Source: an uncultured Hyphomicrobiales bacterium (GTDB lineage: Bacteria > Pseudomonadota > Alphaproteobacteria > Rhizobiales > Beijerinckiaceae). From it: a DNA stretch of 64,000 nucleotides. Below, piece by piece: positions 1-64,000 of the stretch (positions are counted from its first letter, which is position 1; every line of letters starts with the position of its first letter). Location: the NCBI GenBank assembly GCA_903847605.1, contig CAINED010000076.1:1-64000 (forward strand). Reading direction: 5' to 3'. Below the pieces are notes generated by a model. That model was not told where the DNA came from. It saw nothing but the letters and a program-made list of their open reading frames with translations, and ran no database searches. Made by a program: the position numbers and the translations under genes.

Positions 1-3000
1 AGCGATCTCGTCACGCCGCGCATCTGCTTCCAGTTTTCGGAATCGCTGAAAGCGCGCACGGAATTCACGCCGTTCATCGCGGTCTCCGGCAATGCGAATG
101 GCGCGATCACCAATGAAGACCGCCAGCTTTGCGTCGAAGGCCTCAAGCATGGCGAGCGCTATTCCATCGTCGTGCGTCAGGGCCTGCCCTCCGCCGTCGA
201 AGAGCAGCTGCTGAAATCCTCCGACTACGAAATCTACGTGAAGGACCGTTCCCCGCAGGCGCGCTTCACCGGTAAGAATTACGTGCTGCCGCGCGTCGGA
301 CAGGAAGGCATACCCATCGTCTCGACGAACACGCCGAAGATCGCGCTTGATGTCGTGCGCATCGGCGACCGCGGATTGTTGCCAGCCGTGCGCAGCGACG
401 AATTCCTGTCGCAGGTCAGTAGCTATCGGCTGCGCGATCTTCTCGACAACAAGGGCGTGAAGGTCTGGACCGGTACGCTCGATGTGAAGGCGGAACTCAA
501 CAAGGACGTGATCACCGCTTTTCCGGTTCTCGAAGCGCTGAAGAAGCTCGAACCCGGCGTTTACGTGATGGCCTCCCTGCCCGGCGAGAAAGCGCCCTCG
601 CAGGTGATGGAAGACAACGACGATTCCTATGAGAATCTTTCGACGCAATGGTTCGTCGTTTCCGATCTCGGGCTCACGTCTTTCTCGGGCGACGACGGCG
701 TCCATGTCTTCGCGCGCTCGCTCGCCAGCGCGGGGCCGCTCGCCAATCTCGAAGTGCGCCTCATCGCGCGCAACAATGAAATTCTCGGCACGGCGAAGAC
801 CGACGCCAACGGCCATGCGAAATTCGATCCCGGCCTTTCGCGCGGCACGGGCGGACTGGCGCCCGGCCTCGTGACGGCAAGCGACGGCAACGGCGATTAT
901 TCCTTCCTCGATCTCGCGACTTCGGCCTTCGATCTCACCGATCGCGGCGTGAAGGGGCGGCCTGCGGCGCGCGCGCTCGATGCACTCGTCTATGCCGAGC
1001 GCGGCGTCTATCGTTCCGGCGAAACCGTGAATGTGAGCGCGCTGCTGCGCGATCCGCGCGGCAATGCCGTTGCCGGCGTGCCATTGACGCTCGTCGTGCG
1101 CCGCCCCGATGGCGTCGAATACAAGCGCGCTTCGGTCGGCGATCAGGGCCTTGGCGGCCGCGCATGGTCGGTCAACCTTCTGCCGAGCGTGAAGTCAGGC
1201 ACATGGCGCGTGTCGGCCTATGCCGATCCCAAAAGCCCGGCCATCGGCGAAGCGACCTTCCTCGTCGAAGATTATCTGCCTGAGCGTCTCGACGTGACCA
1301 TCGCGCCGCAGGAGAAGCAGGTGCAGCCGGGCACGACGGCGAATATCGACACGGTCGCGCGCTTCCTCTACGGCGCGCCGGGCTCCGATCTTGAAATATC
1401 GGGCGAACTCGTCATTCAGGCGACAAAGCAGCTCAACCTGCCCGGACTCGAGGGCTATGTCGCCGGTCTCGAAGACCAGGAATTCGAGACGATCAAGAAA
1501 GACATCGAAACCTCGGACAATACGGACGACGACGGCAAGGCGACGGTCGAAGTCGAGATTCCCGATGTCGATACGACGCGCCCGCTCGAAGCGAAGTTCA
1601 TCATCCGCGTTGCGGAAGCGGGCGGCCGCGCCGTCGAGCGCATGGTTACTCTGCCCGTGCGTCCCAACAAGAGCCTCATCGCCCTGCGCAAGAACTTCGA
1701 GGAATTGCGCGAGGATTCCAGCGCGACATTCAACGTCATCGCGCTCAATGCGGAAGGCAATCGCGTCGGTGCGAATGGCCTGCGCTGGACGCTTTCGCGC
1801 GTCACCAACAATTACCAGTGGTACAATTCGGACGGCCGCTGGAGCTTCGAGCGTGTGAAGACGACGCGCCGTGTTTCGGAAGGCACGGTCGATGCGACAC
1901 CGCAGGGCGTCGCCTCGATCAGCGCGCCAGTTGGCTGGGGCGCCTATCGTCTCGACGTCGTCTCGAGCGATGGTTCGCTCGCGCCGGTCAGCATTTCCTT
2001 CAATGTGGGATGGTCGGGCGATGCAAGCGCCGACGTTCCGGATCTGCTCGAAGTCAATCTAGACAAGAAGGGTTATAATGCCGGCGAAGCCCTGAAACTG
2101 CGTGTCACCTCGCGCTTCGAAGGCAACGCGACGATCGCCATCGTCGGCGACCAGCTGCGCGAAATCGTTCTCGCTGACCTCAAGACCGGCGACAATGCCA
2201 TCGACATTCCCGTGAAACCGGAATGGGGCGCGAGCGCTTATGCGGTTGTACTCGCGCATCGTCCGCTCGATCAGCAGGCGCGGCGCATGCCGGGCCGCGC
2301 GCTCGGCCTTGCGTGGTTTGCGGTGGAAGCCGGACAGCGCAAGCTCGAAGTATCCATGCCGGTGCCGGATAAGGTCGAGCCGCGCAAGCCCTTCGCCATC
2401 CCCGTCGAACTCAAGGGTCTGACGCCAGGCGAAGACGCCTACATCACGCTGGCCGCGGTCGATGTCGGCATTCTCAATCTCACGCGCTACAAGACGCCCG
2501 ATCCGACGAACCATTTCTTCGGACAGCGCCAGCTCGGCGTGGAAATCCGCGATCTCTATGGACTGCTGATCGACGGCATGCAGGGCACGCGCGGCGCGAT
2601 CCGTTCGGGCGGCGATTCCGCAGGCGGTGGCGTCGAGGGCAATCGTCCGACGCAGGAACCGATGGCGCGTTATTCCGGCGTCGTCAAAGTGGGCCCGGAT
2701 GGCCGCGCGCAAGTGACGTTCGAACTCCCGGCTTTCAACGGCACCGTGCGGCTGATGGCCGTCGCGTGGTCGAAGTCGCGCGTCGGCTCCGCCGAGAAGG
2801 ATGTCTTCGTGCGCGATCCCGTGGTCGTGCAGGCGACGTTGCCGCGCTTCCTGAACTTCGGCGACAAGTCGCAATTCCACATGCAGATCGACAATGTCGA
2901 CGGCGCGCCGGGCCAGTATGTCGTCGATGTCGACATCCGTGGTCCAGTCACGATCGCGGCCGAAGCCTTGCGGCGCACGATCACGCTGAATGCGAAACAA

Positions 3001-4659
3001 CGCACGGAATTTTCCATTCCCGTGACGGCGGCCGGCATCGGCCGGGCGGAACTCGCGTTGCGTATCACCGGACCCAATCTCGATGCGACGCAGAATTTCG
3101 CGCTGAATGTGCAGTCCGGCAGTTCGGAAATCTATCGCCGCACGGTGCGCGATCTGCCGGCCGGACAGAGCATCACGATCACAAACGATCTCGTGGCGGA
3201 TTTCCTGCCGGGCACGGGCGCGATCTCCGTTGCGGCCTCGCCGCTCGGCGCCATCGACGTGCCGGCGCTGCTGCAGGCGCTCGATCGCTATCCCTATGGC
3301 TGCACGGAACAGACCGTGAGCCGCGCGCTACCGCTGCTCTATGTCAACCAGCTTGCGACGGCGAACCTTCTCGCGCTCGATGGCGATCTGCGCCAGCGTA
3401 TCCAGTCGGCCATCGACAAGGTTCTGTCGCGGCAGGATGCGAGCGGCTCCTTCGGCCTGTGGTCTTCGGAAAGCTCGAACGATCTCTGGCTCGACGCCTT
3501 CGTCAGCGACTTCCTGACGCGCGCGCGGGAAGCCAATTACGAAATCCCGCAACGCAGTTTCGATCAGGCCCTCGACCGCCTGCGCAATCAGGTGGTCAAC
3601 GCCAGCGATGTATCCGCGGCGAATTCGGGACCGATCGCCTATGCCATCTATGTGCTGGCGCGTAACGGCCGCCCGATCATCGGCGACCTGCGCTACCTTG
3701 CTGACACGAAGATGGAGGCTTTCACCAATCCGCTGGCGCGCGCGCAACTCGGCGCGGCCTTCGCGCTGCTTGGCGACCGCGGCCGTGCGACCGCAGCCTT
3801 TGAGGCCGCGTCGCGCTTGCTCGTCGCTTCGCAACGCACGCGCTTCTCGCGCTCCGATTACGGTTCGCTGTTGCGCGACAGCGCGGGCATGCTCGCCCTC
3901 GCCGCCGAAACGAATGCGGGCGATGCGATGCTGACGCGCGCGGCGATGACCGTGCAGCAGGAGCGCGGCTTCACGCGCTATACCAGCACGCAGGAAAACA
4001 CCTGGATGGTGCTGGCCGCCACTGCGATGTCGAAGCAGGCGCAGAACATGACGCTCACCATCGATGGCCAGCCGCACAAGGGTGCTTACTTCCGCACCTG
4101 GCGCGGCTTCGCGCTCGACGGGCGCGAAGTGCGCATCGGCAACGAAGGCCAGTCGCCGGCGCAGGTCGTCATCACGACGGCCGGCCAGCCTTCGGTGAAG
4201 GAGCCCGCGGAATCGCAGGGCTATCAGGTCGAGCGGAATTACTTCACGCTCGAGGGCAAGCCCGCCGATCTCGCCAACATCAAGCAGAACGAGCGCCTTG
4301 TCGTGACGCTGAAAGTCACCGAACTCGAAGCCGCCTATGCGCGTCTGCTGCTGGTCGATCAACTGCCGGCGGGTCTCGAGATCGACAATCCGCGTCTTGT
4401 GGACAGCGGCTCCATCGAAGCCCTGCCGTGGCTGAAGAGCGACGTGTCCGTCGATCACGCGGAATACAAGGACGACCGCTTCGTTGCTGCCTTCGAACGC
4501 GCCGGCAAGCAGAAGGCCGTATTCTACGCCGCCTATATCGTGCGCGCGGTGACACCCGGGCAATATGTGCTGCCGCCGGCGTCGATCGAGGACATGTATC
4601 GTCCCGAGCGCTTCGGGCGCACGGCCTTCGGCACGGTCACGGTCACCAGCGCGAAGTAA
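1..4659 (+). CDS. yfhM: Alpha-2-macroglobulin family protein, thioester type (5' partial)
   Basis: Large periplasmic protease-trap protein; the frame is open from base 1, so the N-terminus with signal peptide lies outside the window (1552 residues visible). An MG2-like strand (YAERGVYRSGETV) lies near visible residue 335, and the thioester motif C-T-E-Q is encoded at 3301-3312 (PYGCTEQTVSR), followed by the helical thioester domain and a C-terminal receptor-like beta domain. The family captures proteases that cleave its bait region and is thought to guard the periplasm when the envelope is breached. pbpC follows 8 bases after the stop, the same pairing as E. coli yfhM-pbpC, where PBP1C would repair peptidoglycan. 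The intact CxEQ argues for an active thioester form rather than the thioester-less YfaS type. Confidence 0.95.
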   Translation, partial: SDLVTPRICFQFSESLKARTEFTPFIAVSGNANGAITNEDRQLCVEGLKHGERYSIVVRQGLPSAVEEQLLKSSDYEIYVKDRSPQARFTGKNYVLPRVGQEGIPIVSTNTPKIALDVVRIGDRGLLPAVRSDEFLSQVSSYRLRDLLDNKGVKVWTGTLDVKAELNKDVITAFPVLEALKKLEPGVYVMASLPGEKAPSQVMEDNDDSYENLSTQWFVVSDLGLTSFSGDDGVHVFARSLASAGPLANLEVRLIARNNEILGTAKTDANGHAKFDPGLSRGTGGLAPGLVTASDGNGDYSFLDLATSAFDLTDRGVKGRPAARALDALVYAERGVYRSGETVNVSALLRDPRGNAVAGVPLTLVVRRPDGVEYKRASVGDQGLGGRAWSVNLLPSVKSGTWRVSAYADPKSPAIGEATFLVEDYLPERLDVTIAPQEKQVQPGTTANIDTVARFLYGAPGSDLEISGELVIQATKQLNLPGLEGYVAGLEDQEFETIKKDIETSDNTDDDGKATVEVEIPDVDTTRPLEAKFIIRVAEAGGRAVERMVTLPVRPNKSLIALRKNFEELREDSSATFNVIALNAEGNRVGANGLRWTLSRVTNNYQWYNSDGRWSFERVKTTRRVSEGTVDATPQGVASISAPVGWGAYRLDVVSSDGSLAPVSISFNVGWSGDASADVPDLLEVNLDKKGYNAGEALKLRVTSRFEGNATIAIVGDQLREIVLADLKTGDNAIDIPVKPEWGASAYAVVLAHRPLDQQARRMPGRALGLAWFAVEAGQRKLEVSMPVPDKVEPRKPFAIPVELKGLTPGEDAYITLAAVDVGILNLTRYKTPDPTNHFFGQRQLGVEIRDLYGLLIDGMQGTRGAIRSGGDSAGGGVEGNRPTQEPMARYSGVVKVGPDGRAQVTFELPAFNGTVRLMAVAWSKSRVGSAEKDVFVRDPVVVQATLPRFLNFGDKSQFHMQIDNVDGAPGQYVVDVDIRGPVTIAAEALRRTITLNAKQRTEFSIPVTAAGIGRAELALRITGPNLDATQNFALNVQSGSSEIYRRTVRDLPAGQSITITNDLVADFLPGTGAISVAASPLGAIDVPALLQALDRYPYGCTEQTVSRALPLLYVNQLATANLLALDGDLRQRIQSAIDKVLSRQDASGSFGLWSSESSNDLWLDAFVSDFLTRAREANYEIPQRSFDQALDRLRNQVVNASDVSAANSGPIAYAIYVLARNGRPIIGDLRYLADTKMEAFTNPLARAQLGAAFALLGDRGRATAAFEAASRLLVASQRTRFSRSDYGSLLRDSAGMLALAAETNAGDAMLTRAAMTVQQERGFTRYTSTQENTWMVLAATAMSKQAQNMTLTIDGQPHKGAYFRTWRGFALDGREVRIGNEGQSPAQVVITTAGQPSVKEPAESQGYQVERNYFTLEGKPADLANIKQNERLVVTLKVTELEAAYARLLLVDQLPAGLEIDNPRLVDSGSIEALPWLKSDVSVDHAEYKDDRFVAAFERAGKQKAVFYAAYIVRAVTPGQYVLPPASIEDMYRPERFGRTAFGTVTVTSAK

Positions 4660-4667
4660 GTGCAACG

Positions 4668-6773
4668 ATGAGCGCAGGCGCGCGCGAGCGCAAACGAAGA
4701 CGCAAATATGCCGCGGCGATGATCGTCGCCGCGGCTTTGGGTCTCGGCGTGCCCGCGGCGTGGGAGAATTACGTCGCCTCGCTCGGTCCGCTCGACTATT
4801 CGCCCGCGCAGCGCGGCTCGACAGTCGCCGTGGACCGTAACGGACAGTTGCTGCGCGCCTTCACGACGAAAGAGGGACGCTGGCGGCTGCCGCTGGAAAC
4901 GCAGGATGTCGATCCGCGCTTCCTGGCGATGCTGAAAGGCTACGAAGACAATCGCTTCGACAGCCATGAGGGGATCGACTGGCGCGCGATGCTGCGCGCC
5001 GTCACGCAGGCCGTTACCAACGGACGCGTCGTTTCCGGCGGCTCCACGCTGACGATGCAGGTTGCGCGCCTGCTCGAGCCGCGCGACGAGCGGACTTTGC
5101 CTGCAAAACTGCGCCAGATCGTGCGCGCGGCGCAGATCGAACGGCAGTTGAGCAAGAAAGAAATTCTCGATCTCTATCTCGTGCTCGCGCCCTACGGCGG
5201 CAATCTCGAAGGATTGCGCGCTGCGAGCATCGCCTATTTCGGGAAGGAGCCGAAGCGCCTGTCCTTCGGCGAACAGGCGCTGCTGGTCGCCATCCCGCAA
5301 GCGCCGGAAGTGCGAAGGCCTGATCGCGCGACAGGAATTGCCAAACGCGCGCGCGACCGCGTGATCGACCGCGCCGTCGAGCGAAAGCTCATTACGCGAG
5401 AGGAAGGCGAACGCGCCAAAAGCGAGGCAGTGCCATCGCAACGCCATCCCTTCCCCTCGAATGCGCCGCATGCTTCGGAAGCCGCGCTCGCAGCAGCGCC
5501 GTCCCAGCGCATCCTGCAATTCAGCTACGATCGCGCGCTGCAGGTTTCGCTCGAAGCGCTGTTGAAAGAACATGGCGAGCGGCTTGACCCGAAGATCACC
5601 GGCGCCATCGTCGTCATCGACAACAAGAGCGGGCATATTCTCGCGCGCGTCGGCTCGGCCGATTACTTCTCCAGCGAGCGCGCGGGCGCCATCGACATGA
5701 CGAATGCGCTGCGTTCGCCGGGTTCGGCGCTGAAGCCTTTCATCTATGCGCTCGCTTTCGAGAACGGGGTCGCGCATCCCGAAACGATGGTCGACGACCG
5801 GCGCACGCGCTACGGCATCTATGCACCGGAAAATTTCGACCTCACTTTTCAGGGTCAGGTGAGTGCGCGGCTCGCGCTGCAGATGTCGCTCAACATTCCC
5901 GCTGTCGCTTTGCTCAACGAAGTCACGCCGTCGCGCTTTCTCGCGCGGATGAAGAACGCCGGCGCGAATATCGTCGTGCCCAAGGAAGCGCCGCCGGGAC
6001 TTGCTCTGGCGCTTGGCGGTCTCGGCATCACGCTGACCGACCTGGCCCGGCTTTATTCCGGTCTCGCGCGCGGCGGCGATATGCCCCAACTTGTCGAGCG
6101 GCTCGACAGGCCGCGTCCGTCCGCGCAAGGCGCAACCATCGCCGAACCCGTCGCATCCTGGTATGTCGCCGACATCTTGCGCGGTACGCCGCCGCCGACC
6201 AATGCGCTCGCGGGAAAGATCTCCTTCAAGACAGGCACGTCCTATGGCTATCGCGACGCGATTGCCGTTGGCTTCGACAGCCGCGTGACGATAGCTGTCT
6301 GGCTCGGGCGGGCCGACAATGGCGCGGTGCATGGCCTCGTCGCGAGGCAGGCAGCTGCGCCCGTTCTGTTCGACGCCTTCGCGCGCATTCCCGGCGCCAT
6401 TGCGCCGGTAACGCGCCCGCCGAACGCACTCGTCGCGCGCACGAGCGAATTGCCGCCGCCGTTGCGATCCTTGCGCAAGGATACGCCGAAAGCCATCGCG
6501 AGCGCGCAGACCAGCGAAATGAAGATCGCCTATCCGCCGCAGGGTGCGCGCGTGGATCTTGGTCTTGCGCGCGGCCCGACGCGCGAAGCCCTGCTCGCGC
6601 TGAAAGTGCAGGGCGGCGTTGCGCCGTTTACATGGATCGTGAACGGCGCGCCCATCGGTACGCCGGAACATCGCCGCCAGTCCACGTGGACGCCCGACGG
6701 CGCAGGTTTCGCGCGCGTTTCCGTGATCGACGCGAAGGGCACGACGGATTCGGTGCTGGTGCGGCTGGAATAG
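4668..6773 (+). CDS. pbpC: Penicillin-binding protein 1C
   Basis: Bifunctional murein glycosyltransferase/transpeptidase of 701 residues. A short cationic N-terminus precedes one membrane anchor (about residues 14-31). The GT51 domain carries the catalytic Glu93 in YEDNRF and the SGGSTLTMQVARLL motif; the transpeptidase domain shows SALK (SxxK), SLN (SxN) and KTGTS (KTG); the PBP_C tail starts near IAYPPQGARV. The ATG at 4668 was chosen because the upstream in-frame codons overlap the alpha-2-macroglobulin gene and the anchor begins right after this ATG. It is probably cotranscribed with the preceding gene. Its TAG stop abuts the stop of the convergent YfhO-type gene with no spacer. Confidence 0.95.
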   Translation: MSAGARERKRRRKYAAAMIVAAALGLGVPAAWENYVASLGPLDYSPAQRGSTVAVDRNGQLLRAFTTKEGRWRLPLETQDVDPRFLAMLKGYEDNRFDSHEGIDWRAMLRAVTQAVTNGRVVSGGSTLTMQVARLLEPRDERTLPAKLRQIVRAAQIERQLSKKEILDLYLVLAPYGGNLEGLRAASIAYFGKEPKRLSFGEQALLVAIPQAPEVRRPDRATGIAKRARDRVIDRAVERKLITREEGERAKSEAVPSQRHPFPSNAPHASEAALAAAPSQRILQFSYDRALQVSLEALLKEHGERLDPKITGAIVVIDNKSGHILARVGSADYFSSERAGAIDMTNALRSPGSALKPFIYALAFENGVAHPETMVDDRRTRYGIYAPENFDLTFQGQVSARLALQMSLNIPAVALLNEVTPSRFLARMKNAGANIVVPKEAPPGLALALGGLGITLTDLARLYSGLARGGDMPQLVERLDRPRPSAQGATIAEPVASWYVADILRGTPPPTNALAGKISFKTGTSYGYRDAIAVGFDSRVTIAVWLGRADNGAVHGLVARQAAAPVLFDAFARIPGAIAPVTRPPNALVARTSELPPPLRSLRKDTPKAIASAQTSEMKIAYPPQGARVDLGLARGPTREALLALKVQGGVAPFTWIVNGAPIGTPEHRRQSTWTPDGAGFARVSVIDAKGTTDSVLVRLE

Positions 6774-9119
6774 CTATTTCAGCTTTTCTTTGAGGCTCGC
6801 GAACAAGCCTTCAAACGGCTTGAAGCGGAACGTCACCACATGCTGCCCTTCGGGAATCGCAACCGCGCGGAAGATGACATTGGCGCGCAACAGCTCCGCC
6901 GGCTTTCCGTCGATCTCCACCGTCCACCAGGGATGCCAGACATCGTGCAGCACCAGCCATCCCGGCGCGCTTGATGTCGCCTCCACGCGCACTTCCGTAT
7001 TGCCGTAAAAGAGAATGCGCGCCCGCGTCTGCGCCGCAGCTTCGTTTTGCACATTTAATACAGGCGCGGCCTCCAGCAACACGGTGTTTCGGAAATCGAC
7101 GGTGGGCCACTCACCGCTCTTGATCATCGCGTCGAAGCTGGCCGCGACGGCGCGCGATGCAATCAGCACGCGCGGCAGCGCATGCGGATTCTCATAGATA
7201 TAGGCGTCCTTCGTGCGGGTGATTTCCTGGAGGTCGCCCGGTTTGAAATTTTTGTCGAGTTCCTGCGCGGGCACGCCGAATGCGAGATAGCGCACGCCCA
7301 GCAGATCGAGCATCGGCGAACGATAGGAGTTGAACAGCGGCGAGAATTTGCGCTGTTCGGGGATCGCGACATGGTCAATGGCGCCTGTGGCATTGGCATA
7401 CCAGCCGAGCACCAGTGGATTGTAGCCCAGCCAGTGATCGAAGCCGTGAACAAGCGCGGTATCAGGCCATGCAAAGCCGACAGCCGACATGTCGACCCGG
7501 TCGCGCCGGTCGGGCGCTGCCGCCTTCTGCAAGCGGTCCATCAGCAGGTTGATGGTGGGATTGGCGGTTTCCGGCCGCAGCACGTCGTACTCTTGCGGCG
7601 GCAGCGCCGTCGATTCATTGGGCCCGTTGCTGAGCGCGAGATCGGCGGTCATCGCCACTGCCGCGAGAACGACGGCGACATTCACGCGATGCCAGTTCAG
7701 CCGCATGATCCAGAGAAGGAAGCTCGCGAGGAAGAAGCTGGCGACGGCGATAGTGAGCGGCACGCCAATTTGGGACAGCCTGCCCTTGCTCCATGCAATG
7801 AAGACACAGGAGAGCAGCGCCAGACAGACGAGCGAAATACTCGCGATCATCTGCAGTTTCGTCTGCCTGTCCTCCGCATCGAGAAGTCGATGGACGAGGT
7901 AGCCTGCGATGAGCGCCGCCATTGCGCCGAGAATGAATGTCGCATCCGCGGGTCTGCGAAACATGTCCGCCCCGGGCAGCGTATAGGCCAGTTGAAAGAA
8001 GGGCGTATATTTGCCGAGCGCGTAAAGAATGGCGAAGATCGCGACGACAGTGAAGAAGCGAATCTCGCGGTCGAAGATGCGCCCGCGCACGACGCCGATG
8101 GCGATCAGCGCAACGACGGGCAACGCCCCGAAATAGATGTCCGCCATATTGCGCGCGAGGGCGAGATTGTCGTTCCACACCTCCGGCGTCGGCGGGCCCC
8201 AATATTTCGCCATGGGTCCGGCCGTGCCGAAGAGATTGGCGCTGATCATTGTGAAGAAAGCTGCGGGATGGAGCGATGCCGCCACTGCGCTTTCATAGGT
8301 GATGACGGGCCGGTTCGACTGCGCGGCGAAAACGGCGGTGAGGAGGACAGGAAGCGCAACGATCAGCAATCCCGTGATTGCCGCTCCGCCGGTCGGGATG
8401 AAATTCGAAAGAAAGCGTTTCAATCCGAACGGCGCTTCGAAGAGACGTGCGAGGACATATGTCGCGAGAACGAGCACGCACAGCAAGGCGACCTGATCGC
8501 GCCCGATCGCCATGAAGGCTGCGGCAACGCCGGCGAGCAGGCCCCACAGGAAGGATCGCCGGTCGAGCGCACGCGCCAGCAGCCACAACGCAATGGCGAA
8601 CCAGCACAGGCTCATCACCTGTCCGAGATGCTGAATGCGCCAGGCGTTCGATGCGCCAAAAGAAAAGACAAACGCCGCGACAAGCGCGCCGGCGGGATGC
8701 CAGCCACGATCGCGCGCATACATGAGAATGCCAAGGCCGCCGCAAAAAAGAGTCGCGAAAACCGCTGCATCGGCGGCTCTGAATCCGGGAACGGGATTCA
8801 GCAAAGCCAGTATCAGGAATGGCGGAGAGAAAATCAGCGACTGGGGATCGGCGATCTGCGGCTGACCGCTGAAGACATTGGGCGCCCAGAAGGGCCATTC
8901 GCCGGCGTGAATGGAGCGCGCGAGAAAGACCAGCGAGGGGTAAAATTCCGCCTTGGCGTCCCAGGGGATCGTGTACCTGCCGGAGAGCCAGGGAAAGGCA
9001 AGGACAAGCGTGCCCAAGGCAAACAGCAAAACGGCCGGTAGATAACCCGGCCGCTGCTGATCGATCGTACCGCTGATGTGCAGATTATTCGACGGCGTTT
9101 GACTTGGATTCCGGGGCAT
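6774..9119 (-). CDS. YfhO-family multi-spanning membrane protein
   Basis: 781 residues with roughly a dozen hydrophobic segments and a large C-terminal soluble portion (from about residue 500). It begins with a GT-C-like arrangement: a first membrane helix (LLFALGTLVLAFPWL), then a periplasmic loop containing WDAKAEFYPS, as in the YfhO family. Members are thought to be polyprenyl-phosphate-sugar-dependent glycosyltransferases; YfhO in Firmicutes is linked to lipoteichoic-acid glycosylation. The substrate here is unknown. The start overlaps the 3' end of the GTP cyclohydrolase II gene by 35 bases, suggesting translational coupling, so it may belong functionally with the GTP-derived cluster next to it. 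Confidence 0.85.
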   Translation of the reverse strand: MPRNPSQTPSNNLHISGTIDQQRPGYLPAVLLFALGTLVLAFPWLSGRYTIPWDAKAEFYPSLVFLARSIHAGEWPFWAPNVFSGQPQIADPQSLIFSPPFLILALLNPVPGFRAADAAVFATLFCGGLGILMYARDRGWHPAGALVAAFVFSFGASNAWRIQHLGQVMSLCWFAIALWLLARALDRRSFLWGLLAGVAAAFMAIGRDQVALLCVLVLATYVLARLFEAPFGLKRFLSNFIPTGGAAITGLLIVALPVLLTAVFAAQSNRPVITYESAVAASLHPAAFFTMISANLFGTAGPMAKYWGPPTPEVWNDNLALARNMADIYFGALPVVALIAIGVVRGRIFDREIRFFTVVAIFAILYALGKYTPFFQLAYTLPGADMFRRPADATFILGAMAALIAGYLVHRLLDAEDRQTKLQMIASISLVCLALLSCVFIAWSKGRLSQIGVPLTIAVASFFLASFLLWIMRLNWHRVNVAVVLAAVAMTADLALSNGPNESTALPPQEYDVLRPETANPTINLLMDRLQKAAAPDRRDRVDMSAVGFAWPDTALVHGFDHWLGYNPLVLGWYANATGAIDHVAIPEQRKFSPLFNSYRSPMLDLLGVRYLAFGVPAQELDKNFKPGDLQEITRTKDAYIYENPHALPRVLIASRAVAASFDAMIKSGEWPTVDFRNTVLLEAAPVLNVQNEAAAQTRARILFYGNTEVRVEATSSAPGWLVLHDVWHPWWTVEIDGKPAELLRANVIFRAVAIPEGQHVVTFRFKPFEGLFASLKEKLK

Positions 9120-10227
9120 CGAGCTCGATGTAATGACCGGCGCGATCGCGCTTGGAGGCGAGATAGCGCACGTTGTGATCGTTCAGGCGGCCTATGATAC
9201 GCTGATCCGCCACGACATCCAGCCCCGCATGTTCGAGAGCGGCGATCTTGAACGGATTGTTCGTCATCACGCGCACGCGGGCGATGCCGAGCTCCTTCAG
9301 CATGGAGGCTGCGAAATCGAAGCCACGCTGATCGTGATCGAAGCCGAGCACTGCATCCGCATCGTAGGTATCGAAACCCTTCGATTGCAGCTTGTAGGCG
9401 CGGATCTTGTTGGAAAGGCCGTTGCCGCGCCCTTCCTGATCGAGATAAAGCAGCACGCCGCCGCCGTTTTCGGCCATGAATTTCACGGTCTGGCGCAACT
9501 GGTCGCCGCAATCGCATTTCATTGAACCGAAGAGGTCGCCCGTGAGGCAGGCCGAATGCAGGCGCACTGTGACCGGTTCGGCGAGATTGGGCTTGCCGAC
9601 CACGACGGCCACCTGATCGCGCAGGCCCTCGCCACCACGGAAGACAACGAATTCAGTGTCAGGCGCCTCTTCGAGAGGAACGGGCGCGCGGGAAATGATG
9701 TGCAGCGATGCCGCATTCCGGCTGCGGAAGATGGAGATCGCCGAGGCGTCGACTTCGATCAGTCCGAGATCCGCAACCGAACGCACCGAAACCGGAACGA
9801 CAATCGCCGCAGGCAGGACCAGCGCGAGATGAAGAAGCTCGAGAGCGGCGGTGTCGAGTTTGGAAAGGGGCGCGACCGGCGCGTCGTAGCGAGCGCTGAC
9901 TTCCAGGGCAAGCGTCGAGATGCGCGCGGTGTCGATGCGCGGCAGGGCGAAGGAGCCAGGCGAAGTGCGCTCGAATCCGAGCCGATTCAGACGCGGAGCC
10001 GGCAGAACGAGACGCGCGTTGCGGCGCGCAAGGTTTTGCAAGTCGGCGGCGATCCGCTCGTCGAGCGCTTCAACGCCAAGTGCGACGGCGAGAGACTGGC
10101 CAGCGCGCAATAAAACGGGCCTGCCGGCCCGTACTTCGGAAATCGCCCGTTCCACGGCGACAGTCTGTCTGTCCCCGCGGACGTCCGCGAACAAATCGGA
10201 AATCGACACGTCTACCCTCACTTGCAC
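9085..10227 (-). CDS. GTP cyclohydrolase II with extra N-terminal domain
   Basis: The C-terminal ~200 residues are a complete GTP cyclohydrolase II: zinc ligands in CLTGDLFGSMKCDC (C-x10-C-x-C), catalytic Tyr in KIRAYKLQ (equivalent to E. coli RibA Tyr105) and Arg in LGFDHDQR. It should open GTP to 2,5-diamino-6-ribosylamino-pyrimidinone phosphate with release of formate and pyrophosphate. The N-terminal ~175 residues are a weakly recognisable extension at the place where RibB fuses in RibBA, but I see no DHBP-synthase catalytic acidic motif. It lies divergent from a RibD-type reductase and near a PTPS homologue, glycosyltransferase and methyltransferase rather than ribE/ribH, so a specialised pathway is more likely than housekeeping riboflavin synthesis. 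GTG start; alternative GTG codons lie a few codons downstream. Confidence 0.9.
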   Translation of the reverse strand: MQVRVDVSISDLFADVRGDRQTVAVERAISEVRAGRPVLLRAGQSLAVALGVEALDERIAADLQNLARRNARLVLPAPRLNRLGFERTSPGSFALPRIDTARISTLALEVSARYDAPVAPLSKLDTAALELLHLALVLPAAIVVPVSVRSVADLGLIEVDASAISIFRSRNAASLHIISRAPVPLEEAPDTEFVVFRGGEGLRDQVAVVVGKPNLAEPVTVRLHSACLTGDLFGSMKCDCGDQLRQTVKFMAENGGGVLLYLDQEGRGNGLSNKIRAYKLQSKGFDTYDADAVLGFDHDQRGFDFAASMLKELGIARVRVMTNNPFKIAALEHAGLDVVADQRIIGRLNDHNVRYLASKRDRAGHYIELDAPESKSNAVE

Positions 10228-10438
10228 GCAGGCCGCCGAACCCCCGGCCCAAACGTAGGGAGACCGTCGCCAAGGTCCATGATACAGCCCCGCTCAAACT
10301 GCCATATTAATGTGACAGCGAAAAGTGGCGGAAAAATCACGAAGGTGCGACGCTCCAGAGTAGTTACGCTCGAGACCGCCTTCCGGTTTCAGCTTCAGCC
10401 ATAGAAAATACGATGCATATCGTCTATGCGCTGTGGTC

Positions 10439-11113
10439 ATGGATATTTTCGCCCCGTTTCACGAAGCGCACCCATTTTCGCCGTTCGTTGTCGGGCAGAT
10501 CGGCCAATCGCTCGATGGCCGTATCGCCACCCTTTCAGGCGATGCGCAGAACATCGGGGGAGCGGCCGGGCTCGATCATCTCCACCGGCTGCGCGCGGAA
10601 GTGGACGCTGTCGTGGTGGGCGCCGCCACGGTTCTGGCCGACGATCCGCAGCTCACGGTACGCCGGGTCAACGGCGCCAATCCTGCCCGCGTGGTCATCG
10701 ATCCCCGGGGTCGGATCGGCGGTGGTGGCCGCTGGCTGAATCCGGACGGCGCGCGAAGGATTCTCGTCACATCGGCGCAGACAGGCCCGGCCGGCTGCGA
10801 CGACATCATCGCCTTGCAGACCGGGATTGACGGTTTTTCGCCTTCACAAATTATCGGCGAACTTTTTCAGCGTGGTTTGAGAAAAATTCTCATCGAAGGC
10901 GGAGCAATCACCCTGTCCCGTTTCCTGCAGGCGGGCTGTCTCGACAGGCTGCATGTCGTCGTGTCGCCTCTGATCATCGGCGCGGGAAAACCCTCGCTCG
11001 AACTTCCGCCGATCGAGCGCCTTTCGCAGGCCATGCGCCCGGCGACGCGGATTTTCCTTCTTGGCGGCGGCGAAGTATTGTTCGATTGCGACATGCGCGA
11101 GGGGCAGAAATGA
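10439..11113 (+). CDS. RibD C-terminal-type (DHFR-fold) reductase
   Basis: Stand-alone RibD_C reductase domain of 224 residues without the deaminase half. Recognisable elements are the N-terminal GQIGQSLDGRIA, DAVVVGAATVLADDPQLTVR, PARVVIDPRGR and the late ILIEGGAITLSRFL and LLGGGEVLFD motifs of NADPH-dependent pyrimidine or dihydrofolate-reductase-like enzymes. It would be expected to reduce the ribosyl side chain of a pyrimidine made by a GTP cyclohydrolase II such as its divergent neighbour. The ATG at 10439 was preferred over a GTG two codons upstream. Its stop overlaps the next start in an ATGA arrangement. Confidence 0.88.
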   Translation: MDIFAPFHEAHPFSPFVVGQIGQSLDGRIATLSGDAQNIGGAAGLDHLHRLRAEVDAVVVGAATVLADDPQLTVRRVNGANPARVVIDPRGRIGGGGRWLNPDGARRILVTSAQTGPAGCDDIIALQTGIDGFSPSQIIGELFQRGLRKILIEGGAITLSRFLQAGCLDRLHVVVSPLIIGAGKPSLELPPIERLSQAMRPATRIFLLGGGEVLFDCDMREGQK

Positions 11114-11673
11114 GCGCCACGAACGACAGCACCGGCAGGCCTGAACATTACGCGCCACTGGCCAAATGGCTGCACTGGATCATTGCATTGCTCGTGATCG
11201 GCATGATCCCCGCAGGCATCGCCATGGCGAATATCGCGCCGGGGCCGCTGCAGGACCGGCTCTATCTGCTGCACCGCTCCACCGGCTTGCTCGTCCTTGC
11301 GCTCGCCATTATCAGGCTGTTCGTGCGCGCGAGCTATGGCGCGCCCGCGCCTTATGCGGGACTCACGCGCTTCGAGCGCATCGCTTCGACGGCGACGCAT
11401 CATCTTCTTTATCTGATGCTGTTCTTCATGCCGATCGTCGGCTGGATGATGGCCTCGGCCTTCGGCGCGACGACTTCCTTCTACGGCTTGTTCGACATGC
11501 CGAACCTCGTCGGCAAGAACGAGGCATTGTTCAAGGTATTGCAGAAGGCGCATTTCTTCGGCGGCATATTGATGGCGCTGCTTATCCTCATGCATTTCGC
11601 CGGCGCGATGATGCATACGTTCGTCAAGCGCGACATCGTCCTGTGGCGCATGCTGCCGCGCAGCTGGAGTTAG
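11110..11673 (+). CDS. Cytochrome b561 family protein
   Basis: Four-helix membrane cytochrome b of 187 residues. Candidate haem histidines are in KWLHWIIALL, LLHRSTGLLV, ATHHLLYLM and the AHFFGG...LMHFAG segments, matching prokaryotic b561/CybB. It would transfer electrons between the quinone pool and a periplasmic or cytoplasmic partner. It overlaps the RibD-type reductase gene by 4 bases, so the two are cotranscribed and probably coupled in translation. A palindrome begins at its stop codon and likely ends the transcript. Confidence 0.9.
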   Translation: MSATNDSTGRPEHYAPLAKWLHWIIALLVIGMIPAGIAMANIAPGPLQDRLYLLHRSTGLLVLALAIIRLFVRASYGAPAPYAGLTRFERIASTATHHLLYLMLFFMPIVGWMMASAFGATTSFYGLFDMPNLVGKNEALFKVLQKAHFFGGILMALLILMHFAGAMMHTFVKRDIVLWRMLPRSWS

Positions 11674-11721
11674 AGCATGGGGCGAAAAAGTAGCCCCGGT
11701 TTTTCGCTAACCCGATGCTCT
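11672..11721. repeat. Dispersed palindrome, GAGCATG/GAAAAAG type (copy 1)
   Basis: Imperfect inverted repeat: outer arms AGAGCAT and ATGCTCT, inner arms GGGGCGAAAAAG and CGGTTTTTCGC. It starts inside the TAG stop of the cytochrome b561 gene and lies between it and the convergent methyltransferase gene, so it may act as a bidirectional terminator. A related palindrome is at 47925-47972. It resembles a very common rhizobial intergenic element. Confidence 0.65.
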
Positions 11722-11738
11722 CTTTATTGAATCGCAAA

Positions 11739-12578
11739 TCAGTTCGCGCGCGCATAAAGATCGAGATGGCCGATCTCGCAATGCACCGCCGTTTTCTTGT
11801 CCGCCAGCCATGAAGCAACATCGTCTGCGGCGACACGTCCGGTTTCGCCGACGGCATGAGCAATTCCGCTCGCGAGTTCGCTCATAAGCAGGCGATCTTT
11901 GACGCTTAATCGCCATGGGCTTTCACCCGTCGCGACAATATATCCTTTGCGCCTGAAGGCTTCGCTCATCAGAGCCGTGGCGTTCGGACCGGCGGCTGCG
12001 CCAAATCCCTTGTCGGTCGACTGATGGGCGTTGAAAGCGGCGAGCATGGCCGCATCTGCGCGATGCGGAGGCGACCAGACCTCGCGCCCGTCGTACGTCA
12101 GGATCGTGTAGAGCGGCAGTTTGCGCGCCGTGAGCGCGACGATGAACGTCTCGATGAACCGCTCCGAGACAAGATCAAAAAAGGCAGCGGCTGTGACAGC
12201 GTCGGCCGGCTCGTCGAGAATCGTGTCGAGATCCTTCGAAAGGTCGCATTGCACGAAGCTTGTTTCGATGATGCGTGCGTTCTTTTCCAGCCTAACGCCC
12301 GCTGAAGTATCCTCAGCGCGGTCCGCCCAACGGCACAAGAGCTCGCGCGCCGCAGCGAGAAGCCTTGCGTCGTAATCGACAAGCCGCCACGTCTGGCGCG
12401 GGCCGAGATGAGGCGCCAGCGAGCGCAGATGCGATCCCGAGCCGCAGCCGATGTCGGTCAGCGTGACGTGATCGCGTGCACCGAAATCGCGCATGAATGC
12501 CGCGCGCACATCGGCATTGACCGAGCGGTGATCGACGGGTTCGCGCAAAGACAGCCAGTCGACGGAAAAGCCGCTCAT
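11739..12578 (-). CDS. Class I SAM-dependent methyltransferase
   Basis: 279 residues with a Rossmann methyltransferase core; motif I is TLTDIGCGSGSHL, followed by an acidic residue after the second strand (WRLVDYDARLL). The AADAMLAAFNAHQ region and a C-terminal segment rich in charged residues do not point to a known substrate. The start overlaps the stop of the upstream glycosyltransferase in ATGA fashion, so it is the last gene of a four-gene minus-strand unit (dehydrogenase, PTPS homologue, GT4, methyltransferase). Context suggests it methylates a pterin- or pyrimidine-derived product or its glycoside. Confidence 0.82.
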   Translation of the reverse strand: MSGFSVDWLSLREPVDHRSVNADVRAAFMRDFGARDHVTLTDIGCGSGSHLRSLAPHLGPRQTWRLVDYDARLLAAARELLCRWADRAEDTSAGVRLEKNARIIETSFVQCDLSKDLDTILDEPADAVTAAAFFDLVSERFIETFIVALTARKLPLYTILTYDGREVWSPPHRADAAMLAAFNAHQSTDKGFGAAAGPNATALMSEAFRRKGYIVATGESPWRLSVKDRLLMSELASGIAHAVGETGRVAADDVASWLADKKTAVHCEIGHLDLYARAN

Positions 12579-13636
12579 GACTCAACTCCTGGCACTTCCG
12601 CAACCTGGCGGATGGCGGCGGCGATCTTTGCGGCGGTGTTTTCCCAGCGAGGCAGATTTTCCGCCTCAATCCATGCGGCTTCGGCGATTTGCCGGCGTAA
12701 GGAAGAATCCTGAATGAGCTTTCGCAGCGCATCTGCAAGCCCGATTGCATCGCCCGACGCGACTTTCATCGCCGCGCCATCGGGAACAGTCGTCGCTGCC
12801 GCTCCGCCAGTTGTCGTGACGATGGGCAGACCGCGCGAAAGGGCTTCGGTCAGCACCATGCCATAGCCTTCGTAGTGCGAAGCGGAGACGAAGATATCCG
12901 CTGCGGCGTATAGTTCCTCTAGCGCTGCATCATCGACTTCGCCCGTCAGCACGATACGCTCGCCAAGATGCGCATCAGTAATCTTGTCTTTCACGCGCGC
13001 GGCAAAATCCGGCGCGCGCGAAATCGAACCTGCAATCGTGCAGCGCCAGTCAAGATTGCCGATACGCGAGAGCGCGTCGACGAGCACATCATATCCCTTG
13101 CGTGGCACCACGGAGCCGACAGCAAGAAGTTGTGGCGCACCCGCGCCGCCGACCATGCGCGGTTTTCTGTCCGTGCCCGGCTCGGCGACGGTCATTTTTT
13201 GCGCGGGCACGCCGAAATCGTTGACGAGCGTCTTCGCGGTCTCGCCGCTGGTGACTATGACATGTGCGGAAGCCGCTAGAACCGCGCGCTCGTTCTGCAG
13301 AAGGTGTGCGGCGAGTTCAGCTTCCAATCCTGATTCCAGTCCCAGCGGATGATGGCAAAGTGCAATAATTCCGGCGCTTGTCGCCGCCGCGAATTCCGCA
13401 GAACATGCACCCCATGCAAGGCCATCGGCCACAATGACGTCCCCCGCAGGAACGCCCGCAAATTTCACGCGTGTCGTTGCAAGATCGTCGGCGGAAGGAA
13501 ATGGAAAGCTCGCCGGGAGCTGCATATGCACGACATCGATGCCGAATTGCGGCAGTAACGCCATCACGCGGCGATCGTAGATATAGCCGCCGGTTCGGGT
13601 CTCGATATCGCCGGGAATGGCGAAATGCACGCGCAT
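12575..13636 (-). CDS. Glycosyltransferase family 4
   Basis: 353-residue GT-B fold retaining glycosyltransferase. The N-terminal acceptor domain begins HFAIPGDIETRTGGYIYDRR; the C-terminal donor domain has LLAVGSVVPRKGYDVLVDAL and the E-x7-E signature in HYEGYGMVLTEAL. No signal peptide or membrane segment, so it is a cytosolic enzyme. Placed between a PTPS homologue and a methyltransferase, it could glycosylate a reduced pterin-like molecule, as in cyanopterin-type glycosides; this is inference from neighbours. ATGA overlap with the methyltransferase downstream. Confidence 0.9.
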   Translation of the reverse strand: MRVHFAIPGDIETRTGGYIYDRRVMALLPQFGIDVVHMQLPASFPFPSADDLATTRVKFAGVPAGDVIVADGLAWGACSAEFAAATSAGIIALCHHPLGLESGLEAELAAHLLQNERAVLAASAHVIVTSGETAKTLVNDFGVPAQKMTVAEPGTDRKPRMVGGAGAPQLLAVGSVVPRKGYDVLVDALSRIGNLDWRCTIAGSISRAPDFAARVKDKITDAHLGERIVLTGEVDDAALEELYAAADIFVSASHYEGYGMVLTEALSRGLPIVTTTGGAAATTVPDGAAMKVASGDAIGLADALRKLIQDSSLRRQIAEAAWIEAENLPRWENTAAKIAAAIRQVAEVPGVES

Positions 13637-13663
13637 TTCATGCGCTCCATAACAGAGCGCCGG

Positions 13664-14068
13664 TCATTGTGGGATCGTGCCTTCATACCAGGCGCGCGCG
13701 ACATGAGATTCATGCAGCGTCACCTTGATGCGTGAAATGCCTTCGCCGCCAGGGCCCAGCTTGCCGGCGCGCTGCGCTTCGGCCATCGCATCGAAGATAT
13801 GTTTGCAAAGAAATTCCGTCGTCGTCTGCTTGCCCTGGAATTGTGGGAGTTCGTCCAGGTTCTGATAATTCAGCGGGCCAAGCGTCGCCTTCAAGGCGTC
13901 ATGGGCACGACCGATGTCAACGACGACGCCATCGTCCGTCAGAGACTCACGATAAAAGGCGACATCGACGACGAAGGTCGCGCCGTGCAGCTTCTGCGCC
14001 GGGCCGAACAATTCGCCCTTGAAAGAATGGGCGATCATGATGTGCTCGCGCACTTCGACTGCAAACAT
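13664..14068 (-). CDS. 6-pyruvoyltetrahydropterin synthase/QueD homologue lacking catalytic residues
   Basis: 134 residues, the right size for a T-fold PTPS subunit. The N-terminal strand with IMIAHSFKGE keeps the first zinc histidine. In the region that in QueD reads Cys-x3-His-Gly-His, this protein reads AQKLHGA, so the nucleophilic Cys position is Ala and the third zinc His is Ala. VVDIGRAHDAL and NYQNLDELP correspond to the ID-F and LDH-LND regions; TTTEFLCKHIF matches the PTSE helix. It should therefore not act as a standard 6-carboxytetrahydropterin synthase; a different reaction on a pyrimidine or pterin is likely. It sits 12 bases after the dehydrogenase gene and 27 bases before the glycosyltransferase. 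Confidence 0.85.
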   Translation of the reverse strand: MFAVEVREHIMIAHSFKGELFGPAQKLHGATFVVDVAFYRESLTDDGVVVDIGRAHDALKATLGPLNYQNLDELPQFQGKQTTTEFLCKHIFDAMAEAQRAGKLGPGGEGISRIKVTLHESHVARAWYEGTIPQ

Positions 14069-14080
14069 GGATGAACTCCT

Positions 14081-15079
14081 TCAGGGATAGGTAATGACGG
14101 CAGCGAGGCCCGCGCCGGATGTCAGGAATTTTGGCAGCTTCTCAGGCGCATCTTCGAATTCGATTTCGTCCGTGATGAGGGCATCGAGCCGTTCGTCCCT
14201 GAGCAGATCGAGCGCCTTGCCGAGGCGGCGCGCGTAGTCCCATCGCGGACGTCGTATCGGAGATACGCTGCCCACCTGCGAAGAGATCAGTTGCAGCCGG
14301 CGGCTGTGGAACGCTCCGCCGAGCGGCGCGGCGACGGCGCCTTCGCCATACCAGCTGAGTTCCACGACCTTCCCCTCGAAGCCCGCAGCGCCGATCGCGG
14401 TTGCAAGGCCCGAAGCCGATGCGCTGGCATGAAAGACGATGTCGGCGTCGTCTGCGATTGTGTCAGGCGCGGAAAACCGCGCGCCGAACGACCGCACAAT
14501 GGAAGACCGCGACGCGTCGATGTCGCAGGCGACGACATCGGCCCCCGGCAAACCTGCGCAGATATAGGTCACCAGAAGTCCGACCAGCCCGCAGCCGACA
14601 ATCGCGATGCGATCTCCCGGCCCCGCGCCGGAATCCCACACAGCATTCAGCGCGGTTTCCATGTTGGCGGCAAGCGCCGCGCGGCGCGACGGCAAACCTT
14701 CGGGCAGGACCCGAAGCATCGAGGCCGGCGCGACGAAGCAATCCTGATGTGGATGCAGAGAGAACACCGGTTTCCCGAGGATTTCACGAGGGCCATCCTC
14801 GACGAGGCCGACAGCGCAATAGCCGTATTTCACAGGGAAAGGGAAAGAACCGTCCTGCAAGGGCGCGCGCATCCGCTCGAATTCCGCTAGGGGCACCCTG
14901 CCTTCGCACACAAGCCGTTCCGTGCCGCGGCTGACGGCGGAAAACTGCATACGCACAAGGGCTTCGCCGGTTCCCGGCGAACGCAGATTCTCTTCGCGCA
15001 AGACAGCGCGGCCCTGGCTCTCGTACCAGAGGGCCCTTGCCGTGCGGTTTGCGGCTGCTATGTCCTTCTCGCCCAACAT
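14081..15079 (-). CDS. Zinc-binding-dehydrogenase-like MDR oxidoreductase
   Basis: 332 residues. GroES-like N-terminal domain (LRSPGTGEALVRM, SAVSRGTERLV) and a Rossmann domain (GDRIAIVGCGLVGLL, VVACDIDASR). The catalytic Cys and the lobe of four structural Cys residues typical of zinc alcohol dehydrogenases are not visible (SRGTE replaces the C-G-T-D segment), so it may be a zinc-free reductase. It is the first gene of the minus-strand unit and is divergent from the glucosyltransferase gene with 73 bases between, which must hold both promoters. The substrate is unknown; a keto or hydroxyl group on the PTPS-homologue product is a reasonable guess. Confidence 0.83.
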   Translation of the reverse strand: MLGEKDIAAANRTARALWYESQGRAVLREENLRSPGTGEALVRMQFSAVSRGTERLVCEGRVPLAEFERMRAPLQDGSFPFPVKYGYCAVGLVEDGPREILGKPVFSLHPHQDCFVAPASMLRVLPEGLPSRRAALAANMETALNAVWDSGAGPGDRIAIVGCGLVGLLVTYICAGLPGADVVACDIDASRSSIVRSFGARFSAPDTIADDADIVFHASASASGLATAIGAAGFEGKVVELSWYGEGAVAAPLGGAFHSRRLQLISSQVGSVSPIRRPRWDYARRLGKALDLLRDERLDALITDEIEFEDAPEKLPKFLTSGAGLAAVITYP

Positions 15080-15152
15080 TGGCCATCCCGGTGCGCTTCA
15101 TCCGGCCTAAATCATCCGGCTGCCGATTTCCACTTCGCAGAGTTCAGTATTC

Positions 15153-16964
15153 ATGTCCCCCAGAGAAATCGAGCCTGCAGCCCCTTCCCTCGCTATCGCG
15201 GGCGCGCCGGCCATGACGCCGGCGGGAGTCCAGCAGGCGCAGGTTTTGACGCGCCGGCGCTGGATCGTCTTCGCACTCAACACGCTCACCTATCTGGGGC
15301 TGCTTGTCTGGCTTGCCAGTATCCTGGGTCACGGCGGCTGGAGCGTCATCGACGCGGCGATATTTTTCGGCTTCGCCATCGCCTCGCCATGGACCGTGCT
15401 GGGCTTGTGGAATGCCCTCATCGGCGTCTGGGCGCTGCACTTCTCGGGCGACGCTGTCGCCGCCGTCGCGCCGCATGCCGCAGCAGCAGATGTGCCCACC
15501 CCGATCACGGCCCGCACAGCCATCGTCATGGCGATTTATAATGAGGATCCCCGGCGCGCGATCCTGCGTCTCGAAATCGTGCGCGAATCCGTCGAGCGCA
15601 CCGGAGAAGGCGCGCATTTCGATTATTTCGTTCTGAGCGACACGCGCGATCCCGGCATCGCCAAACGCGAGGAAGAGGAATTCGACGTATGGAAAGCACG
15701 TTCCGGCGCGGGCGCGGCGCGGCTGCATTACCGGCGGCGCGCCAGTAACGAAGGCTTCAAGGCCGGCAACATGCGCGAATTCGTCGAGACGCGCGGCAAT
15801 GGGTACGAATTCATGATCCCGCTCGACGCCGACAGTCTGATGTCGGGCGAAGCCATCGTGCGCATGGTACGCGTCGGGCAGGCCTGGCCGAAGATCGGCA
15901 TCCTGCAGGGCCTTGTCACCGGCGCGCCGGCCAAATCCGGCTTCGCACGCCTCTTCCAGTTTGGCATGCGCCACGCCATGCGGCCTTATACGTCGGGCGC
16001 GGCGTGGTGGAACGGCGATTGTGGTCCATTCTGGGGCCATAATGCGCTGGTGCGCATCGCGCCCTTTCGCGATCATTGCCATCTGCCTGTTTTGCCGGGC
16101 ACCGGGCCGCTGAGCGGACGCATTCTCTCGCACGATCAGGTCGAAGCCGTGCTGATGCGGCGCGCAGGCTATGAAGTGCGCGTACTGCCGCAGGAAGGCG
16201 GCAATTGGGAGGACAATCCGCCGACGCTCTCGGAATTCTCGCGCCGCGATACGCGCTGGTGCCAAGGCAACCTTCAATATCTGAAACTGCTCGATCTCAA
16301 GGGCATCGAAGCCACGAGCCGCTTCCAGCTCGTCTGGGCGATCATGATGTTCATCGGCATTCCCGCATGGACCGCCATCATTGCCCTCATCGCCATCAAG
16401 CCGCTCGATGGCGAGACCTACGCCAACTTCCCCGGCATGTCCGCGCTGTGGCTCTATATCGTGTTCATGCTGATGTACCTGTCGCCGAAACTCGCGGGCT
16501 ACTTCGATGTGGCGCTGACGAAAGGCGGTTTGAAAAGCTATGGTGGCGGACCACGTTTTGCCGCCGGCGTAATTGCGGAAACCGTCTTCTCGCTGCTTCT
16601 CTCATCTGCAACGACGTTCAGAACCGCTATTTTCGTGCTCGGACTTCCCTTCGGTGTCAGTGCAACATGGAGCGGTCAATCGCGCGATGCCCATCGCGTG
16701 GCGTGGGATGAGGCCGCGAAGTTGCTCTGGCCGCAGTTGCTTTTCGGCTTCTTCATTTTCGGCGCGGCTTTTCTGCTGGCGCGCGCAACGATCCTGCCGA
16801 GCCTGCCGCTGACTCTGGGATATGTTGTTGCGATACCGCTGGCTGTCATGACGTCGGGCGCAGCGCTCGGCGCATTCCTGCAAAGCACCGGCCTTTGCGC
16901 GATTCCCGAGGAATTCGACACGCCGCGCGAAATCGCCGATTTCGAATCGCGCCGGAGCCGCTGA
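15153..16964 (+). CDS. mdoH: Glucan glucosyltransferase, OpgH/MdoH type
   Basis: Inner-membrane family 2 glycosyltransferase of 603 residues, shorter than E. coli OpgH (about 850). Membrane segments flank a cytosolic GT2 domain with TAIVMAIYNEDPRR, the metal-binding acidic residues in PLDADSLMSGE and the processivity motif RDTRWCQGN (Q/RxxRW type). It should polymerise UDP-glucose into beta-glucan extruded to the periplasm. No opgG lies next to it; instead a methyltransferase, an exported protein and an acyltransferase follow in tight succession, suggesting a specialised glucan. Confidence 0.9.
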   Translation: MSPREIEPAAPSLAIAGAPAMTPAGVQQAQVLTRRRWIVFALNTLTYLGLLVWLASILGHGGWSVIDAAIFFGFAIASPWTVLGLWNALIGVWALHFSGDAVAAVAPHAAAADVPTPITARTAIVMAIYNEDPRRAILRLEIVRESVERTGEGAHFDYFVLSDTRDPGIAKREEEEFDVWKARSGAGAARLHYRRRASNEGFKAGNMREFVETRGNGYEFMIPLDADSLMSGEAIVRMVRVGQAWPKIGILQGLVTGAPAKSGFARLFQFGMRHAMRPYTSGAAWWNGDCGPFWGHNALVRIAPFRDHCHLPVLPGTGPLSGRILSHDQVEAVLMRRAGYEVRVLPQEGGNWEDNPPTLSEFSRRDTRWCQGNLQYLKLLDLKGIEATSRFQLVWAIMMFIGIPAWTAIIALIAIKPLDGETYANFPGMSALWLYIVFMLMYLSPKLAGYFDVALTKGGLKSYGGGPRFAAGVIAETVFSLLLSSATTFRTAIFVLGLPFGVSATWSGQSRDAHRVAWDEAAKLLWPQLLFGFFIFGAAFLLARATILPSLPLTLGYVVAIPLAVMTSGAALGAFLQSTGLCAIPEEFDTPREIADFESRRSR

Positions 16965-16965
16965 C

Positions 16966-17760
16966 ATGGGCGTTCTCGACGAATGGCGGGGCTTATGGCG
17001 CTCGATCAAGGTTTATCGTCTCGACAAGAACCACGCGCGGGCGCTCGATGAAATGCATCGCGATTTCGCAGGTCCGGACGATCTCGTCTTCGACATAGGC
17101 GCGCATGTCGGCGATCGCACGGCGTCCTTCCGGCGGCTCGGCGCGCGCGTTGTCGTCTGCGAACCGCAGACCAATTGCTTACGCGTCTTGCGCCTGCTGC
17201 ACGGGCGGGACCGCGATGTCACCTTGCTCGAAACCGCCGTCTCCGATCGCGAGGGCGTGCTGACCTTTTCGGTCAATACGCGCAATCCCACGGTCTCCAC
17301 GCTCTCGACCGAATTCGTCACGGCCGCGAATGCGGGGGCGAAAGGATGGGAGGGGCAGACCTGGGACAAACAGGTCCAGGTGAGAGCGACGACGCTCGAC
17401 GCGTTGATCGCAAAATACGGAGCGCCCGTGTTCGTGAAAATCGACGTCGAGGGCGCCGAAGAACAGGTGCTGCGCGGGTTGAGCGCGCCTGTGCCGGCGC
17501 TTTCGTTTGAATTCACCACGATACAGCGCGATGTTGCGGATGCCTGCCTGCGGCGATGCGCGGACCTCGGTTATGACAGGTTCAATGTCTCGCTCGGCGA
17601 ATCGCAAATCATGACCTTTGCTAGCCCCGTGGACGCCGGGACGATGCGCGGGCATATTGCCGGCCTTCCCCATGAAGCCAATTCCGGCGATATCTACGCC
17701 TTGCGCGACGACTGGACCGGCAGGACCGGCTTGAACATGAAGGGCGATACACGAGAATGA
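16966..17760 (+). CDS. FkbM family methyltransferase
   Basis: 264-residue SAM-dependent O-methyltransferase. Motif I is LVFDIGAHVGDRTASF, followed by ARVVVCEPQ, and the FkbM signature PVFVKIDVEGAEEQVLRGL is intact. Members methylate hydroxyls of sugars or polyketides. It starts one base after the glucosyltransferase stop and its own TGA overlaps the next ATG, so it is part of a four-gene operon. A role in O-methylating glucan residues or the tip of the chain is inferred from position. Confidence 0.9.
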   Translation: MGVLDEWRGLWRSIKVYRLDKNHARALDEMHRDFAGPDDLVFDIGAHVGDRTASFRRLGARVVVCEPQTNCLRVLRLLHGRDRDVTLLETAVSDREGVLTFSVNTRNPTVSTLSTEFVTAANAGAKGWEGQTWDKQVQVRATTLDALIAKYGAPVFVKIDVEGAEEQVLRGLSAPVPALSFEFTTIQRDVADACLRRCADLGYDRFNVSLGESQIMTFASPVDAGTMRGHIAGLPHEANSGDIYALRDDWTGRTGLNMKGDTRE

Positions 17761-18788
17761 GCGGACGAATGCTGAAAACGAACCTTTGGGCCTGCGCTGC
17801 ATTGATGGTCTTTGGACTGACAGGTGCAGCAATGTCGCAGTCTCAGACCGTGCCCGGATCCAACCAGTTCGTTCCGCCCGCCGAAAAGGCCGATCCCAAT
17901 GCCATCGGCGTCGACGTGACGAACAAGAGCGAGCCCGTTCTCTGCGCCGAGAAAGACAATATCCATCTCGATTTCGTTTCTCCGCAGGTTCGCCAGTTCC
18001 GCATTCAGGCCGTGCATCCCGCCTATATTGGAACAATCGTCAACGATCGCTACGCGCCGGACTTTACCTCCTGCGACATGTCGAACGATCCCGTCTTCGC
18101 AGGAACCAAGCCGCGCAAGATCACCTTCTGGGAGACGCCGGAATACTGGATTACCGGATTCACTTTCCCGGCCTTCTGGCGTCCCGGCACTGTGCCGGTG
18201 CGCGTCGGCGATCGCGTCGAGGAAGGTCTGCACATGATCCAGTTCTGGATGCGCTATCGCGACCGCGCCGAGGAAGTGCTTGTTCTCTATCCTCCCGATG
18301 GATACTGGCGCGCGCGTCCCCTGCCTTTCGCCGACATGCGCATGACCGCCTATGGCTCGTCTTTCCTTGTCGGCCCTGTCGAGATTCAGGACCGCCCCAT
18401 CGTCGCCATCAAGGATGTGTCGTTCGATCCGGCGACGCTGACTTTCACGCTCAATTTCGTGCGCGGCGGATCCGCCACCATGAAAATGGAGAAGATCGAT
18501 CAGGAGCACATGTCGATCGACGTGAACTTCTCCGGCGCGATGCCCGGCAACCTGCCCTTCGCGGCGCTGCGTTCGATGTACGCGACAGAATATAATGCAG
18601 ACGCGGCGCGCGTGACCTGGCGTACGAAAGGCGGCTCGCGCTGGGGGGAAGACAATGTGATGCAGTTCAAGAGCGCCAATAACGCCGTCGAATTCTGGCT
18701 TGGACGCCTGATCCCGTCCAAGCATAATACGAGTGCGCCGGACATGATCTTCGGGCGTTTCTCCAGCAAGGCGTCGGATGGCAAGTAA
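17757..18788 (+). CDS. Exported protein of unknown function in glucan operon
   Basis: 343 residues that I do not recognise. A signal peptide is visible (basic start, then about 18 hydrophobic residues ending GAAMSQSQ). The mature protein is probably beta-rich, with two cysteines about 45 residues apart (VLCAEKDN and FTSCDMSND) that could form a disulfide in the periplasm, and aromatic-rich stretches (TFWETPEYWITGFTFPAFW) that would suit carbohydrate binding. ATGA overlap with the methyltransferase before it and 11-base overlap with the acyltransferase after it. It could take the place of OpgG in processing the glucan, but no OpgG-like motif is seen. Confidence 0.75.
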   Translation: MSGRMLKTNLWACAALMVFGLTGAAMSQSQTVPGSNQFVPPAEKADPNAIGVDVTNKSEPVLCAEKDNIHLDFVSPQVRQFRIQAVHPAYIGTIVNDRYAPDFTSCDMSNDPVFAGTKPRKITFWETPEYWITGFTFPAFWRPGTVPVRVGDRVEEGLHMIQFWMRYRDRAEEVLVLYPPDGYWRARPLPFADMRMTAYGSSFLVGPVEIQDRPIVAIKDVSFDPATLTFTLNFVRGGSATMKMEKIDQEHMSIDVNFSGAMPGNLPFAALRSMYATEYNADAARVTWRTKGGSRWGEDNVMQFKSANNAVEFWLGRLIPSKHNTSAPDMIFGRFSSKASDGK

Positions 18789-19722
18789 GCCCGGCGTTCC
18801 GGGCGCAACGCGCTGGCCGTGGCTCGACGGCCTGCGCGGGATCGCCCTCGTTGCGATGGCGATCTATCATTTCACCTGGGATCTCGCTTACTTTCATTTC
18901 GTGCCGGGCGGCGTATTGCGTTCCACGCTCTTCACCGTCTTCGGCCACGCCATCGCCTGCAGCTTTCTCGCCATCGCCGGCTTTGCGCTCGCCATCGCGG
19001 CGCAGCCACAACTCGATCTCACTAAATTCCTTGTCAGGCTCGCGAAGATCGTCATTGCGGCTCTGCTGGTGACTGTTGCGACCTGGTTCGCATTTCCGCA
19101 GAGTTTCGTGACCTTCGGCATCCTGCATTGCATCGCCGCGGCAAGCGTCATCTCGCTCGCCTTCATGCTTGCGCCTTTCTGGCTGACCGGCCTTGCGGGC
19201 GCTCTCGTCTTCATCGCGGGATGGGTGATCGAACTACCGGCGTTCGATACGGTGAACGGCTGGCTCGGTCTTGGAGTTCGCGTTCCGCTCACCAACGACT
19301 GGCGGCCGCTCTTTCCCTGGGCCGGCGCAATGCTGCTCGGGCTCGGCTTCGGGCAATGGGTGCTGAATCGCAAAATGTTCGTCAGGGCCATGCCGCCGCC
19401 AGCACGACTGCTGCAAACGGCGGGACGGCATTCCCTCATCATCTACCTTCTGCACCAGCCGCTACTTTTCGCGATGGTGTGGCTCGCGGCGCTTGCGATC
19501 CAGCCTCAGGCCGACGCGAACATCCCGCAGGGCAATTACATCCGCGCCTGCATCACCCGTTGCGAGCAAACAGGAAGCGATCCCGGCTTTTGTGCGCGCG
19601 CCTGCAATTGTATCGCGCAGGAGACGCTCAGGACGGACATCTGGAAGCACGTCGTGCGCAACAATCTGACCCCGGTCCTTCAAAAACAGTATGATGGGAT
19701 CATTGCCGCCTGCCGCAGGTGA
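18778..19722 (+). CDS. DUF1624/HGSNAT-like membrane acyltransferase with Cys-rich tail
   Basis: 314 residues with about 7-8 membrane helices. The start matches the heparan-alpha-glucosaminide N-acetyltransferase-like family: RWPWLDGLRGIALVAM followed by IYHFTWDLAYF, with the conserved His in the first helices; HSLIIYLLHQPLLF is the late conserved segment. Such proteins move acyl groups across the membrane onto sugars. The C-terminal ~80 residues contain a C-x3-C-x9-C-x3-C-x-C cluster outside the membrane part. As last gene of the glucan operon it probably acylates the glucan or its precursor. Confidence 0.83.
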   Translation: MASKPGVPGATRWPWLDGLRGIALVAMAIYHFTWDLAYFHFVPGGVLRSTLFTVFGHAIACSFLAIAGFALAIAAQPQLDLTKFLVRLAKIVIAALLVTVATWFAFPQSFVTFGILHCIAAASVISLAFMLAPFWLTGLAGALVFIAGWVIELPAFDTVNGWLGLGVRVPLTNDWRPLFPWAGAMLLGLGFGQWVLNRKMFVRAMPPPARLLQTAGRHSLIIYLLHQPLLFAMVWLAALAIQPQADANIPQGNYIRACITRCEQTGSDPGFCARACNCIAQETLRTDIWKHVVRNNLTPVLQKQYDGIIAACRR

Positions 19723-19962
19723 TGAATTCCGGCAAAAATGTGCCCGTCAAATCACACTGCGCATCCCGCGTGTAACTTGTGGAAAATCAACGATAGCTGT
19801 TGACGGTGACAACATCCGGATCGTGAAAGCAGGGCCGTTCGCCTAAGGTTTCGACTGCCCAATCAGCGGACCATCGATCGCGTAGAGATCGTGTGGGACG
19901 CAAACCGCGCGATACAGCAGGCGAAGTCTGCAAGAGCGCGGCAGGGCATGTGGGGGCTGACC

Positions 19963-21198
19963 ATGACTGCGCTCGACAGAGACGCGCTTTATGCAGCGTG
20001 TCGCGCGATATACGATTGGGCCGGGACGGATTTTGCCCTGCCGCCTCTGACGCGAGGCGCTGCCGGCTCGCCCGCGGAACGAAAGCTTGAAGTCACGGTC
20101 GCCGCCGATTGCATGCTGTCCTTCGCCGTTTCGCTCGATCCGGTTTTCGCCGACCGCAACATGCGGCCGCACGCGCAACTGCCTTTGTGTTTCGACATCT
20201 GGCTTTGCAGCCCCGGCGGACACGCGACGGAACTAGCGAGCGACCACAGACACGAACTGATCGGCGCTTTCCTGCTGGGCGCAAAGCTGCCGATGTCGAT
20301 GGAAGCCAATGCCGGCGGTGTCCAGCGCCTGCTTGTGCAACTTGCTTCCACGTATGTCTTCGACTGCGGCGATCTTACAGACCTGATCGAGACCAGCGAA
20401 TACGAAGGCATCTGCAACAGGGTGAGCGAAACGCTGCAGTCCCTGTCTGCGCCGTTCTTCGCCACTGTCGAAAGTGGCCGCGCCGTCTGGCAGATACGTG
20501 CGAGGCAGGACCTTTTTGGCGATCCGCGCCCGCCCGCCGTCGTGTTCTGGCCCTATCCGGAACTGCCGCAGGCGAGCACAAATCCGTTCGTGCAAGCGCC
20601 TCCGGCGCGCAGAACACGCTCCTTCGCAGTGCCTGCCGCGCTGGCTGCTTCACTCCTCCTCGCCCTGCTCGCAACCGCGACGCTGATCGGCGATTCCTCT
20701 CAGCGAGATAAGCGCGAAGAATTGTCTGCTTCCGCGTTGCCCGTTCGTATTGCCGTGACGATGCCTGCAAGCGAACGCACTGCGATGCCGGAGCCTGCGC
20801 CCGCCGGATTCAAGAATCCCGAGGCCGATCGGCGCGAGTCCGAAATCAGGCCCGCTGCTCTCGTGAGGGAAGCGCAGCCCGAACCAACGCCGGCAAAAGA
20901 GGCTCAGGTGTTTGCGCCCGTGCAGGCTTTGCCTGCACTCGTGGCGATGGCGAACGCGCCCGCGCTTTCATCGGCCGCCCCAACCGAAGCTTCACGCCCT
21001 TCAACAAAAGCGTCAGCGCGGGCGAAACCGGTCTCAAAATCCCAGAAGCCGGTCAAGCTTGGCGCGAAACTCGAGCCGAAGAACCAGTTCGTCAATCCTT
21101 TGCCCGGGGCACGCAAGGCTGTGACGACACTGGTCCAGGGCATCGAGCGCATACCGACGCGCATCGCCACGCTGGTGAAACAGCATACGGCGCACTGA
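19963..21198 (+). CDS. Hypothetical protein with central membrane segment
   Basis: 411 residues, not recognised. The N-terminal ~215 residues look like a folded domain (CMLSFAVSLDPVFADRN, LPLCFDIWLCSPGGH), then one hydrophobic segment at about 225-245 (VPAALAASLLLALLATATLI) and a low-complexity Ala/Pro/Lys-rich C-terminal part. This arrangement suggests a cytosolic sensor or binding domain anchored in the inner membrane with a disordered periplasmic tail. The ATG at 19963 follows a GGGGG purine run by about 7 bases; an upstream ATG at 19948 is also possible. It is preceded by a 240-base gap in which I see no motif. Confidence 0.7.
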   Translation: MTALDRDALYAACRAIYDWAGTDFALPPLTRGAAGSPAERKLEVTVAADCMLSFAVSLDPVFADRNMRPHAQLPLCFDIWLCSPGGHATELASDHRHELIGAFLLGAKLPMSMEANAGGVQRLLVQLASTYVFDCGDLTDLIETSEYEGICNRVSETLQSLSAPFFATVESGRAVWQIRARQDLFGDPRPPAVVFWPYPELPQASTNPFVQAPPARRTRSFAVPAALAASLLLALLATATLIGDSSQRDKREELSASALPVRIAVTMPASERTAMPEPAPAGFKNPEADRRESEIRPAALVREAQPEPTPAKEAQVFAPVQALPALVAMANAPALSSAAPTEASRPSTKASARAKPVSKSQKPVKLGAKLEPKNQFVNPLPGARKAVTTLVQGIERIPTRIATLVKQHTAH

Positions 21199-21203
21199 CC
21201 CAC

Positions 21204-22367
21204 TTACCTGTTGCCATATTCCTTCAGCACATGCCGCGCGATGACCGTGCGCATCACTTCGCTTGCGCCTTCCGTGATGCGATAGCTACGTTGCTGCCGC
21301 CACATGCGCTCAATGGGAAGGTCCGTCGTCAGCGCAATGCCGCCGTGGATCTGCATGCAGGTGTCGATGGCCTGGAACGCCATCTCGTCGGCGAAATACT
21401 TGCAGTGATAGGCTTCGGTGCGCGCCTCGTGTCCCTCGTCGATCAATGACGCAGCGCGCCACACGAGCATGCGCGCGACTTCCATATCCATATACATGTC
21501 GGCGAGCTTCCACTGGATGCCCTGCCGGTCGGCGAGCGGACGCCCGAAGGTCGAGCGCTGCTTGGCGTAACTCGTCGCCATTTCAAGAGCGCGCTCGGCG
21601 ACGCCCACAGCGCGCGCGCCATGCTTCACGCGGCCTGCGCCCAGCCATTTCTGCGCCAGCGAAAAGCCCTTGCCCTCGCCGCCAACAAGCTGCTGCGCGG
21701 GCACGCGTACGTTATCGAGGATGATCTCCCAGGGCTGGTCGCCCATCATCGTCTTATATTGAGCGCCGAGTTTCACGCCGGGCGTATTCATGTCGACGAG
21801 GAAGCAGGAGATGCCGCCTTTCGAGCCCTTGGCGCGATCCGTCGCCGCCATCAATTGCATGAAGTCGGATTTGCTTGCGCCGGTGATGAAACGCTTGGTG
21901 CCGTTGATGATATAATGGTCGCCATCGCGCACGGCCGTCGTGCGCATGCCGCCGGGGTCGGAACCAGCGTCGGGCTCGGTCTGCGCGAAACAGGCGCGCT
22001 TCTCGCCGCGCAGCACAGGCAGCAGGTATTTCTCCTTCATCTCGCCTTCAAGCGTATAGAGGATGCCGCGCACGGTCGGGCCGGTGACCATGTCTTCGCG
22101 CGCCGGCAACGCCACCGTGCGTCCAAGCTCCGTCCAGACGATGGACTTGGCGAGCAGGTTGAGGCCTGCGCCGCCATACTCTTCCGGTACGTCCATCATC
22201 CACAGGCCGAGCTTTCTCATCCCTTCCTGGTAACGCTCCTGCCAGCCGGGCCTGAATTCCGAGCCCTCGACGCTTTCCATTTCGTGCGGGATCATCTCGT
22301 TGTCGACATAGCGGCGCAGCGAATCCTTGAGCATGCGCAGTTCTTCAGGCAGAGAAAAAGAGACCAT
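21204..22367 (-). CDS. Acyl-CoA dehydrogenase family protein
   Basis: 387-residue FAD enzyme. Typical landmarks: YGGAGLNLLAKSIVWTELGR, CFAQTEPDAGSDPGGMRTTA (FAD and substrate loop), FGRPLADRQGIQWKLADM, and the C-terminal RITEGASEVMRTVIARHVL. It would oxidise an acyl-CoA at the alpha-beta bond and pass electrons to ETF. It follows an LLM flavin oxidoreductase gene by 41 bases on the same strand, so the two likely form an operon. The specific substrate cannot be told from the sequence. Confidence 0.92.
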   Translation of the reverse strand: MVSFSLPEELRMLKDSLRRYVDNEMIPHEMESVEGSEFRPGWQERYQEGMRKLGLWMMDVPEEYGGAGLNLLAKSIVWTELGRTVALPAREDMVTGPTVRGILYTLEGEMKEKYLLPVLRGEKRACFAQTEPDAGSDPGGMRTTAVRDGDHYIINGTKRFITGASKSDFMQLMAATDRAKGSKGGISCFLVDMNTPGVKLGAQYKTMMGDQPWEIILDNVRVPAQQLVGGEGKGFSLAQKWLGAGRVKHGARAVGVAERALEMATSYAKQRSTFGRPLADRQGIQWKLADMYMDMEVARMLVWRAASLIDEGHEARTEAYHCKYFADEMAFQAIDTCMQIHGGIALTTDLPIERMWRQQRSYRITEGASEVMRTVIARHVLKEYGNR

Positions 22368-22408
22368 ATTGCTTCGCCCTTGCGGACGTCCTCCCTGTTG
22401 TTTTTGAG

Positions 22409-23611
22409 TTACTTCGCTGCAGCCATCTGCGGCTTCTTCACCTCGAAGCCCCGATAATCCTTGTCGGTGAGTTGCTGAATCGCTGGGAGCACTTCCGATG
22501 CAAAGAGGCGGATGCTCTTCTCGGTGAGATCGGCCGGCAGCGTGCCGAACATCAGCATCACCATCAGCTCCTGAAAGCCCATCTCGCGATGCGCCCTAGT
22601 GATTTCCTTGCGCACAGTATCGGGGCTGCCGCAAATGATGATGCCGCGCTCGATCAGCGTTTCGATCTTCATGCCGCCCGCATTGCCCTTCTTGTGCGCC
22701 AGCACTTTCTGCAGCGACTCGACGGACATGTACCCCGGTGGGAAGAACATCAATTCGGAGGCTTTCGGCAGCAGGACGTTGAACATGAATTCGATGTGCG
22801 GGCGCGCCTGTTCGATGGCCTGCTCGTCCGTATCGGCGACGAACATCGGCGCGCACCAGCCAATCTGGTCGGAGGAGGCCTCATAGCCGTATTTCACCTG
22901 CGATGTCTCGCGATAGAGATCGAGATAGCGGGCGACGTTGTCGCGCGGGCTGTAGGTCTGCACGTAGACATACTTGCGGCTGGGATCGCAGGCCCAGTCG
23001 ATGGTTTCGTAACTGCCGCTCGACGGGCACCAGATCGGCGGATGCGGCTTCTGAAACGGTCGCGGCCACAGGTTCACATATTCGAAGTGATAGTGCTTGC
23101 CCTCGAAGGAGAAGGGTCCCGCCTCCGTCCACGCGCGCACGATGAGTTCGTTGGCTTCCTTGTGGCGTTCCAGCGAATGTACGGGGTTAGAGCCGAAGGA
23201 GAAATATTCCGAGCCGACCCCGCGCACGAAACCGGAAATCAGCCGCCCGCCGGTGATGACGTCGATCATCGCATGTTCTTCGGCCAGCGTGAGAGGGTTC
23301 TCGCGCAGGCAGAATGCATTGCCGAGAATGGCGATCTTCGCCTTCTTGATCCGCCGCGACAGTGCCGAGGCCGTTACAACCGGCGAGGGCATCAGGCCGT
23401 AGGCGGTCTGGTGATGCTCGTTGATGCAGACGCCGTCGAAGCCCAGTTCCGCCGCCAGCTCGAGTTCGTCGAGATAGCGGTTGTAGAGCACATGGCCCTT
23501 CTGCGGATCGAAATAGGAATTGGGCACCATGACCCAGGCGGACTTGTACTTGTCCTTCACCGACGGATCGAGGTCGGCATAGGGCATCAGGTGAAAGCTC
23601 ATCACCCGCAT
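22409..23611 (-). CDS. LLM class flavin-dependent oxidoreductase
   Basis: 400-residue bacterial-luciferase-like TIM-barrel monooxygenase. Features: LELAAELGFDGVCINEHHQTAYG (strand 2 with the family EHH), VITGGRLISGFVRGVGSEY and PPIWCPSSGSYETIDWA. It needs reduced FMN from a separate reductase, which is not nearby. The start at 23611 was chosen over an upstream ATG because MRVMSFHLMPYADL begins the barrel and a GGGAG purine run precedes it. Paired with an acyl-CoA dehydrogenase, it suggests oxidative breakdown of a carboxylic compound or sulfonate; the exact substrate is unknown. Confidence 0.88.
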   Translation of the reverse strand: MRVMSFHLMPYADLDPSVKDKYKSAWVMVPNSYFDPQKGHVLYNRYLDELELAAELGFDGVCINEHHQTAYGLMPSPVVTASALSRRIKKAKIAILGNAFCLRENPLTLAEEHAMIDVITGGRLISGFVRGVGSEYFSFGSNPVHSLERHKEANELIVRAWTEAGPFSFEGKHYHFEYVNLWPRPFQKPHPPIWCPSSGSYETIDWACDPSRKYVYVQTYSPRDNVARYLDLYRETSQVKYGYEASSDQIGWCAPMFVADTDEQAIEQARPHIEFMFNVLLPKASELMFFPPGYMSVESLQKVLAHKKGNAGGMKIETLIERGIIICGSPDTVRKEITRAHREMGFQELMVMLMFGTLPADLTEKSIRLFASEVLPAIQQLTDKDYRGFEVKKPQMAAAK

Positions 23612-23712
23612 CGGCGTTCTCCCATATCTTTTCCCGCACCTTAACGGCAGCCGCGCGGCGCTGCAATTCCTGCCCTGCTCAAGTGGCAAGGCGCCAATGT
23701 GGCAATCGAACT

Positions 23713-23741
23713 TTCCGCAGGTCGCATATTCGCAGTATAAT
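23713..23741 (+). promoter_or_regulatory. Possible promoter of nikR
   Basis: A perfect TATAAT lies at 23736-23741, 28 bases upstream of the nikR ATG, inside the divergent LLM/nikR gap. The -35 position (TTCCGC at 23713) is a poor match. Surrounding sequence (GCATATTCGCAGTATAAT) is A/T-rich for this genome and vaguely dyadic, but does not match the GTATGA-N16-TCATAC NikR operator of E. coli. Confidence 0.3.
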
Positions 23742-23769
23742 CGGCATCCAGCTCCATCGGACCCAGCCC

Positions 23770-24234
23770 ATGCAACGTGTCACCATATCCGTAGACGACA
23801 ACATGGCCCGCGCCATCGACGAATACATGGCGCGCAGCGGCTACACCAACCGCTCCGAGGCCATGCGCGATCTCGTGCGCGACGCGCTCGTGGAGAAAAA
23901 GGCGATCGAGGAGACCCGGGACTGCGTGGCGGCCGTCTCCTACGTCTACGATTACGACGGGCGCGACCTCGCCATGCGGCTCGATCGGGCCCAGCACGAG
24001 CATCACGACCTCACCATTTCCTCCATGCGTACCCGGCTCGACCACAAATTCTGCATGGAAGTGACGCTCTTGCGCGGCCAGACCGGCGCGGTGCGAAAAC
24101 TCGCGGAAGCGACAATCGCCGAGCGTGGCGTTCGCTTTGGCCAGATCAATCTCGTGCCGGTGCGGTCCGACGGCCACAGCCACAGCCACGGCGAGCACGG
24201 CCATACGCACGAACATTCGTCGCCCGCCTTGTGA
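23770..24234 (+). CDS. nikR: NikR-family ribbon-helix-helix regulator with altered metal site
   Basis: 154 residues. The N-terminal RHH domain (MQRVTISVDDNMARAIDEYM, GYTNRSEAMRDLVRDAL) and ACT-like C-terminal domain align without gaps to E. coli NikR. Of the four high-affinity nickel ligands, His76 (AQHEHHD) and Cys95 (HKFC) are kept, but residues 87 and 89, both His in E. coli, are Arg here (SMRTRLDH). The protein also has a His-rich tail (GHSHSHGEHGHTHEHS) absent from the 133-residue E. coli protein. The start at 23770 gives the standard NikR N-terminus. No nickel transporter or urease gene is near; a LysR gene follows within about 30 bases. Confidence 0.88.
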   Translation: MQRVTISVDDNMARAIDEYMARSGYTNRSEAMRDLVRDALVEKKAIEETRDCVAAVSYVYDYDGRDLAMRLDRAQHEHHDLTISSMRTRLDHKFCMEVTLLRGQTGAVRKLAEATIAERGVRFGQINLVPVRSDGHSHSHGEHGHTHEHSSPAL

Positions 24235-24262
24235 GAATTCGCGCGAACACGCGGGTGCTGCC

Positions 24263-25186
24263 ATCAATTTCCGCCAACTCAGATATTTCATCGAGGTCGT
24301 CGACGCCGGCAACATGACGGCGGCGGCGGCCAAACTTTCGCTGGCCCAGCCCGCGCTCGGGCAGCAGATCCGTCTCCTGGAAAAGGAACTCGACACCGCC
24401 CTGCTGACCCGCCACTCACGCGGCGTCACGCCCACCTCCGCCGGCGTGCTGCTCTACGAACGCGCGCGGAAAATTCTCGACGATCTCGAAGCCGCCGAAC
24501 GCGACATCCGCCGCCTTGGCAGCGACCGGCGCGATCACCTCGTGCTCGGCGTCAACCCGACGCTGGTGCTGACGCTCGGTCCCGATCTTCCCGTCGAGGC
24601 GCATCGCGAATTGCCTGAGGTGACTGTCAGCCTCGTCGAGGAGCGCAGTCCCGTCCTGCTCGAAGCGCTGGAGGCCGGGCAGATCAATGTCTCCTTTCTT
24701 TACAATGCGCCGGAGCGCGCGAAGATCGAGCGCCGCGCGGTGATGGAAGAAGACCTTCTCCTGATCTCTGCGCCGGATGAAAAACTGCGCGGCACGAGCG
24801 TCAGCCTCGCCGAAGCGCTGGAGAACGAACTCGTCATTGCCGGCGAGCGCGGCGTGATCAGGCAGATCGTCGAGAACGAGGCGCGGCGGCTCGGCCTGAA
24901 GCTGCGTCTCGCCTATGAAGTACATTCGGTGATGTCGATGAAGGCGATGATCGCGCGCGGCGACGCTGTCAGCATAATGCCGTGGAGTCTTGCGGCGAAA
25001 GAACTGGCCGACGGCACGCTGATGGCGCGGCGCATCGACCGGCCCGCGCTGACGTGGACGCTTTATCTGGCGCGCAAGTCGGGCGCGCCACCCTTTTTGC
25101 ATGAAGACGAAATCCAGCGCTATCTCGACCGCATCGTCTCGCGCTGCATCGAAAAGATGCATCCCTATGCGCGCGCGATGCGGTGA
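24263..25186 (+). CDS. LysR family transcriptional regulator (start uncertain)
   Basis: About 307 residues. The wHTH domain INFRQLRYFIEVVDAGNMTA followed by LSLAQPALGQQIRLLEKELD is typical of LysR; the periplasmic-binding-like effector domain follows. No ATG, GTG or TTG codon fits the expected start: the residue where Met is expected is encoded by ATC at 24263, the nearest in-frame GTG/TTG codons (24125, 24137) lie deep inside nikR, and the next ATG is inside the DNA-binding domain at 24314. The coordinate given assumes an ATC start, perhaps coupled to nikR termination at 24234. Related to the CynR/CbbR-like Gram-negative LysR proteins; target unknown. Confidence 0.82.
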   Translation: MNFRQLRYFIEVVDAGNMTAAAAKLSLAQPALGQQIRLLEKELDTALLTRHSRGVTPTSAGVLLYERARKILDDLEAAERDIRRLGSDRRDHLVLGVNPTLVLTLGPDLPVEAHRELPEVTVSLVEERSPVLLEALEAGQINVSFLYNAPERAKIERRAVMEEDLLLISAPDEKLRGTSVSLAEALENELVIAGERGVIRQIVENEARRLGLKLRLAYEVHSVMSMKAMIARGDAVSIMPWSLAAKELADGTLMARRIDRPALTWTLYLARKSGAPPFLHEDEIQRYLDRIVSRCIEKMHPYARAMR

Positions 25187-25243
25187 AGGCATCGAATCAC
25201 AAGAATCGCACGACCCCCACCCCGCCGCTGCTGCGCAGCGTCG

Positions 25244-25266
25244 ACCCTCCCCACAAAGGGGAGGGT
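25244..25266. terminator. Perfect hairpin between convergent LysR gene and pgi
   Basis: ACCCTCCCC and GGGGAGGGT form a perfect 9-bp stem with a 5-base loop, between the stops at 25186 and 25307. There is no T-run, so it is either a bidirectional terminator stem or a copy of a common alphaproteobacterial intergenic palindrome. Confidence 0.5.
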
Positions 25267-25306
25267 AAGCGCGCTCGATGTCGCGTACGGCTTATTATGA
25301 GGTGCT

Positions 25307-26947
25307 TCAGGACATCAGCGCGCGGCGCGCCGCGATGAGGCCCGCCGTCGATCCGTCGAGGCTATCCAGTGGCTTGGTTGCATCCTCGACAATCGGAGCG
25401 AGGCGACTGCACAATTCCTTGCCGAGTTCGACGCCCCATTGATCGAAGGCGTTGATGTCCCAGATCGCCGATTGCGCGAAGACCTTGTGTTCGTAGAGCG
25501 CGATGAGGCGGCCGAGCGTGCGCGGGTCGAGCTTGCGATAGATGATCGTCGAGGAAGGACGGTCGCCCGGAAAGACCTTGTGCGGCGCAAGCGCCGCGAT
25601 CTTGTCTGCCGGCACGGCCTGCTTGCGCAGTAAGGCTTCGACTTCCTCGCGCGAGCGCCCGCGCATAAGCGCTTCCGATTGCGCGAAGCAGTTGGCGACA
25701 AGCAAGGCATGATGATGGGCGTCCGCCTCCACCGGCTGTGCGCCGACGAGAAAATCGACGGGGATGACGTCGCTGCCCTGATGCAGCATCTGGAAGAAAG
25801 CATGCTGTCCGTTGGTGCCGGGCTCGCCCCAGATGACGGGTGCGGTGGCCAGCGTCATCGGCGCGCCGTCGCGCGTCACGGACTTGCCGTTCGATTCCAT
25901 GTCGAGTTGTTGCAGATAGGCGGGGAAGCGCGCCAGCCGCTGGTCGTAGGGAATGACGGCGTGCGACTGGTATCCCCAGATGTTGCGATACCAGACGCCG
26001 AGCAGCGCCATGAGTATCGGGATATTCTGTTCCAGCGGCGCTTCCACGAAATGCTTGTCGACATCATGCGCGCCGCGCAGCATTTCCGTGAACTTGTCGC
26101 GGCCGATGGCGATGGCGAGCGAGAGACCGATCGCCGACCAGATGGAATAACGCCCGCCGACCCAATCCCAGAAGCCGAAGACGCGATCCTTCCTGATGCC
26201 GAATTGTTCGACGAGATCGAGTTTCGTCGAAACGGCGGCAAAGTGATCGGGCACCGCTTTTTCGCCAAGCTGCTTGATGATGTACATGCGCGCGGAGCGC
26301 GCATTGGTCATCGTTTCCTGGGTCGTAAAAGTCTTGGACGAGACGATGAAGAGCGTCGTCGCCGGATTGAGCGCCTTCAACGTATCGGCGAGATCGGCGC
26401 CATCGACATTCGAGACGAAATGCACGCGCGGGCCGCTGCCGCGAAAAGGCGAGAGCGCGCGCGCGGCCATGGCCGGGCCGAGATCGGAGCCGCCGATGCC
26501 GATGTTCACGACGTCTGCGAAGGGCGCGCCGCGTGCGCCGCGCAGCGTCCCGTCGCGCACCTGCATGGCGAAGTTGAGAAAGGCCTTGCGCACGCGGCCG
26601 ATTTCGCCGGTTACGTTCTGGCCGTCGATGTTGATGGTGTTGGCCGACATGTCGCGCAGCGCCATGTGCATGGCGGCGCGATCCTCGGTGTTGTTGACAT
26701 GCGCGCCCGCAAAGAGCGCCGCGCGCTTTTCCTCAAGGCCGGCGGCGCGCGCCAGAACGATCAGATGCGCCAGCGTCGCAGCGGTGATCCTGTGTTTGGA
26801 ATAATCCAGCAGAAGATCGTCGAGCCCGGCGGAAAAATTGTCGAAGCGCTTCGGATCTTCGGCGAAGATATCGACGATACGGCGGTGGCCGATTTCGACG
26901 CGATGGGCTTCGAGGGCAGCGATGGCGGCGGTGACTTCGGGGCGCAT
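25307..26947 (-). CDS. pgi: Glucose-6-phosphate isomerase
   Basis: 546 residues, the normal length for bacterial PGI. Interconverts glucose-6-phosphate and fructose-6-phosphate in the cytosol. Signature stretches: VNIGIGGSDLGPAMAARAL, FIVSSKTFTTQETMTNA, SHAVIPYDQRLARFPAYLQQ and GEPGTNGQHAFFQMLHQG, including the catalytic Glu and His regions, and the C-terminal SIWDINAFDQWGVELGK. The ATG at 26947 was chosen over an upstream in-frame start because MRPEVTAAIAAL matches the usual N-terminus and an AAGG run precedes it. Single gene, convergent with the LysR regulator. Confidence 0.96.
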   Translation of the reverse strand: MRPEVTAAIAALEAHRVEIGHRRIVDIFAEDPKRFDNFSAGLDDLLLDYSKHRITAATLAHLIVLARAAGLEEKRAALFAGAHVNNTEDRAAMHMALRDMSANTINIDGQNVTGEIGRVRKAFLNFAMQVRDGTLRGARGAPFADVVNIGIGGSDLGPAMAARALSPFRGSGPRVHFVSNVDGADLADTLKALNPATTLFIVSSKTFTTQETMTNARSARMYIIKQLGEKAVPDHFAAVSTKLDLVEQFGIRKDRVFGFWDWVGGRYSIWSAIGLSLAIAIGRDKFTEMLRGAHDVDKHFVEAPLEQNIPILMALLGVWYRNIWGYQSHAVIPYDQRLARFPAYLQQLDMESNGKSVTRDGAPMTLATAPVIWGEPGTNGQHAFFQMLHQGSDVIPVDFLVGAQPVEADAHHHALLVANCFAQSEALMRGRSREEVEALLRKQAVPADKIAALAPHKVFPGDRPSSTIIYRKLDPRTLGRLIALYEHKVFAQSAIWDINAFDQWGVELGKELCSRLAPIVEDATKPLDSLDGSTAGLIAARRALMS

Positions 26948-27184
26948 GGTGAACCTTGGCGGCGTCGGGCGAATCAGATGCTGAGGAAATAAGGCGGAAT
27001 GCAGGTCCATTCTGCCTGAAAATGGTTTAAGGAAGCCGTCCGCCCGCACTTCCCCCGTCCTGCGTAGCCGCAAAAGGCGGCGTATCGGAGGACCAGAAGT
27101 GCAGCGCCTCGCCCTTCCATACGGCTGCTTTGCAGCCTGCTCGGGGGGAGGCGGACCATCCCGAACCTTGCAACACCCGAATCC

Positions 27185-29005
27185 ATGGCCGCCCCTCCGC
27201 TACTGCACCTGCAAGACATCCGCCTGACGATATCGGGCAAGCCGCTGCTCGACGGCGTGGAATTGGCGGTCGCGTCGGGCGAACGCGTCGCGCTGGTCGG
27301 CCGAAATGGCTCGGGCAAGTCGACACTGCTGCGCATTGCGGCGGGCGAAGTGGAAGCCGATGGCGGCACGCGCTTTTTCCAGCCGGATGCGTCGGTCCGC
27401 TACCTGCCGCAGGAGCCCGATCTTACCGGCTTCGCGACCACGCTCGCCTATGTAGAGGCGGGACTCGGCCCGGCCGACGATCCATGGCGGGCGCAATACC
27501 TGCTCAATGAGCTCGGGCTCAAGGGAGATGAGAATCCGGCGAGGCTTTCCGGCGGCGAGGCGCGCCGCGCCGCGCTGGCGCGCGTGCTCGCACCCGAGCC
27601 CGACGTTCTCCTGCTCGACGAGCCGACAAACCATCTTGACCTGCCCGCCATCGAATGGCTGGAAAAATATCTCGGCTCGATGCGTTCCGCGCTCGTCACC
27701 ATCAGCCACGACCGGCGCTTCCTCGAAAACCTCTCGCGCATCACCGTGTGGCTAGACCGGGGCGAGACGCGCCGGCTCGAAAAAGGTTTTGGCGCTTTCG
27801 AAGCATGGCGCGACGAAGTGCTCGAACAGGAAGAGAAGGAACGCCACAAACTCGACCGGCAGATCGTCAACGAGGAGCACTGGGTGCGCTACGGCGTATC
27901 CGGCCGGCGCAAGCGCAACGTGCGGCGCATGGCGGAACTCGCCAACCTGCGACAGCAGGTGAGCGATCAGCGCCGCGTCACCGGCAACGTGAAACTCGAG
28001 GCGGCGGAAGGCCAGGTGTCCGGCAAGCTCGTCATCGAGGCGGAGAAGATTTCGAAAAGCTATGGCGAGCGCGCCATCGTGCGCGATTTCTCGATCCGCC
28101 TCCTGCGCGGCGACCGGCTCGGCATCGCCGGCGCGAACGGCGCGGGCAAGACGACGCTCATCAGCATGCTGACCGGCGCGCTCGCGCCCGACAGCGGCTT
28201 CGTGCGCCTCGGCGCCAATCTCGAACTTGCAACGCTCGACCAGAAGCGCATGCAATTGCGCGATGACTGGACACTGAAAGACGCGCTCACCGGCGGCGGC
28301 GGCGACTATGTCGAGATCAACGGCGTCAAGAAGCATGTCGTCGGCTACATGAAGGATTTTCTGTTCACGCCGGAGCAGGCGCGACAGCCGATATCGAAAT
28401 TATCCGGCGGCGAACGCGGACGCCTTGCGCTGGCGCGCATTCTTTCGCTGCCTTCCAATCTCCTCGTGCTCGACGAGCCGACAAACGATCTCGATCTCGA
28501 AACGCTCGATCTGCTGCAGGAATTGCTGACCGACTATCAGGGCACGATCATTCTCGTCAGCCACGACCGTGATTTTCTCGATCGCGTTGCGACTTCCGTG
28601 CTGGTGGCGGAAGGCGATGGACGCTGGATCGAATATGCAGGCGGCTATACGGACATGATCGCGCAGCGCGGTTATGGCATCGGCGCGGAACCGCCAGTTG
28701 CCGCTGTGCCGAAGGCTGCGAAGCCCGTTGCCGATGCGCCTATGCCATCGGGCGCATCCTCTCCGAAACGCAAGCTTTCGTTCAAGGAGAAGCATGCGCT
28801 GGAAACGCTTCCTAAGCGCATGGATGAGTTGAATGCGCTGAAGGCGAAGATCCAGAAAGAAATGGAAGACCCGGCTCTTTATGCGCGCGACAAGTCGCGC
28901 TTCGACAAGCTCGGCGCAGCTTTCGCGAAGGCGGAGAAAGACCTTGCGAAGGCCGAGGAGGAATGGCTGGAGCTGGAGATGTTGCGGGAGGAACTGGAGG
29001 GGTAG
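27185..29005 (+). CDS. uup: ABC-F family ATPase, Uup-like
   Basis: 606 residues with two ABC domains and no membrane segment. Walker A GRNGSGKST and GANGAGKTT; signatures LSGGEARRAALAR and LSGGERGRLALAR; Walker B LLLDEPTNHLDL and LVLDEPTNDLDL. The inter-domain linker is charged (QEEKERHKLDRQ) and the C-terminal ~80 residues form a coiled coil (KRMDELNALKAKIQKEMED), the Uup hallmark. ABC-F proteins act on ribosomes; Uup affects transposon excision and branched-DNA tolerance in E. coli. Single gene, divergent from pgi across a 237-base gap in which I recognise nothing. Confidence 0.93.
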   Translation: MAAPPLLHLQDIRLTISGKPLLDGVELAVASGERVALVGRNGSGKSTLLRIAAGEVEADGGTRFFQPDASVRYLPQEPDLTGFATTLAYVEAGLGPADDPWRAQYLLNELGLKGDENPARLSGGEARRAALARVLAPEPDVLLLDEPTNHLDLPAIEWLEKYLGSMRSALVTISHDRRFLENLSRITVWLDRGETRRLEKGFGAFEAWRDEVLEQEEKERHKLDRQIVNEEHWVRYGVSGRRKRNVRRMAELANLRQQVSDQRRVTGNVKLEAAEGQVSGKLVIEAEKISKSYGERAIVRDFSIRLLRGDRLGIAGANGAGKTTLISMLTGALAPDSGFVRLGANLELATLDQKRMQLRDDWTLKDALTGGGGDYVEINGVKKHVVGYMKDFLFTPEQARQPISKLSGGERGRLALARILSLPSNLLVLDEPTNDLDLETLDLLQELLTDYQGTIILVSHDRDFLDRVATSVLVAEGDGRWIEYAGGYTDMIAQRGYGIGAEPPVAAVPKAAKPVADAPMPSGASSPKRKLSFKEKHALETLPKRMDELNALKAKIQKEMEDPALYARDKSRFDKLGAAFAKAEKDLAKAEEEWLELEMLREELEG

Positions 29006-29009
29006 CGTT

Positions 29010-29101
29010 GTCATCCCGGCCGAAGCGTAGCGGAGAGCCGGGACCGCATTGATGTTGCCCGGCGCGATCACGGATAAACGCTTCGCGTTTTCCGGGATGA
29101 C
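29010..29101. repeat. Dispersed repeat, GTCATCCCGG...CCGGGATGAC type (copy 1)
   Basis: Ends are inverted (GTCATCCCGG and CCGGGATGAC) with internal short palindromes. It begins 4 bases after the ABC-F stop. Related copies lie at 29502-29590 and 50976-51062; the three share the ends and the first ~30 bases but differ in the middle. Confidence 0.75.
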
Positions 29102-29107
29102 ACCAAA

Positions 29108-29506
29108 TCAAGCCTCCACAAGCCCCACACCCGCCGCCCAGAGCAGCGCGTTCACATTCGCCTTTACCCGCGCGAAAACTTCATCCAGCGATTTCGCGGT
29201 CGAGAACAGGTCCGCAAGCTTCTTGAGCACATTGGCGCCAGCCAGCGATGCGATCGCCCCGGTATTTGGGTAGGACGAATTTTCCTTCACACCGCCGATG
29301 CGCAGGATATAGCGGCCGGCCGCATTCCAGTGCGTCTCGAAAGAGAGTTCGACAATAGAGGCGTTGTTCGCCGCGTCGATCATTTTGATGGTCGATCCCA
29401 CATGGGTACCGTAATTGATCGCCCAGTAACGCAGAAGAATTCTGCGCCCGTCGATTTCAGCGGCGATTTCCTTTTCTATTTCTTCCAACTCGTGCTCCTT
29501 CGTCAT
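29108..29506 (-). CDS. Small hypothetical protein
   Basis: 132 residues, unrecognised. Starts MTKEHELEEIEKEIAAEIDG, an acidic amphipathic helix, then a beta-rich part (RRILLRYWAINYGTHVGSTI, VELSFETHWNAAGRYIL) and a C-terminal helix ending LLWAAGVGLVEA. The start codon at 29506 lies inside a dispersed repeat: the repeat's terminal GGATGAC supplies the ATG. The protein is real-looking (mixed hydrophobic pattern, no shadow strand gene) but has no context clue; it lies between two repeat copies and downstream of an alpha/beta hydrolase gene. Confidence 0.6.
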   Translation of the reverse strand: MTKEHELEEIEKEIAAEIDGRRILLRYWAINYGTHVGSTIKMIDAANNASIVELSFETHWNAAGRYILRIGGVKENSSYPNTGAIASLAGANVLKKLADLFSTAKSLDEVFARVKANVNALLWAAGVGLVEA

Positions 29507-29590
29507 CCCGGCCGCAGCGAAGCGAAGAGCGGGGATCGCTTGCAAGTCCTTGGCGACCGATCCCGGATCGCCTTCGGCGTCCGGGATGAC
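29502..29590. repeat. Dispersed repeat, GTCATCCCGG...CCGGGATGAC type (copy 2)
   Basis: Second copy, with perfect 10-base inverted ends. It fills the whole gap between the alpha/beta hydrolase stop (29598) and the small hypothetical gene and provides that gene's start codon. Confidence 0.75.
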
Positions 29591-29597
29591 ACCGCTT

Positions 29598-30683
29598 CTA
29601 TAGATTGGCCTGCAGCCATTCATGCACGACGCCGGCGATCTCGTCCGAATTTTTCTCGATCATGAGCATGTGGCCGGTTCCCTTGATGCCGCGCTCAGCA
29701 AGATAGATGTGATCGAGCGTGACGCCCGCCTGCTGCAGGAATTGCGTCGTGCAGTGATCGTAGGGCGCGTGATAGGACGCTTCCGCCGTCAGCATCACAA
29801 TCTTCACTTTCGCGAGATTGGACAGCTTGCGCGCCGGTTCCTGCTGCGACCAGCACCCCACGCAATCGGGCCGCGTGGCTTTCTCCGCCTTCGTCCATTT
29901 TAATGTTTCGCCTGCCGCAAGTGGCGGTTCCCAGGTGAGCTGCACGTCGCCGAGGCCAGACACTTTCCAGCGTCCGACATCCGCGAACCAGTCGGGCGCG
30001 CCGAGATTGTCGACGTCGCGTACCGGCGGTCCGTTAGGCTCCAGCGCGACCAGCGCAGCGATCTTGTCGGGCCGTCGGTCGCAAACGACCCAGCCGAAGG
30101 CGCCCGATTGCGAATGAACCACGAGAATGCTCTTGCCGATCTTGTCGACCAGCGCGACGAGGGCGGCAGAGTTCAATTCCTGCTGCTTCGCATAATCGGC
30201 GAGCGAAGGCATTTGCGAAGATACGAAATTGTCGAAGATGGGATCGCCGGGTTTCGCCTCGCCCGGAAACTGGTTGTGCAGCGCGCCCTGCGGCCAATCC
30301 ACGTAACGCTCGGGCGCGATGAAACGGCGCATCGCGAAATCCCGGTTGAGCGGCGCGAGCGGGCCATGCGCCTCAGGCGCATTATGCGCGGAACGCCCGC
30401 GCGCCACCTGATCGACAACATAGACCGCATAGCCGCGGCGCAGGAAATATTGCGCCCAGCCTTCGCGCCCGTCCGGCGTGCCTGTCCAGTTCGTGCCGTT
30501 CTGCTGCCCGCCATGCACCATGATGACGGGATAGGGACATTTCAAATCCTGCGGGATCTGGAATTCGACATACATGTGGCCGACGACGGGCTTGCCCGCC
30601 TGCGTCTCGTCCACATGCCCGCCAGCATAGAACCAGCCTTGCCGCGCGATGACGAGCGGTTGCGAACTTTGGGCCGTAGTCAG
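29598..30683 (-). CDS. Alpha/beta hydrolase (esterase-like)
   Basis: Alpha/beta-hydrolase fold. The oxyanion region is PVIMVHGGQQNGTNW, the nucleophile lies in ILVVHSQSGAFGW (S-x-S-G variant of GxSxG), and a late His is in RGIKGTGHMLMIEKN. No clear signal peptide. The first GTG is at 30614, but conserved-looking sequence (LVIARQGWFYAGGHVDETQ) continues upstream to a CTG at 30683 that follows a strong GGGAGG ribosome-binding site by 5 bases, with no ATG/GTG/TTG in between; the CTG start is therefore preferred (361 residues). It lies 36 bases downstream-ward of a Bug binding protein gene on the same strand. Confidence 0.8.
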   Translation of the reverse strand: MTTAQSSQPLVIARQGWFYAGGHVDETQAGKPVVGHMYVEFQIPQDLKCPYPVIMVHGGQQNGTNWTGTPDGREGWAQYFLRRGYAVYVVDQVARGRSAHNAPEAHGPLAPLNRDFAMRRFIAPERYVDWPQGALHNQFPGEAKPGDPIFDNFVSSQMPSLADYAKQQELNSAALVALVDKIGKSILVVHSQSGAFGWVVCDRRPDKIAALVALEPNGPPVRDVDNLGAPDWFADVGRWKVSGLGDVQLTWEPPLAAGETLKWTKAEKATRPDCVGCWSQQEPARKLSNLAKVKIVMLTAEASYHAPYDHCTTQFLQQAGVTLDHIYLAERGIKGTGHMLMIEKNSDEIAGVVHEWLQANL

Positions 30684-30719
30684 ATGTGCCTCCCGAAGAT
30701 ATGATTGATCGTGATTACA

Positions 30720-31712
30720 TCATTGATCGCCGAGCTTCACGCCTGAAATCTTCACGAGTTCACCGGCCCTGACGAAATCCTTTTCGAGAAAGGCCTTGAA
30801 CTCCGCGGGCGTGTTCGTAACGGGGACGAGGCCAGCGCCGCGCAGGATCTTCTCCGAAAATTCCTTGTCCGCCACGACGGCGCGCAGGACTTCGCTGAGC
30901 TTTTCGACCCTGTCGGCGGGCGTTCCCGCCGAGGTGAACATGCCGAACCACGTTTCAAATCCGATCGGCGGCAGACCGATATCCTTCACTGAAGGCACGT
31001 CTGGAATATTGGCCGCGCGATTGTCGTTGAGAATGAAAAGCGCATTGGCTTCCTTGGTTTCGATCCGATGCAGGATCGGCGGAACGATGACGGGGATCAT
31101 CACCTGAATATCGCCGCGGTCGAAAGCCTGGATAGCCGGCGCGAATCCCTGAAAGGGAACATGAGTCATTTGCGCGCCGGTCTGCTTCTTGAACCATTCC
31201 GTCATCAGGTGGGTTTCGCTGCCCACGCCGAAGGACGCATAGTTCATTTTCTCCGGATGCTTCTTCGACCACGCGACGAATTCAGCGAGTGTCGTCGCCG
31301 GCACGCTCTTGTGAACGAGGAAAGCGGCACGGGAAACCGCGATATTCGTCACGGGCGCAAGATCGGCCGGCGTATAACGCAGATCCTTGTAGAGATGCGG
31401 ATTGAGTGAAACACTGGTCGATGCGAGCAAGCAGAGCGTATAGCCATCGGGCGCGGACTGCTTGCACGCCAATGCGCCCAGACTCGTATTCGCGCCGGGA
31501 CGCGACTCCACGATGAATTGCTGGCCCGTGCGTTGCTGAAAACCCTGCCCGAGCGCGCGCGCCAGAGTATCCACGGGGCCACCCGCCGGGAAAGGCACGA
31601 TGACCTTGATCGGCCTGTCCGGAAACTGCTGGCCATGGCCGAGCGCAGGATAGAGCGCAGCCAATGCACAAAACATCGCAAGCGCGAATGCAGGAGCGCG
31701 AGGCGTTTTCAT
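30720..31712 (-). CDS. Bug/TctC-family substrate-binding protein
   Basis: 330-residue periplasmic binding protein of the tripartite tricarboxylate transporter family. Signal peptide (LAMFCALAALYPALGHG), then the family start FPDRPIKVIVPFPAGGPVDT and ligand loops ARALGQGF and RPGANTSLGALACKQ. Such proteins bind di- and tricarboxylates or aromatic acids and feed TctAB. No tctA or tctB gene is adjacent. It is a close paralogue of the next gene upstream (31738-32757), 25 bases away, evidently a tandem duplication; both are in one unit with the alpha/beta hydrolase. Confidence 0.9.
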   Translation of the reverse strand: MKTPRAPAFALAMFCALAALYPALGHGQQFPDRPIKVIVPFPAGGPVDTLARALGQGFQQRTGQQFIVESRPGANTSLGALACKQSAPDGYTLCLLASTSVSLNPHLYKDLRYTPADLAPVTNIAVSRAAFLVHKSVPATTLAEFVAWSKKHPEKMNYASFGVGSETHLMTEWFKKQTGAQMTHVPFQGFAPAIQAFDRGDIQVMIPVIVPPILHRIETKEANALFILNDNRAANIPDVPSVKDIGLPPIGFETWFGMFTSAGTPADRVEKLSEVLRAVVADKEFSEKILRGAGLVPVTNTPAEFKAFLEKDFVRAGELVKISGVKLGDQ

Positions 31713-31737
31713 TTCATCCCTCCCTTATGAAGCATCG

Positions 31738-32757
31738 TTACTCGGCCGAGAGCTTCACACCGGAGAGTTTCACCAGTTCGCCCGCCTTGATGTAATCGTT
31801 CTCGAGAAATTTCCTGAATTCCTCCGGCGTGCCTGCTTCGGGCACGAAGCCGGAGTTGGTCATGAACTTCGCGACGAATTCCTTTTGCGCAACCACTTCG
31901 CGAATTATCGCGCTTGCTTTTTCGATACGGTCTTTCGGTGTTCCTGCCGGCGCGAGCATGCCGAACCACGTGTTGAATCCGATGGCGGGCAGGCCGAGGT
32001 CGCGCACGGAGGGAAGGTCAGGCACGTTGTCGGCCCTATTGTCGCCGAGAATGAACATGCCGGTCGCCTGTTTCTTCTCCATGCGGTCGAGGATCGGCGG
32101 CACGGCGATGGGCGCCATCACCTGAATGTCGCCACGGTCGAAGGCCTGAATCGCCGGCGCAAAGCCGGTAAAGGGCACATGCGTCATGACTGCGCCGGTC
32201 TTGCTCTTCAGCCATTCGATCATCAGATGCGTTTCGCCGCCGAGGCCGAAGGAGCCGAAGTTCATCTTCTCGGGGTTCTTCTTCGTGTATTCGACGAATT
32301 CCTTGAGGTTTGCCGCCGGTATGCCCTTGTTGACGAGAAAGATCGCGCGCGTCGTCGCGACATTGGACACAGGCGCAAAATCGGCCGGCGTGTAGCGCAG
32401 GTTCGCGTAAAGATGCGGATTGAGCGAGACCGTCGTCGAGGCGAGGAAGCAGAGCGTATAGCCGTCCGGCGTCGATTGCTTGCAGGCGAGGCCGCCGAGG
32501 CCGGTATTCGCGCCGGGCCGGTTCTCGATGACGAAGCCGTACTTGGTGCGCTCGCGAAAACCTTCGCCGAGCGCGCGCGCCAGCGTGTCGGTGGGCCCGC
32601 CCGGCGGATAGGGAACGATGACGCGGATCGCGCGGTCGGGATATTCCTGCGCCATCGCGACAGGCGGAGCGACAGCGGCCGCCATGACGGCGGCAGCGGC
32701 GAGCGCAGCGAAATTCAGGCGGTAATCGAAAGCGGATTCCGAGCGTGGCTGGCGCAT
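31738..32757 (-). CDS. Bug/TctC-family substrate-binding protein (paralogue)
   Basis: 339 residues; signal peptide AAAAVMAAAVAPPVAMAQ then YPDRAIRVIVPYPPGGPTDT. Loop RPGANTGLGGLACKQSTPDG is nearly the same as in the downstream paralogue, and most of the mature sequence aligns without gaps (e.g. LNPHLYANLRYTPADFAPV against LNPHLYKDLRYTPADLAPV). Probable first gene of the three-gene unit. No membrane components of a tripartite transporter are in the window. Confidence 0.9.
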   Translation of the reverse strand: MRQPRSESAFDYRLNFAALAAAAVMAAAVAPPVAMAQEYPDRAIRVIVPYPPGGPTDTLARALGEGFRERTKYGFVIENRPGANTGLGGLACKQSTPDGYTLCFLASTTVSLNPHLYANLRYTPADFAPVSNVATTRAIFLVNKGIPAANLKEFVEYTKKNPEKMNFGSFGLGGETHLMIEWLKSKTGAVMTHVPFTGFAPAIQAFDRGDIQVMAPIAVPPILDRMEKKQATGMFILGDNRADNVPDLPSVRDLGLPAIGFNTWFGMLAPAGTPKDRIEKASAIIREVVAQKEFVAKFMTNSGFVPEAGTPEEFRKFLENDYIKAGELVKLSGVKLSAE

Positions 32758-32985
32758 GACGTTTCACTCCCTTGCCGCCTGTTCCCGGCGGCGACGTATC
32801 GTGCGCGCGGCGGCGGCGGATGGCAAGGGACCGTCAAGCCGTCCCGAAGGTTGCGCCCGCATGGGGGGCGGGCTAGGAAGCGCCATCGCGCCAGCCGGGA
32901 GACCCGGTTTCTGGCCAGTTCACGCGGGAGGCAGGAAGCGCCGCAGCCGCCTTCGATATCGAAGCCCGTCCGGACTCAATGATTT

Positions 32986-34785
32986 ATGAGCGATAGCCGT
33001 ACCAACAGCGAAGTTTCGACAACCGCTCTGCTCCGGCGAATCTTCGTCGAGCATGGCCGTCAGCACGTGCCGAAATATCTGCTTGCGGCGGCCTTCCTCG
33101 CCGTAGGCGCTGCGGCGACTGCGGCCTCCGCCTATCTGCTGAAGCCGGTCGTCAACGGCATGATCGACGGCGAGGGCTTCAAATATCTGCGCACGCTGGC
33201 CTGGGCGGTCACGGGCCTCTTCGTGCTGCGCGGCCTGGCGACCTACGTCTCGTCGATCATCCTGGCCCACACCGGCAACCGTATCGTCGCCAACGTCCAG
33301 AACCGCCTTTACGAGCACATCGTGCGGCAGGACATGAGTTTCTTCGGCGCGAGCCACTCGACCGAATTCATGACGCGCCTCACCTATGCGGCCAACGGCG
33401 TGCGCGATGCCTTGCAGGTGCTGGTGCTGTCGCTGAGCCGCGATGTGCTCACGCTGGTCGGCCTCGTCGCGATCATGCTCATCCACGACCCCCTGCTGAC
33501 GGCCATGTCGATCGTGGTGATGCCTGTCGCCGCCTATCTGCTCGGCGGCATGGTGCGCAACATCCGCAAATTCGCGCGCCGCGGCTATGACAGTTCCGCC
33601 GAGGTCATGCAGATCGTGCAGGAAACGATCCAGGGCGGGCGCATCGTCAAGTCGTTCAACCTCGAAGACTATCTGCGCGGGCGCATGTCGGGCGCAGTGC
33701 GCAATGTGGAAAAGGCCAGCAATCGCGTGGCGGTGGGGGCCGCGCTCTCCGGTCCTGTTTCCGATGCGCTGGCGGGTTTCGCCATTGGCGCGGTAATCTT
33801 TTACGGCAGCTGGCGCGTCACCTATGCGCAGGCCGACGCGGGCTCCTTCTTCTCGTTCATTGCGGCCCTGCTGCTGGCCTACGAGCCCGCCAAGCGCATC
33901 GCGCGCCTGCGTCTCGACGTTCAGAACGGTCTGACCGGCGCTCAGCTCATCTATCAGATTATCGACCGCCCGATGGCGGAAGCGCCCCGTCCCGATTTGC
34001 CGAAACTCGAACTCGCGCGCGGGCGCATCGAGCTTCAGGACGTGCATTTTCGTTATCGCGATGGCGACGCGGTGCTGAACGGCGCAAATCTCGTTGCCGA
34101 GCCCGACAAGACGACGGCGCTCGTCGGCCCCTCCGGCGGCGGCAAATCGACGATTATTGGCTTGATCCAGCGCTTCTTTGAACCCGACAGCGGGCGCATT
34201 CTCATCGACGGACAGGACATCTCGGGCGTGCAGCTTGCATCGTTGCGCGACCGGATCGCCTTCGTCTCGCAAGATGTTTTTCTCTTCCGCGGCACGATCC
34301 GCGAGAATATCGCGCTCGGACGCGAAGGCGCGAGCGAAGAGGAAATCGTCGCCGCCGCCAAGAAAGCCTATGCGCACGAGTTCATCATGGGTTTTGCGAC
34401 GGGTTACGATACGCAGGTCGGCGAGCATGGCGCGCAACTGTCGGGCGGCCAGAAGCAGCGCATCGCCATTGCCCGCGCCGTGCTGAAGAATGCGCCGATC
34501 CTGCTGCTGGACGAGCCGACCGCAGCGCTGGATTCGGAATCCGAACGCATGGTGCAGGAAGCTCTGGACCTGCTGCGCGCGGGGCGCACGACGATCGTGG
34601 TCGCCCATCGCCTGCAGACCATCGTCAATGCCGACCGCATCTTCGTGATCGATGCGGGAAAGGTCGCGCAGACGGGCGTTCACGCGGAACTGATGGCGCA
34701 GGACGGTACCTACCGGGCCTTCTTCGCAAGCCAGTTCGGGGACAGTGTCGAGCCGATCAGGCCGGCTGCATCAAGCCGCTTCTGA
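32986..34785 (+). CDS. ABC transporter, fused permease/ATPase (MsbA-like)
   Basis: 599-residue half-transporter exporter. Six-helix membrane domain (residues ~25-320), then an ATPase domain with Walker A GPSGGGKSTII, Q-loop FVSQDVFLF, signature LSGGQKQRIAIARA, Walker B ILLLDEPTAALD and H-loop VAHRLQTI. It works as a homodimer. The neighbouring O-antigen-ligase-like gene and wecB/wecC nearby favour lipid A, lipid-linked glycan or polysaccharide export, but MsbA-type sequence alone does not fix the substrate. Its 3' end overlaps the convergent gene by 29 bases. Confidence 0.92.
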   Translation: MSDSRTNSEVSTTALLRRIFVEHGRQHVPKYLLAAAFLAVGAAATAASAYLLKPVVNGMIDGEGFKYLRTLAWAVTGLFVLRGLATYVSSIILAHTGNRIVANVQNRLYEHIVRQDMSFFGASHSTEFMTRLTYAANGVRDALQVLVLSLSRDVLTLVGLVAIMLIHDPLLTAMSIVVMPVAAYLLGGMVRNIRKFARRGYDSSAEVMQIVQETIQGGRIVKSFNLEDYLRGRMSGAVRNVEKASNRVAVGAALSGPVSDALAGFAIGAVIFYGSWRVTYAQADAGSFFSFIAALLLAYEPAKRIARLRLDVQNGLTGAQLIYQIIDRPMAEAPRPDLPKLELARGRIELQDVHFRYRDGDAVLNGANLVAEPDKTTALVGPSGGGKSTIIGLIQRFFEPDSGRILIDGQDISGVQLASLRDRIAFVSQDVFLFRGTIRENIALGREGASEEEIVAAAKKAYAHEFIMGFATGYDTQVGEHGAQLSGGQKQRIAIARAVLKNAPILLLDEPTAALDSESERMVQEALDLLRAGRTTIVVAHRLQTIVNADRIFVIDAGKVAQTGVHAELMAQDGTYRAFFASQFGDSVEPIRPAASSRF

Positions 34786-35983
34786 TTTTTCCGGCTGCCG
34801 GGCGATCCTCCCGCTGAAGCCCCTTCAGAACACAGCCGAAACTGATCGCCATCGCGCCGAGCAGGGTGATCCACCAGAGTTGCAGGGTGGCGAGGCCCCA
34901 GATCGCGATGACCAGCACGCAAGTCAGACCCGCGAGCAGGAAAGGCGCGCCATGCGCCTCGGCCCGCCCCGCGGCGCGGAAGGAGAGGAATATCAGCGCC
35001 GCGCTGAAGAGGGCGCCGAGTACGCCAAGTTCGAACCAGATTTCGAACAGCAGATTCGTCGGCGCCGTCTGAGGCAGAAGACCGCTTGAAAGAGCGCGCT
35101 GCAGGGTGTTGAAGCCGAACCCGGTGACCAGCTTTTCGGGCGCGGCGCGCACGAGTTCCGTCCAGGGCGCAACCTGCTTCGCAAGTCCCAGCGGCAGGCC
35201 GGGAATGCGCTCCGCTGCAAACAGGAAGAGCGGCGCGAGCAGGATCGCCAGAGCAAAAACATAGGCGAGAAATTTCGCCATGCGGCGGGGATTGTTGGTG
35301 GAGAGCGCAAATACCAGCGCGCCTGCCGCCATGCCGGCTAGCGCTGCCGGCGTCCAGACCGCAACAGCGGCGATCGCGACGGCCACGGCGAGCGCGCCGC
35401 CCGAGGACCAGCGCTCGCGCACCCCAAGGGCCGTCAGCGCGGGCCAGACGGAAAGGACAAGACCGACCGCCGCGCGCTCGAGCGTTGAAAGTTCGAGTTC
35501 GGGCATGTTGGGCACGGTCGCCGGAACCGCCAGCACAAGGGCAGCAGCGACGACGGCGGCGAGGCCCGCGCCGATGGGCATCAGGTTCAGGTTCGATACG
35601 CGGCTGCGCGACGGCAGGGCCGCGATGACCACAAAGGCGAGAACGATCGTGCCGAGCGCCTTGGCGAAAACTTCAAGGCCAATGCCCCGGAACGGCGTCC
35701 ATATCAGCGACGCGCCGACCCAGAGCGCCAGCGCGACGGCGGCGAGGCCGACCGAACTCGTCAGTCCCCGGCGAATATCGGCCAGAATCGTGTTTCCCGG
35801 GACGAGGCTCGAGCCCAGCAGAATGAGTCCGGCGGCGACCGGCATCAGTGTGAAGACGAGGCGGCGGGAATAGATCGCTGCCAGCGGCAGCACGATCATC
35901 AGGACGGCAAGGCCCAGACGCATGAGCAGCCCGCCAGCCTTGGCGGCGACATCATCTGGCGAAGTCCTTCCATTCACGGCCAT
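34757..35983 (-). CDS. O-antigen ligase-like polytopic membrane protein
   Basis: 408 residues with about 11-12 hydrophobic segments and a larger loop between the late helices (FLFAAERIPGLPLGLAKQVA and APEKLVTGFGFNTLQRAL), the layout of Wzy/WaaL O-antigen ligase family proteins. The GFGFNTLQ stretch matches the conserved glycine-rich segment before the periplasmic loop. It would join or polymerise undecaprenyl-linked glycans in the periplasmic face of the inner membrane. ATG 35983 preferred; a TTG 10 codons upstream is possible. Converges on the exporter gene with overlapping 3' ends. Confidence 0.78.
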   Translation of the reverse strand: MAVNGRTSPDDVAAKAGGLLMRLGLAVLMIVLPLAAIYSRRLVFTLMPVAAGLILLGSSLVPGNTILADIRRGLTSSVGLAAVALALWVGASLIWTPFRGIGLEVFAKALGTIVLAFVVIAALPSRSRVSNLNLMPIGAGLAAVVAAALVLAVPATVPNMPELELSTLERAAVGLVLSVWPALTALGVRERWSSGGALAVAVAIAAVAVWTPAALAGMAAGALVFALSTNNPRRMAKFLAYVFALAILLAPLFLFAAERIPGLPLGLAKQVAPWTELVRAAPEKLVTGFGFNTLQRALSSGLLPQTAPTNLLFEIWFELGVLGALFSAALIFLSFRAAGRAEAHGAPFLLAGLTCVLVIAIWGLATLQLWWITLLGAMAISFGCVLKGLQREDRPAAGKIRSGLMQPA

Positions 35984-36137
35984 CGAATGCGTTTCAGCTT
36001 TCTGTGCGCACAAATACGCCGCACGAAATCGACAATTCCGGCGCGCCTGCGATCACCTTACTACCCATGACGATGAATGACTGTTGAAGCGCAGCCACAC
36101 TGTTGCAAATTTCGCGCAGTCGGGGGGCTTATCCCGG

Positions 36138-36563
36138 TCAATCGTCCGAGCGTGGCCGCGACTGACGGACGGCCTTGGTTACGCTGTGCTTCTTCTTGCT
36201 TTCGAGCCGGCGCTGTTTCGAGGCGAAGGTGGGCTTCGTCGCCTTTCGCGGCTTCGGCACATGGGTCGCGCTGCGGATCATGTCGAGGAGGCGCTCCAGC
36301 GCATCCGCGCGATTGCGTTCCTGCGTGCGGAAGCGGTCTGCGAAGACGACGATGACGCCGTCCTTGGTCATGCGCCGGCCGGCAATGGGGCCGAGCCGCT
36401 GGCGTACCGCTTCCGGCAGATTGCCGGACAGGGCTGCGTTGAAGCGCAGCTCGACGGCGGTGGCGACCTTGTTGACGTTCTGGCCGCCGGGGCCGGAGGC
36501 GCGCACGAAAGTTTCCACGATCTCGTCGTCGTCGAGCGAAATGGAACGCGTGACCGGTATCAT
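36138..36563 (-). CDS. arfB: Alternative ribosome-rescue factor / peptidyl-tRNA hydrolase ArfB
   Basis: 141 residues. The class-I release-factor catalytic motif GGQ is in FVRASGPGGQNVNKVATAV, and the C-terminal tail is short and highly basic (KPRKATKPTFASKQRRLESK), as needed to enter the empty mRNA channel of stalled ribosomes. It lacks the codon-recognition domain of RF1/RF2, and its size is standard. It hydrolyses peptidyl-tRNA on non-stop ribosomes. 18 bases separate it from the upstream Rieske ferredoxin gene on the same strand. Confidence 0.94.
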   Translation of the reverse strand: MIPVTRSISLDDDEIVETFVRASGPGGQNVNKVATAVELRFNAALSGNLPEAVRQRLGPIAGRRMTKDGVIVVFADRFRTQERNRADALERLLDMIRSATHVPKPRKATKPTFASKQRRLESKKKHSVTKAVRQSRPRSDD

Positions 36564-36581
36564 CGCCGCCCCCTTCGCATG

Positions 36582-36896
36582 TCAGAGGACCGCGAAAACG
36601 TCATCGCCCCGGACCTCTACCTTATAGGTGCGGATGGGGACGCTGCACGGCGGCTGGCGCGGCTCGCCGGTGGCGATGTGGAAGGAGCCGAAATGCATGG
36701 AGCATTCGATCTCGTCGCCGACGATCTCGCCTTCGCCGAGGCTGGAAAGGCCATGCGAGCAGCGGTCCTCGGTCGCGTAGAACGTGCCGTCCAGATTATA
36801 GACGGCGATATCTCCGTCATCGCGCACGATGCGGCGCGCCTCGCCGGGGGCAAGGTCATCGGTCTTGCAAAGAAAAAACAGGCTGGGTTCGGCCAC
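36582..36896 (-). CDS. Rieske-type non-haem ferredoxin
   Basis: 104-residue soluble [2Fe-2S] protein. Cluster ligands C-x-H in DRCSHGLSSL and C-x2-H in IECSMHFGSF. The size and the lack of a signal peptide match ferredoxin components of aromatic-ring dioxygenases (BphF/CarAc type) or stand-alone NirD-like proteins. No oxygenase subunit is adjacent; arfB follows and a CoxG-like gene precedes. It may pair with a distant oxygenase. Confidence 0.9.
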   Translation of the reverse strand: MAEPSLFFLCKTDDLAPGEARRIVRDDGDIAVYNLDGTFYATEDRCSHGLSSLGEGEIVGDEIECSMHFGSFHIATGEPRQPPCSVPIRTYKVEVRGDDVFAVL

Positions 36897-36984
36897 GCTT
36901 CACTCCGGCGGGTGCATCGTTCATGGAACGGCAGACATAGGCAGGGGCGGCCGGGAGAGCAAGCCGTCGGCGATTTGCGTCAGG

Positions 36985-37461
36985 TCATGCAGCGCCCGTA
37001 TCGAGCACGCCATACGCGCGCACGGTCTCTTCGAAGCGCGCGGTATAGTCGCGTAGCAGCCGCGCATTGTCCGTGGGCGCGAGCATCCGCACCAGTTTGA
37101 TGATGGCGGCGGGCGCTTCGACATTCACCTCAATGAAGACAGCCGTGCCTTCGGGGTGATCGTCGAGCTGGACGATGCCGGAGAAAGCGCCTGAGCCGAC
37201 GACGGGTTTGTAGCTGCCGCGCCGGAATTTCATGTAACTGCCGTCCACGCCCTCGGTCACCATGACCGTCCCCTTGAACGTGCGCGTGAGGGGGCCGACC
37301 TTGTATTTCGCAATAACGCGATAGCGATAATCCGTATCGAGGACGAGTTCCTCGCAGCCCTCGACGCAGCGCTTGAGGATCGCCGGATCGAGCATGTTGC
37401 GAAAGACCACCGCACGCGGCAGGCGCACGACGGCGCGGTGGGAAAATGTTTCGGTTGCCAT
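36985..37461 (-). CDS. CoxG-like SRPBCC protein
   Basis: 158 residues with the START/SRPBCC helix-grip pattern: RLPRAVVFRNMLDPAILKRC, then CEELV and YRVIAKYKVGPLTRTFKG, beta strands and a long C-terminal helix (NARLLRDYTARFEETVRAY). CoxG-like proteins bind hydrophobic ligands or help membrane recruitment of CO dehydrogenase, but no cox genes are present, so only the fold assignment is firm. Probably cotranscribed with the Rieske ferredoxin and arfB. Confidence 0.75.
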   Translation of the reverse strand: MATETFSHRAVVRLPRAVVFRNMLDPAILKRCVEGCEELVLDTDYRYRVIAKYKVGPLTRTFKGTVMVTEGVDGSYMKFRRGSYKPVVGSGAFSGIVQLDDHPEGTAVFIEVNVEAPAAIIKLVRMLAPTDNARLLRDYTARFEETVRAYGVLDTGAA

Positions 37462-37570
37462 GAAGTGGCCGTGACAGGACTGGTTGGGCGGAACGGAAAT
37501 CCGATCCGCAACGAACTGTCATTTTTGTTCGGTCTTGTCGAGAGCGCGCCTCGGGGCGCGCGCCCAACGG

Positions 37571-38908
37571 TCAGCGGCGCGCGCGCGTATAGCCGACAGG
37601 ATCGATGAGCGCGCCCTTCTCCAGCCTGATGCGCCGCATGTCGGCGAAAGCATCGTGCGGGACGAGAATGGCGACGACATCCGCCTTCGCGACGGCCTCC
37701 TCCAGCGCCGTGAGACGAACGCCCGCGAGGCCTGCGAGTTCGCGCGGCAACGACGTCACATGCGGCTCCACAACCTGAAGATTGCTAAAACCCGCATGCG
37801 CGAGTTCGCGCACGATCTCGACAGCCGGGCTCTCGCGCAGATCGTCGACATTCGGCTTGTAGGCAAGGCCGAGCAGGGCGATGCGCGCGCTCTTGTCGCC
37901 GCCTGCCGCTTCCTCGATCTGTTCGACGACGCGCATCGGCTTGCGATCGTTCACCTCGCGCGCCGTGCGGATGAGCGGTGTGATCTCCGGCGCCATCTCA
38001 TGGATGAACCAGGGATCGACGGGAATGCAGTGACCGCCGACGCCGGCGCCGGGCGCGAGAATGTTCACCCGCGGATGCAGGTTGGCGATGTCGATGACTT
38101 CCCAGACATCGACATTGATCTGCTCGCAGAGCATCGACAGCTCGTTGGCGAAGGCGATGTTCACGTCGCGGAAGGAATTCTCGGCGAGCTTCGACAGTTC
38201 TGCCGCGCGGGCATCCGTGACGCGCAGAACGCCGGTGACGAAGCGCGCATAGAATTCGCGCGCCTTTTCGGCGCTGCGGCGATCGAGGCCGCCGACCGTG
38301 CGGGAGTTTTCGATGAGCTCCCTGATGGCGGCGCCGGGCAATACGCGTTCAGGGCAATAGGCCATCATCACGTCGGAACGGCCGGGCGTTTTGAGCGGGA
38401 AGGTGAGATCGGGCCTCAGTTCGGCGAGAATCTCGGCCGCCTTTTCGGTGGTGCCGACAGGCGATGTCGATTCGATCACGACGAGATTGCCTGATGTCAG
38501 CACAGGCGCAATCGAGCGAATGGCGCTGAATACATAACTCACATCCGCCTTCTTGTTTTCGTCGATCGGCGTCGGCACGGCGATGATGAAGACATGCGCA
38601 GGCTGCGGCGTCAGCGAGGCGCGCAGATAGCCGTCCTGGCTGCCGTTGCGTACCATCCCTTCGAGGCTTGGCTCGAAGGCCGGCGCAACGCCTGCATTCA
38701 CATTGTCGACGACTTCGTTGCGGATATCGACGCCAGAGACTTTCATCTTCTTGTCGGCGAGGATGGCGGCGAGCGGCAGACCGACATAGCCAAGACCGAT
38801 GATGGAGACATCGGCGATACCGGTTGTTGCAAAAGGTGCGGGCACGGCCTTGAGAGGTGTGGCAGCACGGCGGGTAACGGGAGAAGTCGTAACGGTAGCA
38901 AGCGTCAT
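37571..38908 (-). CDS. wecC: UDP-N-acetyl-D-mannosamine dehydrogenase / nucleotide-sugar dehydrogenase
   Basis: 445 residues of the UDP-glucose/GDP-mannose dehydrogenase family. NAD site VSIIGLGYVGLPLAAIL, catalytic Lys/Asn region ELSKLAENSFRDVNIAFANE and nucleophilic Cys in GAGVGGHCIPVDPWF; C-terminal domain LGLAYKPNVDDLRESPAVE. The wecB gene 33 bases upstream indicates the substrate UDP-ManNAc, oxidised twice to UDP-ManNAcA. A 25-residue N-terminal extension (TTSPVTRRAATPLKAV) precedes the Rossmann fold. Product would feed a capsule, O-antigen or enterobacterial-common-antigen-like glycan. Confidence 0.92.
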   Translation of the reverse strand: MTLATVTTSPVTRRAATPLKAVPAPFATTGIADVSIIGLGYVGLPLAAILADKKMKVSGVDIRNEVVDNVNAGVAPAFEPSLEGMVRNGSQDGYLRASLTPQPAHVFIIAVPTPIDENKKADVSYVFSAIRSIAPVLTSGNLVVIESTSPVGTTEKAAEILAELRPDLTFPLKTPGRSDVMMAYCPERVLPGAAIRELIENSRTVGGLDRRSAEKAREFYARFVTGVLRVTDARAAELSKLAENSFRDVNIAFANELSMLCEQINVDVWEVIDIANLHPRVNILAPGAGVGGHCIPVDPWFIHEMAPEITPLIRTAREVNDRKPMRVVEQIEEAAGGDKSARIALLGLAYKPNVDDLRESPAVEIVRELAHAGFSNLQVVEPHVTSLPRELAGLAGVRLTALEEAVAKADVVAILVPHDAFADMRRIRLEKGALIDPVGYTRARR

Positions 38909-38941
38909 GATTGGCCTCGATCGAGCTTGTGTTGAAAGGGA

Positions 38942-40111
38942 TTATTCGGCGGCGACTTTGAAAGACGTAGCGGGCATAAACTGCGCTTCCGGCGCGATGG
39001 CGCCCTGGCGCAACGCGGCGACGATGCGCGCGCAGGCCTTGCCGTCGCCGTAGGGGTTTTGCGCACGGGCAAATCGGCCATAGAGAGCGGCGTCGTCCAG
39101 AATGCGCGTCGTATTCGCATAGATCGCTTGCGCGCTGGTGCCGACGATGGCGACCGTGCCGGCGGCAACCGCTTCGGGACGCTCCGTCGTATCGCGCATC
39201 ACGAGCACGGGCTTGCCGAGCGCCGGGGCTTCTTCCTGCACGCCGCCGGAATCCGTCAGGATCATGTGCGCGCGGTCCATGAGATAGACGAAGGGCAGAT
39301 AGTCGAGCGGTTCGATGAGATGGACATTGCGCAATCCCGACAAAGCTTCCTCGACCGGACGCTTGATGTTGGGATTGGGATGCACGGGATAGACGATCTC
39401 GACATCGTCACGCTGCGCAAGGCGCTTCAGCGCGCTGGCGATGTTGACGATGCCCTCGCCGAAACTTTCGCGGCGATGGGCGGTGACGAGAATAAGCCTG
39501 CGGCTTGAGTCGAACCCGGCAAACTTTTTCTCGAACGATGCGCGCAGAGCCGGTTCCTTCACCTTCTGCGAGGCGATGTGAAGCGCGTCGATGACCGTAT
39601 TGCCCGTCACGGCAATCCGCGAATTGTCGATACTCTCGGACAGGAGATTCTGGCGCGAGGAAGCGGTCGGTGCGAAGAGCAGACTGGAAATCCTGTCCAC
39701 CACGCAGCGGTTCATCTCTTCCGGCCAGGGCGAATCCATGTTGCCAGTGCGCAGGCCCGCCTCGACATGGCCGACAGGCACGCGTGCGTAAAAGGCGGCC
39801 ATGGCGGCGGCCATGGACGTCGTTGTATCGCCGTGAACGAGCACGTAATCCGGCTTTTCATCGGCGATGACGCCCTGCAGGCCCTCGAGCACGGCTGTCA
39901 TGATGGTCGTCAGCGTCTGGTTGGGACGCATGATGGAAAGGTCATGGTCGGGCACGATGCCGAAGACATCGAGAACCTGGTCCAGCATTTCCCTATGCTG
40001 TCCGGTCACGCAGACCCTGGATTCGAAATCTTCCTGCGCCGCCAGCATTTGAACCAGTGGCGCCATCTTGATGCCTTCGGGTCTTGTCCCGAATATGGAC
40101 AAAATCCTCAT
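38942..40111 (-). CDS. wecB: UDP-N-acetylglucosamine 2-epimerase (non-hydrolysing)
   Basis: 389 residues. Start motif MRILSIFGTRPEGIKMAPL, substrate-binding HVEAGLRTGNM, and the catalytic/UDP-binding region LTDSGGVQEEAPALGKP with RDTTERPEAV are all present. It converts UDP-GlcNAc to UDP-ManNAc for the adjacent dehydrogenase. The ATG at 40111 is the classical start; an in-frame ATG 20 codons upstream would add sequence without homology. The 194-base upstream gap shows no recognised promoter. Confidence 0.95.
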   Translation of the reverse strand: MRILSIFGTRPEGIKMAPLVQMLAAQEDFESRVCVTGQHREMLDQVLDVFGIVPDHDLSIMRPNQTLTTIMTAVLEGLQGVIADEKPDYVLVHGDTTTSMAAAMAAFYARVPVGHVEAGLRTGNMDSPWPEEMNRCVVDRISSLLFAPTASSRQNLLSESIDNSRIAVTGNTVIDALHIASQKVKEPALRASFEKKFAGFDSSRRLILVTAHRRESFGEGIVNIASALKRLAQRDDVEIVYPVHPNPNIKRPVEEALSGLRNVHLIEPLDYLPFVYLMDRAHMILTDSGGVQEEAPALGKPVLVMRDTTERPEAVAAGTVAIVGTSAQAIYANTTRILDDAALYGRFARAQNPYGDGKACARIVAALRQGAIAPEAQFMPATSFKVAAE

Positions 40112-40305
40112 TTGAAACACCTCATTCCCGGTTACGGCTCGTAAGGCCCGCTCGCGGAATGAAGGCTGCAAATCTGGTTCCGTTCGTAATTGAAAAAGTC
40201 ACTTACTCGTGCGGCTGTCGATGGAGGGCGCTCGGGCGCACACGAAGGGCCTGCGAGCAGGCCGCACGTCATGGCTAACGAAGGGTTAAAGGGATTGGTA
40301 AGCTT

Positions 40306-42450
40306 TCAGCGCCGCAGGACGATCAGCCCGTCGAGCGCTGCGCCGCCTTGCACACCGACAAGGAAGGGATTGATGTCGACGCTGTCGATGAGGTCGCCGC
40401 AATCTTCAATAAGATGTGACAGGCCGACGATCGTCGTGGCGAGAACATTCCGGTCCAGCGCCGGCTTGCCGCGATAGCCTTGAGTCAATCGTCCGGCGCG
40501 CGTGCGGTCGATCAGCGCCAGCGCCTTTTGGCGATCAAGCCCCGGCGCGGACAATGCTGAATCGCGCATTATCTCAAGATTGACACCGCCGCTGCCGAAA
40601 AGGATCACGTGGCCGACTTCCGGATCGCGCGCTGCGCCGATGACGCATTCGAGTTCGCCGCGATACATTTCAGCGACCAGCACGCCGTCCATTACGGGAC
40701 GGTCCTTGAGCGCCGCGACCGCGCCGGAGATTTTTGCAAAGGCGGCGCGCATCTCCGCTTCGTTCTTCAGATTGACGATGACTCCGCCGATATCCGACTT
40801 GTGCGGCAGGGCTGCGCTGACGACCTTTGCAACGACCGGATAGCCGATGCGATTGGCGGCGGCAGCGGCTTCATCGGCGCTCCGCGCAAGCTCTTCGCGC
40901 GGCGTCGCTATGCCGTAAAGCGAAAGCACGCGTTTCGATGTGACTTCGTCAAGCGTTGCAGGGCCGGCTTTTCGCAAGGCTTCTTCGAGTATGGCGCGCG
41001 CCTGCGCATTTCGAGGACGGGCGGCAGTCGAGAGCGCTTGCCCATTCTTCACGTAGTCCGTGATCGCGCGCATGGTGCGCAGGATGCGATCGGGCTCCTG
41101 CAGGAAGGTGAGGTTGGGCAATTGAGCACGCAGGTTGCGGCTGTAGTCGTTTTGCCCATAGGAAATCATGCTGATGAAGACTATGGGCTTGCCTGCCTTC
41201 GGCGCGAGTTCGTTGACGGCCCGCAGATTGGCTTCCTTGCGTTCCGAGCCCGGCCAGCGCGGCACTTCCTCTTGCAGCATGACGATGTCGATGTCGGGAT
41301 CGTCGACCAGCGTCTGCACGCAGTCCATATAGGCCTTGTTGCTGCTCAGCGCCGTGAAGCCAGCATCGAGCGGATTGCCGAGGATCGTGCCGACGCCGAG
41401 GATATTGTCGAGCCTTTCGCGGGTTGCTTCGCTGAGCGCTGGAAACTTGAGGCCGCTGAGTTCGGCGCAATCGAGCAACAATCCGCGAAAGCCGCCTGAA
41501 AACGTCATGGCGCTGATGCGGTCGCCTTTCGGCAAGGGCGCATGCGCGAGATATTCGACGGTCTCCACGAGATCGTCGAGATTGCGTACGCGCAGAGCAC
41601 CCGCAGCGCCTGCTACGGCATCGAAAGCGTCGAGCGCGCCGGCGAGCGCGCCGGTATGCGCTGCGGCCGCCTCGCGCCCTTCGCTGGACGCGCCGAGTTT
41701 CATCACAACGACTGGCTTGCCTGCAGCGCGTGCGCGGCGGCAGGCCGCCAGAAAGGCCTCTGGAGCGCGTATCGATTCGAGGTAACAGACGAGCGCCTTG
41801 ATGTGCGGCTGTTGCGCGAAATAGTCGATGTAGTCGGCGCTGTTGAGACCGGTTTCGTTGCCGCTGGTGACGAAGGCCGAGGCGACGAGGCCGCGTTCTT
41901 CCAACCCGCGCTTGATCGCCATGACGATCCCGCCGGACTGGCCGAAGAGCGCGACTGGGCCTTCGATGAAATTATGCGGGCGATCGTCCGTCAGCGTGAA
42001 GAATTTCGATGATGAGTTGAAATTGCCCATGCAGTTCGGGCCGCAGACCGCAAGTCCCGTTTCGGCGATCGCCTGCGCGAGCTCGCGGCCGAGCGCTGCG
42101 CCTTCCTCGCCGGGCGCCTCGTCGAAGCCGGAACTGAGAATGTTGGCGCTGCGCGCGCCGGCTTTCGCGCCATCGCGCAATGTTGCAGCAACGAATTTTG
42201 CGGGCACGACGACAAGAAGATGGTCGGGCTTTTCAGGCAGATCGGCGAAGCTGCGATAGCATTTCTCGCCCCAGATCTCGTCGCGCGTCGGATTGTAGGG
42301 AAAAATCTTTCCCTCAAATCCATATTGGCGAAGATTGCGCGCCGCGCGTTCGGCCCAGTTGCCGGGCCTGTCGCTTGCCCCGACGATCACGACATTGCGC
42401 GGGTTGAGAAGGGCGTGGACCTTGCCCGGCGACGTCGTTTCAGCGCTCAT
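40306..42450 (-). CDS. ADP-forming acyl-CoA synthetase (acetate-CoA ligase family)
   Basis: 714-residue single-chain NDP-forming acyl-CoA synthetase. Domain order: CoA-binding Rossmann domain (NVVIVGASDRPGNWAERAA), ligase CoA domain with the phosphorylated His in AAAAHTGALAGAL, and C-terminal ATP-grasp (KRVLSLYGIATPREELARS, IGYPVVAKVVSAALPHKSDI). It activates a carboxylic acid to its CoA ester with ATP giving ADP. The hydroxycinnamoyl-CoA-hydratase-like gene three genes upstream suggests an aryl-propenoate or related acid as substrate; the family also includes acetyl-, pimeloyl- and feruloyl-CoA synthetases. 13 bases from the ABC permease gene. Confidence 0.88.
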   Translation of the reverse strand: MSAETTSPGKVHALLNPRNVVIVGASDRPGNWAERAARNLRQYGFEGKIFPYNPTRDEIWGEKCYRSFADLPEKPDHLLVVVPAKFVAATLRDGAKAGARSANILSSGFDEAPGEEGAALGRELAQAIAETGLAVCGPNCMGNFNSSSKFFTLTDDRPHNFIEGPVALFGQSGGIVMAIKRGLEERGLVASAFVTSGNETGLNSADYIDYFAQQPHIKALVCYLESIRAPEAFLAACRRARAAGKPVVVMKLGASSEGREAAAAHTGALAGALDAFDAVAGAAGALRVRNLDDLVETVEYLAHAPLPKGDRISAMTFSGGFRGLLLDCAELSGLKFPALSEATRERLDNILGVGTILGNPLDAGFTALSSNKAYMDCVQTLVDDPDIDIVMLQEEVPRWPGSERKEANLRAVNELAPKAGKPIVFISMISYGQNDYSRNLRAQLPNLTFLQEPDRILRTMRAITDYVKNGQALSTAARPRNAQARAILEEALRKAGPATLDEVTSKRVLSLYGIATPREELARSADEAAAAANRIGYPVVAKVVSAALPHKSDIGGVIVNLKNEAEMRAAFAKISGAVAALKDRPVMDGVLVAEMYRGELECVIGAARDPEVGHVILFGSGGVNLEIMRDSALSAPGLDRQKALALIDRTRAGRLTQGYRGKPALDRNVLATTIVGLSHLIEDCGDLIDSVDINPFLVGVQGGAALDGLIVLRR

Positions 42451-42463
42451 GGATCATCCGCAA

Positions 42464-44215
42464 TCAGGAACCATACATGCCCGTGCCGGCGCGGCGGGCG
42501 ACGAAATAGAAGAGAAGCGCGATGACCGTCATCATCAGGCTCCATACGAGGCCAAGGGCGGCGAGTTCCGGCCCTTGGCCGTTGCCCCAAAGATCGAACA
42601 TCGCCACAGCCATCGTCTGCGAACTTGGTCCGGCGAGCAGAACAGGAAGCGACAGGACGCGCGTCGACAAGAGGAAGATAAAGAGCCAGCCCGCGATGAC
42701 CGATGGCGCAAGCAGGGGCACGACGATACGGCGCAACACGGTGATCTGCCCGGCGCCAGCGACCGCCGCGCTTTCCTCCAGTTCGCGATGAACCTGCAAC
42801 ATGCCGGCGTAAGAATATCGCACGCCATAGGGCATGTAGTTGATGACGAAGGCCCAGACGATGATCCAGATGGTGCCGTAGAGACCGAGCGGCACATTTA
42901 GAAAGAGCTGCATCACGCCGACGCCAAGCACGATGCCCGGAAAGACGAGGGGCGTCGTTGCGAGCTGGTCGAGCACGCGCGCGCCGGGCGCCTTGCGCAC
43001 GGAGAGCCACGCGACGACAGCGGCGAGCAGCATGGTGAAGGTCGCGGCGCAAAGCGCGATGATGAATGTGTTGATGACGAGATCGAAATTGCGGGTCGCC
43101 GCAAAGATGACTTCATAGTTCTTGAAGGACATCAGCTTGAACGACGTCGCCCGGAATGTCTCGAACGGGATAAGCGACGTCCAAACGAGCACGGCGAGCG
43201 GCATCACGATCATCACGAAGAAATAAAAGAAAACGAGGCAGCCTGCCGGGATGCGCCACAGGCCCAGTTCGAACTCGCGCGGACGGAAGCTCTTGCCCGT
43301 GATGGTCGCAAACCTTTCGGCGTTGCGCGTCATGCGGCCGTAAAAATAGAGCAGCACCGAAACGACGCCCAGCAGCACGACGGAGAGCGCGCTCGCCGTC
43401 CCGAGATCTGGCGGATTGGTGCGATGCATGAGGTCGTAGATATCCGTCGTCAGCACATGCACGCGGCCGGGGGTTCCAACGAGCGCGGGCACTTCGAAGG
43501 CTTCCACCGTGCGGATGAAGACGAGCATCATCAGCGCAAGGATGGAGGGCAGCGACAGGCGGAATGTGATGCGCCGGATGGTGGACCACGAACTCGCGCC
43601 GCTCATCTTGGCGGCCTCCTCGAGCTCGGGATTGAAATTGCGCAATGTGCCACCGAGCAGAAGGAAAACAAGCGGCGACCACAGCAGCGCCTCGATCAGC
43701 ACCATGCCGGACATGCCGTAGACGTTAATGAGATTGTCGGTCCCGCCCGTCAGCATCTTCCACCAGGTGTTGAGCGGACCGGAGCGGCTGAGCAACATCA
43801 GCCATGCCGTGGTGTAGAGAACGAAGGGCGTGCCGAGCGACAGAATAGTCGTGAAGTAGGCCAGCCTCTTGAACGGCGCGTTGGTGCGCTCGACGATCCA
43901 CGCGACGACGCCGCCGATCAACAGGGCGAAGATCGCGCTGAGAACGGCGAAGACGACAGAGTTCCAGGCGCTGAGAAGGATGCCGCGCTGGTTCGCCAGC
44001 GTGCTGAAGGCTTCGAGCGAGTAATAGGTCGTGCCGTCCTTCGCCGTCGCGGTGATCGCGCCCTTCACTAGAAAGACCAGCGGCGGCAGCACGAGCACCG
44101 CCAGCAGGATTGTGGCGACCAGAACGAATGCGCCTTTGTCGCTGCTGAAAATATTCAGCAGCGAACGGGGCAGCCGTGTCCGTGGCAGTGTGGCTGTACC
44201 GGCGTCAGCGGACAT
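42464..44215 (-). CDS. Iron(III)/polyamine-type ABC transporter permease, two-domain
   Basis: 583 residues with about 12 membrane helices and two EAA loops (ELEEAAKMSGASSWSTIRR and ELEESAAVAGAGQITVLRR), the duplicated arrangement of FbpB/ThiP-like permeases that form the whole channel. Such systems import Fe3+, thiamine or 2-aminoethylphosphonate with a binding protein and an ATPase. Neither partner lies next to it: it is sandwiched between acyl-CoA synthetase and enoyl-CoA hydratase genes on the same strand, which suggests an organic-acid substrate, or partners encoded elsewhere. Confidence 0.88.
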   Translation of the reverse strand: MSADAGTATLPRTRLPRSLLNIFSSDKGAFVLVATILLAVLVLPPLVFLVKGAITATAKDGTTYYSLEAFSTLANQRGILLSAWNSVVFAVLSAIFALLIGGVVAWIVERTNAPFKRLAYFTTILSLGTPFVLYTTAWLMLLSRSGPLNTWWKMLTGGTDNLINVYGMSGMVLIEALLWSPLVFLLLGGTLRNFNPELEEAAKMSGASSWSTIRRITFRLSLPSILALMMLVFIRTVEAFEVPALVGTPGRVHVLTTDIYDLMHRTNPPDLGTASALSVVLLGVVSVLLYFYGRMTRNAERFATITGKSFRPREFELGLWRIPAGCLVFFYFFVMIVMPLAVLVWTSLIPFETFRATSFKLMSFKNYEVIFAATRNFDLVINTFIIALCAATFTMLLAAVVAWLSVRKAPGARVLDQLATTPLVFPGIVLGVGVMQLFLNVPLGLYGTIWIIVWAFVINYMPYGVRYSYAGMLQVHRELEESAAVAGAGQITVLRRIVVPLLAPSVIAGWLFIFLLSTRVLSLPVLLAGPSSQTMAVAMFDLWGNGQGPELAALGLVWSLMMTVIALLFYFVARRAGTGMYGS

Positions 44216-44248
44216 GACGGACCTCCCTTCCCGTCTTGTGCCGTGCGA

Positions 44249-45082
44249 TCAGGCGTTTTCGCGCTTGAAGGTTCCCAGACCCGGCTTGAACACCTTTTCG
44301 TCGAGGAACTGCTTCATCGCCTTTTCGCGCCCGCCTTCGGGATCCTGATGCTTGAGCGCGTCGCTCTTGCAGTTGAGATAATCGAGCGCTTGATCCTTGG
44401 TCATGCGGCGCACGCTGCGCAGGGCTTCCTTGGTGTAGCGCACGGCGGCCGGGCTCTTGGCCTCCAGGCTGCGGGCGAGTTCCATCACGGTGTCGCGCAG
44501 TTTGTCGTTCGGTACGGACTTGTTGACGAACTTCATGCCGGCGGCTTCCTTGCCGCTGAAGCGCTCGCCGGTGACGGAATAATAGATCGCGTCGCGATAG
44601 CCCATCACTTCCGTCACGGCCCAGGCCACGAGGCCGCCGGGGATGATGCCCCAGTTCACTTCGGAAAGACCGAAGCTCGCATCCTCCGCCGCAATCGCGA
44701 AGTCGCAGGCGATGACCGGGGTGAAGCCGCCGCCGAAGCAATAGCCGTGCACCATGGCGATGGTGGGCTTCGGGAAAGCGGAGAGCTTGTTCCAGCGCCA
44801 TTCGTGCGCGGCGCGGCGGGCCCTCGTGCGCGCCTTCGGATTATTCTCGGTTTCGCGGAAATAGAGCTTCAGATCCTGCCCCGCGCAGAAGTGGCCGCCC
44901 GCGCCCGTGACGACGACGACGCGGGTCTGCTCGTCTTCCTCGGCCCAGTCCAGCGCCTCGCACATGTCGAGATGCAGCTGCGGGCTCATCGCATTGCGCT
45001 TTTCCGGACGATTGAGAATGATGAAGCTCGTCGCGCCGTCGCGCTCGATCTTCACGGTCTCAAGAGAAATGATATCGGACAT
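44249..45082 (-). CDS. Enoyl-CoA hydratase, hydroxycinnamoyl-CoA hydratase/lyase-like
   Basis: 277-residue crotonase-fold enzyme, aligning without gaps over most of its length to Pseudomonas HCHL as I recall it: FIILNRPEKRNAMSP, DLKLYFRE, WRWNKLSAFPKPTIAMVHGY, CFGGGFTP and the end EGGREKAMKQFLDEK. Glu equivalent to HCHL Glu143 is kept (LSEVNWGI), and Tyr75 is kept, but Ser123 is Thr and Tyr239, which holds the substrate phenol, is Asn (DYLNCK). Thus a hydratase or hydratase/lyase for a related non-phenolic or altered acyl-CoA is likely. The ATG at 45082 follows GGGAGG; an upstream ATG would add 13 unrelated residues. Confidence 0.88.
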   Translation of the reverse strand: MSDIISLETVKIERDGATSFIILNRPEKRNAMSPQLHLDMCEALDWAEEDEQTRVVVVTGAGGHFCAGQDLKLYFRETENNPKARTRARRAAHEWRWNKLSAFPKPTIAMVHGYCFGGGFTPVIACDFAIAAEDASFGLSEVNWGIIPGGLVAWAVTEVMGYRDAIYYSVTGERFSGKEAAGMKFVNKSVPNDKLRDTVMELARSLEAKSPAAVRYTKEALRSVRRMTKDQALDYLNCKSDALKHQDPEGGREKAMKQFLDEKVFKPGLGTFKRENA

Positions 45083-45179
45083 TTTAGCCTCCCTTGTTTT
45101 GTTGTTTTGCGGGCGCTGCATCGGCAGCGCCCTTGATCACAGTCGAACTCTCTAGCCGGCTCCTGTCAAGCCGTCGACA

Positions 45180-46421
45180 TCAGGCTTTCAGATTGCCGAA
45201 GCGCTCGAGATTCTTTTTCTGCGCCTCGTTGCGCGGCGGCAGGCCGAGAACGCGTGCAGCATTGCCGCCGAGGATGTTGTGCCTGGCCTTTTCGGTGACG
45301 AAGGGAAGATCCCAGATCGTCGAGGGCAGATCGAAATCCCAATGCGGATAGTCGGACGCATACATGAGCTGCGTCTCCGCGTTGATCATGCGGAACGTGT
45401 CTTCCAGCGCGCCCATGTCCTGAATTTCCATCGGTTGCGTCGAGTAATACATGTCGCGCATATAGTCGGACGGCTTCTTCTTCAGCAGCGGGCATTCCGA
45501 GGGACGCAGCATGTATTCGTGATCGATGCGCTGCATCACGAAGGGCACCCAGGCGAGGCCCGCCTCGATCCAGATCACCGGCAGCTTGGGGAAGCGCTCG
45601 CCCATGCCGTTCACGACCCAGTTGGTGCAGTGAAGGATATTGTACCAGGAGAAGCCCAGCGCATGCGCCGCGATGAAGCGGTTGCAGCTCTGGAACTGCT
45701 TGTCCGTCCAGTTGAAGCCGGAATGGAAGGAGAGCGCGAGGCCGCGCTCCTCGATCGCGCGATAGACCTTCATCAGGCGGTTGTCGTGCACTGGCAAATT
45801 CGGACGCACGGCTGTGATCATGAAGCCGCGCACGCCCTTGCGGTCGCCGAATGTTTCGACCTGTTTCAGCGCGCCTTCGGGATCGGACATCGGTAGGCCG
45901 AGCATGGTGAAGAAGCGGCCATTGCTCTCGGGAATGACCTTTTCCGTGACCCAGCGGTTGTAGGCCCAGGTCAGTTCGTATTCCATCTCGACCTGCGGAT
46001 GCGAACCGATGTTGAGCATGCCGGTCGGGAAGAGGCAGGAATAATCGACGCCCATGGCGTCCATCCAGCGATGGCCGATCTCGATGTCGCGTTGATAACC
46101 CTTGCCGGCCTGCTCGCTGTCGCGCAGCGGATAGCGCGTCACGCGCCCGCCGATGTCCTGAAAGCCGAAGACCGACGGCGCAACGCTGCCGCGTCCACCC
46201 TTGGCGCGGCTGGCCAGCGCGAGCTGCTTGAAGACTTCGTTGTCCATATAGGGCAGGATTTCGCCGAAGTGCTCGTTCTCGTAGTGATGCGCATCGACAT
46301 CGACGATCATCACGTCCTCGAACTTGCGCTCCTTCGCCTGCCGTGAGGCATGGGCGAGAAGCTTCGACGTGTTGAGCTCCTCGACGCTCACACGCCGGCC
46401 ATGATTGGCGATCAGATCCAT
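45180..46421 (-). CDS. Amidohydrolase family 2 protein
   Basis: 413-residue metal-dependent TIM-barrel hydrolase/decarboxylase. The N-terminal metal site is MIVDVDAHHYENEHFG; further histidines lie in LSFHSGFNW and ILHCTNWV, and the late acidic residue in YASDYPHWDFDLP. The family includes ACMSD-like decarboxylases and lactonases of aromatic degradation. It is about two-thirds identical by eye to the next upstream gene (46623-47870), from which palindromic repeats separate it. GGGAGG precedes the ATG. The exact substrate is unknown. Confidence 0.88.
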   Translation of the reverse strand: MDLIANHGRRVSVEELNTSKLLAHASRQAKERKFEDVMIVDVDAHHYENEHFGEILPYMDNEVFKQLALASRAKGGRGSVAPSVFGFQDIGGRVTRYPLRDSEQAGKGYQRDIEIGHRWMDAMGVDYSCLFPTGMLNIGSHPQVEMEYELTWAYNRWVTEKVIPESNGRFFTMLGLPMSDPEGALKQVETFGDRKGVRGFMITAVRPNLPVHDNRLMKVYRAIEERGLALSFHSGFNWTDKQFQSCNRFIAAHALGFSWYNILHCTNWVVNGMGERFPKLPVIWIEAGLAWVPFVMQRIDHEYMLRPSECPLLKKKPSDYMRDMYYSTQPMEIQDMGALEDTFRMINAETQLMYASDYPHWDFDLPSTIWDLPFVTEKARHNILGGNAARVLGLPPRNEAQKKNLERFGNLKA

Positions 46422-46474
46422 AAAACCCTCCCCGGGGCGATATTCGTTGGTTTCACCGTGCCATAAATGAAAAT

Positions 46475-46617
46475 GGCCGGCAATGCCGGCCAGGAAGAAG
46501 TTTCCTCATCCTGAGGAGCCACCGCAGGTGGCGTCTCGAAGGACGAGGAAACTTTTTTGTTTATTGCCCTCGTGGTTCGAGACGCAGCGCTACGCACTGC
46601 TCCTCACCATGAGGGCA
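46475..46617. repeat. Cluster of three hairpins including two CTGAGGAGC/GCGTCTCGAA elements
   Basis: Between the two amidohydrolase genes: (a) GGCCGG-CAATG-CCGGCC at 46475-46491; (b) AAGTTTCCTC (46498) paired with GAGGAAACTT (ending 46554) around CTGAGGAGC...GCGTCTCGAA, followed by six T on the plus strand; (c) TGCCCTC (46565) paired with GAGGGCA (ending 46617), the same core in opposite orientation. The outer arms differ between copies while the core is shared, so the elements appear adapted to form strong stems. They could attenuate transcription between the two paralogues. Confidence 0.7.
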
Positions 46618-46622
46618 TTCCC

Positions 46623-47870
46623 TCAGCACTCGACGTAATTGCCGTGCTTGATGAGGTTCGCCTTCTGCTTTTCGTTGCGCGGCGGCAGTTTGAAGAGCTT
46701 GTGCGCCGTGCCGCCGAGAATGTTGTGAACCGCCTTTTCCGATACGAACGGAAGATCCGAGATCGTCGAGGGCAGGTCGAAATCCCAGTGCGGATAGTCG
46801 GAGGCGTAGAGGAGCTGCGTATCCGCCTTGATCATGCGGAAGGTGGTCTCCAGCGCTTCCATGTCCTGGATTTCCATCGGCTGCGACGAATAGAACATGT
46901 CGCGCATATAATCCGACGGCTTCTTCTTCAGGATCGGGCATTCCGACGGGCGCAGCATGTATTCGTGATCAAGGCGCTGCATCAGGAAGGGAATCCAGGC
47001 GAGGCCTGCTTCGATCCACAGCACCGGCATTTTCGGGAAGCGCTCGCCCATGCCGTTCACCACCCAGTTGGTGCAGTGAAGGATGTTGTACCAGGAAAAG
47101 CCCAGCGCATGGGCGGAGATGAAGCGGTTGCAGCTCTGGAAGGTCGAGGAACCCCAGTGCGGGCCGGAGTGGAAGGCGAGGACTTTGCCGCGCTCCTGAA
47201 TGGCCGCATAGGTCTTCATGTGACGGTTGTCGTGCACCTGCAGATTGTCGCGCACCGAGGTAACCATGAAGCCGCCGACGCCCGGGCGATCGCCGAAATG
47301 CTCGACCATGCGCAGCGAGCCCTCGGGATCGCCGAAGGGCAGGCAGAGCATGGTGTAGAAACGCCCACCCGATTCCGGCAGAACCTTCTCCGTCACCCAG
47401 CGCGCATAGGCCCAGCAGAGTTCGAATTCCATTTCCTTCTGCGGATGCAAGCCGATATTCAGCATCCCCGTCGGGAAGAGGCAGGAATAATCGACTGACA
47501 TCGCGTCCATCCAGCGCATGCCGAGCTGCACGTCGCGCTTGGCGCCGGACTGGTCGGTCTTTTCGGACGAACGCAGCGGATAGCGCGTCACGCGGCCGCC
47601 CATGTCCTGATAGCCGAAGCCCGACGGCGCGACACTGCCGCGTCCGCCCTTGGCGCGGCTCGCCAGCGCGAGCTGCTTGAACACTTCGTTTTCCATGTAG
47701 GGCAGGATGTCGCCGAAATGCTCGTTCTCGTAGTGGTGCGCGTCGCAATCGACGATCAGCACTTCATCGAACTTGCGGTCGCGCGACTGCTTGTCGGCAT
47801 GCGCCAGCAAACGCGACGTATTCAGTTCCTCGACCGTTACGCGACGGCCACGATCAGCAATAAGATCCAT
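46623..47870 (-). CDS. Amidohydrolase family 2 protein (paralogue)
   Basis: 415 residues, tandem paralogue of the preceding entry: LIVDCDAHHYENEHFGDIL, LAFHSGPHW, YNILHCTNWVVNGMG and YASDYPHWDFDLPSTI are shared, so metal ligands are intact in both. Differences cluster around the segment after SFHSG (GPHWGSSTF against GFNWTDKQF), close to the active site, so the two may accept different substrates or form a hetero-oligomer. Likely cotranscribed with the Rieske ferredoxin upstream unless the palindrome at 47925-47972 stops transcription. Confidence 0.88.
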   Translation of the reverse strand: MDLIADRGRRVTVEELNTSRLLAHADKQSRDRKFDEVLIVDCDAHHYENEHFGDILPYMENEVFKQLALASRAKGGRGSVAPSGFGYQDMGGRVTRYPLRSSEKTDQSGAKRDVQLGMRWMDAMSVDYSCLFPTGMLNIGLHPQKEMEFELCWAYARWVTEKVLPESGGRFYTMLCLPFGDPEGSLRMVEHFGDRPGVGGFMVTSVRDNLQVHDNRHMKTYAAIQERGKVLAFHSGPHWGSSTFQSCNRFISAHALGFSWYNILHCTNWVVNGMGERFPKMPVLWIEAGLAWIPFLMQRLDHEYMLRPSECPILKKKPSDYMRDMFYSSQPMEIQDMEALETTFRMIKADTQLLYASDYPHWDFDLPSTISDLPFVSEKAVHNILGGTAHKLFKLPPRNEKQKANLIKHGNYVEC

Positions 47871-47924
47871 GTCGGTCTCCCCTTAGCCTGTTGTCTCGAA
47901 AGTCCGGCGTTGGACTCTACGCTG

Positions 47925-47972
47925 GAGCGTGTTCTTGGCGGAAAAGTCATGCAACTTTTCCGGAACACGCTC
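47925..47972. repeat. Dispersed palindrome, GAGCGTGTTC/GAAAAGT type (copy 2)
   Basis: GAGCGTGTTC pairs with GAACACGCTC and the inner GGAAAAGT with ACTTTTCC, a long nearly perfect hairpin. It lies right after the TAG of the hypothetical gene at 47972 (minus strand), so it could end that transcript. Related in plan to the element at 11672-11721. Confidence 0.7.
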
Positions 47973-48568
47973 TATCTGCCGGACCAGCTTTGCCACATTC
48001 CCAGTTCGAAAACCTGCAGGTCCACGGCTCGCAAAAGCGCGCCGCAGACGATCATCACATCGGTGCCTGTCACCGCGCCGCGTCCCGAAAGCACGGGGTA
48101 GCGCATGTCGGCTTCGTCCTGCGCCGAATAAATCTTGCAAAGCGCCGCCATCAGCGCCTGCATGGCGTGGGGCTGCAGCGCATCGAGCTTGCCGTCCGCG
48201 AGGGTGGCTTCAAGCTCTTTTGCCAGCGCCAGCGCGCGCTCCGATTCCGGCGTCACGGGAATTGAAGCCGCGCCCGAGATCCGGCGCAGCACTTCAACCT
48301 TCGGGGCGGCGGCCGGGGTTTCGGCTTTTGGGGCTTTCGCGGCCTTGGCGGACTTTGCCGCTTCTGGCCCCTTGCGTGCCGCCGACTTTTCCGCCGCCTT
48401 CGAGCCGGGCTTGATGCCCTGCACCATCGCCTTCAGGAAGGCGGCCTTTTCGGCGCGGGTGGGCTCGACCGCGGCTTCCGCCTTGCGGGCGGATTTCGCC
48501 GCAGCCGGCTTTTTCAGGGCCGGCCTGGCCGTCGCGGATTTCGAGGTCTGCGTCTTAGGCGACGACAT
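47972..48568 (-). CDS. Hypothetical protein with Ala/Lys-rich N-terminal half
   Basis: 198 residues. Residues 1-95 are low-complexity Ala/Lys/Pro (ARPALKKPAAAKSARKAE), like histone-H1-type or linker tails; the C-terminal ~100 residues look folded (SERALALAKELEATLADGKL, MQALMAALCKIYSAQDEAD, GTDVMIVCGALLRAVDLQVF). No known domain recognised. The start overlaps the Rieske ferredoxin stop by 14 bases, so the two are coupled, and the folded domain may be a partner of that ferredoxin's oxygenase pathway. Function unknown. Confidence 0.7.
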   Translation of the reverse strand: MSSPKTQTSKSATARPALKKPAAAKSARKAEAAVEPTRAEKAAFLKAMVQGIKPGSKAAEKSAARKGPEAAKSAKAAKAPKAETPAAAPKVEVLRRISGAASIPVTPESERALALAKELEATLADGKLDALQPHAMQALMAALCKIYSAQDEADMRYPVLSGRGAVTGTDVMIVCGALLRAVDLQVFELGMWQSWSGR

Positions 48569-48920
48569 AAACCTCGTCTCCCTTCTGGACGACGTTGTAT
48601 TTCTTAAGCTTCAGGCGGCGGTCCGCGACCTGCTCGCCGGAGAACATGTCGTATTCGTAGCCGTGCCACGGGCAGACGAAATGCATCGAGTTTTCATCGA
48701 AGTAGAGGCCGACCGAGGTCTTGTCGTCGCGCAGCTTCTCCTTCACGCCGGCGATGGTCAGACCTTCGCAGGCCGGGCCGCCCTGATGCAGGCAGAAGTT
48801 TGAATAGGCGTAGTACTTGCCCTCGTGTTTGAAGATGCCGATCTCGTCCTCGCCGACGCGGATGATCTGGCGGTCACCGTTCTGAAATTCCGAAGCTTTT
48901 GCGACGAACTGCTCTGCCAT
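48555..48920 (-). CDS. Rieske [2Fe-2S] ferredoxin
   Basis: 121 residues. Cluster ligands C-x-H in SNFCLHQGGPACEG and C-x2-H in HFVCPWHGYEYDMF, the canonical CPWHG form. No signal peptide or membrane segment, so a cytosolic electron carrier as used by Rieske oxygenases. The ATG at 48920 was chosen because MAEQFVAKASEF begins the fold; the longer reading adds 16 residues with no homology. It heads a unit with the Ala/Lys-rich hypothetical protein. No terminal oxygenase or reductase is seen in the window. Confidence 0.9.
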   Translation of the reverse strand: MAEQFVAKASEFQNGDRQIIRVGEDEIGIFKHEGKYYAYSNFCLHQGGPACEGLTIAGVKEKLRDDKTSVGLYFDENSMHFVCPWHGYEYDMFSGEQVADRRLKLKKYNVVQKGDEVYVVA

Positions 48921-49038
48921 GGCAGCCTTTCCTCCCGTTTCGGGCCATTTTTCACCCCGGACCGGCATGCGGCGGGGACTTTTTGCCCAAGGTCAAATTC
49001 GACAGGGCAGTGATAGGCGGCGACCCGACTTTTGTCCA

Positions 49039-49074
49039 AAACATTTTCTTTTGGGAAGAGCAAAGAAAATGTTT
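49039..49074. repeat. A/T-rich perfect 13-bp inverted repeat
   Basis: AAACATTTTCTTT pairs perfectly with AAAGAAAATGTTT around a 10-base spacer, in the 193-base gap between the HSL esterase stop and the Rieske ferredoxin start. Strikingly A/T-rich for this genome. It could be a terminator stem for the esterase unit or a regulator-binding dyad upstream of the ferredoxin gene. Confidence 0.6.
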
Positions 49075-49113
49075 GATCTATGGTGTTTTCTAACCGCCGA
49101 AGCGGAGGCTTCG

Positions 49114-50136
49114 CTACCCCACCACGCCCTCATAAAACCCCTTCACCAGATCGTAAGCCCGTCGCGCTTCGCTCAAGCGCTGGGTGATCTGCATGAAGCC
49201 GTGATGGACGCCCTCGTGCACGTTCACGTCGTAGCGCACGCCGACCTCGTCGAGACGGCGCGCGATATTGACGGTGTCGCACAAGAGCGGATCGAGACCG
49301 GCGGCGCAGAGATAGAGCGGGGGCAGGCGCGCGAGCATGGCTTCGGGCGCTTTGAGAGGCGAGATGAGGGCGTCTTCACGCAATGAGTCCGGGCCCGAGC
49401 CGCCCGGCGCGTACCAGTCGATGAATTTTTCCATGCCGATGCGCGCAAGGCCATAGCCCTCGCCGAAACGCTCGTAGGAGGGCGTATCGGTTTCGCTGCC
49501 ATAGACGCCGTAGAACAGCATGCCGGCGTCCGGCGCGCGGCGATGGCCGCGCTGTTCGTGCATGATCGTCGCGAGCGCGAGATTGGCCCCGGCGCTGTCG
49601 CCGGAGACTGTCAGCGGCCCGTCGAATTCCTGCTTCGCCTGCGCCTGCTGCACGACCCAGCGCCAGGCCGATACGCAATCCTCCAGCGGCGCGGGATAGG
49701 GGTGTTCGGGCGTCAGCCTGTATTCGACCGAGAGCACGCGCACTTTGAGCGCATTCGCCAGCGTGCGCGGGATGCGCGCATGGGTGTCGATGGAGCCGAA
49801 GGCCCAGCCGCCGCCATGCACATAGACGAGACATCCGGGCTGCGCGCCCTCCGGCGTCATCAGGTCGGCGGCGACGTCGGGCGCATTGTCGATCGCGCGG
49901 ATGGCGATGCGTTCGCAGCTTGAAAGCTCCGGCAGATCGCTGTTCCAGCGCCTGGCGCGCAGGCCGAAGACCTGCCGCTGCTCCGGCAATGTCATCTTCG
50001 ACTGGTCCGGCAGTTTTTTGTCTTCGGCGAGAATGAATTGCCAGACCGCTTCCATTTCCTCGGAGCGGCCCGATTGCGACGACAGCAGGCGATTGAGATC
50101 GATCTTCGTGACAGGCGATACGGTGGAGACGCTCAT
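49114..50136 (-). CDS. HSL-family alpha/beta hydrolase (esterase/lipase)
   Basis: 340 residues. Oxyanion-hole motif VYVHGGGWAFGS, nucleophile GDSAGANLAL, acidic residue in the LYLCAAGLDPL region and catalytic His in VHEGVHHGFMQ; this is the hormone-sensitive-lipase group (family IV). Cytosolic, no signal peptide. It would hydrolyse short acyl esters. The ATG at 50136 overlaps the TGA of the nitrilase-family gene (ATGA), so they are translated as a pair; the upstream in-frame reading is only a shadow of that gene. Confidence 0.92.
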   Translation of the reverse strand: MSVSTVSPVTKIDLNRLLSSQSGRSEEMEAVWQFILAEDKKLPDQSKMTLPEQRQVFGLRARRWNSDLPELSSCERIAIRAIDNAPDVAADLMTPEGAQPGCLVYVHGGGWAFGSIDTHARIPRTLANALKVRVLSVEYRLTPEHPYPAPLEDCVSAWRWVVQQAQAKQEFDGPLTVSGDSAGANLALATIMHEQRGHRRAPDAGMLFYGVYGSETDTPSYERFGEGYGLARIGMEKFIDWYAPGGSGPDSLREDALISPLKAPEAMLARLPPLYLCAAGLDPLLCDTVNIARRLDEVGVRYDVNVHEGVHHGFMQITQRLSEARRAYDLVKGFYEGVVG

Positions 50137-50954
50137 GTGAGTTTCACCTTGTGCTGCGCGACCGGGATCATGGCGCGCACTTTCTTCACCCTGCCAGGAT
50201 CGAGGCGTGCGGCAACGTAGCCTACGCCGTCCGACGCTTTCGCGACAACATGGCCCCAGGGGTCGGCGACAAGAGAGTGGCCGTATGTCGCACGCACCTC
50301 GTTGCCCTGTTGATGCGTGCCCGTCTGCCCGGCTGCGCACATATAGGTTTCCGTTTCGATGGCGCGCGCGCGGATCAGCACTTCCCAATGGTCCTTGCCC
50401 GTCTGCAGCGTAAAGGCGGACGGCAGCGCGATGACTTCCGCGCCGCGCGCGACGAGCGCCTGAAAGATTTCCGGAAAGCGCAGATCGTAGCAGATGGCGC
50501 AACCGACCGTGACGCCATCGCAATCGTAGGTCGCGACCGCATCGCCCGGACGATAGGCCTTGCTCTCGCGATATTCCTGGCCATCCGGCGTCACGATGTC
50601 GAACATGTGAATCTTGCGATAGCGCGCGATCTCCTCGCCCTCGCGATTGAAAACGACGGTGGTGTTGCCGAGCCGCTCCTCGCCGTCGAGCTTTTCGAGA
50701 ATTGAGCCGCCGTGAATATAGACGCCATGCTTTTTGGCGAGGTCGCGCATCATCGTCCATGCGGGACCATCGGGAAGTTTCTCGGCAGCCGCCTGCTTGT
50801 CGCGTAGCGAGCCGCCCATGAAGTCGTAAACCTCGGGCAGGCTGATCCAGTCCGGCTTTTCTTCCCTGACGGCCTGTTCGATGAGGCCGCGCGCCTGTTC
50901 GAGATTGGCCGCCTTGTCGGAACCGGAATTCATCTGGATGAGCGCGACTTTCAT
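50133..50954 (-). CDS. Carbon-nitrogen hydrolase (nitrilase superfamily, Nit2-like)
   Basis: 273 residues with the Glu-Lys-Cys triad: Glu in DWISLPEVYDFMG, Lys in YRKIHMFDIV, Cys in GCAICYDLRFPEI. The sequence resembles NIT1/NIT2 amidases, which hydrolyse deaminated glutathione or omega-amides of keto acids, rather than true nitrilases. Paired by ATGA overlap with the HSL esterase. In this catabolic region it could hydrolyse an amide intermediate. Confidence 0.9.
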   Translation of the reverse strand: MKVALIQMNSGSDKAANLEQARGLIEQAVREEKPDWISLPEVYDFMGGSLRDKQAAAEKLPDGPAWTMMRDLAKKHGVYIHGGSILEKLDGEERLGNTTVVFNREGEEIARYRKIHMFDIVTPDGQEYRESKAYRPGDAVATYDCDGVTVGCAICYDLRFPEIFQALVARGAEVIALPSAFTLQTGKDHWEVLIRARAIETETYMCAAGQTGTHQQGNEVRATYGHSLVADPWGHVVAKASDGVGYVAARLDPGRVKKVRAMIPVAQHKVKLT

Positions 50955-50975
50955 GGAATGCTCCGGTGTTTCGTT

Positions 50976-51062
50976 GTCATCCCGGCCGAGCGCAGCGAGA
51001 GCCGGGATCGCGTGGGATGAAAATCAATGCGTTCCTGGATCGCCTTCGGCGTCCGGAATGAC
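50976..51062. repeat. Dispersed repeat, GTCATCCCGG type (copy 3)
   Basis: Third copy, with left end GTCATCCCGG and right end CCGGAATGAC (one mismatch). Fills the gap between the VOC protein gene stop and the nitrilase-family gene start. Shares CGCAGCGAGAGCCGGGATCG and ATCGCCTTCGGCGTCCGG with the other copies. Confidence 0.75.
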
Positions 51063-51063
51063 G

Positions 51064-51657
51064 TTAACTCACTCGCACGCCGCTGTGCGCCTCGATCATG
51101 CTTGCGACATCCTTCGCATAATCGGCTGCAGGCTTGAAGCCGTGCTGCTGGCGGCACCAGGCTTCCGATTGCGCGCGAATTTCATCGGCGTTTCGCGACA
51201 GGTCCAGCGTTTCGACGCAGGGCTGGTCGATATACCAGGGCGAGTCGCAGAAGATTTCGATGCGGTTGCCCTCGGGGTCGCGGAAATACATCGACCAGGC
51301 GTTACCGTGGTTGGTGCCATAGAGATCGTGAACGCCCGGCTCGTCCTTCACGCGCACCCAGATCGCCTGCACATCCTCGAGCTTTTCGACGCGAAACGAC
51401 ATCTGGTTGATGATGTTGTAGGGCATGGTTTCCGGCCGCCCGCCGACCAGCACCATCTGGTGATGTTCGCGCGGGTTCCACGTCGTGAAGACGATGGGCA
51501 GCCCGCGCGCCACGCCGCGATCCGTCACGGTAAAGCCGAGCACGCGAGTATAAAAATCCTCCATGCGCGGCAGGTCGTTCACGTGAATGCCGAGATGCGA
51601 AAAGCTCAGCGGGATGCGGCTTGGACTCTCCTTCGCGGATTCGTTCTGCGCGCTCAT
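51064..51657 (-). CDS. VOC family protein (extradiol dioxygenase-like)
   Basis: 197 residues, one paired beta-alpha-beta3 unit. Metal ligands expected: His in LSFSHLGIHVNDL, His in PREHHQMVLV and a Glu in GNRIEIFCDSPWY. The length and the YDLYGTNHGNAWSMYF region suit a glyoxalase/bleomycin-resistance or small extradiol dioxygenase fold. It is 10 bases after an SDR gene's... neighbour on the same strand (SDR at 51668-52462 lies just upstream), indicating one operon. Substrate unknown; ring-cleavage is possible. Confidence 0.85.
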   Translation of the reverse strand: MSAQNESAKESPSRIPLSFSHLGIHVNDLPRMEDFYTRVLGFTVTDRGVARGLPIVFTTWNPREHHQMVLVGGRPETMPYNIINQMSFRVEKLEDVQAIWVRVKDEPGVHDLYGTNHGNAWSMYFRDPEGNRIEIFCDSPWYIDQPCVETLDLSRNADEIRAQSEAWCRQQHGFKPAADYAKDVASMIEAHSGVRVS

Positions 51658-51667
51658 GCTTCTCTCC

Positions 51668-52462
51668 TCAGGTGATGACGAGCGCCCCGCCGTCGATGGC
51701 GATCACCTGTCCGGTGATGAAACTCGCCGCATCCGACGCCAGCAGCGTCACGAGGCCCTTAAGTTCCTTCGGATCGGCGACGCGCTTCAAGGCCGTTCCC
51801 TGCGCCATGAAGTCGCGACGGGCCGGATCGGTGAACATGCGTCCGCCGGCGATATTCGTGAGGAAGGGGCCGGGCGCGATGCCGTTCACGCGGATATCGT
51901 ATTGCGCGAGTTCGGCCGCCGCGAGTTTCACGATCTGGATGACGGCCGCCTTGGTCGAAGAATAGGCATAGCCCGAGACGTTCGAGGTGCGCATGCCGGC
52001 GATGGAGGCTGTCGCGATGATGCGCCCGCTGCGCTGCGGCTTCATCACGGCGGCCGCGGCCTGCAAGGTCGCGAAGACGCCGGTGAGATTGACGTCGAGC
52101 ACGTTGCGCCAGACATCGAGATCGATGGTCTCGATCGCCCCGTCCGGCTGGCTGATCGGCGCGCCGCCGGTAATGCCGGCATTGGCGAACATCACGTCGA
52201 GCCTGCCCTGCCTGTCCGCATAGGCCTTCACGACCTGCTTGATTTTCGCGGGGTCGCGCACGTCGAGTTCGACGCCCTCGACCTGATTGCTCTGGCGGCG
52301 AAAATGATCGACGGCCTTGTCGAGATTGTTGGCGTCGACATCGGCGAGACAGACCGCGGCACCGCTTTCGACCATCGCTTCGGTCATTGCGAAGCCGAGG
52401 CCGCTGGCCGCGCCCGTTACGAAGGCGGAGCGTCCGGCGAGATCGAAGATTTCCTTGGTCAT
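51668..52462 (-). CDS. Short-chain dehydrogenase/reductase
   Basis: 264 residues, classical SDR: TGAASGLGFA cofactor motif, VMFANAGITGG, catalytic Ser in TASIAGM, YSSTK (Y-x3-K), and PGPFLTNIAG after the active site. Acidic residue after strand 2 (LADVDANN) suggests NAD+. Forms an operon with the VOC protein downstream. Probable alcohol dehydrogenase of the pathway; substrate undefined. Confidence 0.92.
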   Translation of the reverse strand: MTKEIFDLAGRSAFVTGAASGLGFAMTEAMVESGAAVCLADVDANNLDKAVDHFRRQSNQVEGVELDVRDPAKIKQVVKAYADRQGRLDVMFANAGITGGAPISQPDGAIETIDLDVWRNVLDVNLTGVFATLQAAAAVMKPQRSGRIIATASIAGMRTSNVSGYAYSSTKAAVIQIVKLAAAELAQYDIRVNGIAPGPFLTNIAGGRMFTDPARRDFMAQGTALKRVADPKELKGLVTLLASDAASFITGQVIAIDGGALVIT

Positions 52463-52495
52463 GGATGGCGTTTCCGTTGGGTTGTTTCTTGCGTT

Positions 52496-52900
52496 TTACA
52501 ATTTGGATGGAAAGCGCTCGAAAGCAGGCAGCTCATGGGCGCTTTTCATCCATGAGATGCGCTCCGCGACCTGGATGTGAATGCGGGCGGGAACGGCTTC
52601 GGGATCGTCATAGGTCGCGCTCTGCACGTCGATGATGCCGGGCAGGATTTTGTCGTTGACGTAGAAAAGGCCAGTGCCGCAATCGCCGCAGAAGAGGCGT
52701 CTTCCATCTGGCGAAGATTCATAGGTCTTCGGCGCGCCTTGAACGACCGTGACGGCTTCCTTCGGATACATGGTCCAGCCGACCATCGGCGCGCCCGCAT
52801 GACGCCGGCAATCCGTGCAATGGCACAGCGCATGCGTCATCGCCTCGCCTTCCACCTTGTATCTGATCTTGCCGCAATGGCAGCCGCCCATGATCGTCAT
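52496..52900 (-). CDS. GFA family (glutathione-dependent formaldehyde-activating-like) protein
   Basis: 134 residues with the zinc-binding Cys pattern of the GFA/CENP-V fold: GGCHCGKIRY, ALCHCTDCRRHAG and LFCGDCGTGLFY. The true glutathione-dependent activity applies to few members; most are uncharacterised zinc proteins. The ATG at 52900 starts MTIMGGCHC; a longer reading overlaps the upstream SDR. Same-strand neighbours on both sides. Confidence 0.9.
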   Translation of the reverse strand: MTIMGGCHCGKIRYKVEGEAMTHALCHCTDCRRHAGAPMVGWTMYPKEAVTVVQGAPKTYESSPDGRRLFCGDCGTGLFYVNDKILPGIIDVQSATYDDPEAVPARIHIQVAERISWMKSAHELPAFERFPSKL

Positions 52901-52944
52901 CTTGAAATCCCTGTGTTGCGTCGGCTCAGTATGACGACGCGCCG

Positions 52945-53796
52945 TCAGTCCTTGCCGCGATTTTCGGCTTCCGCCGCCGCCCATTTTTCCGTTGCTTCGA
53001 AAGCGTGGATGATCCGCGCATGGCGGCGCGCGAGCCAGTCGCGTGTAGAGACATGCGTGAAGATATAGAATTCGTTCGCGCGGATGGCTTCGATCACGCG
53101 GCGTCCGACGGCGTCGGGATGAAGCCCTTCGCTCAGATCGGGCGTCTGCGTATTGGGACGCAGCAGGGGGCCGCCGAATTTATCCGGCCGGAATTCCGGC
53201 GCGCGATAGATGTCCGTATTCACAGCGCCGGGCGCAAGAATGGAGACGCCGATGTTTGTGCCTTCAAGGTCGTTCAGCAAGCCTTCGGTGAGCGCGACGA
53301 CGCCGAATTTCGATGTGGCATAGGCGGCGGTGCGCCGGCCCTTCTGCACCTGAAAACCGCCAATGGACGCGGTGTTGACGATATGCCCGCCCTCGCCGTG
53401 CTTTTCGATGCGCGGCAGGAAGGCGCGCACGCCATTGATGACGCCATAGAGATTGACGCCGAGAATCCAGTCCCAGTCCTGCAAGGTGAAATCGGCGACG
53501 GGCCGCGGCCAGGCGACGACGCCGGCATTGTTGCAGGCGATGTCGATGCGGCCGAATTCCGCCTCGATGCGGGCGGCAGCGGTTTCGACCTGTTCCGCAT
53601 CGCTGACGTCGACTTCGAGACCAATGCAGCGCGTGCCGAAGGCGGCGGCATCGGCGACGGCCTTCGCCAGTTCATCGGCCCTGACATCGCAAAGCGCGAC
53701 TTTCATGCCCGCCTGCGCAAACATGCGCGACAGGCCGAGCCCGATGCCGGAGGCCGCGCCCGTGACCACAGCGACGCGGCCCTTGAAATCCTGCAT
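52945..53796 (-). CDS. Short-chain dehydrogenase/reductase
   Basis: 283 residues: TGAASGIGLGL, NNAGVVAWPR, Ser in NTASIGGF, YATSK active site. Asp after strand 2 (ALCDVRADE) favours NAD+. The C-terminal extension (about 30 residues beyond the core, FIFTHVSTRDWLARRHARII) is typical of SDRs annotated as oxidoreductases of steroid or aromatic pathways. 22 bases downstream-ward of the NMT1-type binding-protein gene, so probably in the same unit. Confidence 0.92.
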   Translation of the reverse strand: MQDFKGRVAVVTGAASGIGLGLSRMFAQAGMKVALCDVRADELAKAVADAAAFGTRCIGLEVDVSDAEQVETAAARIEAEFGRIDIACNNAGVVAWPRPVADFTLQDWDWILGVNLYGVINGVRAFLPRIEKHGEGGHIVNTASIGGFQVQKGRRTAAYATSKFGVVALTEGLLNDLEGTNIGVSILAPGAVNTDIYRAPEFRPDKFGGPLLRPNTQTPDLSEGLHPDAVGRRVIEAIRANEFYIFTHVSTRDWLARRHARIIHAFEATEKWAAAEAENRGKD

Positions 53797-53818
53797 GTTT
53801 CCTCCGCCGTGATTTTGA

Positions 53819-54856
53819 TCAGCGGCAGCCCGCCAATTTGGATTCGGGGTTGACGGCCGGCATCGGCCCTAGTTCCCTGTTGGCGTGATCGATATATTGC
53901 CTGTCGATCAATTGCTCGGCCGTAAACTCGCTCTTGGTCACGCCGATATGGCGATAATATTTCTGGATGTCGAGCAGGCTCGGCACATTCATCTCGCCGC
54001 TCATGTTGCGGCCGGGCCAAGGGTATTTCTCGATGAAGCCCTTGTCCTTGATCGGCCCCATGCGCGCCGCGCGCTCGACGACTTCCTGGCGGTTCGCGCC
54101 GCGATGATAGGCGAGGCAGAAATCGCGCACGCCGCGCATATAGGCGACGAAGAACTTTTTCGTCAGATCCGGATTCTTCTTCGCCCAGTCGGTGTTGATG
54201 ATCGTCGCCGCGATGGTGAGGGGACGCGGATTGGCGTGATCGTCGGGATCGGCGAAGGTGAAGCCGATCTTTTCGTCGTTAATTTGCGACGCCCACGGCT
54301 GAATCACCAGCGCGGCGTCGATCGCGCCATTCTTGAAGGCCGCACCCATCAGCGGGAAGGCGATGATCTTGAGATCGATCTGGCTTAAATTTAATCCGCC
54401 CGTCTCGAGAATCTTGCCGACTTCGTATGAGGTGACCGAAGCATTGGCATTGCTGGCGATGCGCATGCCCTTGAGATCGGAAACCTGCTTCACCTTGCCC
54501 TGCAAATCCTGGCGAACGATGAGCTTGTGGCTCAGCGGCGAGGATGTGCGGTCGGTCGCGATGATGATCGGCAGTTTCTGTTCGACTCCGTTGAAGAAGC
54601 CCGCGGAAATGCCGCCTTCGACGACCTGAAGCCGGTTGGTCGCCAGAAGGGAAATCACGTTGGCCGAGGCGTCGAGATCCTCCACTTCCACATTAATGCC
54701 ATAGGCCTTGTACCAGCCAAGATCGATGCCCGTGTAAACGGAGACGTTGGCGACCGAGCGCACAGCGCCGATTTTCACGGTCACTTCCTGCGCGGCGGCA
54801 GGCAGCGATAGGGAGCCGGCGACAAGACAGGCCGGCAGAAGGCGATTGAATGTCAT
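53819..54856 (-). CDS. NMT1/SsuA-type ABC substrate-binding protein
   Basis: 345 residues; signal peptide MTFNRLLPACLVAG...LPAAAQ. Mature protein has the NMT1/THI5-like layout: VYTGIDLGWYKAYGINVEVE, SALL-type LLATNRLQVVEGGISAGFFN, and GMRIASNANASVTSYEVGK. Such proteins bind taurine, sulfonates, nitrate or pyrimidine precursors. The ATG at 54856 was chosen for the signal peptide. Its C-terminus (AVNPESKLAGCR) is nearly the same as in the next gene, so it is a tandem duplicate. No permease or ATPase adjacent. Confidence 0.9.
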   Translation of the reverse strand: MTFNRLLPACLVAGSLSLPAAAQEVTVKIGAVRSVANVSVYTGIDLGWYKAYGINVEVEDLDASANVISLLATNRLQVVEGGISAGFFNGVEQKLPIIIATDRTSSPLSHKLIVRQDLQGKVKQVSDLKGMRIASNANASVTSYEVGKILETGGLNLSQIDLKIIAFPLMGAAFKNGAIDAALVIQPWASQINDEKIGFTFADPDDHANPRPLTIAATIINTDWAKKNPDLTKKFFVAYMRGVRDFCLAYHRGANRQEVVERAARMGPIKDKGFIEKYPWPGRNMSGEMNVPSLLDIQKYYRHIGVTKSEFTAEQLIDRQYIDHANRELGPMPAVNPESKLAGCR

Positions 54857-54878
54857 AAATTGATCCCCTCGATGATGG

Positions 54879-55922
54879 TCAGCGGCAACCCGGCAGTTTG
54901 GATTCGGGATTGACGGCGGGCGGCGGCCCGAGTTTCGCATTGGCGAAGTCGATATATTCGCGCGTGAAGACGCGCTCGGCCGGGACTTCCCTTTTGACAA
55001 GTCCCTGCTGGACGTACCATTTCAGCTGATCCATCGCGCTTTCCATGTGGACGCTGCCGTCTATGCTACGCCCGGTCCACGGATTCTTCTCGATGGCTTC
55101 AAGCGTGCGTTCGAGCCCGGTCTTCAGCGCGATTTCCATGACCTCCTTGCGGTTCGGCCCATTGTGATAGGCGATGCAATAGTCGCGGGTCGCACGCATA
55201 TAGGCGACGAAGAAATTCTTCACGAGGTCCTTGTTCTTCGCAGCCCATTCGGTGTTGATGAAGCTGGCTGCAATCGTCATCGGCGTCGGCTGCACCAGCG
55301 CATCGACGCCGGCAATCGGGAAGCCTATGCCCTGATTTTCAATCGCGGCGGCGAAGGGCGGAATCTGCAGGGTCGCGTCGAGCGCGCCGTTGCGGAGCGC
55401 CGCAGCCATCTGCGGGAAGGCGAGAGTCTTGAGCTCGATATCCTTCAGCGTCATGCCCACCGTCGCCAGCATCTTGCCGAGTTCGTAGGTGGTGACGGCG
55501 CCGACCGAATTGCTGCCGACGTTCTTGCCGCGCAGGTCCGTCAGCTTGGTGATCTTGTCCTTCAACTCCGCGCGTACCAGCAGTTGATGATGGATCGGCG
55601 TCGAGACGCGGTCTGTCGTCATGATGATCGGCAGGCCCTGTTCGAGCCCGTTGAAATAGCCGACGGAAATACCGCCTTCGACCACCTGCAACTCGTTCTT
55701 GGCGAGCAGCGCGACGACATTCGCCGCCGAATTCATGAAGCTGATATCGACCTCGATGCCGGCTTCCTTGTAGTAGCCCTTGTCTCTCGCGATGTAGGTA
55801 ACGATGGCGCCGAAGGACTGCACTGTCCCGAGTTTGATCTGCTGAAGTTGCGCCGAAGCAGGCAGTGCGAAAAGGCCGGCCACGGCGGCGGCGGAAAGAT
55901 GCAGAGCGAGGCGTGATTTCAT
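54879..55922 (-). CDS. NMT1/SsuA-type ABC substrate-binding protein (paralogue)
   Basis: 347 residues; signal peptide LSAAAVAGLFALPASAQ. Shared landmarks with the neighbour: ARDKGYYKEAGIEVDISF, LLAKNELQVVEGGISVGYFN, NVGSNSVGAVTTYELGK, and the tail AVNPESKLPGCR with one Cys four residues from the end. The two probably bind related ligands. Heads the minus-strand run (two binding proteins, SDR, GFA) and is divergent from the MetE-like gene over a 229-base gap. Confidence 0.9.
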   Translation of the reverse strand: MKSRLALHLSAAAVAGLFALPASAQLQQIKLGTVQSFGAIVTYIARDKGYYKEAGIEVDISFMNSAANVVALLAKNELQVVEGGISVGYFNGLEQGLPIIMTTDRVSTPIHHQLLVRAELKDKITKLTDLRGKNVGSNSVGAVTTYELGKMLATVGMTLKDIELKTLAFPQMAAALRNGALDATLQIPPFAAAIENQGIGFPIAGVDALVQPTPMTIAASFINTEWAAKNKDLVKNFFVAYMRATRDYCIAYHNGPNRKEVMEIALKTGLERTLEAIEKNPWTGRSIDGSVHMESAMDQLKWYVQQGLVKREVPAERVFTREYIDFANAKLGPPPAVNPESKLPGCR

Positions 55923-56151
55923 TTACCGTTCCCTTCCAGTTTCTTGACGCCGCCTGGTTCGGCGGCTTTGCCCGGGAGATTAGCTGTCCGGCCTCGATTT
56001 GTCTCCCATTTTGCCGCGTCGGCAAAGCGCAGGGCAGTGGGAAATATCCATGCTTCCCGATGCAATGCCCACGGTTGCCGCGCCTAGCGGGTTCGGGCTA
56101 GAAGGCCGCCTTCGGATAGGCAATAGCCGCACTCGCGGCCCGGGAGGATCA

Positions 56152-57321
56152 ATGAACCGCAGCACCGACCGTATTCTGACGACACATGTCGGCAGCCTCA
56201 TCCGCCCCGACTCCGTCGTCGAATACCTGCGCGCCAAACAGGCAGGCAAGCCCGTCGACGAGGCCGCGCACAAGGCGACGCTTGCGAAGGAAGTGGCGGA
56301 AGTGGTGCGCCAGCAGAAAGAGGCCGGCATCGACATCCCCAGCGACGGCGAATTCGGCAAGGGCATCAGCTGGTCGCAATATGTGCTGGAGCGCCTCAGC
56401 GGCTTCGAGCGCCGGCCCTTCAAGTCCGACGGGAATCTGTGGCGGCGCGGCGAGGATCGCACCAAGTTCGCGGCCTTCTACGACGATATGGACGCCAAGG
56501 AAGGCATGGCGACCACGCTGGATTCCGTCTGCGTCGGCCCGATTTCCTATACGGGCCAGGAGGCCGTGCAGCGCGACATCGACAACATGAAGAAGGCGCT
56601 TGCCTCCAGCGGTGTCGCCGAAGGCTTCCTGCCGGTGGCTTCGCCCACTTCCGTGATTCCGGACCGCCGCAACGAATATTACAAGAACGACGACGACCTC
56701 CTGCAGGCCATCGCCGAGGCGATGCGTACCGAATACAAGATGATCGTCGACTCCGGCCTGCTCGTGCAGCTCGACGACGCGCGCTTCGCCGTCACCTGGG
56801 ATCGCATGCTGCCGGGCGTGAATCTGCCCGACTATCGCAAATGGCTCGACCGGCAGGTCGAGGTCATCAATTACGCCCTGCAGGACGTGCCCGAGGATCG
56901 CGTACGCTATCACGTCTGCTGGGGAAGCTGGAACGGTCCGCATACCAGCGACATTCCGATCCGCGACATCCTCGACAAGATCTATGCGATCAAGGCGGGC
57001 TGCTACGTGATCGAAGGCGCGAACCCGCGTCACGAGCATGAATGGAAGGTTTGGGGTGAGAGAAAGCCGCCGAACAGCCGTGTTCTCGCGACAGGCGTCA
57101 TCAGCCACGCGACGAATATCGTCGAGCATCCCGAACTCGTGGCGGAGCGCATCACGCGCATTGCGAAGCTGATCGACCGCGAGCAGGTCATCGCCGGCAC
57201 GGATTGCGGCTTTGCGCAGGGTCCGTTCTATCGTCGAGTGCATCCTTCGATCATGTGGGCGAAGTTCGAGGCGATGGCGCAGGGTGCGGCGCTGGCCTCG
57301 AAGGAGTTGTGGGGCAAGTGA
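56152..57321 (+). CDS. MetE C-terminal-domain-like methyltransferase (cobalamin-independent methionine synthase II family)
   Basis: 389 residues corresponding to only the catalytic half of MetE. Start TTHVGSLIRPDSVVEYL; zinc ligands H-x-C in RYHVCWGSWNGPH, Glu in VIEGANPRHEHEW and Cys in AGTDCGFAQG match the His/Cys/Glu/Cys set. Without the N-terminal folate domain such proteins transfer alkyl groups between thiols (epoxyalkane:CoM transferase type) or serve catabolic demethylation. GGGAGG precedes the ATG. First gene of a plus-strand run with an SDR and an acyl-CoA dehydrogenase, so a catabolic role is more likely than methionine synthesis. Confidence 0.85.
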   Translation: MNRSTDRILTTHVGSLIRPDSVVEYLRAKQAGKPVDEAAHKATLAKEVAEVVRQQKEAGIDIPSDGEFGKGISWSQYVLERLSGFERRPFKSDGNLWRRGEDRTKFAAFYDDMDAKEGMATTLDSVCVGPISYTGQEAVQRDIDNMKKALASSGVAEGFLPVASPTSVIPDRRNEYYKNDDDLLQAIAEAMRTEYKMIVDSGLLVQLDDARFAVTWDRMLPGVNLPDYRKWLDRQVEVINYALQDVPEDRVRYHVCWGSWNGPHTSDIPIRDILDKIYAIKAGCYVIEGANPRHEHEWKVWGERKPPNSRVLATGVISHATNIVEHPELVAERITRIAKLIDREQVIAGTDCGFAQGPFYRRVHPSIMWAKFEAMAQGAALASKELWGK

Positions 57322-57375
57322 CCTTCGCCCTATTCTGATCCCGCAGCGGCGCAAGCCGTGCGGGAGCGGAATGGA

Positions 57376-58149
57376 ATGTCTTCAACTGGTTTCAGCGCCG
57401 ACCTCATGGGGCGGCGCGTTCTTGTCACCGGCGCATCGTCCGGCATCGGCGCACATTTTGCGCGCCTCGTTGCCGCGCATGGCGGCGAAGCCCTGCTGTG
57501 CGCGCGCCGGCTCCCGGCAGTCGAGTCGCTCGCTGCCGAAATTATCGCATCCGGCGGCAAGGCCGCTGCATTCGCCATGGATGTCCGCGACACGTCTTCG
57601 GTGAAGGCAGCCATCGAAGCCGCGACGCGCGCAGGCGGCATCGACGCGCTCGTCAACAATTCCGGCATCGCCCACGGCAATCCGCTCGAGCGCGAGAGCG
57701 ATGCCGACTGGAACGATGTGATCGCCACCAATCTCACGGGCGCGCGCAACGTCGCGGTCGAGGTTGCCCGGCACATGATCGCCGCAGGCAGCGTCGGCTC
57801 CATCGTCAACATCGCCTCGATTCTCGGCCTGCGGCAGGGCCTGCATGTCAGCGCCTATGCCACGTCGAAAGCCGGCCTCGTCCAACTCACCAGGCAAATG
57901 GCGCTCGAATGGGCGCGTCATCGCATCAGGGTGAATGCGCTGGCGCCGGGCTATATCGATACGCCGATCAATGGCGAATATCTGAACTCGGAAGCCGGCA
58001 AGGCGATGATCAAGCGCATTCCGCAGCGGCGGATCGGCAGGCTTGAATATCTCGACGGTCCACTCCTGCTGCTGCTTTCCGATGCGTCGGCCTATATGAC
58101 CGGCGCCATCATTCCCGTCGATGGCGGACATCTGCTGACGCCGCTTTGA
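57376..58149 (+). CDS. Short-chain dehydrogenase/reductase
   Basis: 257 residues: VTGASSGIGAHFARLVA, NNSGIAHGNPLERES, Ser in NIASILGL, YATSK, and PGYIDTPING after the catalytic Lys. Arg after strand 2 (LLCARRLPAV) suggests NADP preference. ATG 57376 follows a GGGAG run; an earlier GTG is possible. 12 bases before the acyl-CoA dehydrogenase gene. Confidence 0.9.
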   Translation: MSSTGFSADLMGRRVLVTGASSGIGAHFARLVAAHGGEALLCARRLPAVESLAAEIIASGGKAAAFAMDVRDTSSVKAAIEAATRAGGIDALVNNSGIAHGNPLERESDADWNDVIATNLTGARNVAVEVARHMIAAGSVGSIVNIASILGLRQGLHVSAYATSKAGLVQLTRQMALEWARHRIRVNALAPGYIDTPINGEYLNSEAGKAMIKRIPQRRIGRLEYLDGPLLLLLSDASAYMTGAIIPVDGGHLLTPL

Positions 58150-58161
58150 GAGGTTCGTACA

Positions 58162-59364
58162 ATGGATTTCGCGCTGCCGCAGGAGTTCGAGGACATCAGG
58201 TTGCGCACGCGCGCCTTCGTAGAGCGCGAATTGCTTCCGCTCGAAGCCGACCGCGCCAATTTCGACGAGCACGAGAATATCCGGCTCGATCGCCTCGAAG
58301 AGGCGCGAGCCAATGCGCGTGCAGCAGGTCTCTGGGCGCCGCAATCGCCCAGGGAATTCGGCGGCATGCAATTGCCCATCGTCGCCTGGGCCGCGATGTA
58401 CGAGGAAGCCAACCGCTCGATCTTCGGGCCTGTCGTCTTCAATTGCGCCGCGCCGGATGACGGCAATATGAGCGTGCTGGCGAAAGTCGCCACGCCTGCA
58501 CAAAAGGAGCGCTGGCTGCGTCCGATCGTCGAGGGGCGCGTGCGCTCGTCTTTCGCGATGACCGAACCGCATCCCGGAGGCGGCTCAGACCCGACGATGA
58601 TCCGCACCCGCGCCGAGAAAGTATCCGGCGGATGGAAGATTTATGGCCACAAGTGGTTCATCACGGGCGCGGGTGAAGCCTCACATTTCATTTTGCTCGC
58701 GCGCACGTCCGACGATACGCGCAAGGGGCTCACGGCCTTTCTTTTCCATAAGGATCAGCCGGGCTGGCGCATCCTGCGGCGCATTGCCATCATGGGGCCG
58801 GAAGAACATGGCGGCCATTGCGAGATCGAATTCGATGGCCTCGAAGTCGCCGACGAAAACGTGTTGATGAGTGTCGGCGACGGATTGAAGATGACGCAGA
58901 TTCGCCTTGGCCCCGCGCGCCTGACGCATTGCATGCGCTGGCTTGGGCTTTCTAAGCGCTGCGTCGAGATCGCTTCGGCCTATGTCAGCGAGCGCCATGC
59001 ATTCGGCAAGCGCCTTGCCGATTATGAGAGCATCCAGATCAAGCTCGGTGAACTCGCGCACGCCATCGACATCGGGCGCTTGCTGGTGATGCGCGCGGCG
59101 TGGAAGCTCGACCAAGGCGATTTCGCGCGCAAGGAAGTATCGAGCGCGAAGATTCATGTTGCAGATACGCTGCATCTCGCGGCCGACACCGCGATCCAGC
59201 TCAACGGGGCGCGTGGCTACTCCAAGGACACCGTGCTCGAATGGATTTACCGTTATGCTCGGCAGGCGCGTCTCGTCGATGGCGCCAGCGAAGTTCATAA
59301 GATGGTTCTCGCCCGGCACGTTGCGAACGAAGGCCTGGACTACTGGCGCTGGGGGCCGAAGTGA
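58162..59364 (+). CDS. Acyl-CoA dehydrogenase family protein
   Basis: 400 residues: FAMTEPHPGGGSDPTMIRT at the flavin/substrate site, RHAFGKRLADYESIQIKLGE, and C-terminal GYSKDTVLEWIYRYARQ, DGASEVHKMVLARH. Longer N-terminal segment and GPVVFNCAAPDDGNMS are typical of the ACAD10/11-type bacterial group that acts with a phosphotransferase. Its stop overlaps the next gene's GTG start (GTGA), so they are coupled. Confidence 0.93.
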   Translation: MDFALPQEFEDIRLRTRAFVERELLPLEADRANFDEHENIRLDRLEEARANARAAGLWAPQSPREFGGMQLPIVAWAAMYEEANRSIFGPVVFNCAAPDDGNMSVLAKVATPAQKERWLRPIVEGRVRSSFAMTEPHPGGGSDPTMIRTRAEKVSGGWKIYGHKWFITGAGEASHFILLARTSDDTRKGLTAFLFHKDQPGWRILRRIAIMGPEEHGGHCEIEFDGLEVADENVLMSVGDGLKMTQIRLGPARLTHCMRWLGLSKRCVEIASAYVSERHAFGKRLADYESIQIKLGELAHAIDIGRLLVMRAAWKLDQGDFARKEVSSAKIHVADTLHLAADTAIQLNGARGYSKDTVLEWIYRYARQARLVDGASEVHKMVLARHVANEGLDYWRWGPK

Positions 59365-60371
59365 GTGCGCCCGATCTCGAAGCGCTGGCGCGACTGATCG
59401 CGCGGCATGAAGGAACGCGGCCAAATGCGGCGCTACGCCTTGCTGCACTGCGCGGCGGCGCGATCCAGGAAAACTGGCTTGTGAGCATCGCGGGCCATTC
59501 AACGGAATATGTGCTGCGTACCGATGCGCCGGCAACGATCCGTTCAAGCCATACGCGCGAGCAGGAGTTCGCGCTCGTCAATGCCGCGCATGCTGCGGGC
59601 GTGAAGGTCGCGCGTCCCATTATCTATTGCGGCGAAACGAATGTCTTCGGCAAGCCATTCGCGCTCTACGAGAAGATGCCGGGAACGGCCTTGGGCTCGC
59701 GCATCGTGAAGGACATGTCGCTTGGCGGCGATCGTCGAGAGCTTGCTCTCTCTCTCGGTCGCGAACTTGCGAAAATTCATCGCATCCACCCCGGACATCG
59801 AGGCCTCGAATTTCTCGGTGAAGCGCCTCCCGATCCCGCCCGCGCCCATGTCGCGCATCTGCGCGCGGCGCTCGATGCGCTCGGAGCGAAACGGCCCGCG
59901 CTGGAATGGGGCTTGCGCTGGCTCGAGCGTCACCTGCCGCCCGCGCAGCGCGTAGCTCTGCTGCATAGCGATTATCGCACTGGTAATTACCTCGTTGATG
60001 CGCGCGGATTGAGCGCCATACTCGACTGGGAGTTTTCGCACTGGGGCGATCCGCATTTCGATCTCGCATGGTTTTGCGCAAAATGCTGGCGCTTCGGCCG
60101 CAACGACCGTGAGGCTGGCGGCATCGGCGCGCGCGAAGATTTTTACGAAGGCTATGAAAGCGAGAGCGGCGAAACGATAGATCGCGACGCTATCGCCGCT
60201 TACGAGGTCCTCGCCCATGCGCGCTGGGCGGTCATCGCGCTCGAACAGGGCGAACGCCACACGTCCGGTCGCGAGTCCTCGCTCGAGCTTGCGCTCACGG
60301 GACGCATGGCCGCCGAACTCGAATATGAACTGGTGCGCATGACGGCGCCGGACCGATGGAGAGCTGCTTGA
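59361..60371 (+). CDS. Phosphotransferase family (APH-like) protein
   Basis: 336 residues with an aminoglycoside-phosphotransferase/kinase fold: nucleotide loop region AIQENWLVSIAG, catalytic-loop LLHSDYRTGNYLVD (H-x-D-x4-N) and metal-binding ILDWEFSHWGDPHFDL. Bacterial homologues sit beside acyl-CoA dehydrogenases; in animals the two are fused as ACAD10/ACAD11, which phosphorylate 4-hydroxyacyl-CoAs so that the hydroxyl can be eliminated. The same role is likely here. GTG start overlapping the upstream stop; 16-base overlap with the DUF6285 gene. Confidence 0.9.
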   Translation: MSAPDLEALARLIARHEGTRPNAALRLAALRGGAIQENWLVSIAGHSTEYVLRTDAPATIRSSHTREQEFALVNAAHAAGVKVARPIIYCGETNVFGKPFALYEKMPGTALGSRIVKDMSLGGDRRELALSLGRELAKIHRIHPGHRGLEFLGEAPPDPARAHVAHLRAALDALGAKRPALEWGLRWLERHLPPAQRVALLHSDYRTGNYLVDARGLSAILDWEFSHWGDPHFDLAWFCAKCWRFGRNDREAGGIGAREDFYEGYESESGETIDRDAIAAYEVLAHARWAVIALEQGERHTSGRESSLELALTGRMAAELEYELVRMTAPDRWRAA

Positions 60372-60724
60372 CCAACGATCTCTCGGCGTCTGATCTTCTC
60401 CAGCTTGCCACAGCGCATCTGCGCGAGCGCGTCGCGCCGAACCTCGATGCCGACACCCGCTATAATCTTCTCCTTGCGGCGCGCGCGTCGGAAATCGCAT
60501 GGCGCGACCGATCACTCGATGCAGCGCGGGATGAAGCCGAGCGCGCGGTCGCGCGCATGAGCGCGTCCAGCGATATCGCCGCAGCAATTCGCGCCGGGGA
60601 GAAGGATGGCGACAGTGCGCTCCACGGCGCGCTGCTGGCGATGACGGCTATTGCCACCTATCCGACGCGGCCCGATTTTCTCACCGAAAGCGAACGCGCG
60701 GAGATCGAACAACTGCGCAGGTGA
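60356..60724 (+). CDS. DUF6285 protein
   Basis: 122 residues, all-helical, ATAHLRERVAPNLDADTRYN and LLLAARASEIAWRD being the recognisable DUF6285 stretch. It is found as the third gene of the acyl-CoA dehydrogenase/phosphotransferase cassette, so it may be a small regulatory or assembly subunit. The gene overlaps the phosphotransferase end by 16 bases (a TTG at 60368 is an alternative start). Biochemical function unknown. Confidence 0.8.
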   Translation: MESCLTNDLSASDLLQLATAHLRERVAPNLDADTRYNLLLAARASEIAWRDRSLDAARDEAERAVARMSASSDIAAAIRAGEKDGDSALHGALLAMTAIATYPTRPDFLTESERAEIEQLRR

Positions 60725-60730
60725 ACAAAG

Positions 60731-61756
60731 CTATTTCGCCGCGAAAATCCTGCGCATCCGCTCGATGACGGGCGGCGGCATGGCATAGGCCTTGGCGAGC
60801 ATCCTTGAAACGGTTTCGCCGTCGATGGGCGCGATATTCAAGGTCTGCTTCTTCGCATCGGCCAGCAATTCGGGATCGCTCAAGGCGTCCATGAAGGCCT
60901 TGCGCATGGCGGCGACGCGATCCCTGGGCACGTCCGGCCCCATCATGTAGACATAGCCTGTGTTGAGAAATCCGGTCGCCAGCTCGATGAGATTGCGATC
61001 GTCTTCGTTGGCGGCCAGAGATTGCGCCCAGGGCACTTCCGGATAGGCTTTCAGCGGCTCGGGTCCGTATTGAACGACGAGGCGGATCTCTCCGCTGGAA
61101 TGCTGCTTCGAATAGGCGCGGCGCAGAGATTCTTCCGGCATCGACGGATAGCCGTTGATCTCGTTGCGCTGCAGGGCAAGCATCGCATCGTTCATGCTCT
61201 TGTGGCCGGGAATGCCCTTGATTTTTGCGCCCAGGGCCTCGCGCGTCACCGCGACGATCAGCGAATTCGCCTGCCCCGGCGCGATGGTCGATTGGATCGT
61301 CTCATGCGTGCGCAGATCGGCGACCGAACGCACGGGCGAATCCCCGCGCACCAGCATGAACATGTGATAGGCGGATGTAGAGCCGACCCAGTTGATCTTC
61401 GCGATATCGAGCGGCGGCGAATTGGGATCGTAGATTTGCTGATAGGGCAGGGCCGCGCCGAGCCCGCCGATCGTCAGCCCATCCTGCGCGGCGACGCTGA
61501 CGACACGGCGCGCAGCGAGATAGCTGCCTGCGCCCGCAAGATTTTGCGGAACGAAGGACGGCTTGCCCGGAAGATGCTTGCCCATGTGGCGGGCCAGCGT
61601 GCGACCGTAAAGATCGTAGGTGCCGCCGGGTTCCGAACCTATGACGATGTTGACGGTGCGGCCGCTATAGAAATCGGAGATCGCATCGGCGGCAGCTGCC
61701 GTTGCGAATCCAAAAGCAGCCATTGCCAGAACGAGTGCGCGCGATACGGCTCTCAT
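60731..61756 (-). CDS. Bug/TctC-like substrate-binding protein (divergent)
   Basis: 341 residues; signal peptide MRAVSRALVLAMAAFGFATA. Ligand domain start DFYSGRTVNIVIGSEPGGTYD and LARHMGKHLPGKPSFVPQNL are a distant form of the TctC motif, unlike the two Bug paralogues at 30.7-32.8 kb. The second ATG (61756) is preferred because GGAGG lies 6 bases upstream of it, the first ATG being inside that ribosome-binding site. No TctA/TctB nearby. Convergent with the DUF6285 gene with 6 bases between stops. Confidence 0.87.
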   Translation of the reverse strand: MRAVSRALVLAMAAFGFATAAAADAISDFYSGRTVNIVIGSEPGGTYDLYGRTLARHMGKHLPGKPSFVPQNLAGAGSYLAARRVVSVAAQDGLTIGGLGAALPYQQIYDPNSPPLDIAKINWVGSTSAYHMFMLVRGDSPVRSVADLRTHETIQSTIAPGQANSLIVAVTREALGAKIKGIPGHKSMNDAMLALQRNEINGYPSMPEESLRRAYSKQHSSGEIRLVVQYGPEPLKAYPEVPWAQSLAANEDDRNLIELATGFLNTGYVYMMGPDVPRDRVAAMRKAFMDALSDPELLADAKKQTLNIAPIDGETVSRMLAKAYAMPPPVIERMRRIFAAK

Positions 61757-61822
61757 CGCTTCCTCCATGCCTTTGTTGGAGGAAATCTAGCACGAAATGC
61801 CGCGGGGCCGGCAAGCGGGGCG

Positions 61823-62821
61823 TCAGTTGCCGCGATGCGCATCCCACCACGGACACGCGCCTTCCATCACGTGATGATTGCCGGGCAGCACCTGCACCGG
61901 GCTGCGCATGCCATTGCGGGCGTTTTGCAGAGTCATCTGCCGCGCTTTTTCGCGCAACTCGTCGCTCACCCATGAGCGATCGTGCCCCCAATAGCTCGGG
62001 CCTGCGGGACGATCGCCGGGTGTCCAGGTTGCGGGATCGATCTGTTTCGCGCCCCAGCCATATTCGACCATGAAGCCGGACGGCGACCAGTTGTAGAAAG
62101 ATATCACGTCGTTGCCCGTATGGCGGCCGAGAGTCACGGCGACGCGCCCCTTCTCGCCGAGCGCTATGTCATAGGCCTGACCCACATCGTCCATGCTGAA
62201 GAGTTCCAGCATGAGATGATGCACCTGATCCTTCTCGCCCTGAATCAGCGCAAAGGAATGATGCGACGTGTTGACATGAAAGAAGCAGGCCGGAAACGGC
62301 TGCTCGAAATGATCGCTGACGCCGAAGCCGAGAACATCGCGATAATAGGGAATGGCTTCGCGTACACTCGGCGTGTGTAATACGGCATGGCCGAGGCCGA
62401 TGCCTTGTGTGCGAAAGCCGGAGATGTTCCGCGAAGGCGAAAAAGCATCCGCTGCCATGGCCGGGCCGTGATAGAATTCGACGCGATTGCCGGCGGGATC
62501 AATGGTGTAGATGAGGTCCTTCACCATGCGTTCTTCGGCGAGCGCGCGCGTACCCCTCTCGACCCTGTGCCCCGCACGTTCGATCTGCGCAGCCATGGCG
62601 TCGAGATCGGCAGCGCTGTTCATCTCCCAGCCATAGGCGTTGATCGTGCTTCCGCCGTCGCTCTCGACGAGGATGCGCTGGGCATAATTATCCATGCGGA
62701 AGGCGACGGTGTTCCTCGACCTGTCCACGACCTGAAGGCCGAGAAGCGAGGTGGCGAAGCTGCGCCAGCCGTCGATCTCCTTCGCGCTGACGCGGATATA
62801 ACCGAGCGATGACGGACGCAT
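61823..62821 (-). CDS. Two-domain extradiol ring-cleavage dioxygenase (VOC)
   Basis: 332 residues, two VOC modules as in biphenyl-2,3-diol and catechol 2,3-dioxygenases. Fe(II) ligands in the C-terminal module: His in GLGHAVLHTP, His in VHHLMLELF and Glu in GFMVEYGWG; ICN-type PYYRDVLGFGVSDHF is typical. N-terminal module LGYIRVSAKEIDGWRSF. It would cleave a catechol-type ring, and an FAH-family hydrolase follows upstream on the same strand (62959-63822), a usual pairing for processing ring-fission products. Confidence 0.9.
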   Translation of the reverse strand: MRPSSLGYIRVSAKEIDGWRSFATSLLGLQVVDRSRNTVAFRMDNYAQRILVESDGGSTINAYGWEMNSAADLDAMAAQIERAGHRVERGTRALAEERMVKDLIYTIDPAGNRVEFYHGPAMAADAFSPSRNISGFRTQGIGLGHAVLHTPSVREAIPYYRDVLGFGVSDHFEQPFPACFFHVNTSHHSFALIQGEKDQVHHLMLELFSMDDVGQAYDIALGEKGRVAVTLGRHTGNDVISFYNWSPSGFMVEYGWGAKQIDPATWTPGDRPAGPSYWGHDRSWVSDELREKARQMTLQNARNGMRSPVQVLPGNHHVMEGACPWWDAHRGN

Positions 62822-62843
62822 GAGGGCCTCCCTGTGCAAGGAG

Positions 62844-62953
62844 GTCCCTCGCCCTTCGAGACGCGAGCTTCGCTCGCTCCTCAGGGTGAGGGACCGAATA
62901 GCGCCTCATGCTGAGGAGCAACGCGCAGCGTTGCGTCTCGAAGCACGAGGCGC
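62844..62953. repeat. Two CTGAGGAGC/GCGTCTCGAA palindromes in opposite orientation
   Basis: GTCCCTCGC...GTGAGGGAC at 62844-62894 and GCGCCTCATG...ACGAGGCGC at 62901-62953, each containing the core seen at 46.5 kb (CTGAGGAGC or its complement, and GCGTCTCGAA). They fill the gap between the FAH-family gene and the dioxygenase gene and could partly terminate transcription. Confidence 0.7.
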
Positions 62954-62958
62954 AGTGA

Positions 62959-63822
62959 TTACTTCTCGTTCTTGATCGGCGTGCGCAGCACCCCGACCTT
63001 GTCGATCTCGATTTCGCAGATATCGCCGTCCTTCATCCACAGCGGCGGGTTCTTGCGGCCACCGACGCCGCCGGGCGTACCCGATACGATGACGTCGCCG
63101 GGAACGAGTTCGGTGAAGTTCGAGATAAAGGCGATGAGGCGCGGCACCGAATGAATCATCATCTGCGTGGTCGCGCGCTGCATTTCCTTGCCGTTGAGGC
63201 GCGTGATGAGCGTCAGCACGGTATCGGCGGGCACTTCATCTGTTGTCGTCATCCACGGGCCGAAGGCGCCGGTGGTGGGAAAATTCTTGCCGGTGGTCCA
63301 TTGCGTTGTCGCCCATTGCAGGTCGCGCACGGAACCGTCGTTATAGGGCGCGTAGCCGGCGACGTGATTGTAGGCGTCGGCCTCCTTGATGCGGCGTCCG
63401 CCCTTGCCGATGATGACGGCGATTTCGCCCTCATAGTCGAGATGCGTCGATTCCAGCGGCACCAGCATCGGTTGCAGATGGCCTGCCTGGCTGTTCGGCC
63501 AGCGCACGAAGAGGGCCGGATCTTCGGTCTTCTCGCGATTCGTCTCGACGACGTGATCGGCATAATTGAGGCCGACGCAGATGATCTTTTCCGGATTGGG
63601 AATCACCGGGAGGAATGTGACATCCGATAGCTTGTAGTCGGGTGAGGCGCCTGCGAGCGCCGCCTTCGCCGCAGCATAGCCATTGCCCGCGATCAGCGTT
63701 TTCAGGTCGGGAAAGTCTTTGCCCAGGCGCTTGCCGAGGTCGACGACTCCGTCGGCTCCAGTTGCACCAACCGCCGCGCCCCAGGACGCCTTGCCCGCCA
63801 CACTGAACGACATCAACTTCAT
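62959..63822 (-). CDS. Fumarylacetoacetate hydrolase family protein
   Basis: 287 residues. Catalytic domain start PEKIICVGLNYADHVVET, metal ligands in DYEGEIAVIIGKGGR (E-x-E) and an Asp in YAPYNDGSVRDLQW, late SGTPGGVGGRKNPP and GDICEIEIDKVG. The family includes FAH itself, 2-hydroxyhepta-2,4-diene-dioate isomerase and acylpyruvases. With the extradiol dioxygenase next door it probably hydrolyses, isomerises or decarboxylates the ring-cleavage product. The 178 bases from its start to the window end hold no recognised feature. Confidence 0.92.
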   Translation of the reverse strand: MKLMSFSVAGKASWGAAVGATGADGVVDLGKRLGKDFPDLKTLIAGNGYAAAKAALAGASPDYKLSDVTFLPVIPNPEKIICVGLNYADHVVETNREKTEDPALFVRWPNSQAGHLQPMLVPLESTHLDYEGEIAVIIGKGGRRIKEADAYNHVAGYAPYNDGSVRDLQWATTQWTTGKNFPTTGAFGPWMTTTDEVPADTVLTLITRLNGKEMQRATTQMMIHSVPRLIAFISNFTELVPGDVIVSGTPGGVGGRKNPPLWMKDGDICEIEIDKVGVLRTPIKNEK

Positions 63823-64000
63823 CGCGTTTCCTCACATTTTCATCGCTTGCGCGCTTCGCGCTGCCGGCGCGGACCATAAGGATACGGTAAAAGGCTTGCA
63901 ACCGAAACGCCGTCGCAGGGTCCGGATGAGTGGGCATGGTTGAACGGCGGGGGCGAGCAGCCTATCATGCAGTTAACGAAGCGGCGGGTCCGCAGAATAA

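Follow-up and report, generated by a model that had tools for sequence, protein, structure and literature searches.

The window, by which we mean the whole 64,000-nucleotide stretch of DNA analyzed, carries the following genes (positions, strand, product and profile score):

6774..9119, minus strand: YfhO-type membrane protein, 781 aa (PF09586, 34.7 bits)
9085..10227, minus strand: GTP cyclohydrolase II (GCHII) with a decayed RibB N-terminal domain (PF00925, 172.7 bits)
10433..11113, plus strand: RibD_C-type reductase, stand-alone, without a deaminase domain (PF01872, 129.4)
11086..11673, plus strand: cytochrome b561 (PF01292, 89.4)
11739..12578, minus strand: class I SAM methyltransferase, core gene (PF13649, 28.5; cut-off 27)
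12575..13636, minus strand: GT4 glycosyltransferase, core gene (PF00534, 103.8)
13664..14068, minus strand: PTPS-IV protein with FGPAQ signature, core gene (PF01242, 78.5)
14081..15079, minus strand: MDR-type oxidoreductase missing the usual zinc motifs, core gene (PF00107, 21.8; bchC, 36 bits)
15153..16964, plus strand: dedicated MdoH-like membrane glucosyltransferase (NF003963, NF003958)
16966..17760, plus strand: FkbM-type methyltransferase (PF05050, 58.8)
17757..18788, plus strand: 343-aa protein, no Pfam match
18778..19722, plus strand: HGSNAT_cat-type membrane acyltransferase (PF07786, 209 bits)

Open reading frame positions and profile scores placed every gene listed by the initial annotation at its given position and in its given family, including the GCHII gene and the YfhO gene that overlaps it (by 35 bases). 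That list left out the membrane genes, encoding either an MdoH-like glucosyltransferase or a CDP-alcohol phosphatidyltransferase, which belong to the gene set; the window's FkbM, 343-aa and HGSNAT_cat genes were likewise absent from it. In genome records, cluster genes carry the annotations QueD, RibA and RibD.

The initial annotation had proposed that these genes form an uncharacterised pathway that yields neither riboflavin nor queuosine. We compared the surroundings of the PTPS gene in 97 non-duplicate loci, the window counted, in which the Actinomycetota are represented by plasmids only. The most constant partners of PTPS were MDR (91 of 97 loci), a methyltransferase (88, counting fusions to GT4) and GT4 (87), followed by the RibD-type reductase (64), GCHII (45), cytochrome b561 (33), an FkbM-type methyltransferase (32), a counterpart of the 343-aa protein (16) and an HGSNAT_cat-type protein (6). 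YfhO was near the cluster in only 11 loci, all from organisms labelled Hyphomicrobiales-type or from the window's own family, and we therefore regard it as a local companion. In a draw of Pseudomonadota genomes taken irrespective of neighbourhood, the gene set was present in 27 of 398 genomes and 20 of 213 genera. This draw contained 26 PTPS-positive loci besides the window, and because MDR, GT4 and methyltransferase genes all lay within 6 kb of PTPS in 23 of them, the co-location exceeds chance. The homologues are thus co-located in other genomes, and conservation in both samples supports a dedicated pathway. The loci span Pseudomonadota, Actinomycetota and one MAG labelled Acidobacteria, so that the cluster does cross phyla, and the Streptomyces counterpart with an altered-site PTPS, to which the initial annotation had pointed, exists (SCO6650). 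This gene set is genuine and occurs widely among distantly related bacteria, Streptomyces included.

Among the core genes, the MDR protein scored below the PF00107 cut-off of 31.8, and its best NCBIfam match, bchC, has a cut-off of 291. In 108 MDR homologues the C..C..C-type motif was found in none and GHE in four; we take both to be motifs of zinc MDR enzymes and, given the low PF00107 score and the missing C..C..C-type motif, rejected a zinc MDR dehydrogenase. The AF2 model of the methyltransferase (mean pLDDT 97.4) had methyltransferases as its best Foldseek matches. A suspected fusion of methyltransferase and flippase was not found; the real fusion joins GT4 to the methyltransferase, occurs in six loci from other classes of Pseudomonadota and supports a dedicated pathway.

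The 97 loci divide into 57 with an MdoH-like glucosyltransferase, 19 with a CDP-alcohol phosphatidyltransferase, only one with both and 20 with neither. In a quickly built tree of 101 loci the two exchanged twice among singly labelled loci, or 12 times when loci with neither gene formed a third state, so repeated swapping is weakly replicated. A flippase-like protein was counted in 17 of 97 loci from scores of at least 100, a figure that may be slightly high because some flippase profile matches lie antisense to RibD. The window MdoH scored 860.6 bits against NF003963 (cut-off 884) and 506.8 against NF003958 (cut-off 419). It is 39-76% identical to other cluster copies and 33% identical to the second copy in its genome, on contig C14. 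The C14 copy has opgG beside it; the window copy shares its family with the periplasmic glucan genes opgG-opgH (mdoGH), but has no adjoining opgG, its neighbours being the FkbM, 343-aa and HGSNAT genes. This distinct MdoH group, together with opgG and/or opgH near four other clusters (L133, L140, L146 and L150), supports a dedicated pathway.

It is possible, though unlikely, that two or more independent functions merely share a neighbourhood: MdoH, FkbM, HGSNAT and opgGH would form an envelope-glycan module next to a cytoplasmic one for a GTP-derived metabolite (GCHII, RibD, PTPS, MDR, GT4, methyltransferase). In the window the two are divergently transcribed, with the MdoH, FkbM, 343-aa and HGSNAT_cat genes on the plus strand and the cluster's minus-strand genes facing away. 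Neither membrane gene was found in 20 of 97 loci, and in genome G382 some 15 kb separate the GCHII, b561 and YfhO genes from PTPS. However, the dedicated MdoH group tracks the cluster in alpha- and betaproteobacteria, including on a Methylosinus plasmid.

By its FGPAQ signature, the window PTPS belongs to PTPS-IV. This signature was present in 117 of 119 cluster PTPS sequences, the window among them; the other two read FGPGQ and FGSAQ. The PF01242 fold family is shared with the queuosine/preQ0 enzyme QueD (PTPS-I), but all 119 sequences have HGA where QueD reads HGH, and the cysteine of the QueD motif CxxxHGH is absent. Because of this, and because its only PDB match was Streptomyces SCO6650 (3d7j), we do not consider the window protein to be QueD; its TIGR03367 score (39.4 bits) is also below the cut-off of 89.25. 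A separate QueD-like protein (80-101 bits) was found in 5 of 21 genomes, in three above the cut-off, and the matches from a search for QueC were partial, covering no more than positions 2-71 of 210.

Across 111 aligned cluster PTPS sequences, the residues that serve catalysis in PTPS-I, -II and -III have given way to others (A24 in 110; G22 and Q25 in all 111), and A30 takes the place of the third zinc histidine in all 111. These replacements would fit a binding or scaffold protein rather than an enzyme, with MDR, GT4 and the methyltransferase acting on a ribityl-pyrimidine that undergoes no ring closure to a pterin. We consider this quite improbable, because H14, H28, N70, D72, E85 and E120 are invariant in all 111 sequences, which suggests a working pocket.

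The window GCHII exceeded the cut-offs of PF00925 (23.3) and NF006456 (495.3 against 464), and its Foldseek matches were RibA2, RibA (including that of E. coli) and RibB. In 29 aligned homologues, selected by length and score, C227, C238 and C240, presumably the zinc cysteines, and Y278, which we take to be the counterpart of E. coli Y105, were invariant. Its N-terminal domain matched the RibB profile at 88% locally and 94% globally. The RibB motifs D.E.REN[ED]GD and GHT[EQ] were found in 0 of 38 cluster GCHII N-domains, and the looser R.GHT in one. GHT was present in 17 of 17 RibB controls and is the only independent control, since these had been chosen by the D.E.REN motif. On these grounds, we conclude that the domain is a decayed RibB (DHBP synthase) domain. 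This long form of GCHII occurred in 12 of 27 PTPS-IV genomes versus 6 of 371 others (Fisher p 9e-12, not corrected for relatedness), which supports a dedicated pathway.

The RibD-type reductase exceeded the PF01872 cut-off (24.1) and fell below the equivalog cut-offs of TIGR01508 (100.4 of 186.45) and TIGR00326 (104.2 of 156.35). Its best PDB matches were 2azn and 6p8c, of which 6p8c bears the name 2,5-diamino-6-ribosylamino-4(3H)-pyrimidinone 5'-phosphate reductase, and this proximity to diaminopyrimidine reductases likewise favours a dedicated pathway.

With the conserved GCHII residues kept, and EGG kept in all 76 cluster RibD-type reductases (LDG in 74), the two enzymes might provide a secondary supply of riboflavin, the remaining genes being bystanders. 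This is very improbable: PTPS keeps other partners most constantly, and RibBA (a second GCHII), RibD and RibH are all encoded elsewhere in the genome, the single RibH match being on contig C59. The window's GCHII and RibD-type gene are therefore not the genome's only copies, and on co-location and copy number the refuting conditions named in the initial annotation did not apply. Compared with the RibBA-RibD-RibE-RibH route, the cluster shares the GCHII and RibD_C families, but its RibB half is decayed, it lacks the deaminase domain and RibH, and it adds PTPS, MDR, GT4 and the methyltransferase. There was no Rfam match at the gathering threshold, and hence no FMN riboswitch, in window positions 1-40000 and seven loci. 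The separate riboflavin genes and the decayed RibB domain support a dedicated pathway, and together with the altered PTPS they bear out the earlier distinction from riboflavin and queuosine synthesis.

A part in the F420-type (deazaflavin) route, whose synthesis likewise begins with a ribityl-aminopyrimidine, is extremely improbable, since CofH was above the cut-off of its profile in 0 of 27 bacterial PTPS-IV genomes (G200 had a split match of 208 + 106 bits, below the cut-off of 374). The accessible part of one paper does tie PTPS-IV to this route, from unpublished work (PMC5041015). We accordingly disfavour riboflavin back-up and queuosine routes and, in these genomes, the F420 route.

A creatininase-family gene was found in 11 of the 97 loci, eight of them with GCHII, and not in the window. 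In work by Spoonamore in 2006, SCO6655, bearing Met, is reported to yield the formylated product. The gene coincided with Met at the GCHII switch position in L009 and L126 (both Streptomyces). However, six loci (L044, L059, L133, L137, L139 and L140) combine it with Tyr and three (L042, L127 and L150) have no GCHII, so we rejected a strict coupling to Met. The L009 copy scored 141 against MftE (cut-off 172) and 37 against ArfB (cut-off 180), and so has no curated assignment. The accessible text on BrbF/ArfB-type formamidases describes them with GCHII (PMC9478397).

We see an even chance that the genes form a dedicated cluster, horizontally spread and distinct from the riboflavin route, whose product is a glycoside derived from GTP and destined, as gene proximity suggests, for the cell envelope. 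The best reading of the families is that the product would be a methylated glycoside of a ribityl-pyrimidine or pterin-like compound. GCHII would open GTP to 2,5-diamino-6-ribosylamino-4(3H)-pyrimidinone 5'-phosphate, with a creatininase-family protein perhaps removing a formyl group in some loci, and the RibD-type reductase would convert the ribosyl to a ribityl chain. From this diaminopyrimidine, PTPS-IV and MDR may then form a heterocycle, pterin-like or modified in another way, which GT4 and the methyltransferase would glycosylate and methylate. A membrane step would move, extend or anchor the product; in the majority of the alpha- and betaproteobacterial loci covered, this would fall to the MdoH-like glucosyltransferase, and elsewhere to the CDP-alcohol phosphatidyltransferase, which a flippase-like protein often accompanies.

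Several observations weaken this explanation. GCHII and RibD are missing near PTPS in many loci, so genes elsewhere may provide for their steps, or the steps may be dispensable; PTPS stands without the remaining cluster genes in L004, L121 and L122; and some loci have neither membrane gene. Long GCHII occurs without PTPS-IV in 6 of the 18 genomes that have it, with other cluster genes absent in the four of the six inspected, and of the 76 RibD proteins in clusters only 50 keep DDPxL, a RibD motif.

A further, rather unlikely reading is a new class of envelope molecule, in which one head-group pathway serves two membrane modules. A ribityl-pyrimidine or pterin head made from GTP and decorated by GT4 and the methyltransferase would be anchored either as a phospholipid, with the CDP-alcohol phosphatidyltransferase joining ribityl phosphate to lipid before an outward flip, or on a glucan, fixed there by the dedicated MdoH-like enzyme. 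With cytochrome b561 as neighbour, such a molecule might take part in redox reactions or absorb light within the envelope.

The pterin glycosides of cyanobacteria and Chlorobium are also made by a glycosyltransferase acting on a pterin, but start from GTP cyclohydrolase I, where the cluster has GCHII. We know of no product for the gene set and no reaction for PTPS-IV, and a literature search that left most subscription journals uncovered turned up no publication describing either the product or the cluster as a whole. The cluster is nevertheless not wholly unrecognised, and the term uncharacterised holds only in part, because a PTPS-IV group of COG0720, with the FGPAQ signature and PF00925 and PF01872 nearby, was published in 2017 (PMC5445326, accessible part). 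Both families are present in the window, which shares them and FGPAQ with PTPS-IV/SCO6650. The accessible part of that paper terms PF00925 GTP cyclohydrolase I/FolE2 and names no MDR, GT4, methyltransferase, MdoH or CDP-alcohol phosphatidyltransferase for PTPS-IV. Apparently new are the dedicated membrane partner of either kind, the GT4-methyltransferase fusions, opgG/opgH beside some clusters and the CofH result in PTPS-IV genomes.

Repurposed vitamin-making enzymes probably build a GTP-derived, sugar-decorated small molecule for the envelope, and the gene list offers direct targets for deletion. If this reading is true, GCHII/RibD chemistry would serve another purpose in addition to making flavins and deazaflavins, PTPS-IV proteins would obtain a function, and GTP-derived heterocycles would be linked to envelope glycans or lipids.

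All genes named in the initial annotation, which had proposed a GTP-derived glycoside pathway, are real and correctly positioned according to the ORF listing and family profile searches. Gene spacing suggests that the cluster comprises four transcription units:

14081-15079, 13664-14068, 12575-13636 and 11739-12578, minus strand: MDR oxidoreductase, PTPS homolog, GT4 glycosyltransferase and SAM methyltransferase (MT), with gaps of 12, 27 and -4 bases
9085-10227 and 6774-9119, minus strand: GTP cyclohydrolase II (GCHII) and YfhO-type membrane protein, overlapping by 35 bases
10433-11113 and 11086-11673, plus strand: RibD-type reductase and cytochrome b561
15153-16964, 16966-17760, 17757-18788 and 18778-19722, plus strand: MdoH, FkbM, a 343-aa protein and HGSNAT, starting 73 bases from MDR

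The 343-aa protein (17757-18788) had no match in Pfam. A long ORF convergent with YfhO (4428-6773, plus strand) may encode a protein like penicillin-binding protein 1C, which it resembles by eye.

Other contigs of the same genome (5.34 Mb, 92 contigs) carry second copies of several of these genes. On C3, a second GCHII neighbors a RibB domain that shares its strand; the open frame around each is 386 aa long, and the two thus represent a RibBA. On C59, a 401-aa frame holds a second RibD_C, 0.8 kb from the sole lumazine synthase match in the genome, and C14 encodes a second MdoH with opgG upstream. Apart from the window PTPS, the genome has no PF01242 match. Three QueC matches were barely above a loose cut-off and covered positions 2-71 of 210 alone, so the full preQ0 route was not seen.

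Motif definitions for the PTPS classes were taken from section 19 of PMC5445326, and 111 of 121 matches (two duplicates included) were aligned. The cluster proteins carry FGPAQxxHGA, in which FGPAQ is the signature of the PTPS-IV group, and CxxxHGH is found in three QueD frames taken from other genomes with PTPS-IV. The Cys position of PTPS-I is occupied by A24 in 110 of the 111 cluster sequences; the Cys of PTPS-II, the Glu of PTPS-III and the last His of HGH are replaced by G22, Q25 and A30 in all 111. H14, H28, N70, D72, E85 and E120 are invariant. The sole PDB match of the window PTPS is SCO6650, whose structure study reportedly found no zinc and no catalytic triad, with a pterin-type pocket retained.

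The portion of PMC5445326 (2017) consulted assigns PTPS-IV to cluster-node 62 (561 sequences) with PF00925 and PF01872 as neighbors; it names PF00925 GTP cyclohydrolase I/FolE2, whereas Pfam names it GTP cyclohydrolase II. An excerpt of PMC5041015 states, from unpublished work, that PTPS-IV takes part in F420 synthesis. CofH was above its cut-off in none of the 27 genomes with PTPS-IV; G200 alone gave a split match below that threshold.

To compare neighborhoods, PTPS relatives were collected from plasmids (20 records, 14 stretches used), genome contigs (best 80 of 589 matches) and a draw of 398 Pseudomonadota genomes (27 positive, in 20 of 213 genera). Dropping two duplicates and loci with less than 5 kb on either side of PTPS left 97 loci (the window included), which are not phylogenetically independent and whose genome-contig members, as best matches to a window-led alignment, are biased towards relatives of the window. 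Within 6 kb of PTPS, a family profile search placed MDR at 91 of these 97 loci (missing from L004, L025, L027, L047, L121 and L122); GT4 was present at 87 and MT at 82, or 88 with GT4-MT fusions counted, and all three partners co-occurred at 80. Such fusions, single ORFs of 656-662 aa, occur at six loci (L133, L139, L140, L142, L143 and L146). RibD (64/97) and GCHII (45/97) were less frequent, followed by b561 (33), FkbM (32), the family of the 343-aa protein (16), creatininase (11) and YfhO (11). The 26 draw loci besides the window, two of which duplicate L036 and L088, gave MDR 26, GT4 25, MT 24, RibD 22, CDP-alcohol phosphatidyltransferase 12, GCHII 11 and MdoH 9, with MDR, GT4 and MT together at 23. 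YceI and b561 are frequent neighbors of one another. A YceI-like gene (L137:12379-13161) has relatives in L087, L142, L143 and L146, close to some clusters.

The N-terminal ~180 residues of the window GCHII had no match in Pfam. A profile of 38 cluster N-domains matched 17 RibB domains with 88% probability in local mode (E 2.8e-6) and 94% in global mode. An AlphaFold2 model of the protein (mean pLDDT 88.2) matched M. tuberculosis RibA2, E. coli and H. pylori GCHII, A. baumannii RibBX and UTP cyclohydrolase, with RibB structures ranking after them (E about 3e-6 and weaker). The RibB motifs are gone from the cluster N-domains. Given the profile match, the model matches and the lost motifs, the window GCHII most likely descends from a RibBA and would be able to work through its GCHII half alone. 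This long form (NF006456 match, E ≤ 1e-90) was found in 18 of the 398 drawn genomes; PTPS-IV occurs in 27, and 12 carry both. In four inspected of the six genomes with the long form but no PTPS-IV, no other cluster family lay within about 10 kb of it. These solitary copies (L197-L200) comprise those with the top NF006456 scores (genus g129) and two others. In G382 the cluster is split, with b561, GCHII and YfhO together (L202:6492-10915) about 15 kb from PTPS.

Alphaproteobacteria, Betaproteobacteria and Xanthomonas are among the carriers named in the best 80 of 589 genome-contig matches; Candidatus Thiodictyon, Streptomyces and Microbacterium are also carriers, and an Arthrobacter has MDR, PTPS and GT4 only. 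The Streptomyces counterpart with an altered PTPS, suggested in the initial annotation, was borne out: SCO6650, the PDB match above, comes from Streptomyces, and on two plasmids of this genus MDR-PTPS-GT4-MT is accompanied by CDP-alcohol phosphatidyltransferase, creatininase and GCHII. Three other Streptomyces linear-plasmid loci (L004:10001-10426, L121:12001-12399 and L122:12001-12399) have PTPS alone, beside cupin, MBL-fold, sigma-70 and BTAD-regulator genes, possibly reflecting a different use of the protein. In a quick midpoint-rooted tree of MDR, PTPS and GT4 from 101 loci, one side held the Actinomycetota plasmids, Thiodictyon, other-class families f51 and f55, alphaproteobacterial L088 and L127, and L071, a MAG whose label, Acidobacteria, may be inaccurate. 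Betaproteobacterial loci were nested in the mainly alphaproteobacterial side, beside Bradyrhizobium-type loci, and Xanthomonas L068 clustered with Rhizobiaceae. This pattern fits horizontal transfer of the cluster.

Two membrane modules rarely coincided within 6 kb: MdoH without CDP-alcohol phosphatidyltransferase at 57 of the 97 loci (MdoH total 58), the reverse at 19 (total 20; PF01066, 66.9 bits in L006), both at one (L150) and neither at 20. A flippase-like protein (PF03706, 148 bits; TIGR00374 under its cut-off) was within 6 kb of PTPS at 17. The window MdoH shares 39% (L069) to 76% (L013) identity with cluster copies in alpha- and betaproteobacterial loci, 33% with the second copy in its own genome and 31-34% with those in L133, L143, L146 and L150. 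Close to the cluster on the same stretch lie opgG and opgH in L133, L146 and L150, and opgG in L140. By proximity alone, the membrane modules and opg genes point to the envelope.

As described in part of PMC9478397, a Sinorhizobium formamidase initially annotated as a creatininase is needed for riboflavin; by analogy, it may serve as a model for the creatininase genes at 11 of the 97 loci. SCO6655 and SCO6652 appear in expression tables in the parts consulted of PMC2853524 and PMC3610822, and PMC11981692, in the part consulted, concerns phage QueD and has no bearing on the cluster.

The cluster is an unusual assembly of ordinary parts. A product fixed to a lipid or glucan seems unlikely, and the full pathway scheme proposed has about an even chance of being correct. 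Very probably, the cluster encodes a dedicated pathway distinct from both riboflavin and queuosine synthesis.
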